Positions 1 through 35,135 of a DNA stretch of 35,135 nucleotides are shown piece after piece; the first letter of the stretch is position 1, and every line of letters starts with the position of its first letter. The stretch comes from Sphingomonadaceae bacterium (lineage in GTDB: Bacteria; Pseudomonadota; Alphaproteobacteria; Sphingomonadales; Sphingomonadaceae). Position numbers and translations under genes: made by a program. The notes beneath the pieces are model-generated. The model ran no database searches. It saw only the letters and a list, made by a program, of their open reading frames with translations, and had not been told where the DNA came from. The stretch covers positions 1 through 35,135 of the forward strand of contig JAFAZF010000082.1 in the NCBI GenBank assembly GCA_019239915.1, given 5' to 3'.

Positions 1-155
1 ACCTTTCGGTCTATGGCCGCAACCTGACGAACGAGATCTACGAGGCGCGCGCCTACAACATCAACGGCCTCGGCATCGGCATCGGCAACCTCGCCGAACC
101 CCGCGTCGTCGGCGTCCAGGTCAAGGTTCCCTTCGGAGCAATGGTGCATCAGTAA
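1..155 (+). CDS. TonB-dependent receptor, C-terminal fragment (cut by window edge)
   Basis: An open frame enters from the left edge (first full codon at 3) and stops with TAA at 153-155, giving about 50 residues. It reads LSVYGRNLTNEIYEARAY near its start and EPRVVGVQVKVPFG near its end. This is the usual closing pattern of an outer-membrane TonB-dependent receptor: an 'N-L-T-N/D' strand, then an 'EPR..G..V...F' last strand. The family imports siderophores, oligosaccharides or other large ligands using TonB energy. The substrate cannot be judged from this tail, but the catabolic genes that follow on the same strand suggest uptake of a carbon source. About eight residues follow the usual terminal phenylalanine, which is slightly unusual. 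Confidence 0.85.
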   Translation, partial: LSVYGRNLTNEIYEARAYNINGLGIGIGNLAEPRVVGVQVKVPFGAMVHQ

Positions 156-181
156 GGACCGCACGAGCGGTTCGTGATACC

Positions 182-215
182 GGCGGCGCGTGACTTGGAA
201 GGGTTGCGCGCCGCC
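182..215 (+). terminator. GC-rich inverted repeat after the receptor gene, possible terminator
   Basis: GGCGGCGCG (182-190) pairs perfectly with CGCGCCGCC (207-215) across a 16-base loop, 27 bases after the receptor stop. No T-run follows, so it is not a canonical intrinsic terminator. It could be a weak terminator or an mRNA-stabilising 3' hairpin. Confidence 0.3.
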
Positions 216-253
216 TGCCGTCGCAGAGCAGTTTCGATGGAGACACCGGAAAG

Positions 254-1687
254 ATGATCACGCCTCGGGACAGGCTGGACATCCTCGATGTCCAGAATCT
301 CTACGGTCATGTTCTCGATCGCGGCCTCTGGGACCGGCTGGGGCAGGTCTTCGCTGCCGACGGCATCTTCGATCCCAGCGACGTCGGCCTGCCACCGATG
401 ATCGGCATGGAAGAGATACGCCGCAAGCTGATCCCGCTCGAGGAACGCAACCCCAAGCGGTGCCATCATTCCACGAATGTGATCTTTCTCGAGACGGCTC
501 CGGCGTCCGCGCGCGTGCTCAGCAAATATATCTGCAACCACGCGACCGGGATCATCTCCTACGGCGAATATGAAGACGACATGATCCGCACCGATGCCGG
601 CTGGCGGATTGCGCGGCGCCAGACACGTCGGCGCGCGCTCGGTCGCGGCGAGGCCAATGCGAAGTTCGCGATCGATTGGGATGCGCTGCTTGCGAATGCT
701 CCGCCGCCACAGCCCCTAAGGGAAGCGCCCGCGCTTGGCCTTTCGGTAGAGGATCGGCTGGCGCTCCTCGATCTGCAGAACCTCTGCGGCCATGTCCTCG
801 ATCGCGGCTTGTGGGATCGGATCGGCGAGATCTTCGCCGCCGACGGGGTGTTCGATCCCAGCAACGTCGGCCTGCCGCCGATGACCGGCCTCGCCGAAAT
901 TCGCGAGAAGCTGATCCCGCTCGAGGACGGCGCCGGCCCGACGCGCTGCCATCACTCGACGAACGCCGTGATCCTGGCGGCGGACGGCGACCGTGCGACA
1001 ATGCTGAGCAAATATCTCTGCTCGGCCGGACCTGCCGCGATCAGCTACGGCGAATATGAGGACGAATGCGTCCGCACGGCCGAGGGTTGGCGCATCGCGC
1101 GCCGCAAGACGTTCCGCCGCGCGGCCGGCGTCGAGATCGCCGGCGCGCCGTTCACGATCGAGTGGGACGGGTTGCTCGCCAATGCCCCGCCCCGCCCTGC
1201 CCTTGCCGCGCCGCCAGCGCCGCTGCCGCTCTCCGCCGAGGATCGCCTCGATATCGAGGCGCTGCTCGCGCTCTACGGCCATGTCTTCGATCGGCACTGG
1301 CCGGAACGGCTCGACGAGGTGTTCACCGCCGATGGCGTGTTCGATCCAAGCAGCGTCGGCCTCACCGTCGTGCGCGGGCTGAACGCCTTCCGCGACAAAT
1401 TCTTCCACGTCGCGCCCGGCGTAACGCCGGGCGAGGGCCGCGCCCACCACACCACCAACGTCACGATCCTCACGGCGACCGACACGACGGCGCGCCTCCT
1501 GAGCAAATATGTCGTACGCCACCACAGCGCTGCCGTGGCGTTCGGCGAATATGAGGACGATCTCGTCCGCACCGAGCGAGGCTGGCGGATCGCGCGTCGG
1601 AAGACCTACCGGCGCGCGCTCGGGCTCGATGATGGCAAGTCGGATCGTTTCTCGGTCGACGCGGACGGGCGCCTGGCCACGGCATGA
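254..1687 (+). CDS. Triple-domain SnoaL/NTF2-like protein
   Basis: The 477-aa product consists of three tandem copies of one SnoaL-like (NTF2-fold) domain with a period of about 160 residues. The helix 'LYGHVLDRG.W.RL' occurs near residues 16, 176 and 337 (last copy LYGHVFDRHW). Each copy then has F.ADG.FDPS.VGL, an H-rich segment (CHHSTN, CHHSTN, AHHTTN), LSKY, and a closing block like YGEYEDD..RT..GWRIARRKT.RRA. Copies 1 and 2 are closest; copy 3 has diverged most. SnoaL-like and scytalone-dehydratase-like proteins are normally single domains of about 130-160 aa acting as isomerases, dehydratases or hydratases on polyketide, steroid or aromatic intermediates. Proline/alanine-rich linkers join the copies. 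The ATG at 254 follows GGAAAG closely. The true substrate is unknown. Confidence 0.85.
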   Translation: MITPRDRLDILDVQNLYGHVLDRGLWDRLGQVFAADGIFDPSDVGLPPMIGMEEIRRKLIPLEERNPKRCHHSTNVIFLETAPASARVLSKYICNHATGIISYGEYEDDMIRTDAGWRIARRQTRRRALGRGEANAKFAIDWDALLANAPPPQPLREAPALGLSVEDRLALLDLQNLCGHVLDRGLWDRIGEIFAADGVFDPSNVGLPPMTGLAEIREKLIPLEDGAGPTRCHHSTNAVILAADGDRATMLSKYLCSAGPAAISYGEYEDECVRTAEGWRIARRKTFRRAAGVEIAGAPFTIEWDGLLANAPPRPALAAPPAPLPLSAEDRLDIEALLALYGHVFDRHWPERLDEVFTADGVFDPSSVGLTVVRGLNAFRDKFFHVAPGVTPGEGRAHHTTNVTILTATDTTARLLSKYVVRHHSAAVAFGEYEDDLVRTERGWRIARRKTYRRALGLDDGKSDRFSVDADGRLATA

Positions 1688-1689
1688 AG

Positions 1690-2106
1690 TCAGGCGTAGT
1701 CGCCGCCGTTCAGCATTCGCGCGAGCTTCGGCCCCGAGTTGCCGATCTGCACGAGTTCGAGCCGCAGCCCGTCGCGCGTCTTGTGGAAGCAGCCTGGCAG
1801 CACCCGCCCTTCCTCGTCGCGCCGCACCAGCTCGGGTTCGCAGCCCAGTTGCTCGAGCCGCTCCGACTCGGTCGCCATGTCGTCGACCCAGATGCCGATA
1901 TGATGCAGCCCGGTCTTGTCGAAGATCGTATCGTCGCGGCGCTTGAGCAGCTCGAGATAGGGCGGCCCCTGCAGCGAGTAGGTGAAGAGGTCGTCGCCCT
2001 GGATCGGCGCCCAGGAAAGGCCGAGCAGCCGCGTCAGGTCGGCCATCGCCGCCGGAACGTCCTCGACGACGAGCGTGAAATGATAAGGCGGCACGATCGC
2101 GGCCAT
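1690..2106 (-). CDS. VOC-fold (glyoxalase/bleomycin-resistance superfamily) protein
   Basis: This 138-aa protein has the paired beta-alpha-beta-beta-beta modules of the vicinal oxygen chelate fold. The start YHFTLVVEDV supplies H9, YLELL supplies E52, GLHHIGIWVDD supplies H68/H69, and LRLELVQIG supplies E117. These are the positions of the usual metal-binding quartet. Members are ring-cleavage dioxygenases, lyases, isomerases or epimerases. At this length, next to P450, SDR and SnoaL genes, a small lyase or isomerase in the same catabolic route is likely. The ATG has a strong GGAGAGGAG Shine-Dalgarno sequence on the minus strand. The gene is convergent with the triple SnoaL gene (2-bp gap) and divergent from the DUF1214 gene, whose 5' end nearly touches its start. 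Confidence 0.85.
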   Translation of the reverse strand: MAAIVPPYHFTLVVEDVPAAMADLTRLLGLSWAPIQGDDLFTYSLQGPPYLELLKRRDDTIFDKTGLHHIGIWVDDMATESERLEQLGCEPELVRRDEEGRVLPGCFHKTRDGLRLELVQIGNSGPKLARMLNGGDYA

Positions 2107-2138
2107 TGGAAACTCCTCTCCTGAAAGGACCTTTGACG

Positions 2139-3368
2139 GTGTTCGGCGACGGTGAGCATGATCAGGCGCTTGCGGACGGATGGCGCGACTTCTGCCGACG
2201 TCTCGAGGAAGCAGGCATGCGCGTGTTCAAGGATCAGAACCCGCCCGATCCGCTGCAGCGCGCCGACGGCTTCCGCTATCTTACACAGAATCTCGGGCAA
2301 GCTTTCGATCTTGCACTGGAAACGCGGGACACCCGCTACCCGGCGTTCCACCATTTCGTCTCGCCAAGCCGCAAGCTCGGATCGGACAATGCCGATGCCG
2401 TCTATCTCCAGGCCTGGATCGACGGCGCGTCGGTTTACCGTGTTTCGGGTCGCAAGGGCAGCGCGCGCTTTTGGAACTTCACCATTCAGGGGCCGCGCCC
2501 CGCGACCGCCGCGCTCCACGATCCGTTCGGCGACATTCCTGAGGCGAATATCCTCGGCCACGAGCTCGTCACCGACGATGACGGACGCTTCGAGCTGTTC
2601 ATCGGTGGCGGACGGCAGGGCGCGAATTGGCTGCCGACCACGCCCGGATCGCGCAAGATTTTCTTCCGCCAGTTCTTCGACCGCTGGGACGAGGAGCCCG
2701 CGCAGATCGCGATCGAACGCGTCGACATGGCCGAGCCGCGCCCATTGCCCACCCCCGCGACGATGATCGAGGCAATGCGCTGGGCCGGCGACTTCGCCTT
2801 CAATGTCGTCGACCAATGGCCGGACGTGCTGTGGCGCAGCGGCCTGATCGACCCGTCCGCAATCAACCGATACGCCGGCGCCAATCTTCGCCCTGGTGCG
2901 CCGCTCTCGCCGGAAGAGGAAGCGCAGGAGCTGCGTCGCGGACGCGTGGTGACGCAGATGCATTGGCGGCTCGAACCCGATCAGGCGCTGATCCTCAGCT
3001 TCGATGCGATCGACGATTTCTGGATGCTGACCAATGAAGCGATGTTCGGCAACAGCATGGACTTCGCCTATCGGCCGGTGAGCTATACGCCCAGCCGGAC
3101 CGCGATCGGTCGCGATCGCCGCGTTCGCCTGGTCATGGCGCACCGCGATCCCGGTTTCGCGAACTGGATCGACGCGCAGGGATTCCGCGAAGGCGTGCTG
3201 AATTTCCGCAATGCCTCCAGCCGCGCGATACCCGCGTTCGAAACGGGAACCGTTCCGCTCCGCGAACTGGATCGCGCGATGCCCGAGGACGCGGTACGGA
3301 TCGACGGCGAGGGCCGGCGGCGACAGATGCTGGAGCGTTTCCACGCGATCCGCCGCCGCTTTGCCTGA
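2139..3368 (+). CDS. DUF1214-type domain protein
   Basis: The frame is open from a TTG at 2106 that would overlap the divergent VOC start. I prefer GTG at 2139 because AAAGGA (2124-2129) lies nine bases before it; this gives 409 aa. The N-terminal helical part (ALADGWRDFCRRLEEAG) is followed by a beta-rich body. The body includes YLQAWIDGASVYRVSGRKGSARFWNF, typical of DUF1214-like proteins found next to P450 and SDR genes in steroid- or aromatic-degrading actinobacteria and sphingomonads. The biochemical role is unknown; there is no signal peptide or membrane helix, so it is probably cytoplasmic. It converges on the SDR gene with a 9-bp gap. The family call is from remembered sequence style, so moderate confidence. 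Confidence 0.65.
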   Translation: MFGDGEHDQALADGWRDFCRRLEEAGMRVFKDQNPPDPLQRADGFRYLTQNLGQAFDLALETRDTRYPAFHHFVSPSRKLGSDNADAVYLQAWIDGASVYRVSGRKGSARFWNFTIQGPRPATAALHDPFGDIPEANILGHELVTDDDGRFELFIGGGRQGANWLPTTPGSRKIFFRQFFDRWDEEPAQIAIERVDMAEPRPLPTPATMIEAMRWAGDFAFNVVDQWPDVLWRSGLIDPSAINRYAGANLRPGAPLSPEEEAQELRRGRVVTQMHWRLEPDQALILSFDAIDDFWMLTNEAMFGNSMDFAYRPVSYTPSRTAIGRDRRVRLVMAHRDPGFANWIDAQGFREGVLNFRNASSRAIPAFETGTVPLRELDRAMPEDAVRIDGEGRRRQMLERFHAIRRRFA

Positions 3369-3377
3369 CACCGTCCG

Positions 3378-4151
3378 TCAGTAGCGCTGGCCGCCGCTGA
3401 TCATGACCGTCGCGCCGCTGATCCATTCGGCGGCGTCCGTGCACAGGAACACCGCCATGCCGGCGATGTCGCTCGGCTCGCCGAGGCGGCGGAGCGGCAC
3501 GGTCAGCGCGGCCTTCGCCTCCGCCTCCTCGTCGGCGAACAGCTTCTCGGTCGTGGCGGAACGGGTGATGCCGGGGCCGATCGAATTGACGCGGATCCCG
3601 TAAGGCCCGAGATCGAGCGCCCAGAGCTTCGTCATCTCCTGGAGCGCGCGCTTCACCGCGCTGTAATTCTGCACGTTCGACGATGGGTAATGCGCCAATG
3701 CGGAATCGATGTTGATGATCACGCCGCCATTGCCCTGCTTCATCATCACCGCCGCTGCCGCCTTCGCCGCCGCATAGGGCGAGACGACGTGCATCTGCAT
3801 CAGCCGTTCGACGGCGATGTGGTCGGCTTCGAGAAAGCCCTTCCAGCCATCGGGGACGTTGCGGCTGCCGCCGGCATTGTTGACCAGCACGTCGAGCTTG
3901 CCAAAATGGTCGACCGCGCGCGTGATGACCGCCTGCACGGTATCATATTTGTACGAATCCATTTCGACGACCAGCGCGCGGCGCCCCTTGGCCTCCACCT
4001 CGCGCGCGGTCTGCTCAAGGTCCGGCAGCGTACGCGCCGAAAGAACGAGATCGGCGCCAGCCTCGGCGAAGGCAAGCGCAAGCCCCTTGCCGATGCCCCG
4101 GCTGGCACCGGTGACAATGACGACTTTATCGAGCAACGGCTTTTCGGACAT
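3378..4151 (-). CDS. Short-chain dehydrogenase/reductase (SDR)
   Basis: This is a 257-aa classical SDR. From the ATG at 4151 it has the nucleotide-binding TGASRGIG (14-21), the NNAG motif (91-94), and a catalytic serine in INIDSALAH (S150). Y163 and K167 follow in NYSAVKRA, and the late PGITRS and ISGATVMISGG elements are present. It should oxidise or reduce a hydroxyl/keto group using NAD(P)(H). A TTG codon directly before ATG also keeps the frame open, but GGAGGGGAG is spaced correctly for the ATG. It sits 14 bp downstream of the sulfotransferase gene on the same strand, so the two are almost certainly co-transcribed. A role in oxidising an alcohol produced by the nearby P450 is an inference. 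Confidence 0.93.
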   Translation of the reverse strand: MSEKPLLDKVVIVTGASRGIGKGLALAFAEAGADLVLSARTLPDLEQTAREVEAKGRRALVVEMDSYKYDTVQAVITRAVDHFGKLDVLVNNAGGSRNVPDGWKGFLEADHIAVERLMQMHVVSPYAAAKAAAAVMMKQGNGGVIINIDSALAHYPSSNVQNYSAVKRALQEMTKLWALDLGPYGIRVNSIGPGITRSATTEKLFADEEAEAKAALTVPLRRLGEPSDIAGMAVFLCTDAAEWISGATVMISGGQRY

Positions 4152-4165
4152 CAACTCCCCTCCGC

Positions 4166-5353
4166 TCAGTGTTTAGGTGCCTCGATCGCGATGCCGTAGC
4201 GTTCACGATAAGGCCGGAATTCCTCGTGCAGCTGCTCGATCGGCACGCCGAAGATATCGAGCGGGTAGCGGAACTTGCCGTAGCGATCCGATCGGTTCTC
4301 GGGCATCCAGCTTTCCATCGCCGTGCGAAAAGCATCGGTGAAGGCGCGGCCGCTTTTCTCGTAGACGCGCCGAACCTGCCCGATCGGATCGGAGACGAAC
4401 GCGCGATAGTCGACATGGTGGACACGCGGATCGTCCGCCATCGGTGCCTTCGCAAGGCGCGCGAAAACGTCCCGGCCATAAGCGAGCGTCTGCTGCGCGA
4501 ACGCGGCCCGGTCTATCGGACCCGCGATACCCTCGAAGATCTGGGCGAGCAGCTGCACGCGCGATGCCAGCGCCTGCACCGGATCGCGATGGATCCAGAC
4601 CACGTCCGCATCCGGATAGGTTGCGAGCACCGTCTCGAGCCGATGATGGTGCTGCAGCCCCTTCAGCACCCAGTGGCGATCGGGGCCACCATATTGGAAT
4701 TGCTGCAGCATCATCTTGTGGAGGCGATATTGCGCCTCCGGATCCTGCAGCGTGGCGGCGAAGGGCTGCAGCGGCACGCGCCACCAGGCGGTCGGCGTGG
4801 TGCCGCGAAAATCGATCTGCCACAGCCGCTCGCACTCGGGCGGATTGCGGCCGAGCATGTCGTTATAGGGATGCGAGATCAGCCAGGCCGGGACCTGATC
4901 GAGGATCTCGCGCCAATCGGCGTCCGCCTGCGCGCGCCGCGGATCATCCGGACCCGCGAGCGATGGCGGCGGCGACGGATGCATCGCTTCCCAGAATTCC
5001 AGCAAACGGGCGTTCGGATCCTGTCCGAACAGCATCTGGGCGAAGGTCGTGCCGCAGCGCGCCTCGCCGGTGACGATCAGCGGGGCTTCAATCGAGATCT
5101 CGCCAAGCTGCAGCCGTTTGTGATCGGCGAACAGACGCAGCCGATCGGTGAGCAGCCACAGGAAGACATCGCGTGCATGCGAAATCCCGCGGGCGTCCAG
5201 CCCGGCCGCATTGATCCGCTGGCAGAGCGTTTCCACGCGATCGCGAACCGTGGCATCGCCAAAGTCGGACGATCCCGCCTCCCGCTCCGCCTCGGCCATC
5301 AACACCGCCGGATCCAACGTGAGACATTCCGCATCATCAAGCCGCGTAGCCAA
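4166..5353 (-). CDS. Sulfotransferase-family protein
   Basis: This 395-aa protein has the two PAPS-binding signatures of the sulfotransferase fold. The 5'-phosphosulfate loop is VTGEARCGTTFAQMLF (about 95-109), and the 3'-phosphate site is WIHRDPVQALAS (about 253-264). The usual R-S-G-T-T is R-C-G-T-T here. An extra N-terminal helical domain of about 85 residues precedes the fold, as in the family found beside P450 and SDR genes in mycobacteria and sphingomonads. The start is TTG at 5353, preceded by GGCGGGGG; the ATG at 5358 is out of frame. Expected reaction: transfer of sulfate from PAPS to a hydroxyl group. In such gene contexts members may also act on non-sulfate substrates, so the exact reaction is open. 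Confidence 0.85.
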   Translation of the reverse strand: MATRLDDAECLTLDPAVLMAEAEREAGSSDFGDATVRDRVETLCQRINAAGLDARGISHARDVFLWLLTDRLRLFADHKRLQLGEISIEAPLIVTGEARCGTTFAQMLFGQDPNARLLEFWEAMHPSPPPSLAGPDDPRRAQADADWREILDQVPAWLISHPYNDMLGRNPPECERLWQIDFRGTTPTAWWRVPLQPFAATLQDPEAQYRLHKMMLQQFQYGGPDRHWVLKGLQHHHRLETVLATYPDADVVWIHRDPVQALASRVQLLAQIFEGIAGPIDRAAFAQQTLAYGRDVFARLAKAPMADDPRVHHVDYRAFVSDPIGQVRRVYEKSGRAFTDAFRTAMESWMPENRSDRYGKFRYPLDIFGVPIEQLHEEFRPYRERYGIAIEAPKH

Positions 5354-5375
5354 GGCATCCCCCGCCGATAACTAA

Positions 5376-5432
5376 TTCTTTATCCGGCTCATATTGCGTC
5401 AAAGCGGATTACGTCAACATTTATACCGCTTT
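5376..5432 (-). promoter_or_regulatory. AT-rich promoter/operator region before the sulfotransferase-SDR pair
   Basis: The 82-bp gap between the P450 stop and the sulfotransferase start is strikingly AT-rich for this window. On the plus strand it holds two similar 9-mers, TTGCGTCAA (5394-5402) and TTACGTCAA (5409-5417), 15 bp apart. A long inverted repeat, AAAGCGG (5401-5407) with CCGCTTT (5426-5432), surrounds the second. Read on the minus strand, TTGACG hexamers could serve as -35 elements. This suggests a regulated internal promoter, possibly a target of the neighbouring AsnC-type regulator, but that link is inference. Confidence 0.35.
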
Positions 5433-5435
5433 GTA

Positions 5436-6710
5436 TCACGCAAATTCCCTGTCCTGGATAGCTGGCGTCGAGGGCGCGAAGGTCACGGGAAAGCGCTCCG
5501 CTCCCCACATCCCTGCACCGGCCTGCGCGCGCCACTCGACGCCGCCATCGATCGCGATGTTGGGCATACGCCACAGGATCGTGGCCAGCATCTCCTCGAG
5601 CTCAACGCGCGCGATCGACGCACCAAGGCAGATATGCCGCCCGATCCCGAAGGTGAGCTGGCCGTTGCCGGCGGTCGGCTTGCGCGAAACGTCGAACCGC
5701 TCGGCATCGTCACCCCAGATCAGCGGATCGACATTGGCGGAGACGAAGTTGGTCTGGAGCAGGGTATCCGCCGGGAAGATGACGTCCTTGAAGGCGGTTT
5801 CTTCGGGCACATAACGGGGCTGCCCGCCGACCGACGACAGGAAGCGCAGGCTCTCCTCGACGGCGCCGGGTATCAGCGATGGATCGCCCTGCAGCTTCGC
5901 CAGCTGATCGGGGTGCTGCAGAACCGTGGCGAGGGTGATGCCGAGCTGGGTTCGCGTCGTGTCAGTGCCGGCGAGGAGCACGGCCTCCACGATCGATTGC
6001 AGCTCCTCGGTCGAGAGGCGATCGCCCGCTTCCTCGGCCTGGATCAGCTCGGTCAGCAGGTCGTCGCCCGGCACGCGGCGCCGCTTCTCGATCAGCTCCT
6101 CGACATACTGATCGAGCTCCTGGTGCGCGGCCAGGATCCGATCCATGCTGGCGCCGACGTCGCCGGTGTAGATCTGGAAGATGTCCCGCGTCCAACCGAA
6201 GAACAGCTGCCAATCCTCGCGGGGCGTGCCGAGCAGCTCGCAGATCACGGCGGTTGGAAATGGATCGAACAGATCCTCGATCAGCTCCGCGCGACCAGCT
6301 GCGGCGACACGATCGATCATGCGGTCGATCTCTGCGCGCATGAACGCGCGGTGCTTTTCCGCACCGCGAACGGAGAAGGCCGCCGCGACCAGCTTCCGCA
6401 GCCGCTTATGATCCGCGCCTTCCGCGCGCAGGAAGGGATTGGGCCGGCGGGACAGGAAGCGCTCGTCGGTGATGCCCGCACGGCGCAACGAGACGTTGCC
6501 GCCGTTGACGAAGCGCGCATCGCGATGCATCGCGACGACCTCCGGGTAGCGCAGCACCGTGAAGCCGCCCTCCGACCGCGCCAGCCAGTGCCGCTCGCGC
6601 GCCTCGCGCAATATCTCGAACCTCGCCGGATCGCGTGGCCCGAACCGGGGCAGCACCGGCAGATCGATCTCGTCGACCGGCCGGGGCGCCGTCACCGTTT
6701 CGTTCATCAT
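5436..6710 (-). CDS. Cytochrome P450
   Basis: This 424-aa bacterial P450 begins at the ATG-ATG pair (6710/6707) directly behind GGAGGG; the open frame further upstream to 7109 lacks P450 similarity. The oxygen-activating I-helix is AGTDTT (247-252), the ExxR pair is E286/R289 in EESLRF, and the heme loop is FGIGRHICLG (354-363) with thiolate Cys361. It is soluble, so it needs separate ferredoxin and ferredoxin-reductase partners; none are encoded in this window. Likely reaction: hydroxylation of a hydrophobic substrate such as a terpenoid, steroid or fatty acid. The gene is the first of the minus-strand series P450, sulfotransferase, SDR and is divergent from the Lrp/AsnC regulator across 247 bp. 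Confidence 0.95.
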   Translation of the reverse strand: MMNETVTAPRPVDEIDLPVLPRFGPRDPARFEILREARERHWLARSEGGFTVLRYPEVVAMHRDARFVNGGNVSLRRAGITDERFLSRRPNPFLRAEGADHKRLRKLVAAAFSVRGAEKHRAFMRAEIDRMIDRVAAAGRAELIEDLFDPFPTAVICELLGTPREDWQLFFGWTRDIFQIYTGDVGASMDRILAAHQELDQYVEELIEKRRRVPGDDLLTELIQAEEAGDRLSTEELQSIVEAVLLAGTDTTRTQLGITLATVLQHPDQLAKLQGDPSLIPGAVEESLRFLSSVGGQPRYVPEETAFKDVIFPADTLLQTNFVSANVDPLIWGDDAERFDVSRKPTAGNGQLTFGIGRHICLGASIARVELEEMLATILWRMPNIAIDGGVEWRAQAGAGMWGAERFPVTFAPSTPAIQDREFA

Positions 6711-6957
6711 CCCTCCTCGCCGACGTTGGATTCGCCGACTTCGTGCATAGAATGGCAGAGGCGATCTGCGCCGTCCTCCACAAATCTTCGCCAAAACCGG
6801 ATTCTCATGCAAGTGGCAGCGCAAACGGCCACGCAGCCCCGATAGCAGGTGCGGCGACTGCGACCATAATGAACCAGCCAGCGGCGGCGCAGCTCGTCTT
6901 GAACCGCCGCCGCTATGATATAGCAGGTCGATATCGGCCGGAGGGATCCCGCTTTCG

Positions 6958-7893
6958 ATGATCGACCAGATAGACCGCGCTATCCTCCAGCTGCTCAGGA
7001 ACGACCCGCAGACTTCCAACCGATCGATCGCCCAAGCGCTCGCGGTGTCGGAGACGACGATCGGCGTCCGCCTCGAGCGCTTGAGCAGCACCAACGTCGC
7101 ACGCGTCATCGGCCAGCGCAGCGTCCGTGCGCTCGGATGGACGATGAGCGCGCTGCTCGACGTCTACCTCGCCGCGGGGGACGCCGAGGAGGTGATCAGC
7201 CGCATTCACGATCTCGAGAATGTCGTCACGGTCTATCAGGTCGCCGGCACGCCCGAACTGCTCGTGAAGATCGGCGGCAGCGACATCGCCGAATTGACCC
7301 GGATCGCGATCGAGAGGATCGGCCGCGATCGCGGCGTGCGCCGCGTCGACACCTATGTCTGCCTCGGCCACGGCCATGTCCGCTCCGGCTTCGGCAACCT
7401 TGAGTCGCCGCGTGTCGCCGATCCGCTTTCCGGCGACACGCTGGAGGAGCGGATCACGCGCATTCTGGCGCGCGACGGGCGCATCAGCAACCGCGAGGTC
7501 GCACGTGCCGTCGGCGTCGCGGAAGCGACCGTCCGCGCGCGCATCCGCAACCTGCAGCAACGCGGCCATCTGAACTATATCCTGATCTGCAATCCCGAAC
7601 GCGTCGGCTACACCTCGCTGGCGTTCATCCGCATGCGGGTGCCGCCGCGCGAGATTACACGCCATTTCGAGCGACTAGCGGAAAGCCCCAACGTGTTCGG
7701 CGTCACGGTCGTCACCGGCACACATAACCTCCTGATTTCGGTTTATGCCGCGAACTGGGACGAGCTTTGGGAGCTCTGCACCCAGCTCTCGCATGCCAGC
7801 GCCGACATCGAGGATCCGGTGATCCGCCCGGTGCTTCGTTTCGCCCGGCACCGCTACGACATGGCGTTCACCCCCGATCCCAATTCGATCTGA
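6958..7893 (+). CDS. Double-module Lrp/AsnC-family transcriptional regulator
   Basis: This 311-aa protein is twice the usual Lrp/AsnC length of about 150 aa. It contains two complete modules. The first HTH (IDRAILQLLRNDPQTSNRSI, about 3-45) precedes a RAM-like ligand/oligomerisation domain (about 65-145). A second HTH (LEERITRILARDGRISNREV, about 163-205) precedes a second RAM domain (about 212-300). Single-chain tandem Lrp proteins are known but less common. The start ATG at 6958 is preceded by GGAGGG twelve bases upstream, a long spacing. Being divergent from the P450 gene, it probably controls the P450-sulfotransferase-SDR genes in response to a pathway metabolite; this is inference from position. 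Confidence 0.9.
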   Translation: MIDQIDRAILQLLRNDPQTSNRSIAQALAVSETTIGVRLERLSSTNVARVIGQRSVRALGWTMSALLDVYLAAGDAEEVISRIHDLENVVTVYQVAGTPELLVKIGGSDIAELTRIAIERIGRDRGVRRVDTYVCLGHGHVRSGFGNLESPRVADPLSGDTLEERITRILARDGRISNREVARAVGVAEATVRARIRNLQQRGHLNYILICNPERVGYTSLAFIRMRVPPREITRHFERLAESPNVFGVTVVTGTHNLLISVYAANWDELWELCTQLSHASADIEDPVIRPVLRFARHRYDMAFTPDPNSI

Positions 7894-7969
7894 TGGCCGG
7901 TTCGCTTAGCTGGGGCTATGTCGCACGGCTGCAGCTCGTTATCGGCAGCGTCATGTGGCAGCATGAGCG

Positions 7970-8098
7970 ATGACCTATCGGTCGCCAGCCTCGGGACGGC
8001 AGTTCGTGATCGTCGTGGCCGGCGGCGACGACCCGCTCGTCACCACCCTTGGAGGCACGATCATCGCCTGTCCGCCCACCACGGATCGGGGGCACTGA
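7970..8098 (+). pseudogene. Remnant of a PQQ-dependent dehydrogenase C-terminus
   Basis: A 42-codon frame begins MTYRSPASGRQFVIVVAGG and continues to a GGTIIACPP tail. This matches the closing pattern of membrane quinoprotein glucose/quinate-type dehydrogenases (P-M-T-Y...G-R-Q-Y-V-V-I-A-A-G-G...G-D-Y-V-I-A-Y-A-L-P). A stop codon lies two codons before the ATG, and nothing further upstream resembles the rest of an approximately 700-aa enzyme, so this is a leftover 3' end. It indicates a past deletion or rearrangement between the regulator and the glycoside hydrolase. The identification is from motif memory. Confidence 0.55.
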
Positions 8099-8104
8099 TG
8101 CGCC

Positions 8105-9604
8105 GTGCGCTTCCTCCTGCCGAAGGCGGCATCGTTCTCCGTGCATGACGTCCTGGCTGCGGAGCTCGATCCGCCGGCAATCGAAGACGGACGCGCGATC
8201 CCGCTGCAATGGATCTCGGTCGCGCCCGGCGCACCTTATTTCGTCGATGAGAATGGTCGCGACTGGACCCCGATCGGCCAGAACGACGCGATCAGCTGGC
8301 CGGAACTCGCCGGTCTGTTCCGGAGGCGCGATCTCGGCGCGGTCGAGCGCCATCTGCGCTGGCTGGCCGCGAACGGCGTTACTTGCCTGCGATTGATGCT
8401 CGAATATGCGCAGGTCCGGCACCGCTATTTCGAGCGCCCGGCCGGCCGCTTCGTGCCGGCGATGGTGCAGCTCTGGGACGATCTGTTCGCGCTCTGCGAG
8501 CGGGTCGGGCTGCGCATTCTGCTGACGCCGGTCGACACGTTCTGGACCTGGCTGCACTGGCGACATCATCCATGGAACAGCGCGAACGGTGGACCGCTCG
8601 ATCATCCCTCGCGGCTGCTGCTGTGTCGCGACATGCGGGCTGCGATCAAGGCGCGGCTGAGCTTCGCGGTACGGCGCTGGGGCGGATCCGGCGCGCTCTT
8701 CGCCTGGGATCTCTGGAACGAGATCCATCCCGCCCACGCGCTCGACAGTGCCGACTGCTTCGGCGAGTTCATCCACGATCTCTCGACCCATGTCCGCGGC
8801 CTCGAGCTGGAGCTCTACGGGCGCTCGCACCCGCAGACCGTCTCGCTGTTCGGGCCGGAGCTATGGCTGAAGCCGCATCTCGAATTGCGCGAGCCGATCT
8901 TCCGCCATCCCGATCTCGATTTCGCCAGCATCCACATCTACCGCGAGCGTTCGATCGACGATCCCCGCGATACCGTTGCGCCTGCGCTCGCAATGGGTCG
9001 GATCGTGCGTGAGTGCATCGCCGAAACGCCGATCGAACGGCCGTTCCTCGACACGGAGCACGGGCCGATCCACCGCTTCAAGGACAAGCGAAAGACGCTG
9101 CCGGAACCGTTCGACGACGAATATTTCCGGCACATGAGCTGGGCGCATCTCGCCTGCGGTGGCGTCGGCGGCGGCATGCGCTGGCCGAACCGGCATCCGC
9201 ATGTGCTGACGCCGGGGATGCGCCGTGCCCAGCGCGCCATGGCTGCGTTCCTGCCGCTCATCGACTGGAGTGACTTCCGGCGCGTCAGCGGCGATGAGAA
9301 TGTCCGCGCGCCGGGCTGGCATGTATTCGCCTGCCACGACGACCGTCAGGCGGTGGTCTGGATGCTGCGGCGCGGCGCCCGCGGCGCCGACGGCCGCCTC
9401 AGGCAAGATTTGCATCCGCGCCCCGCGCAGCTGCGACTGCCTCGCTTTGCCGGATGCGCAGTCGAGGTGACCGCCTTCGACACGGTGCGTGGGCATGTCA
9501 CGCATTGCTGGACTGCCGAGGTTCGTGGTCAGGAGCTCAGTCTTGACGACGCGCTGCCGCGGGCGGACTGCGCCTTCGCGATCCGCCGGCTGGATCATGG
9601 ATAG
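8105..9604 (+). CDS. Clan GH-A glycoside hydrolase (GH5-like cellulase/mannanase fold)
   Basis: The 499-aa product shows a TIM-barrel glycoside hydrolase pattern. The acid/base is in FAWDLWNEIHP (E206), preceded by VTCLRLMLEY (about 92-101), with SIHIYRER around 275-282. The probable nucleophile is E318 in FLDTEHG. The C-terminal 100 residues after PLIDWSDF form a small beta domain, as in many GH5/GH-A mannosidase-like proteins. No signal peptide is visible, so it is probably cytoplasmic and acts on short glycosides. The start is GTG at 8105; an in-frame stop lies just upstream at 8096-8098 and no good Shine-Dalgarno sequence is seen. The gene directly follows the dehydrogenase remnant. Family-level substrate prediction is not possible by eye. 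Confidence 0.75.
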   Translation: MRFLLPKAASFSVHDVLAAELDPPAIEDGRAIPLQWISVAPGAPYFVDENGRDWTPIGQNDAISWPELAGLFRRRDLGAVERHLRWLAANGVTCLRLMLEYAQVRHRYFERPAGRFVPAMVQLWDDLFALCERVGLRILLTPVDTFWTWLHWRHHPWNSANGGPLDHPSRLLLCRDMRAAIKARLSFAVRRWGGSGALFAWDLWNEIHPAHALDSADCFGEFIHDLSTHVRGLELELYGRSHPQTVSLFGPELWLKPHLELREPIFRHPDLDFASIHIYRERSIDDPRDTVAPALAMGRIVRECIAETPIERPFLDTEHGPIHRFKDKRKTLPEPFDDEYFRHMSWAHLACGGVGGGMRWPNRHPHVLTPGMRRAQRAMAAFLPLIDWSDFRRVSGDENVRAPGWHVFACHDDRQAVVWMLRRGARGADGRLRQDLHPRPAQLRLPRFAGCAVEVTAFDTVRGHVTHCWTAEVRGQELSLDDALPRADCAFAIRRLDHG

Positions 9605-9795
9605 GCAAAGGTTTCGCGTGCGCTGCAGCTAAACGCAGCCGCAAACTTCGATCATCATGCCAGCGGCGCGCGCGAACCTGCGCCGAGCCAATCTGCGCGT
9701 CCACTTACCCACCCGGCATGCGAGACCGCGCAGCCAGGACGATACCTGCGCCGCCTTCATGGCGCTCGGTATCGCTCGCTGATGTGCTGTCGTTG

Positions 9796-10386
9796 CTACG
9801 GTGCTGGCGTTTGGGTGCCGGTCGATGTGAAGAAGACGCCGCGCTCGCCGCCCGGAGGGCCGACATAGCGATCCATCTCTTCCTGGAAGCGCTGCGCGAG
9901 ATGGGCTTGGTGGCTTCCCGGCACCTGCGCCTGAAGCTCGCGAAACCAGTCGCTTTCCTCCTGATACATATGGTGAGTCACCGCGCCGCGGATATGCTCG
10001 AGCTTGTCGAGATAGTCGTGGCTCAGCGGGTCGAGATTCTCGAGTAGCGCCATCTGGATCTTGGTCATGGCCTGCTCTTCATAGGCCATGCCCGCGTGAG
10101 TCTTGTGCCCGCTGTCGGCAAGCGCGGGATAGAGGACCGACTCCTCGGCATTGGAATGTCCGGTCAGCAGCACCGCCAGCCGTTGCTGTGCGTCGCGGCG
10201 CGCCTCGGCACCCGTTGCCGACTTCACCGCCGCGAACGCTTCCTCGATCCGCTCATGATGATCGATCACCAGCGCGAACCAGCCACCAGCGGTGGCTTCC
10301 GCGCGGGCTCGTGCGCGCGCCTCCAACCGCGTCTCCTCGCTCTCCGGGGGCGTGACCGCGGCAATGACCTTGTCCAGGAACGACAT
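9796..10386 (-). CDS. Hemerythrin HHE-domain protein
   Basis: This 196-aa protein has the four-helix HHE pattern for a di-iron centre: VIDHHERIEEAF (H43/H44), LLTGHSNAEESVLYP (H77, E81/E82), AYEEQAMTKIQM (E103/E104) and VTHHMYQEESDWF (H138/H139, E143/E144). Such proteins bind or sense O2, NO or iron, or protect against reactive species. The N-terminal 30 residues are charged and helical, and the C-terminal 30 (GGERGVFFTSTGTQTPAP) look disordered. The ATG at 10386 follows GGGAGG on the minus strand. An FNR/FixK-type palindrome lies about 90 bp upstream, consistent with oxygen- or NO-responsive control. The gene stands alone next to an island boundary. Confidence 0.9.
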   Translation of the reverse strand: MSFLDKVIAAVTPPESEETRLEARARARAEATAGGWFALVIDHHERIEEAFAAVKSATGAEARRDAQQRLAVLLTGHSNAEESVLYPALADSGHKTHAGMAYEEQAMTKIQMALLENLDPLSHDYLDKLEHIRGAVTHHMYQEESDWFRELQAQVPGSHQAHLAQRFQEEMDRYVGPPGGERGVFFTSTGTQTPAP

Positions 10387-10472
10387 CGTAACCTCCCGAA
10401 TAGCTGCAAGATAAGAAAGGCCAGACCGGGATAGAGTTCCTCGTGACGAGACCTGCTTGCACGTCTTTTGAA

Positions 10473-10486
10473 TTGATCTAAGTCAA
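10473..10486 (-). promoter_or_regulatory. FNR/FixK-type binding site upstream of the hemerythrin gene
   Basis: TTGATCTAAGTCAA matches the Crp/Fnr-family pattern TTGA-N6-TCAA exactly and the FNR consensus TTGAT-N4-ATCAA in nine of ten defined positions. Its centre is about 93 bp before the hemerythrin start codon. That leaves room for a promoter about 41 bp downstream of the centre and a leader of roughly 50 bases. The pairing of an oxygen/NO-type box with a di-iron oxygen-binding protein supports a functional role. Confidence 0.55.
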
Positions 10487-10626
10487 TCTAATGATGCTTG
10501 TTGATAGAAGTTGATCCTATATCAGCTTCACGCTTGGGTGGCAGCTACTCACTCACGATCCGCGCCAGGCGTCCAAGACAGCGGCATTCCAGCCGCCCCC
10601 GCGCAATCGGGACGTGCATCGAGAAA

Positions 10627-10670
10627 TGGTGCCGCTTGCGTGACTCGAACACGCGACCCTCACATTACGA
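10627..10670 (-). repeat. Partial tRNA-Thr copy (attachment-site remnant of a genomic island)
   Basis: These 44 bases match the 3' part of the tRNA-Thr gene at 19714-19757 with one mismatch (A at 10662 against G at 19749), in the same orientation. The match runs from the anticodon loop through the TPsiC arm and acceptor stem to the encoded CCA, then stops sharply. It lacks the 5' half and cannot be a functional tRNA. Repeats reaching from the anticodon loop to the tRNA 3' end are the classic product of integration by tyrosine recombinases. Confidence 0.85.
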
Positions 10671-11075
10671 TGGCCTGTGACGCGCGGGGTTATGCCACTG
10701 ATTTGCATCGGCTTTTTGGGGCATCTCGATGGTTTTTTTCCCAGATGTCCCACGCCCTCCCCAACCGGCGGGGCGCCGTCGTTCGGGCACGTCGGAGCTT
10801 ACGTGCTTTCGCCGGACGTGCCCTCGGCGAGATGACCTGCGCTATACCTGCGAGGCATGAGCCGGCGACACCATTTGCGAGCCGCGTCCAACCCCGAAAG
10901 TGGGACTTAGCTGCCCGTTACCTTTGAATCGCGATCGCGATAATGTCGCTATTCGACGAGACTATACGCAAACACTATGCGGATCGTCCGATGTCGCTCT
11001 CGATAGGCTACGCGCTCCGATCCTAATCCGCTCCCGAAAGTGCGCCGGTCCGTAGGCGCGCTTGGAGACGCGGTG
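10671..11075. other. Gene-less left end of the island, containing the kdp promoter region
   Basis: About 400 bp without a convincing gene. Open frames here have no recognisable motif and no good ribosome binding site. The stretch nearest kdp (about 10925-11000) is richer in A/T. It contains a possible weak promoter, TTCGAC then CTATGC with a 17-base spacer (about 10952-10980). A KdpE-binding element is expected somewhere here but I cannot point to one reliably. Confidence 0.4.
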
Positions 11076-11159
11076 ATGCAGGATCTGCTCTGGGTAGCGA
11101 TCATGGCGGGACTGGTTGCGGCGACGCTCGGCTATGTCCGGCTGTGCGACAATGCGTGA
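11076..11159 (+). CDS. Small membrane peptide upstream of kdpF
   Basis: A 27-aa frame starts at ATG 11076, seven bases after GGAGA. It encodes one hydrophobic helix (LLWVAIMAGLVAATLGYV) followed by the short tail RLCDNA. It lies 10 bp before kdpF in the same direction and is too short for most gene callers. Similar tiny membrane peptides, ending in a conserved-looking R-L-C-D motif, occur before kdpF in other alphaproteobacteria as I recall. A structural or assembly role in the Kdp complex is plausible but unproven. Confidence 0.65.
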   Translation: MQDLLWVAIMAGLVAATLGYVRLCDNA

Positions 11160-11169
11160 GGCGGGCGGG

Positions 11170-11259
11170 ATGACGCTCGATCTCTGGCTCGCCGGCGGGA
11201 CCGCGATCGCCCTGCTCCTCTATCTCGTGGCGGTGCTCGTCCGCCCCGAGCGGTTCTGA
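11170..11259 (+). CDS. kdpF: KdpF, small subunit of the K+-transporting ATPase
   Basis: This 29-aa single-span membrane peptide ([20 protein letters not shown], then a tail ending VRPERF) has the length, position and closing R/K-P-E-x-F motif of KdpF. KdpF packs against KdpA and stabilises the KdpFABC pump. The start ATG at 11170 follows GCGGGCGGG. Its stop codon overlaps the GAGGAGG ribosome binding site of kdpA, so translation of the two is probably coupled. Confidence 0.85.
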
Positions 11260-11269
11260 GGAGGCAGCG

Positions 11270-12988
11270 ATGACGCTTCAGGGCTGGATCCTGATCTCCG
11301 TGTTTGTCGGCATGCTGCTCGCGCTGACCAAGCCCACGGGCGCGTGGCTGTTCGCGCTCTACGAGGGCCGCCCCACGCTGCTCCATGCCGTGATCGGCCC
11401 GGTCGAGACCGGCTTCTATCGGCTCGCCGGTATCGACCCCAGCGAGGAACAGGGCTGGCGCCGCTACGCCATGCACATGCTGATCTTCAACGCGATCTTG
11501 ATGCTGTTCACCTACGCGGTGCTGCGGCTGCAGGCGTTCCTGCCGTGGAACCAGCAGCATCTCGCCAACCTGCCCGAGCATCTCGCGGCCAACACCGCGA
11601 TCAGCTTCACCACCAACACCAATTGGCAGAGCTATTCGGGCGAATCGACGATGTCGAACCTCAGCCAGATGCTCGGGCTGACGATCCACAACTTCCTCTC
11701 GGCCGCGACCGGCATCGCGCTCGCCTTCGCGCTATTTCGCGGCTTCGCGCGGCGCCCCTCTCCCGACAAGGCACCGGCTACGATCGGAAACTTCTGGGCG
11801 GATGCCACGCGCATCACGCTCTACCTGCTGCTGCCGATCTCGATCGCCTATGCGCTGGTCCTGATCGCGAGCGGCGTGCCGCAGACACTCGCGGCGACGG
11901 TCGACCTCCATACGCTCGAGGGCGCCAGGCAGACGCTCGCGGTCGGGCCGGTCGCGTCCCAGGAGGCGATCAAGATGCTCGGCACGAATGGCGGCGGCTT
12001 TTTCAACGCGAACAGCGCGCATCCGTTCGAGAACCCGACCGCGCTGACAAACCTCGTCGAGATGCTGTCGATCTTCCTGATCGGCTTCGGCCTGACGTGG
12101 ACGTTCGGCAGGGCAGTCGGCAACACCCGCCAGGGCTGGGCGATCCTGTCGGCCATGGTGCTGATCTTCCTGGCCGGTGTCGCGCTCTGCTATGCGCAGG
12201 AGGCGGCGGGCAATCCGGTGCTCCACCACCTCGGCGTGGCCGGGCCCAACATGGAGGGCAAGGAGGTGCGCTTCGGTGCCGCCGCTTCGGCGTTGTTCGC
12301 GGTCGTCACCACGGCGGCATCGTGCGGCGCGGTCAATGCGATGCATGACAGCTTCACCGCGCTCGGCGGCCTGGTCCCGCTGTTCAACATCCAGCTTGGC
12401 GAGGTCGTCGTCGGCGGTGTCGGGGCGGGCATCTACGGCTTCCTGCTGTTCGCGATCCTCGCAGTGTTCGTCGCCGGACTGATGGTCGGCCGGACGCCCG
12501 AATATGTCGGCAAGAAGATCGAGACGCGCGAGGTCAAGCTCGCGGTGCTGGCGATCGCGGTGCTGCCGCTCGTCATCCTCGGCTTCACGTCGCTGTCCTG
12601 CGTGCTGCAGCAGGGGCTGGCGGGGCCGCTCAACAAGGGGCCGCACGGCTTCGCGGAGATCCTCTACGCCTTCACCAGCGCGGTGGGGAACAACGGCTCC
12701 GCCTTCGCGGGGCTCACCGCGGCCACGCCCTATTATGACGGCATGCTGGGTATGGCGATGTGGATCGGCCGCTTCTTCATCATCGTGCCGATGCTGGCGA
12801 TCGCCGGCAGTCTCGCCGCCAAGAAATACACGCCGACGAGCGCGGGCAGCTTCCCGACGACCGGACCGCTCTGGGTGGGGCTGCTCGTCGGCGTCGTGCT
12901 GATCCTCGGCGGCCTCACTTTCCTGCCAAGCCTCGCGCTCGGCCCCGTCGCCGATCATCTCGCGATGATCCGCGGCCAGCTTTTCTGA
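11270..12988 (+). CDS. kdpA: KdpA, K+-binding channel-like subunit of KdpFABC
   Basis: This 572-aa polytopic inner-membrane protein belongs to the superfamily of K+ transporters. The characteristic [20 protein letters not shown] lies near residues 236-255, at one of the four pore-loop selectivity filters. [16 protein letters not shown] (about 114-129) and [14 protein letters not shown] (near 470) give others. KdpA selects K+ and passes it to the path operated by KdpB. The ATG at 11270 has GAGGAGG five bases upstream. Length is in the usual KdpA range. It sits between kdpF and kdpB with short gaps, first of the large pump genes. Confidence 0.98.
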
Positions 12989-13002
12989 TCGAGGCGCCGG
13001 AC

Positions 13003-15033
<2,031 letters not shown>

Positions 15034-15044
15034 GGAGCACTCCG

Positions 15045-15626
15045 ATGGGCAACGACTTCATCACCGCGCTGCGTCCCGCGATCGTCATGACGATCCTGTT
15101 CGCGCTATTGCTCGGGATTGGCTACCCTCTCACCATGACCGGCATCGGCCAGGCGATCTTCCCGGAACAGGCGAACGGTAGCCTCGTGCGCGATGCCAAC
15201 GGCTCGGTGATCGGGTCGACCGTGATCGGCGAGAGCTTCACCAGCGACCGCTATTTCGACACGCGCCCCTCGGCGGCGGGCAAGGGCTATGACGGGCTTG
15301 CTTCCTCGGGCTCGAACTACGGCCCGACCAGCCGGGCGCTCGCCGATCGGGTCAGGGCCGATGTCGCCAAGGCTCACAACGCAGGCATCTCGACGATTCC
15401 CGCAGATCTCGTCACCGCCAGCGGCTCGGGGCTCGATCCCGACCTGTCGCCGGCGGCGGCTTACGCGCAGGCACCGCGCGTGGCGCGCGTTCGCCGCCTC
15501 TCCGTGACACAAGTGCGCGCGCTGATCGGCGCGCAGACCGCGCGCCCGATCGCCGGCTTCCTCGGCGAGGAGCGCGTCAACGTCCTGGCACTCAACCTCG
15601 CGCTGGATCGGCTGGGGACGCATTGA
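15045..15626 (+). CDS. kdpC: KdpC, accessory subunit of KdpFABC
   Basis: The 193-aa product has one N-terminal membrane helix (LRPAIVMTILFALLLGIGYPL) and a periplasmic domain. It carries the family signatures ANGSLV, IGESF, YFDTRPSAAG and SGSNYGPTS. The C-terminal half has the usual PADLVTASGSGLDPD and APRVARVR blocks. KdpC associates with KdpA/KdpB and supports ATP affinity of the pump. ATG 15045 is preceded by TGAGGAG, which overlaps the kdpB stop. Its own stop overlaps the kdpD start. Confidence 0.97.
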   Translation: MGNDFITALRPAIVMTILFALLLGIGYPLTMTGIGQAIFPEQANGSLVRDANGSVIGSTVIGESFTSDRYFDTRPSAAGKGYDGLASSGSNYGPTSRALADRVRADVAKAHNAGISTIPADLVTASGSGLDPDLSPAAAYAQAPRVARVRRLSVTQVRALIGAQTARPIAGFLGEERVNVLALNLALDRLGTH

Positions 15627-18295
15627 CGGAAAGAGACCGCCCCGCACCCGAAGCGTTCCTGCGTGAAGCGGCGCAGGAAGGACGCGGCCGGCTCAAGATA
15701 TTCCTCGGCGCGGCTCCCGGCGTCGGCAAGACCTACGAGATGCTGCGCGAGGCGGCGTCACGCGCTGCGGCCGGCCTCGACGTCGTCGTCGGTGTCGTCG
15801 AGACGCACGGCCGCGCCGAAACCGAAGCGCTAACGCGCAGCCTCGCCATCCTGCCGCGCCGGCAGATCGACTATGAAGGCCGGACGCTGGCCGAGATGGA
15901 CCTCGACGCGCTGATCGGGCGCCGCCCTGCGCTCGCGCTCGTCGACGAACTCGCCCACAGTAATGCGCCGGGCAGCCGTCACCCGAAGCGTTACCAGGAT
16001 GTCGAAGAACTGCTCGCGGCCGGCATCGACGTCTATTCGACGATCAACATCCAGCACATTGAAAGCCTCAACGACGTCGTCGCCTCGTTCACGCGGGTCC
16101 GCGTCCGCGAGACGGTGCCCGATTCCATCCTCGAGCAAGCCGAGATCGAGGTCGTCGATATTCCGCCGGACGAGCTGATCGAGCGACTGAAAGAGGGCAA
16201 GGTCTATCTCCCGGAGGAAGCGACGCGGGCGCTCGGCCATTTCTTCTCGAAGTCGAACCTGTCGGCGCTGCGCGAGCTGGCGCTGCGCCACGCGGCGCAG
16301 GCGGTCGACGCGCAAATGCTCGACTACCTGCGCGATCAGGCTCTCGGCGGGGCGTGGGGCGCAAGCGAGCGGATCGTCGTCGCGGTCAGTGAGCTCGCCG
16401 GCGCCGACGGCCTCGTCCGCGCCGCCAAGCGCATGGCCGACGCGCTGCACGCATCGTGGACCGCGCTGCATATCGAGACCGCGCGGACGCGCCAGCTCGG
16501 CCCCGAGGAGCACAAGCATATCGCCAGCGTGCTGGCGCTCGCGACGCAGCTAGGCGCGCGGGTCGCGACCGTGCCCGCCGAGAATGTCATCGAGGGGTTG
16601 AAGGCGTTCGCGGTCGAGGCGCGCGCGACGCAGCTGATCGTCGGAAAATCGACGCGCTCGAAATGGTTCGAGTTGCGCCACGGCTCGGTGGTCGACAGGC
16701 TGGTCCGCGAGACGCCGGGCATCGCGGTGCACGTGCTGCCGTTCGGGCCGGGGCCCGATACCGCCGCCCGCCCTGCGCGGCCTGGGCCGCGCGCCGGCTG
16801 GGGCAGACCCGCCGCTTATTTCTACACGACGCTGATGGTCGCGGCGGTCTCCGCGCTCGGCACCACCGTCCTCGACTTCCTCGCGATCGGCAACATCGCG
16901 CTGCTCTATCTGCTGCCCGTGATGGCTGCCGCGAGCCTGTTCGGCCTGCGCCCCGGCCTCTATGCCGGGCTCGCCTCCAGCCTCGCCTACAACTTCTTCT
17001 TCCTGCCGCCGGTGGGCACGCTGTCGGTCTCCAATCCCGAGAACGTCGTCTCGATCTTCGTGCTGATCGGCGTGGCGATCGTCACCAGCCAGTTGACGTC
17101 ACGCGTCCGCGTTCAGGCCGATCTGGCGGGGGCAAGCGCGCGGACCAACGCCGCGCTCGCCGGCTACTTGCGCCAGCTGACCGCGCTCAACAATGCCGAC
17201 GCGGTCGCCCACGCCGCTTGCGCCGAGATCGCGCGGTTGCTGTCGCTGCGTGTGATCCTGCTTGAAAAAGGCGCTGCCGGCCTCACCGTCGAGGCGGCGA
17301 GCGAGCCCGGCGCGCGGCTGGAGACGATGGAGACCGCTGCCGCGCAATGGGTCTATGATCACGGCCAGCCCGCCGGTCGCGGCACCGGCACGTTGACGGC
17401 GTCGGACTGGCAGTTCCAGCCGCTGCGCGCCGGCGATCACATCCTTGCGGTGATGGGCCTGGCACGCGACGACGGTGCCGATCCGGTGCGCGCTGACCAG
17501 TTGACGTTGCTTGGCAGCCTCGTCGAGCAGACAGCGCTCGCGCTGGAACGGCTGCGGCTCGAGGCCGAGATGCGCGACGTTGACGCGGTCCGCGAACGCG
17601 ATCGGCTTCGTGCGGCTTTGCTCTCGTCGGTCAGTCACGATCTGCGCACGCCGTTGACCTCGGTGCTCGCCGCAACCGCCGAGCTCCGCCGCCGGAGCGA
17701 CGATCCGCTGCTCGACACGATCGAAAGCGAGGCGACGCGACTCAACCGCTTCGTCGCCAATCTCCTCGACATGGCCCGTGTCGAGGCGGGGGCGCTGCGA
17801 CTCAACATCGAGCCGGTCGACCTGACCGACGCGGTCGCGGGCGCCGTCCACGACACGCGCCGATCGCTGGAGGGGCATGCGATCCAGCTGGATGTATCGC
17901 CCGAACTGCCGCTGGTCGCGGTCGACCCGCAGCTTTTCCACCACGTTCTGCTCAATCTGCTCGACAATGCGGGCCGTTATGGCGCGCCCGATACCCCGAT
18001 CATGATCCGCGCGAGCCGTACATATGGCGCGCTGCGGCTCGCGGTGATCGACGAAGGCAGCGGCCTGCCACCGGGCCGCGAGGCGGAGGTCTTTGAGACC
18101 TTCCGCCGGCTCGATGGCTCGGATCGCGCAATCGGCGGCACCGGGCTCGGGCTTGCCATCGTCAAGGGCTTCGCCGAGGCGATGGGGATGAGTGCGCGCG
18201 CCGAGAACCGCGACGATGGCCGTGGCGCTGTCTTCAGCCTGCATTTCCCTGAACGGTTACTGGTCCGCGCCTCCAGCCCGGACGCCGACGCATGA
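15623..18295 (+). CDS. kdpD: KdpD, K+/turgor-responsive sensor histidine kinase
   Basis: The 890-aa product begins with the KdpD N-terminal domain: Walker A GAAPGVGKT (29-37) and Walker B-like ALVDELAHSN. A USP-like region follows (about 250-375), then a four-helix DUF4118 membrane block (about 395-495) and a GAF-like region. The kinase core has its phospho-acceptor H672 in SVSHDLRTPLTS, an N box LLNLLDNAGRYG, and G boxes DEGSGLPPG and GGTGLGLAIVKG. It phosphorylates KdpE when K+ is limiting. The start is TTG at 15623, overlapping the kdpC stop by three bases (TTGA), which implies translational coupling. Confidence 0.97.
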   Translation: MTERDRPAPEAFLREAAQEGRGRLKIFLGAAPGVGKTYEMLREAASRAAAGLDVVVGVVETHGRAETEALTRSLAILPRRQIDYEGRTLAEMDLDALIGRRPALALVDELAHSNAPGSRHPKRYQDVEELLAAGIDVYSTINIQHIESLNDVVASFTRVRVRETVPDSILEQAEIEVVDIPPDELIERLKEGKVYLPEEATRALGHFFSKSNLSALRELALRHAAQAVDAQMLDYLRDQALGGAWGASERIVVAVSELAGADGLVRAAKRMADALHASWTALHIETARTRQLGPEEHKHIASVLALATQLGARVATVPAENVIEGLKAFAVEARATQLIVGKSTRSKWFELRHGSVVDRLVRETPGIAVHVLPFGPGPDTAARPARPGPRAGWGRPAAYFYTTLMVAAVSALGTTVLDFLAIGNIALLYLLPVMAAASLFGLRPGLYAGLASSLAYNFFFLPPVGTLSVSNPENVVSIFVLIGVAIVTSQLTSRVRVQADLAGASARTNAALAGYLRQLTALNNADAVAHAACAEIARLLSLRVILLEKGAAGLTVEAASEPGARLETMETAAAQWVYDHGQPAGRGTGTLTASDWQFQPLRAGDHILAVMGLARDDGADPVRADQLTLLGSLVEQTALALERLRLEAEMRDVDAVRERDRLRAALLSSVSHDLRTPLTSVLAATAELRRRSDDPLLDTIESEATRLNRFVANLLDMARVEAGALRLNIEPVDLTDAVAGAVHDTRRSLEGHAIQLDVSPELPLVAVDPQLFHHVLLNLLDNAGRYGAPDTPIMIRASRTYGALRLAVIDEGSGLPPGREAEVFETFRRLDGSDRAIGGTGLGLAIVKGFAEAMGMSARAENRDDGRGAVFSLHFPERLLVRASSPDADA

Positions 18296-18984
18296 GCGGG
18301 CAGCGCATCCTTGTCGTCGACGACGATCTTCATATCCGCCGGCTGCTAGAGAGCACACTCTCGCGGGCCGGCTATGAGACGATTGAAGCGACCAGCGCCA
18401 CTGAGGCGCTGGCACAGGCGCGCCATGCCCACCCCGACGCGATCCTGCTCGATCTCGGCCTGCCCGATCGCGACGGATTGGAAATCATCCAGCTGCTGCG
18501 GGAGACATCCGCGGCACCTATCCTCATCATCTCCGCGCGCGATGCGACCGACCAGAAGGTCGCGGCGCTTGATCTCGGTGCGCACGACTATGTCGAGAAG
18601 CCGTTCGACACCGAGGAACTGCTCGCCCGCGTGCGCGCCAGCTTGCGGGACACGTTGATCGCGCAGGGCGCGGCCGCGACGCTGATCGCCGGCGACATCG
18701 AGATCGATCTCGTCAACCGTCGCGTGGTTCGCGCAGACGATGAGGTGCATCTGACACGCAAGGAATATGCGGTGTTGGAGCAGCTTGCGAGGTATCCCGG
18801 CCGCGTCGTCACGCACAAGCAGGCGCTCGAGGCCGGCTGGCCGCACAGCTACGACCGCCGCACCGAGTATCTGCGCATCGTCATCCGCAACCTGCGCCAG
18901 AAGCTGGAGATCGACCCCGCGCGGCCGGCACTCATCTTGAATGAGCTGGGCGTGGGCTATCGTCTGTTCGCCGGTCTGCTCTAA
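18292..18984 (+). CDS. kdpE: KdpE, OmpR-family response regulator
   Basis: This 230-aa response regulator has an acidic pocket (VVDDD, 8-12), phospho-acceptor D54 in ILLDLGLPD, and K103 in VEKPF. A winged-helix C-terminal domain follows, with LTRKEYAVLEQLARYPGRVVTHK and YLRIVIRNLRQKLE. The ATG overlaps the kdpD stop (ATGA). It activates the kdp promoter when phosphorylated by KdpD, so the locus encodes both the pump and its control. It is the last kdp gene; its stop overlaps that of a possible 27-aa minus-strand frame. Confidence 0.97.
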   Translation: MSGQRILVVDDDLHIRRLLESTLSRAGYETIEATSATEALAQARHAHPDAILLDLGLPDRDGLEIIQLLRETSAAPILIISARDATDQKVAALDLGAHDYVEKPFDTEELLARVRASLRDTLIAQGAAATLIAGDIEIDLVNRRVVRADDEVHLTRKEYAVLEQLARYPGRVVTHKQALEAGWPHSYDRRTEYLRIVIRNLRQKLEIDPARPALILNELGVGYRLFAGLL

Positions 18985-19064
18985 CGGCCGCCTTCGGTGC
19001 CCGGCTCGACGGCGGACGGGACCGCGATGTCCGCGGCCGACACGGGCGTGGCAAGCTTTGTCAT
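18981..19064 (-). CDS. Possible 27-aa peptide convergent with kdpE
   Basis: A short frame starts at ATG 19064 with GAGGAG seven bases upstream and reads MTKLATPVSAADIAVPSAVE, then PGTEGGR. Its stop overlaps the kdpE stop. It has no membrane helix and no motif I recognise. The strong ribosome binding site is the only support, so it may be chance. Confidence 0.2.
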   Translation of the reverse strand: MTKLATPVSAADIAVPSAVEPGTEGGR

Positions 19065-19190
19065 CCTGTTCTCCTCGAGCGGCGCAGCGGCCGCGGAAGA
19101 AGTAAGTCGAAGAAAGCCCGGAGCGGACAGGGCCCACAGAGGGCAACGATCCGAGCGGGGCTGAGGCAAGCGCCACGCCTTGCCGAGCTT

Positions 19191-19597
19191 GTGCGTGGCG
19201 GCGCTGGCCTCGACGCTAAACTCGATTTGTCGGCCCCTGACACTGCCTCATACTCGGCCGAGTTGCCTACGAATGCTATCGAGCAAGCGAAGGCGGAGAT
19301 CGAGCGTCGCCGGGAACGAGCACAGCGCTTCCCGACGGCATTTTCTCAGATCCGGCTTGGTCGCTCTTGCTCGACCTCTTTGCCGCGGAAGCCGAGCGGC
19401 GCAGGGTTACAATCACGGACGCCTGCATCGCGACAGGGCTATCAATGACAAGCGCGCTCCGTCAGCTCAAATATCTTGAGGCACGCAATCTACTCGAGCG
19501 CCGGTCTGATCCTGAAGATGCGCGCCGATCCTTCGCCCGACTATCTCGCAACGCGCGAGAGAGAATGATCGCTGCGCTCGGTTCGTTCACGCGCTAG
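19191..19597 (+). pseudogene. Frameshifted MarR-like winged-helix regulator (C-terminal part)
   Basis: Two adjoining frames make one coherent sequence. The first ends in AKAEIERRRERAQRF; the second continues PDGIFSDPAWSLLLDLFAAE and then DACIATGLSMTSALRQLKYLE, ERRSDPEDARR and FARLSRNARE. This is the winged-helix region of a MarR-like protein common in sphingomonads. The join at about 19331 needs a one-base step back, so a base in the CCC run appears lost, by mutation or sequencing error. The segment before 19260 has no clear similarity and no good start, so the 5' part is also degraded. It sits at the tRNA-proximal end of the island. Confidence 0.6.
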
Positions 19598-19713
19598 CGC
19601 GCCAAGTAAGCACGGCTCACCAGATCAAAGCGGATGTGATCGCTGCGTGATTGCTAGAGTTCAAGATTACCGCAGATTTCCGGCTCGAATTGACCCTGAG
19701 GCATTGAAAAGTA

Positions 19714-19789
19714 TGGTGCCGCTTGCGTGACTCGAACACGCGACCCTCGCATTACGAATGCGATGCTCTACCGGCTGAGCTAAAGCGGC
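19714..19789 (-). tRNA. tRNA-Thr (anticodon CGT), CCA encoded
   Basis: On the minus strand the 76 bases fold as a full cloverleaf. The acceptor is GCCGCTT with AAGCGGC, the D arm is GCTC...GAGC, the anticodon stem is TCGCA/TGCGA with loop TTCGTAA (anticodon CGT, reading ACG), and the T arm is GCGTG-TTCGAGT-CACGC. The discriminator is A and CCA is encoded. Its 3' half is the attachment site used by the neighbouring island. Confidence 0.97.
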
Positions 19790-19946
19790 CCGGAGATGGG
19801 CGCGCCGATAGCAGCGGGCGCCGCTCGCGGCAAGCGCCGACGGTCGGCGCGAGCCGTGTCGCCTCCATGCGCTTTACCAAGCGTCAACCATGGTCTGGCA
19901 GAGTGGCGGTCGCGTGGCGCATTTCGCGCCCGCTCGAGGTGCGCGC

Positions 19947-21227
19947 ATGGATAGCTTGCGGTCGGTCGGCGACAGGGAAGACGATCTCGGCGAGGAGACG
20001 CCCGGCATCGAGGCGCCGCCCTCGATCGGCAGCGACGAGCGCCGCATGCAGGTGCGCGCCTATAATCATTGGGTGTCGCTGCTCGGCGGCCGCGCATACC
20101 CCTCGCTCGACGATCTCGATCCCGCCGGCATCCCCGACTTCGGTCCGCACGGCGTGCTGCTCGATTTCGGGCGCGATCCGGAGCGGCCTACGATCGCGTA
20201 TCTCGGCGCCGAGCTTGGCGACGAGTGCGGCCACGATCATGCCATCCGCGGCGTCGCCGACGTCCCCGCCGGCTCGCTGCTGTCGCGCCTCACCGATCAT
20301 TATGCCGAGATCCTCGCCAACCGCGCGCCGATCGGCTTCGAGGCCGAGTTCGTCAACCGGCGCGGCTTCAACACCCTCTATCGCGGCATCCTGATGCCCT
20401 TCTCCTCGGACGATGTGACGATCGACTTCATCTACGGCGTCATCAACTGGAAGGAGGTCGCCGACGAGGCGATCAGCGCCGGCATCGAGGCCGAGGTCCG
20501 CGAGGCGCTGGGCAGCCTCGCCGCCCCCGCCCTCACCTCCTGGGCCGATGGGCCGAGCCGCGTGCCGTTCGACGATGTGGTGCCCGACCGGCCAGTGCGC
20601 GATGCGACGGTCATGCCCTCGCCCGTTCGGCTGGCGGTCGAGGCCGGCCTGGCGGACCGCCTCGCCGCGGCGCGCGCGGGTGCGGAATGCGCTTGCCACG
20701 GCGCCGATCGCCCGGCGCTCAACCACGCGCTCGCGCTCGCCTACGAGTTCGCGATCGCGAGCGAAGCGCTCCCCGACGATCTCGCCGAGTTGGTCGCTGA
20801 GGCGGGAGTCGGCGGACACGAGGACGCGCCGATGCTCGCCGTCGCTGAACTCGTCTTCGGACCCGATTGCACGCCCCAGCTGCTCGGCGACTATGCCGCC
20901 GCGCTCGCCTACGGCCGCCGGCTCGAGCTCGCCCCGAGCGGCTTCGCAATGCTGCTCGACGAGAGCCCGAGCGGCTATGGCGCGCTCGCCGAGGCCTATC
21001 GCGCGGAGCATTCCGCGCCGGCCGCACCGCCGCCGACCGCGGCCGAGCTCGCGCGAGAGAAGCTGCGCACCGCCGCGCCGAGCGCACAGATCACGCTCCA
21101 AGGCGTCGACGACGAACTCGTCCTGCTGGTCGCGCGTCGCGAACCGGATGGCGGCTATGCGGTTGTCGCGACGCTCGCCGAAGATCGCACGCTGCTCGAT
21201 CGCGCCTTGCGTTCGCTGGCCGGCTAA
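19947..21227 (+). CDS. PAS-like domain protein linked to glutamate dehydrogenase
   Basis: The product is 426 aa from ATG 19947, which has GAGGTG six bases upstream; an earlier ATG at 19890 lacks a ribosome binding site. Residues about 30-185 resemble the PAS_5-type domain: YNHWVSLLGGRAYPSLDDLD, FGPHGVLLDF, PTIAYLGAELG, SLLSRLTDHYAEILANRAPIGFEAEF and LYRGILMPFSSD. This family occurs in alphaproteobacteria, often with sensory or regulatory function. The rest is Ala/Pro-rich and low-complexity, with no catalytic motif I recognise. It lies 152 bp upstream of the NAD-glutamate dehydrogenase gene in the same direction, so a link to nitrogen/carbon control is plausible but unproven. Confidence 0.7.
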   Translation: MDSLRSVGDREDDLGEETPGIEAPPSIGSDERRMQVRAYNHWVSLLGGRAYPSLDDLDPAGIPDFGPHGVLLDFGRDPERPTIAYLGAELGDECGHDHAIRGVADVPAGSLLSRLTDHYAEILANRAPIGFEAEFVNRRGFNTLYRGILMPFSSDDVTIDFIYGVINWKEVADEAISAGIEAEVREALGSLAAPALTSWADGPSRVPFDDVVPDRPVRDATVMPSPVRLAVEAGLADRLAAARAGAECACHGADRPALNHALALAYEFAIASEALPDDLAELVAEAGVGGHEDAPMLAVAELVFGPDCTPQLLGDYAAALAYGRRLELAPSGFAMLLDESPSGYGALAEAYRAEHSAPAAPPPTAAELAREKLRTAAPSAQITLQGVDDELVLLVARREPDGGYAVVATLAEDRTLLDRALRSLAG

Positions 21228-21379
21228 GCCCGCGCAGCCGCATTGCGACGACGTTACGCAGCGCGCACGCCCCCCTATTCGCCGCGCTAAGCACCTGATC
21301 CCGCGGGGTTGAGCCGCGGCGATGACGGGTCCATATCGGCGGCGCGCACGATGCCGCGCCGATCACCCGCAGGACGATC

Positions 21380-24300
21380 ATGCAGGCTGCCAGTACCCGT
21401 CAGCGCGCCGGCGCCGACGCCGCGTTCGTTTCCCGCCTCGCCGACATACTCGTCGCCGGCGCACTTCCCGGCGAACTCGACGGCTTTTCCCAGGATGACC
21501 GGCTGGAGGCGGCGCGGTTCGTCGCGGCCGCCGCCGGCGAGCGCGCCCCGGGAACCGCGATGGTCGCGCTCCAATCCCTCCGGGGCGAGGCCGGGCGGCG
21601 GCGAATGCGGCTCGCTGTCGTCAACGACGACATGCCGTTCCTCGTCGATTCGGTCGCGGGTGCGATCGCCGCGCGCGGGCTCGCGGTCTACCGGCTGCTC
21701 CACCCGATCCTCGCGGTCCGCCGCGATGCCGGAGGCGTCCTGACCGGCTTGCTGGATCCAACCGAGGCGGCCGGCGAACGCCGCGAATCCCTCCTCTATT
21801 TCGAGATCGAGCGCGCCGACGCGCGCACCCGCCGCGCCCTTGCCGCCGAGATCGAGGCGATCCTCGCCGACGTTCGCGTCGCCGTCGCTGACTGGCCGCG
21901 CATGCAGGCGGCGATGCGTGACGATGCCGACGCTCTGCCCGATGGCGAGGGCGCGGCGCTGCTGCGCTGGCTGCTCGACGGCAACATGACGCTGCTCGGC
22001 TGTGAGATCGAAGGCCGCGACGGCGTGCAGCGCGCGTCGCTCGGCATCCTGCGCAACCGCGGCGCGGCGCTCTGGTGCGAGGACGAACGCCGCGAGGCCC
22101 TGGCACGGTTCGCCGCGGGCGCGGAGGCGCCGCTGGTCCTCAAGGCCGACCGGATCGCGACCGTGCACCGCCGTGTGCCCATGGATCTCGTCGTGCTGCC
22201 GCACCGGACCGGCGATACGCTCGACCGCGTCACCATCTATTGCGGGCTGTGGACCTCGGCGGCGCTCGCGGCGAGGCCCGATCGCGTGCCGGTGCTGCGC
22301 GCGCGCCTCGGCGCGCTGCAGGAGAAATGGGGCTTCGCTCCCGCGAGCCACGCCGCCAAGGCGCTGCACCACGTCCTGTCCGATTTGCCCCACGATCTGC
22401 TCGTCGCCTTCCCCGGCACTACCCTGGAAGCCGTCGCGCTCACCGCCATGGGGCTGATCGACCGTCCCCGGCCGAAGCTGCTGCTCGCGCCCGGCACGCT
22501 CGGCCGCAAGCTCTTCGCATTCGTGTGGCTGCCGCGCGACGAGCTTACCACCGCGCGGCGGGTGCAGATCGGCACGATGCTGGAAGAGGCCTCGGCGGGC
22601 AGCGTCTCGAGCTGGTCGAGCGAGATCGGCGACGGCGAGCTCGCGATGCTGCGCTACACGCTCGATGTCGGCGCTGACATGCCCGCAATTGATGCCGGTG
22701 CGCTCGACCGGCGGCTCGAGCAGATGGTGCGCGGCTGGGCACCGGCGCTGGAGTCGGCTCTGGCCGAGCTCATCGGCCCGGCGCGCGCGACCCGGCTGAC
22801 GCTCACCTATGGTCACGCCTTCCCGCCGCAGTATCGCGCCCGCTACGACACGCTCGCCGCCGCGCAGGACGTGCTGCGGCTGGCAAGCCTCGGCGAGGAA
22901 CAGGCGCGCGCGGCGAGACTCTACCAGGCAGAGGGCGACGCCGCCGATCGCCTGCGCCTCAAAATTTACCGCGCCGATGCCATCGTGCCGCTGAGCGACG
23001 TCGTGCCCGTACTCGAGAATTTCGGCTTCCGCGTCATCGCCGAGATGCCGACTGCGCTCGGCGAAGATCTCGGCTACATTCACGAATTCGCGCTCGAGAC
23101 CAGCGACGCGCAGGGCCTGTTCGCGCGCGCCGCGGTGATCGAGGCGACGATCGCCGCCGTGCTCGAAGGGCGCGCCGAGAACGATGCGTTCAACGCGCTG
23201 CTCGTCTCGGTCGGGCTGGAGCCCCGTGCGCTCGTCCTGTTCCGCGCCTGGTTCCGGTATCTGCGGCAGACCGGCATGAGCTGCGGCCTCGCCACCGTCA
23301 CCGAGGCGTTGCGCCGCGCACCCGACGTCGCACGCGCGCTGATCGAGCTGTTCGACGCGCGGCTCGACCCCGTGCGCGCCAAGCGTGCGGAAGCGCTCGG
23401 GCAAAGCGCGCGCGACGCGATCGACGCCGGACTCCTCAAGGTGACCGCGATCGACGACGACCGCATCCTGCGCCGGCTGCGCGCGGTGATCGAAGCGATC
23501 CTGCGGACCAACGCGTTCGCACCCGCCGGCGTGGCGGCGCTCGCATTCAAGCTCGACAGCGCCGCCCTGCCCAACCTGCCCGCGCCGCGGCCGTGGCGCG
23601 AGATCTGGGTCTACAGTCCCCGCGTCGAAGGCATCCATCTGCGCGGCGGCCCGATCGCCCGCGGCGGCATCCGCTGGTCCGACCGGCGCGACGACTTCCG
23701 CACCGAGATCCTCGGGCTGATGAAGGCGCAGGTGGTCAAGAACGCGGTGATCGTGCCGACAGGCGCCAAGGGCGGCTTCTATCCCAAGACACTGCCGCTA
23801 CCCACCGCCGGCCGCGCCGCGTGGCTCGTCGAGGGCACCGAAAGCTACCGCATCTTCATCCGCGCGCTGCTCTCCGTCACGGACAACATCGTCGGCGACA
23901 AGATCGTCCATCCCGATCGCACGGTGGTCCATGATGGCGACGACCCTTACTTCGTCGTCGCCGCCGACAAGGGCACCGCGAGCTTCTCGGACATTGCGAA
24001 CGAGATCGCCACGACGCGCGATTTCTGGCTGGGCGACGCCTTCGCTTCGGGTGGATCGCAGGGCTACGACCACAAGGCGATGGGCATCACCGCGCGCGGC
24101 GCCTGGATCTCGGTCACCCGGCACTTCGCGGAGCTGGGAGTCGACCTGCAGAAGGATCCGGTCTCCGTCGTCGGCTGCGGCGACATGTCTGGCGATGTAT
24201 TCGGCAACGGCATGCTGCTTTCGAAGAGCCTCCGCCTGATCGCGGCCTTCGATCATCGCCACATCTTCCTCGACCCCGATCCCGACACGGCGAAGAGCTG

Positions 24301-26038
24301 GGTCGAGCGCAAGCGGCTGTTCGATCTGCCGACCTCCTCCTGGGCCGACTATGATCCCCAGCTGATCTCGACAGGCGGTGGCATCCATCCGCGCACGCAG
24401 AAGGAGATCCTTCTTTCCGGCGAGATACGCGCGTCACTTGGCATCCGAGCGGAGGCACTCGACCCCTCCGCACTTATAGCGGCAATCCTCAAGGCGCCGG
24501 TCGATCTGCTTTGGTTCGGCGGCATCGGCACCTATGTGAAGGGACCGGCCGAAAGCCACCTCGACGTCGGCGACCCTGCGAACGACGCCCATCGCATCAA
24601 CGGCGATCAGGTCGGCGCGCGCGTGATCGGCGAAGGCGCAAATCTCGGCGTGACGCAAGCGGGTCGTATCGCATACTCTCTCAAGGGCGGCCGCAGCAAC
24701 ACGGATTTCATAGACAATTCTGCCGGCGTCGATTGTTCGGACAACGAGGTCAACATCAAGATCCCGCTCAATCGCGAGATTGTGGAAGGCCGCCTCACTT
24801 TCGGCGAGCGCAACGCGCTGCTCGGCGAAATGACCGATGAGGTCGCCGCGCTCGTGCTTGAGGACAATCGCCTGCAGACGCTCGCGCTCTCCATCGCGGA
24901 ACGCGGTGGTGCGGGCGCGCTGCCGAGCCAGCTCCGCGTCGTCGAGATGCTCGAGGCATCGGGCCGCCTCGATCGCGAGGTCGAGGGACTGGGCAGCAAC
25001 GAGGCGCTGCTCCGCCGCGTCACCGATGCACAGGGCCTCACCCGTCCCGAGCTCGCGGTGATCCTCGCCCACGGTAAGCTCGCGCTACAGGAGGCTATCG
25101 AGAACGCCGCGCTGCCCGACGACCCGACGCTGCTGCCGATCCTCCACCAGGCCTTTCCACGCACGATGCTCGCGCGGCACGAAGCGGCGATCGACACGCA
25201 CCGGCTGCGCCGGCAGGTCATCGCCACCGAGATCGCCAACATCGTCGTCAATCGGCTCGGCCCGACGACGCCGTTCGAGCTCGCCGAGGAGGAAGGCGCC
25301 AGCCTCGCCCAGGTCGCCGCGGCCTATATCGTGGTCGAGCGGCTGTTTGAGCTCGGCGAGCTCTGGCGAACGATCGAGACGGCGCCGCTCGCCGAGCCCG
25401 ACCGGCTGTCGCTGCTGGATCGCACGGCCGGCGTCATCCGGCTGCACATGGCGGACCTGCTGCGCGCGCCGGAAGGCGATGCGGCGCCCGGCGAGGCGGT
25501 CGCGGCGCTGCGCGATGGCGTCACCGCGCTCGACGCCGCCGCCGAGCGGCTGCTGCGCGCCGAGGCCCGCGCCGAGGCCGCAAGCCTGCGTGGGCGGCTC
25601 GAGCAGACCAGCGCGCCGGGGTCGCTCGTCGACCGCATCGTGCGCCTCTATGAGCTCGATGGCGCGATCGGGACCGCATCGCTGAGCCGCCGGCTCGGCG
25701 TCGCCGAGGTCGAGACGACCGCTGCCTACACCCGGCTCGGCGAGGCGCTGGGCCTCGATTGGGCGAAGGCGGCGGCGCTCGGCCTCGCCTCATCGGATCC
25801 GTGGGAGCGGCTGCTCGCCGCCGGCCTCGCGCGCGACTTCGAGCAGCTGCGGCTCGATTTCCTCGCCCGCGTCGGCGGGAGAGATCCCGGCGCCGCCGTC
25901 GACGAGTGGCTGGAGGCGCAGCAGGCGCGCGTCGCGCAGTTCGTCGCGCTCGTAACACGTGCCCGCGCCAGCGCCGCGCCGACGGCCGCGATGCTCGCCC
26001 AGATCACCGCGCAGGCGCGGATATTGCTCGCGCGCTGA
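21380..26038 (+). CDS. gdhB: NAD-specific glutamate dehydrogenase, large (180-kDa) class
   Basis: This 1552-aa protein has the size of the large NAD-GDH class known from Streptomyces, Pseudomonas and Caulobacter. It has a long N-terminal regulatory region with ACT-like parts, then the central catalytic domain. That domain contains LRGGPIARGGIRWSDRRDDF, FRTEILGLMKAQ and VKNAVIVPTGAKGGF; the lysine of GAKGG is about residue 797. Later come the NAD-binding part (VVGCGDMSGDVFGNGML) and a helical C-terminal region. It oxidises glutamate to 2-oxoglutarate and ammonium for carbon use. The ATG at 21380 has a weak upstream GCAGGACG. The symbol is used loosely; gdhZ is also used for this class. Confidence 0.95.
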   Translation: MQAASTRQRAGADAAFVSRLADILVAGALPGELDGFSQDDRLEAARFVAAAAGERAPGTAMVALQSLRGEAGRRRMRLAVVNDDMPFLVDSVAGAIAARGLAVYRLLHPILAVRRDAGGVLTGLLDPTEAAGERRESLLYFEIERADARTRRALAAEIEAILADVRVAVADWPRMQAAMRDDADALPDGEGAALLRWLLDGNMTLLGCEIEGRDGVQRASLGILRNRGAALWCEDERREALARFAAGAEAPLVLKADRIATVHRRVPMDLVVLPHRTGDTLDRVTIYCGLWTSAALAARPDRVPVLRARLGALQEKWGFAPASHAAKALHHVLSDLPHDLLVAFPGTTLEAVALTAMGLIDRPRPKLLLAPGTLGRKLFAFVWLPRDELTTARRVQIGTMLEEASAGSVSSWSSEIGDGELAMLRYTLDVGADMPAIDAGALDRRLEQMVRGWAPALESALAELIGPARATRLTLTYGHAFPPQYRARYDTLAAAQDVLRLASLGEEQARAARLYQAEGDAADRLRLKIYRADAIVPLSDVVPVLENFGFRVIAEMPTALGEDLGYIHEFALETSDAQGLFARAAVIEATIAAVLEGRAENDAFNALLVSVGLEPRALVLFRAWFRYLRQTGMSCGLATVTEALRRAPDVARALIELFDARLDPVRAKRAEALGQSARDAIDAGLLKVTAIDDDRILRRLRAVIEAILRTNAFAPAGVAALAFKLDSAALPNLPAPRPWREIWVYSPRVEGIHLRGGPIARGGIRWSDRRDDFRTEILGLMKAQVVKNAVIVPTGAKGGFYPKTLPLPTAGRAAWLVEGTESYRIFIRALLSVTDNIVGDKIVHPDRTVVHDGDDPYFVVAADKGTASFSDIANEIATTRDFWLGDAFASGGSQGYDHKAMGITARGAWISVTRHFAELGVDLQKDPVSVVGCGDMSGDVFGNGMLLSKSLRLIAAFDHRHIFLDPDPDTAKSWVERKRLFDLPTSSWADYDPQLISTGGGIHPRTQKEILLSGEIRASLGIRAEALDPSALIAAILKAPVDLLWFGGIGTYVKGPAESHLDVGDPANDAHRINGDQVGARVIGEGANLGVTQAGRIAYSLKGGRSNTDFIDNSAGVDCSDNEVNIKIPLNREIVEGRLTFGERNALLGEMTDEVAALVLEDNRLQTLALSIAERGGAGALPSQLRVVEMLEASGRLDREVEGLGSNEALLRRVTDAQGLTRPELAVILAHGKLALQEAIENAALPDDPTLLPILHQAFPRTMLARHEAAIDTHRLRRQVIATEIANIVVNRLGPTTPFELAEEEGASLAQVAAAYIVVERLFELGELWRTIETAPLAEPDRLSLLDRTAGVIRLHMADLLRAPEGDAAPGEAVAALRDGVTALDAAAERLLRAEARAEAASLRGRLEQTSAPGSLVDRIVRLYELDGAIGTASLSRRLGVAEVETTAAYTRLGEALGLDWAKAAALGLASSDPWERLLAAGLARDFEQLRLDFLARVGGRDPGAAVDEWLEAQQARVAQFVALVTRARASAAPTAAMLAQITAQARILLAR

Positions 26039-26063
26039 CAGGCGCCGCGGCTAGGCAGATCGC

Positions 26064-26801
26064 ATGACTACGCCTGTCTTCGCCGTCGCCGCGCCGCTCG
26101 ACAGCGCCGCGCTCGCCGAGCGCTTCGCGATCGACGGCCGCATCCAGATCGACGGCTTCCTTCCCGAGGCCACCGCACAGGCGCTGCGCCGCGAGCTCGC
26201 CGCCAGTGCCGGCTGGCGCCATGTCGTCAACGGCGGCGCGAAGGTCTTCGAGACGGCGCGCGGCGAGTATGACGCGCTGCCCGCCGCCCACCGCGAGGCG
26301 ATCGACAGCGCCGTGCTCGCCGCCGCCGCGCAGGGCTTCCAATTCCGCTACGACGTCATCCGCGTGCCGGACAGCGCCGCCGAGCGCGCCGCTCGCGCCG
26401 ATCTGCTCGCCACGTTCGCGAGCTTCATGTCGGCGCCCGAAACGCTGCGGTGGGTCGCGTCGGTCACCGGCGCGGACGATCTCCGCATCGCCGACGCGCA
26501 GGCGACGCGCTACCGCGGCGGCGATTTCCTCACCCGCCACAACGACAAGGCAGAGGGCAAGAGCCGTCGTCTCGCCTATGTGCTCGGCCTCACGCCCGGC
26601 TGGAAGGCGGAGTGGGGCGGCCTGCTCCACTTCCAGGACGAGAGCGGCGCGAACGTCAGCCGCACGATCGTGCCGCGCTTCAACGCGCTCTCGCTGTTCA
26701 CCGTGCCGCAGCCGCATCATGTCAGCTACGTCGCGCCCTATGCGCCGGAGCCCCGCATCTCGATCACCGGCTGGCTCCGCACCGATCCGCCGATGCCTTG
26801 A
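26064..26801 (+). CDS. 2OG-Fe(II) oxygenase (prolyl-4-hydroxylase-like)
   Basis: The 245-aa product has the double-stranded beta-helix iron site H159-N-D161 in FLTRHNDKAEGK, the distal histidine H218 or H219 in PQPHHVSYV, and R231 in PEPRISITGWLR to bind 2-oxoglutarate. The segment WGGLLHF between them is typical of prolyl-hydroxylase-like proteins. It has no signal peptide. Substrate may be a protein side chain or free amino acid. It follows the glutamate dehydrogenase by 25 bp, so the two may share a transcript; glutamate dehydrogenase makes the cosubstrate 2-oxoglutarate, which is suggestive only. It converges on the TPR-sulfotransferase gene. Confidence 0.88.
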   Translation: MTTPVFAVAAPLDSAALAERFAIDGRIQIDGFLPEATAQALRRELAASAGWRHVVNGGAKVFETARGEYDALPAAHREAIDSAVLAAAAQGFQFRYDVIRVPDSAAERAARADLLATFASFMSAPETLRWVASVTGADDLRIADAQATRYRGGDFLTRHNDKAEGKSRRLAYVLGLTPGWKAEWGGLLHFQDESGANVSRTIVPRFNALSLFTVPQPHHVSYVAPYAPEPRISITGWLRTDPPMP

Positions 26802-26813
26802 GCGGGCCCCATG

Positions 26814-26843
26814 CCCGTTCGTCCCGAGCGAGGTCGAGGGACG
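26814..26843. repeat. Palindromic intergenic repeat, copy 1
   Basis: A 30-bp unit starts CCCGTT and contains a hairpin with CGTCCC (from 26819) pairing GGGACG (26838-26843) around a GAGCGAGGTCGA centre. It is an imperfect inverted partner of copy 2 at 26864-26893. Repeats with a GAGCGAAGTCGAG core are widespread between genes in sphingomonads, as I recall. Confidence 0.75.
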
Positions 26844-26863
26844 TGCCGCGAGCGATGCTTAAG

Positions 26864-26893
26864 CGTGTCTCGACTTCGCTCGACACGAACGGG
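26864..26893. repeat. Palindromic intergenic repeat, copy 2 (inverted)
   Basis: Read on the minus strand this is CCCGTT followed by the hairpin CGTGTC...GACACG around GAGCGAAGTCGA. Against copy 1 the stem differs by paired changes, so pairing is kept. The two copies together form a larger inverted structure in the convergent gap, a likely two-way terminator or BIME-like element. Confidence 0.75.
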
Positions 26894-26925
26894 AGGTTGG
26901 GGATCAGACCGATGGGCAACACGCG

Positions 26926-28278
26926 CTAGAGATCATAGCCCAGCCGCTCGACCCACGGCACGAGCAGCGGCATCATCGGCGCGAGCTGCGCCCGATAGCG
27001 CCGCCAGCGGCCGATCGAGCGGGCGTGGATCGCCTGGCCGACCTGCGCGTAGCTCGCCGATGCGATGTAACCGCGCGCGGCCGCGGTCGCGCGATGATCG
27101 AGCAGTTCCGGCCGCCACCGCAGGTCGAGGAATTCGAGCAGCGCCCGCAGCGCCGGCTGGGGCGCCTCGACCAGTCGCTCGTATCGGAGTTCGTGGACGG
27201 CGGCGAAGCCCGGCCGCCAAGCGGTCCAGCAGCGCAGCAGCAGATCGCACAGCACCGCCGTCGTGCCCACCTCGAGGAAGTTCGCCATCGCGGCGTTGAT
27301 CGCGAAGTTGGTAGTGTAGCAGCTGAGCGCGATATCGAGCGGATGGCGCGCGATGAAGATCAGCCGTGCGTCGGGAAACAGCCGCCGGATCAGCGGCAGC
27401 GAGGCGATGTGCAAGGGATGCTTGTCGATCACGCACGCGGCGGCGGGCGTGCCGGCAAGCGCCGCGTGTCGATCGAAATAGCGCGCGCGCAACGCCGCGA
27501 TCTCCTCATCGTCGAGCGTCATCAGGCGGTCGCCGACCTCCGCCTCGATCTCTTGCACGATAGGCAGCTCCTCGAGCATGGCGACATCGGGATGGCCCAT
27601 CAGGAAGGTGTCGAGCAGCGTCGTGCCCGAGCGCGGCAAACCGGTGAGGAACACCGGCGCCCGCTCGTCCATCGCCGGTAGCGGCGGTGCCACGAGGCTC
27701 GGAATAGCTGCAAGCCGCGCCTCGATCCGCTCACGATAGCGGCGAGCCTTGTCGTCGACCTGCGGGTCGAGCCGCGCCATCAACGCGTTCATCTCGCCGA
27801 ACGCCGCGAAGGCCGTGGCGCCGTCGCCGAGGCGATCAGCCAACTCGCCGATCAACTGCGCGCGCCGCGCCGGCTCGATCGCGAGCGGTGACGCCTCGGC
27901 CGCCGCCAGCGCCGCGCGATAATCGCCGGCGCGGCGCAGCCGATGCGCACGAAGCAGCGCGAGCGCCGCGTTCGGCACGCCCCTCGCCTCCGCCGCGTCG
28001 ATCAGCGCCCGCAGCGCATCCGCGCGCCCCGAATGCTCGTAGAGCAGCCCGAGGTAGAGATGTGCCGCGCCGTGGCGCGGATCGCGCTCCAGCGCGGCGC
28101 GGTAGGCCGCCTCCGCTTCGGCGAGCGCCAGCCGATCGGCATGGAGCAGCCCCTGCTCCACCCAGGGTTCCGCCGCATCCGGGAGCAGCGTCGCGATCCG
28201 CGCGAAGCGGTGGATCGCGACGTCGGGCTCGCCGGTCCGCTTCGCCTGCGCGGCCGCATCGTGGAGCGCGCGCAACAA
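26926..28278 (-). CDS. TPR-repeat sulfotransferase
   Basis: From TTG 28278 (GGGAGG three to six bases upstream, a second TTG at 28275) the product is about 450 aa. The N-terminal half is a TPR-like helical array (for example ALAEAEAAYRAALERDPRHG and AAHLYLGLLYEHSGRADAL). The C-terminal half is a sulfotransferase with the PAPS loop VFLTGLPRSGTTLLDTFLMG and the 3'-phosphate site IFIARHPLDIALSCY. Bacterial TPR-sulfotransferases resemble protein-tyrosine sulfotransferases, but substrates are mostly unknown. The frame is open up to a TTG at 28365, overlapping the preceding 74-aa TPR frame. A one-base shift would join the two into one protein of about 520 aa, so the real N-terminus is uncertain. 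Confidence 0.85.
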   Translation of the reverse strand: MLRALHDAAAQAKRTGEPDVAIHRFARIATLLPDAAEPWVEQGLLHADRLALAEAEAAYRAALERDPRHGAAHLYLGLLYEHSGRADALRALIDAAEARGVPNAALALLRAHRLRRAGDYRAALAAAEASPLAIEPARRAQLIGELADRLGDGATAFAAFGEMNALMARLDPQVDDKARRYRERIEARLAAIPSLVAPPLPAMDERAPVFLTGLPRSGTTLLDTFLMGHPDVAMLEELPIVQEIEAEVGDRLMTLDDEEIAALRARYFDRHAALAGTPAAACVIDKHPLHIASLPLIRRLFPDARLIFIARHPLDIALSCYTTNFAINAAMANFLEVGTTAVLCDLLLRCWTAWRPGFAAVHELRYERLVEAPQPALRALLEFLDLRWRPELLDHRATAAARGYIASASYAQVGQAIHARSIGRWRRYRAQLAPMMPLLVPWVERLGYDL

Positions 28279-28289
28279 TGCCTCCCGCG

Positions 28290-28514
28290 TTACCGCGCTG
28301 GCAGGGCGAGCCGCAGCGCCTCCTCGAGCCGCTCGACGCCCTCCCCGAAGGCATTCTCCTGACAATCGAGCAGCCCTAGGAACCGCACGAGCGCGGCACT
28401 CGCCGGATTGGCAGTCAGCAGCGCTTCAGCCGCGGCGCGTGCGGCGCCGATCTCGCCGCGCGCGGCCCGCTCGGCGAGCGCCCGCATCGTCTCGCGCGGA
28501 ACCGCGTCGGGCAT
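28290..28514 (-). CDS. 74-aa TPR fragment, possibly the N-terminus of the TPR-sulfotransferase
   Basis: The 74-aa frame starts MPDAVPRETMRALAERAARG and continues AARAAAEALLTANPASAALVR and ENAFGEGVERLEEALRLA, which is TPR-like helical sequence without a catalytic part. Its ATG is five bases after the stop of the upstream TPR-oxygenase. Its stop TAA lies 12 bases before the TTG start of the sulfotransferase. A one-base step back at the end (LPAR then VTREALLRAL) would continue the TPR array smoothly. It is therefore either a separate coupled mini-gene or the severed start of the next gene. Confidence 0.5.
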   Translation of the reverse strand: MPDAVPRETMRALAERAARGEIGAARAAAEALLTANPASAALVRFLGLLDCQENAFGEGVERLEEALRLALPAR

Positions 28515-28519
28515 CGCCG

Positions 28520-30070
28520 CTAGCGGCCGATCGGACGCGCGACGTCGAAGGCGATCGTCATGCGCTCGCCCGCCGCGAACGGCCGCGTGCCATGCCACAT
28601 CGTCGCCGGAAACAGCACCAGCCGGCCCGGCTTCGGCTCGATCATCCGCGTCGGCGCGAGATCGAGGCCGAGCTCCGCCGGCGCCTCGCCGAGCGTCAAC
28701 CACCCCGCGGGCGCGGGCCCGCGCGCCGCGGCATCGGGCACCGCGACGTAGAGCGCCGAGCTCAGCCAGCCTTCGGTGTGGAGATGGCTGGCATGATGCC
28801 CCGCGCCCGCAAAGCGCACCGACCAGGAACCCGCGAACCGCACCGGCGCATCGCGATCCGGCGCCAGCGTTGGATGGCGCGGATCGCGCGGCGGCAGCTG
28901 GGCGATATGGCTTTCGACTGCGGCGATGATCGCCCGCCGCGTCGCCTGGATGATCGGTTCGATCCGGCTGAGCAGCGGCCCGACGGTCTGCGTGCCGCCA
29001 CGCACCGATTGGTCGAGCTGCTCGCTGCCGTGCGCGTGAAGCGCGCCCAGATGCGCGGCGAGCGCATCGAGCGGAGGCAGCTGATCCGCGATGTCGTAGA
29101 CGCCGACCAGGCGGGCATCGCCTTCGAGCCACTCCACGCGCGGATCGCCGAGCTGCCGCCAGGCAAGCGCGGCGTAAGGCAGCATCAGCCGCGCATCGGG
29201 ATGATCGAGCCAGCGTTCGGCGGCGGCCCGTGCCAGCTCCGCCCGTCCGCTCCGCAACAGGTGGCGGACATGGTAGACCGCGAGGCCGATATCGCCGATC
29301 GGCGACAGCGCCGCAAACAGCGGATCGGCGTCCGCGCCGAGTTCCCCTGCGATGATCGCGGCATAGGCGTCGAACAATGGCGCAGGGCCGACCGCATGGC
29401 GCGCGCGGGCGAGCCAAGCGCTTGCGCGCTCGGTCAGCCGCGCCTCGATCAGCAGATCGAGGCCGAGCTGCCATAGCGCGACATGGCCGGGCCGCTGGGC
29501 CAGCGAACCCTCGAGCGCATCCAGGAAGCCTGCCCGATCTCCCGTCATCCAGCGGATGTGTGCGATGTGCCGGTGTCCATCGATCCACCCGGGGTTCGCG
29601 CCGAGCAGCACCTCGAGCTCGGCTAGGGCGCGATCGGGCCGTCCCTCCGCGACGTGCGCATCGGCGCGGCCGCGCAGCGTCGCGCTGTCCGTCGGCGCGA
29701 GCAACGCCGCGCGCTCGAACAGCGGCGACGCCGGCAATCCGGCATCGAACGCGCTCTGCGCGAGACCGAGCATCGCGCGCGCATTGCGAGGATCGCGCTG
29801 CACCGCTTTTTGAAACGCGGCGATCGCGTCTTCCTGGCGGTCGAGCGCGCGCTGCAACAAGCCGAGCCACTGCCAGAGCGCCGCGACGTCGTGGCGCCGC
29901 GCTGCCGCCGCCACCACCGGAAGCGCCTCGGCTTCGCGCCCGGCGGTCAGCGCCGCGTCGGCAAGATCGGCCGCAAGCGCCGGCGACGGCACCGCCGCGC
30001 GCGTCTGCCGCAACAGCCGCTCGCAGACCGTCCAGGCGGTCTCAGAGGCCGCCGTCGCCGCCAGGGCCAT
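28520..30070 (-). CDS. TPR protein with C-terminal 2OG-Fe(II) oxygenase domain
   Basis: In the 516-aa product, residues about 1-310 are TPR-like helices (WQWLGLLQRALDRQEDAIAA, FQKAVQRDPRNARAMLGLA, ALAELEVLLGANPGW). The C-terminal 200 residues match the putative 2OG oxygenase family with HHASHLHTEGWLSSALYV, which supplies the first iron ligands (about 424-432). RLVLFPATMWHGTRPF supplies the distal histidine, and ERMTIAFDV is the last strand. It is predicted to hydroxylate an unknown substrate, with the TPR part likely binding a protein or peptide. The ATG at 30070 lies inside the end of the upstream hydroxylase gene (29-base overlap), pointing to coupled translation. Confidence 0.85.
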   Translation of the reverse strand: MALAATAASETAWTVCERLLRQTRAAVPSPALAADLADAALTAGREAEALPVVAAAARRHDVAALWQWLGLLQRALDRQEDAIAAFQKAVQRDPRNARAMLGLAQSAFDAGLPASPLFERAALLAPTDSATLRGRADAHVAEGRPDRALAELEVLLGANPGWIDGHRHIAHIRWMTGDRAGFLDALEGSLAQRPGHVALWQLGLDLLIEARLTERASAWLARARHAVGPAPLFDAYAAIIAGELGADADPLFAALSPIGDIGLAVYHVRHLLRSGRAELARAAAERWLDHPDARLMLPYAALAWRQLGDPRVEWLEGDARLVGVYDIADQLPPLDALAAHLGALHAHGSEQLDQSVRGGTQTVGPLLSRIEPIIQATRRAIIAAVESHIAQLPPRDPRHPTLAPDRDAPVRFAGSWSVRFAGAGHHASHLHTEGWLSSALYVAVPDAAARGPAPAGWLTLGEAPAELGLDLAPTRMIEPKPGRLVLFPATMWHGTRPFAAGERMTIAFDVARPIGR

Positions 30071-31217
30071 GTTCCGCGATCAGCACCGCCGCGCCGTCGC
30101 GTTCGATCGCGCTCAGGCCGGGATGCCAGACGTCGAAGATCAGGATGACGCGTGGCGCATCGCTCTCGTTGGCGGCCTCGTGCTCGATGGTGTCGTCGAA
30201 CACCCAAGCGCCCCCTTCCTCCACCGTGCGCCGCTCGGCACCGACGCGGAACCAGCAGCCCTCCGGCACGATCAGCGGCAGATGGCAGACCAGCCGCGCG
30301 TTGGAGATGCCGTGATGCGGCGGGATGTGCGCGCCGGGAGCGAGCAGCGAGAACATCGCGTTCGGCGAGCGCCCGCGGATCGCCGGCTGCGGCAGGCGGG
30401 CGAGCAGCGCCAGCGTCTCGGGGCAGTGCGCGGCGTTCGCCTCGACCCGCGCGCCGCCGGCGAGCAGATGCGCCGCCGACCAGCGCCGCGAGTGGTTGAG
30501 CGCCGCCCACTGCCGCAGCGGCACCGCCTCGTCATACTGGATGTAGGGAACGAGCCGGGCATCGGGCGCCGCGATCAGCGCTTCATATTCGGCGCGGATC
30601 ACCGCGGTGGCCGCTTCGAGCTCGGCAAGCCAGGGAAACAGCGAGCGATCGTGGAACTCGCGCTCGATCAGGCCCGGATAATGGAAGTGCGTCGGCGCGC
30701 AATGATAGGGTTTGGTGAGCCGCAGCGTGTTGCTGCGGAAGCGATCGAGCCGCCGCGCCTGCTCCGCGTCCGCGCTGGCCGCAGCCACCGCCATGAGCGC
30801 CGCGAGCCGTGCCTCCTCCCGCGCCTGGAACGCGGTATGCTTCTCGCGCGCGAACGCGAGCTGGCGGCGGAGCGGCGCGGGCAGCTCCGCGTCCGGCGGT
30901 GCATGGAAGATCGCGGCACCGCAGAACTCGGCGGCCTCGGCCGGCCGATCGAGCGCGTCGAGTATGCCGGCCTTGACGAGCAGCGGCACGAAGCCGAGCG
31001 GATCGACCGCCAGCGCGCCGTTCACCGCCTCGAGCGCACCCTCGAAGTCGCGCCGCGCGCGCCGCATCGCCGCGAGCTTCAGCCAGCGATCGCCATCGTC
31101 CGGATCGCCGGCGCAAGCCTGCGCGAGCAGCGTCGCGGCCGTCTCGAAATCGCCGCGAGCGGCGGCGCGATCGGCATCGCTGTCCAGTGCTGCCACGGCC
31201 ATGACCGCAGATAGCAT
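30042..31217 (-). CDS. TPR-containing aspartyl/asparaginyl beta-hydroxylase-like protein
   Basis: The product is 391 aa. The N-terminal 160 residues are TPR-like (DFETAATLLAQACAGDPDDG, DFEGALEAVNGALAVDPLGF). The C-terminal part is the AspH/LpxO-type fold: AHIPPHHGISNARLVCHLPL with an iron histidine (H301/H302), a WVFDDTIEHEAANES block with the second histidine H346, and FDVWHP. The family uses Fe(II) and 2-oxoglutarate to hydroxylate Asp/Asn side chains or lipid A acyl chains; the TPR part favours a protein or peptide target. ATG 31217 or 31202 may be the start; neither has a clear Shine-Dalgarno sequence because a GC hairpin occupies the region before 31217. First enzyme gene after the receptor. 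Confidence 0.88.
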   Translation of the reverse strand: MLSAVMAVAALDSDADRAAARGDFETAATLLAQACAGDPDDGDRWLKLAAMRRARRDFEGALEAVNGALAVDPLGFVPLLVKAGILDALDRPAEAAEFCGAAIFHAPPDAELPAPLRRQLAFAREKHTAFQAREEARLAALMAVAAASADAEQARRLDRFRSNTLRLTKPYHCAPTHFHYPGLIEREFHDRSLFPWLAELEAATAVIRAEYEALIAAPDARLVPYIQYDEAVPLRQWAALNHSRRWSAAHLLAGGARVEANAAHCPETLALLARLPQPAIRGRSPNAMFSLLAPGAHIPPHHGISNARLVCHLPLIVPEGCWFRVGAERRTVEEGGAWVFDDTIEHEAANESDAPRVILIFDVWHPGLSAIERDGAAVLIAEHGPGGDGGL

Positions 31218-31220
31218 GAA

Positions 31221-31246
31221 GGCGGCGGCCCCGAAAAGCCGCCGCC
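31221..31246 (-). terminator. GC hairpin between receptor and hydroxylase genes
   Basis: GGCGGCGGC (31221-31229) pairs perfectly with GCCGCCGCC (31238-31246) over an 8-base loop. It sits between the receptor stop and the hydroxylase start codon on the minus strand, ending only three bases before ATG 31217. It may attenuate transcription, protect the receptor mRNA end or limit translation of the hydroxylase. There is no T-run after it. Confidence 0.45.
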
Positions 31247-31272
31247 CCCAAGCCTAGCGAAGCGTCAGCCGA

Positions 31273-34200
31273 TCAGAAATCGACCGAGGCCCCCACGAAC
31301 ACGTAGCGACCGAGCACGTCATACACCTGCGGGAAGGTGTTGCCGGCGCCCAGCGAGGCCGACGGCGTCACCGCCGAGCCGAGGATCGGCGGATCCTTGT
31401 CGAACAGGTTCTGCGCACCGATGCGGAGCGAGACCTTGTTGGCAAGACGCGCGGTCGCGGTCAGGTCGAAGTAGCTGACGTTCTTGATGTGTTCGTCAAC
31501 CGTGTTGATACCGGTACCATCCGGATTGATGTTCGGATTAAGCGTATCGACCTTGGTCTTGCCGATGAACCGCCATTGACCGGACAGCGAGACGTTCCAC
31601 GGCGTTGTCCAGGTCAGGCGCGCCTTGTGGCGCCAATGCGGGATCGGCGTGCCGCAGGTCGCCCCGAAGTAGCCGACGCAGTCAAACTTTGACGGTCCGA
31701 CATTGTCCACAACAAACTTGTCGATGTAGGTCCCGAAAACCGAGAAGCCCAGCGATCCCCACTTTTCCATGCGGTAGGTGTAGTTCGCAGCGATATCGAT
31801 GCCCTGGGTTGTTTCCGACCCGGCGTTGAGCGTCGTATCGACCACGTAGCCGTCCTTGTTGAGCCACAGCGAACCCTCCGCACCCGGATCGGTGTTACGG
31901 TGGATAAGGCCGCAGTAGATCGCCTCACCCGTACGACCGCACTCGTCGAGAATATTGTCCTCGCCGAGACCAGGCGCGATGAGGCCGTTGATCTTGATCC
32001 GGTAGGCATCAACCGAGAGATTGAAGCCGCGCAGAAAGCTTGGCGTCAGCACGACACCGACAGTATACGTATCCGATTTCTCCGGCTTGAGCGTGCTGGG
32101 ATCGACCGGGCCGCCGATCTGCCCATAATATTGCTTGGCCGGATTGGCGGTGATGTTGCCGTATTCGGCAGCAGTCACGCCCTCACGCATGCACTGCGCC
32201 AGGGTGAACGTCGGGGTCGCGCCTTCGCAGGGATCGTGCGAGCCATCGAGCGCGACCTGGTTCGGCGCGAACAGCTCCGCGACGTTAGGCGCGCGCACCG
32301 CACGGTTGTAGCCGCCCCGGAAGCGAATGTCGGAGATCGGCGCATATTCGATCTGTCCCTTGTAGGACGAAACCGAACCTTCCGGGTTGTAGCTGGAATA
32401 GCGGTAGCCGCCGGTGAGCACGAGTTCCTTTATGAATGGCTTGTCGGAAGCGATCGGCAGACGCAGCTCCGCGAAGCCTTCTTTGACGTCAAATCCATTG
32501 TTGATCGGCGGGCTGGCGCTGCCGAAACCGGACAGATCGCCCGACGACGACAACGCGTCCGACGCCACCTTCAGCGTCTCGCGACGATACTCGGCACCGA
32601 TGTTCAGGCCGATGCCCTCCGACGACCAGGGCGACTGAATGCCATATTCACCACCCAGGATCGTGAACGAGCCGCTTGCCACCTTCTCCGTGGTCTCGCC
32701 GGAGATGAATGAAGGCGCCTCCAGATAGTCCAAAGCGGCCTGCGTCACGCCGTCCGCGACATTGCCCTGCAGCGTCGTGGTTCCGGTCCAGATATTGTAA
32801 GGAACGCAGGTGCCACCCGATCGGCAGACGGGGAGACCGCTGACCGGATCGGTGATCACATCGAGCGCATTGTTGAGACGGCTGATCGAGAAATAGTCGG
32901 TCGCGGTCTCATGAAGCTGAACGTCGCCATACTGGAATGACACGTCGTAGCTGATGCCCTTGGCGATATCGCCCTTCGAGCCCAACACCGCACGGTAATC
33001 CGTGTGCCGATATTCGTTGATACGGGGACCGCCCTCAACGTTGCGGCGGCCGATGAACGCCGTACCCCGCGCAACCCCATCAGCCCCGACGGTCACGTTG
33101 AGAGGATCACCGCAGATCGCAGCAAACGCACCGGCATTCGCGGCGAGCAGCGGGTTGTCGCAGTTGACCGTCGACGTGTCGGTGAAGTCGCCGCCCGGGG
33201 CGGTGTGACTGGACGAGTCATCGTCCATGAACATGAACTCGGCGTAGGGCTTGAACGCATCCGATACTTCGTAACGCGCGAAAAAGCCGGCGGTGTAACG
33301 CTTGTCATTACGCTGGAAGTAGTTGGTTGGTGCATAGTTGTACACACCGTAACCTGGGATTGCAGTCCGGCCAGGACCAACCTGGAAGGTACCACTGTTC
33401 ACGCCGAAGATGTTGGCCGGAGCCGCGATCGGCGAACCACCGCAATAACGACCCGCCGGCAAGCTGTTGTCCTCATTAAGACCGCAAGCCGAATAGTCGC
33501 GGTCGCCCTGCGTAACGGCGGAGATCTTGCGATAGTTGAAATAGCCGACCACGTGGCCGCGGCCGTCATCCGTCGCTGCACCGATCTTCACGCTCACATC
33601 GAAGGTTCGACCGTCGACTGTCGGCCCCTTGGGATCGGGGTAGCCCGCCGAGTCGACCAGACCTTGTGCGGTCTTGTTGGCATTGTTGTGCGGGTAGAGG
33701 CTGTATTGGCCATCGACGGACACGCCGGTAAAATCGGTGTCCATGATGAAGTTGACGACGCCGGCGACCGCGTCCGAACCGTAGACCGAGCCGGCGCCGC
33801 CGGTCAGCACGTCGATACGCTTGATCATGACGTCCGGGATCATGTTAATGTCGGCGCCACCGGCGGTGATCGGATCGCCGACCTGCATGCGGTGGCCATC
33901 GATCAGGACGAGCGTGCGTTGCGCGCCCAGGTTGCGCAGGTTGATTGTCGCGGTGCCGTCCGAGGGGTTGTTCGAGAAGCCGCCCTGATCGGCGAAGACC
34001 TGCGGCAACGAGTTGAGCAGATCCTCGACGCGGGTCGTGCCCTGGAGCTTGAGCTCCTGGCTGGTGACGACCGTGACCGGGCTGGTCGAGGTCAGGTTCG
34101 GCTGCGGGATGCGCGAGCCGGTGACGATGATCTCGCCGCCGTTCGTGCTGGCCGGCGACGCGTCGGCCGAGGTGGTCGGCGCGGTCGCGGCGTTGGCGGC

Positions 34201-34326
34201 GCCCGAGATCGAGCCGGCGGGCGCGGTCTGGTCGCTCACCTGCGCGAATGCAGGCGCGGAGGCGACGACGGCGCCGGCGACGATCGTCGAAGCCAGGAGG
34301 CGGTGCCGAATGTTGGTCTTGCTCAT
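31273..34326 (-). CDS. TonB-dependent receptor
   Basis: The 1017-aa product has a cleavable signal peptide (LLASTIVAGAVVASAPAFA then Q, cleavage near residue 28). A Ser/Ala/Thr-rich linker follows, then a TonB-box-like EIIVTGSRI (about 64-72). The plug domain (SPVTVVTSQELKLQGTTRVE, LRNLGAQRTLVLIDGHRM, GSVYGSDAVAGVVNFIMD) leads into a long 22-strand-type barrel ending VGASVDF. The domain layout is that of sphingomonad receptors for peptides, oligosaccharides or other large ligands rather than classical siderophores. It heads the minus-strand hydroxylase/sulfotransferase cluster, 55 bp before the next gene, so ligand uptake and modification may be linked. Confidence 0.96.
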   Translation of the reverse strand: MSKTNIRHRLLASTIVAGAVVASAPAFAQVSDQTAPAGSISGAANAATAPTTSADASPASTNGGEIIVTGSRIPQPNLTSTSPVTVVTSQELKLQGTTRVEDLLNSLPQVFADQGGFSNNPSDGTATINLRNLGAQRTLVLIDGHRMQVGDPITAGGADINMIPDVMIKRIDVLTGGAGSVYGSDAVAGVVNFIMDTDFTGVSVDGQYSLYPHNNANKTAQGLVDSAGYPDPKGPTVDGRTFDVSVKIGAATDDGRGHVVGYFNYRKISAVTQGDRDYSACGLNEDNSLPAGRYCGGSPIAAPANIFGVNSGTFQVGPGRTAIPGYGVYNYAPTNYFQRNDKRYTAGFFARYEVSDAFKPYAEFMFMDDDSSSHTAPGGDFTDTSTVNCDNPLLAANAGAFAAICGDPLNVTVGADGVARGTAFIGRRNVEGGPRINEYRHTDYRAVLGSKGDIAKGISYDVSFQYGDVQLHETATDYFSISRLNNALDVITDPVSGLPVCRSGGTCVPYNIWTGTTTLQGNVADGVTQAALDYLEAPSFISGETTEKVASGSFTILGGEYGIQSPWSSEGIGLNIGAEYRRETLKVASDALSSSGDLSGFGSASPPINNGFDVKEGFAELRLPIASDKPFIKELVLTGGYRYSSYNPEGSVSSYKGQIEYAPISDIRFRGGYNRAVRAPNVAELFAPNQVALDGSHDPCEGATPTFTLAQCMREGVTAAEYGNITANPAKQYYGQIGGPVDPSTLKPEKSDTYTVGVVLTPSFLRGFNLSVDAYRIKINGLIAPGLGEDNILDECGRTGEAIYCGLIHRNTDPGAEGSLWLNKDGYVVDTTLNAGSETTQGIDIAANYTYRMEKWGSLGFSVFGTYIDKFVVDNVGPSKFDCVGYFGATCGTPIPHWRHKARLTWTTPWNVSLSGQWRFIGKTKVDTLNPNINPDGTGINTVDEHIKNVSYFDLTATARLANKVSLRIGAQNLFDKDPPILGSAVTPSASLGAGNTFPQVYDVLGRYVFVGASVDF

Positions 34327-34329
34327 GGT

Positions 34330-34348
34330 GACCCCTGTTAGAGGGGTC
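34330..34348 (-). promoter_or_regulatory. Leader hairpin that can cover the receptor ribosome binding site
   Basis: GACCCCT and AGGGGTC form a perfect 7-bp inverted repeat with a 5-base loop. On the minus strand the downstream arm contains AGGGG, the only Shine-Dalgarno-like sequence, six bases before the receptor ATG. Pairing would hide it, so translation could depend on opening this hairpin. Confidence 0.5.
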
Positions 34349-34369
34349 GCCGCGATACTAAGTCGCTGA

Positions 34370-34387
34370 TTTTACAGAGATGTAAAA
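34370..34387. promoter_or_regulatory. Perfect palindromic operator candidate before the receptor gene
   Basis: TTTTACA-GAGA-TGTAAAA is a perfect 7-4-7 inverted repeat, 44 bp upstream of the receptor start codon. Its A/T content contrasts with the surroundings. Its position fits an operator overlapping a promoter; TTAGTA around 34357-34362 (minus) could be the -10. The regulator is unknown and is not encoded next to it. Confidence 0.5.
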
Positions 34388-34619
34388 GCCCGAAATTAGC
34401 TCCGCTGTACCACGAGGCTGTCCCCGCGCTGTACCACCCGCGCCGCCGAACCGCTCGGCGACGCAGTCCGCTTAGCGTGAATATCTCGGGCGGTCATCGT
34501 CTTCCTTCGCGCGCGGCCGCGCGATCGGAAGCGGCGACAAAAAGCTCGACGATCATCATTCAGGCTTGCCGACGAGCTAAAACGTCGCTCCGGCGTTGAG
34601 AGACGTGGCTCGGGGAATT
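34388..34619. other. Non-coding stretch between receptor promoter and insertion sequence
   Basis: There is no convincing gene here. CGCTGTACCAC occurs twice as a direct repeat (34403-34413 and 34427-34437, 24 bp apart). A 33-aa minus-strand frame (34396-34497) begins MTARDIHAKRTASPSGSAAR after AAGGAAGACG, and the repeat makes its end read VVQR...VVQRS. It has no recognisable domain and may be a remnant. Confidence 0.3.
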
Positions 34620-34653
34620 TGAACAGCGGGATGAGTGGATTGTCGGCCCGACA

Positions 34654-34670
34654 GCAGCCATGATGGCTGC
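34654..34670 (+). promoter_or_regulatory. Palindrome in the insertion-sequence leader
   Basis: GCAGCCAT-G-ATGGCTGC is a perfect 8-1-8 inverted repeat ending a few bases before the AGGAGG (34675-34680) of orfA. In several insertion sequences such leader structures block translation of transcripts entering from outside; that role is inferred here. A one-base loop makes a DNA-binding site equally possible. Confidence 0.4.
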
Positions 34671-34681
34671 GAGCAGGAGGC

Positions 34682-34992
34682 ATGATGAGCAAGCGACCAC
34701 GCCGGAATTACAGCCTAGCATTCAAGGCGAAGGTAGCGTTGGCTGCCGTGAAGGGCGAGAAGACGCTGGCCGAGCTGGCACAACAGTATGATGTTCACCC
34801 GAACCTGATCACGCATTGGCGAGCGAAGCTGTTGGAGAGCGCGGCCGACGTGTTCAGCGTGGAGCAATCCGCGCCCGAGCCGGCGGTCGACGTGAAGGTG
34901 CTGCACACCATGATCGCGAGTTGGCGCGGGCGAACGATTTTTTGTCAGGTGCGCTCGGAAAGGCCGGACTGTTGCCGAGCGCAAAGCGATGA
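34682..34992 (+). pseudogene. IS3-family transposase OrfA, frameshifted
   Basis: From ATG 34682 (AGGAGG just upstream) the product starts KRPRRNYSLAFKAKVALAAV and then TLAELAQQYDVHPNLITHWR, the helix-turn-helix DNA-binding part of IS3 OrfA. After KVLHTMI (ATC 34913-34915) the family sequence continues only in another frame: RELARANDFLSGALGKAGLL, then PSAKR and TGA 34990-34992. Restoring one G near 34916 would give the expected I-G-E-L. So one base is missing, by mutation or sequencing error. The raw frame instead ends at 35053 with unrelated sequence. The restored stop overlaps the orfB start (ATGA). Confidence 0.8.
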
Positions 34993-35135
34993 TCGACCGG
35001 GCGCACACGCTGCCGATAGCGCGGCAGGCGCAGCAACTCCGGATCAGCCGTGACAGCGTCTATTATCTGCCGCAGCCGGTGCCGGCCGCCGATCTCGCCA
35101 TCATGCGCCGGATCGACGAGCTGCACATGGCATAT
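34989..35135 (+). CDS. IS3-family transposase OrfB, N-terminal fragment (cut by window edge)
   Basis: The frame begins ATG ATC GAC at 34989, overlapping the repaired orfA stop. It reads MIDRAHTLPIARQAQQLRIS, then RDSVYYLPQPVPAADLAIM and RRIDELHMAY to the window end. This is the HTH_21-like start of IS3 OrfB (R-S-S-V-Y-Y, R-I-D-E-L-H), which precedes the DDE integrase core. The core itself lies beyond the window, so activity cannot be judged. Confidence 0.85.
   Translation, partial: MIDRAHTLPIARQAQQLRISRDSVYYLPQPVPAADLAIMRRIDELHMAY

What the first reader, a model, noticed from the sequence alone, without database searches (positions are those of the whole stretch)
10627..19789. A complete kdp potassium-pump locus lies in a tRNA-Thr island bounded by a 44-bp partial tRNA repeat
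The left repeat copies the tRNA-Thr(CGT) gene from the anticodon loop to the encoded CCA with one mismatch, in the same orientation, then stops abruptly; the intact gene is 9,087 bp away. Everything between is kdp plus decayed sequence, with no integrase. This implies that high-affinity K+ uptake with its own sensor-regulator pair was acquired as a unit and then fixed by loss of the recombination gene.
Basis: partly seen in the sequence, partly recalled or inferred. Interest (0 to 1): 0.75.

Follow-up and report, generated by a model that had tools for sequence, protein, structure and literature searches.

The report
Potassium-pump island beside a tRNA gene
In this Sphingomonas-type bacterium a complete high-affinity potassium-uptake gene set sits between a tRNA-threonine gene and a broken copy of that gene's end, the footprint of a mobile DNA island that seems to have lost its integration enzyme; it is a good new example of a known kind of event.

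Summary
A 45-nt direct repeat (10626-10670 / 19713-19757, one mismatch) copies tRNA-Thr(CGT) from the anticodon loop through CCA and occurs only twice in the genome. Between the copies lie intact kdpFABCDE and about 1.1 kb of decayed sequence with no integrase trace. The tRNA lies beside the PAS-type gene in all 9 congeners. Its 3' side is an integration hotspot: 31 of 59 distinct sites have a recombinase within 3 kb, against 0 of 40 control stretches. A congener carries another island there, with integrase and a 48-nt repeat of nearly the same extent. A Sphingomonas MAG carries a second, foreign kdpFABCDE behind an integrase at the same tRNA. The nearest relative by GDH has no kdpA or kdpD. 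Vertical descent of KdpD is rejected, hidden paralogy aside; KdpABC is unresolved. 'Fixed by loss of the integrase' is inference, and genes left of the fragment are accessory too. kdp on tRNA-integrated elements is already in print (A. caldus), so this is a new member of a known kind.

The parts
10626..10670 (-). 3' fragment of tRNA-Thr(CGT), nt 33-77: distal att-like repeat
   Evidence: 45 nt, 1 mismatch to 19713-19757; only two copies in the genome
10671..11075 (.). non-coding or decayed stretch, no integrase trace
   Evidence: G+C 0.61; six-frame search
11076..11160 (+). 27-aa small ORF before kdpF, conserved before kdp in relatives
11170..11259 (+). kdpF
   Evidence: 29 aa; same small ORF before kdpA in relatives; name recalled
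11270..12988 (+). kdpA
   Evidence: PF03814 E 1.4e-235
13003..15033 (+). kdpB
   Evidence: PF00122, PF00702; DKTGT and TGES motifs
15045..15626 (+). kdpC
   Evidence: PF02669 E 7e-69
15623..18295 (+). kdpD sensor kinase
   Evidence: PF02702 E 2.4e-95, HisKA, HATPase_c; H-box SVSHDLRTP
18292..18984 (+). kdpE response regulator
   Evidence: PF00072, PF00486
19322..19597 (+). remnant of a MarR-type winged-helix gene in a decayed stretch
   Evidence: PF12802 E 5.5e-8; 42% over 74 aa to a place in L091
19714..19789 (-). intact tRNA-Thr(CGT), integration target
   Evidence: ARAGORN
19890..21227 (+).
   Evidence: homologue in 10 of 10 genus genomes; no Pfam family
21380..26038 (+). NAD-glutamate dehydrogenase, conserved core
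   Evidence: PF05088

Best explanation
A relic integrative genomic island. A site-specific integrase recombined an element's copy of the tRNA-Thr(CGT) 3' half with the chromosomal gene, leaving the gene whole at one end and a 45-nt fragment at the other (shown: repeat, orientation, hotspot, related islands; inferred: the event itself). The surviving cargo is kdpFABC, a K+-importing P-type ATPase, with kdpDE, the sensor kinase and regulator expected to switch it on when K+ is scarce (function from family knowledge, not tested here). Integrase and other mobility genes have been deleted or eroded, so the segment is probably no longer mobile by itself (inferred). kdpDE came from outside the genus lineage (tree tests); kdpABC probably came with it, but its tree does not decide.
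For: Repeat and its uniqueness. tRNA beside the PAS-type gene in 9 of 9 congeners. Hotspot 31 of 59 sites, control 0 of 40. Congener G005: integrase plus 48-nt repeat (tRNA nt 31-78) 7.3 kb away. Rhizobium phage RHph_N65 holds a 45-nt, 88.9% match to the same tRNA segment 0.8 kb from its integrase gene, without a whole tRNA there. G060: integrase and foreign second kdp at the same tRNA. G004, nearest by GDH, lacks KdpA and KdpD. Congener monophyly of KdpD rejected.
Against: No integrase or remnant. Two genes left of the fragment are not core. KdpABC origin unresolved. G+C of kdp not foreign. KdpD has two deep groups, so hidden paralogy with losses is not fully excluded. No distal repeat at the G060, G158 or G010 sites. 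The seeds of the hotspot count came partly from the same sites.
Confidence: 0.85

Rival explanations
1. The repeat marks an older, unrelated island at the tRNA; kdp entered that accessory region later, by homologous or illegitimate recombination or from the host's own former kdp locus, and did not ride in with the integrase.
For: No integrase left to tie kdp to the repeat. kdp neighbourhoods differ among most congeners, so kdp moves by other means too. Sphingomonad plasmids carry linked kdp genes. The KdpABC tree does not exclude a genus origin.
Against: kdp fills nearly the whole interval between the repeats, and a kdp island with an integrase exists at this tRNA in G060.
Confidence: 0.12
2. 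kdp at this tRNA is ancestral in the genus and the repeat is a chance or ancient tRNA duplication.
For: None direct; KdpABC grouping with congeners is not rejected.
Against: None of KdpA, C, D, E was found in the 18-19 kb seen 3' of this tRNA in five congeners (part of the G001 stretch reads N). In the single-contig genome G006, kdpA and the PAS-type gene lie 1.15 Mb apart. In G003, G007, G008 and G009 they lie on different contigs and only 0.6-8.7 kb of the site is visible, so linkage across gaps is not excluded there. Repeat score 41 against control 10.
Confidence: 0.03

Closest known systems
kdp-bearing ICE.1 elements of Acidithiobacillus caldus (PMC3826726; passages read)
   Same: extra kdp operons on integrative elements that the authors describe as flanked by direct repeats, generally involving tRNA genes, with a repeat-adjacent integrase
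   Different: those keep an integrase and are ICEs in an unrelated acidophile; here no integrase and no transfer genes are seen, and the repeat-bounded segment is only 9 kb
Second kdp system on type II SCCmec in some Staphylococcus aureus strains (PMC3610689; passages read)
   Same: kdp as cargo of a mobile element
   Different: different element type and target (recalled); no tRNA repeat
pPDL2 of Sphingobium fuliginis, integrating at a tRNA-Ser 3' end (PMC3516476; passages read)
   Same: integrase-driven recombination at the 3' end of a sphingomonad tRNA gene, shown by experiment with a synthetic site
   Different: other tRNA, other cargo (organophosphate degradation)
kdp operons on sphingomonad plasmids (S. 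insulae NZ_CP048420.1, S. parapaucimobilis NZ_CP155753.1)
   Same: kdp with kdpD and a following response-regulator gene on accessory replicons
   Different: plasmid-borne; KdpD about 69% identical to the window's; not tRNA-bounded as far as the tables show

Membership tests
tRNA-integrated genomic island | lies at the 3' end of a tRNA gene | tested here: met
tRNA-integrated genomic island | direct repeat of the tRNA 3' end at the far border, same orientation | tested here: met
   45 nt, 1 mismatch, two copies in the genome
tRNA-integrated genomic island | contents absent from the same site in relatives | tested here: met
   none of KdpA, C, D, E in 5 of 5 congeners with 18-19 kb visible; 4 congeners have shorter contigs
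tRNA-integrated genomic island | cargo of foreign descent | tested here: inconclusive
   KdpD: genus grouping rejected; KdpABC: not resolved
functional ICE, IME or prophage-like island | integrase gene | tested here: not met
   none in 10671-11075 or 18985-19712, nor remnant; hence filed only as a relic
functional ICE, IME or prophage-like island | excision and circular form | not testable with these tools
   needs PCR or reads
KdpFABC-KdpDE system | KdpA, KdpB and KdpC subunits, intact | tested here: met
KdpFABC-KdpDE system | KdpD sensor kinase and KdpE regulator adjacent | tested here: met
KdpFABC-KdpDE system | induced high-affinity K+ uptake at low K+ | not testable with these tools
   needs growth or transport assays

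The most novel reading that the evidence does not exclude
tRNA-Thr(CGT) is a recurrent landing dock through which whole kdp pump-plus-regulator cassettes are exchanged among sphingomonads: the window, G060 and perhaps G010 (integrase at the tRNA, kdp about 36-44 kb 3' of it with a 38-aa integrase fragment beside kdpE) and G158 (kdp 27 kb 3' of it) would be separate arrivals, some later frozen by integrase loss.
Probability: 0.3. Interest if true: 0.45.

Novelty: new member of a known kind. Interest (0 to 1): 0.35.

Why it matters
It is a clean, checkable case of an ion-homeostasis system with its own regulator moving as cargo and being kept after the mobile element's machinery has gone. It also marks tRNA-Thr(CGT), next to the glutamate dehydrogenase gene, as a strong integration hotspot in sphingomonads (31 of 59 sites). 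It changes no general view: kdp as mobile cargo is already in print.

Tried and rejected
Integrase remnants: first six-frame search printed only part of its rows; repeated in full with no integrase match; Pfam and PHROGs on ORFs there gave none. Distal repeats in G060, G158 and G010 over 58-80 kb: best 11, 12 and 13 against controls of 11, 12 and 10. kdp near tRNA-Ala, tRNA-Phe or tRNA-Pro in G005, G006, G008 and S. koreensis as further islands: no fragment above control level by more than 1, dropped. Foreign base composition: not seen. KdpABC as proof of transfer: unresolved, AU p 0.228 and 0.231. Family-wide count of kdp near GDH: KdpA is in 78 of 298 genomes, but the GDH place list was cut, so I compared the listed rows by eye and give no frequency. 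A plasmid hit to the tRNA segment (NZ_CP155751.1) lies beside a recombinase gene and a glutamate dehydrogenase gene, like an ordinary occupied site, and was not taken as an attP.

Rows left out: G010 and G038 from the careful trees (long branches); G008 from the KdpABC trees (kdpB and kdpC not on its contig); G001 from the careful KdpDE tree (no KdpE found beside its kdpD); G020 from the KdpD trees (no KdpD match kept); G070 from KdpD (identical to G069). Searches used a wrong frame or start for kdpB; corrected from then on.

Literature: six searches. I saw titles and starts of abstracts; none of these reports kdp at a sphingomonad tRNA. Passages only were read in PMC3610689, PMC7231039, PMC3516476 and PMC3826726. 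The remaining listed papers were not opened.

Full report
What is there. The window is one whole contig of an 85-contig genome. It holds one tRNA, tRNA-Thr(CGT), 19714-19789 on the minus strand. A 45-nt direct repeat joins its 3' half (19713-19757) to 10626-10670 with one mismatch. In tRNA numbering the fragment runs from nt 33, in the anticodon loop, through CCA. The match scores 41 against 10 for the reversed control, and the pattern occurs nowhere else in the genome. The tRNA points left, so its 3' end faces the interval, and the fragment lies at the far end in the same orientation: the geometry expected of integration into a tRNA 3' end.

Cargo. Between the repeats are a 27-aa conserved ORF, kdpF, kdpA, kdpB, kdpC, kdpD and kdpE, all open, and about 1.1 kb with little coding content. 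That sequence shows a MarR-type winged-helix remnant at 19322-19597 and no integrase trace: in 205 loci the two stretches gave two protein matches at E 0.05, one weak (E 0.029) and one for the MarR remnant (L091, E 8e-13); the best match to seven recombinase seeds was E 0.52.

The site in relatives. The tRNA lies next to the PAS-type gene in all 9 other genomes of the genus. By script tRNA-Thr(CGT) was found in 68 of 90 loci examined: 9 congener loci, 80 named GDH loci and the window. The tRNA's 3' side shares no common gene order. Of 59 distinct sites with at least 2 kb visible, 31 have a recombinase-like ORF within 3 kb, 28 of these starting within 300 nt of the tRNA; in 40 control stretches just downstream of GDH there is none. 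The seeds came partly from the same sites, and related species are not independent. Pfam or PHROGs confirmed all seven seeds as tyrosine-type or serine-type recombinases or integrases (one seed by its zinc-ribbon recombinase domain only). The window is one of the 28 sites without one.

Islands that explain the repeat. Of 66 sites with at least 100 nt of 3' side scanned, only the window and congener G005 show a long repeat of the tRNA 3' end (scores 41 and 40; next 21 and 13; reversed controls 6-11). G005's is 48 nt, tRNA nt 31-78, 7.3 kb away, with an integrase gene beside the tRNA. Rhizobium phage RHph_N65 carries a 45-nt, 88.9% match to the same segment 0.8 kb from its integrase gene, with one HNH gene between, and ARAGORN finds no whole tRNA there. 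So the extent of the repeat is what an integrase using this tRNA leaves. Three unannotated fecal phage records also match the segment, not followed up.

A parallel kdp island. In Sphingomonas MAG S1C273_SP108 (G060) the same tRNA is followed by a tyrosine integrase, a Gcw_chp-domain (TorF-like) gene and kdpFABCDE. That genome holds a second kdp elsewhere. The second copy falls with NFR04 and ATCC 31555 in the KdpABC and KdpD trees, as GDH does, while the tRNA-Thr copy falls with S. solaris, S. sanguinis and S. hylomeconis. This is good evidence that kdp has been delivered to this site horizontally. It is a MAG, so a contig error is a small risk; no distal repeat was found in 58 kb.

Descent of the window's kdp. 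KdpA occurs in 8 of 9 congeners and in 78 of 298 genomes of the family sample. Five congeners show 18-19 kb of the tRNA's 3' side without KdpA, C, D or E; four show only 0.6-8.7 kb. G004, nearest by GDH though with only 80% SH-aLRT support on one gene, has neither KdpA nor KdpD and no repeat (score 12, control 10). In six of the eight kdp-bearing congeners kdpD lies on another contig than kdpA or 200 kb away; G001 and G003 have them linked (in G008 the kdpA contig is short, so linkage is not excluded). The window's KdpD pairs with S. deserti (100/100; 100/99) inside a clade of eight whose only congener is G001. Holding window and congeners together is rejected (p-AU 7e-4; 2e-61 with the unlinked set), but KdpD has two deep groups and one distant G001 paralogue was included. 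Inside one group three further groupings, chosen after seeing the tree, are rejected as well (1e-7, 3e-4, 3e-9). For KdpABC the window is not resolved and the genus grouping is not rejected (0.228, 0.231).

Limits. Two genes just left of the fragment are accessory: ORF 8105-9604 is in 0 of 9 other congeners, and a close hemerythrin homologue (64%) is in 1 of 9, elsewhere. So 10626 may be a junction between two accessory segments rather than the border of the core. That an integrase was lost, and that this fixed kdp, is inference. G158 and G010 also have kdp 27 kb and about 36-44 kb 3' of tRNA-Thr; G010 has an integrase at the tRNA and a 38-aa integrase fragment beside kdpE; neither shows a repeat above control by more than 3.

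Known context. kdp on integrative elements flanked by repeats generally involving tRNA genes is described in Acidithiobacillus caldus (PMC3826726), a second kdp system on type II SCCmec in some S. aureus (PMC3610689), horizontal entry of kdp proposed in Leptospirillum (PMC7231039), and integration at a sphingomonad tRNA-Ser 3' end by a plasmid integrase (PMC3516476); passages only were read. Sphingomonad plasmids carry linked kdp genes. The finding is a well-supported new example, not a new kind.

Noticed in passing
3' side of tRNA-Thr(CGT) in 31 of 59 sites, e.g. L034:16810-18132, L037:1599-2966, L035:17303-18370: Several unrelated recombinase families (tyrosine and serine) use the same tRNA gene; the site is a strong integration hotspot in sphingomonads.
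   Followed up: partly
G001-G009: Most congeners keep kdpDE away from kdpABC, and five of them hold a different deep KdpD group; kdp neighbourhoods differ among most congeners.
   Followed up: partly
window 11076-11160: A 27-aa membrane-like ORF precedes kdpF here and before kdp in many relatives; unnamed small protein.
   Followed up: no
window 1-10386: The left part holds SnoaL, glyoxalase, SDR, sulfotransferase, cytochrome P450, AsnC-type regulator and hemerythrin genes; two tested genes are not shared at this site by congeners, so it may be another accessory block.
   Followed up: partly
L071, +5982 to +6002 on the 3' side of tRNA-Thr: A 21-nt exact copy of the tRNA-Thr T-arm region lies about 400 nt from an integrase ORF (+6382 to +7734); possibly another island end.
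   Followed up: no
MN988536.1, 11799-11843 (L211): Rhizobium phage RHph_N65 carries a 45-nt copy of the tRNA-Thr(CGT) 3' half near its integrase gene, a likely attP.
   Followed up: partly
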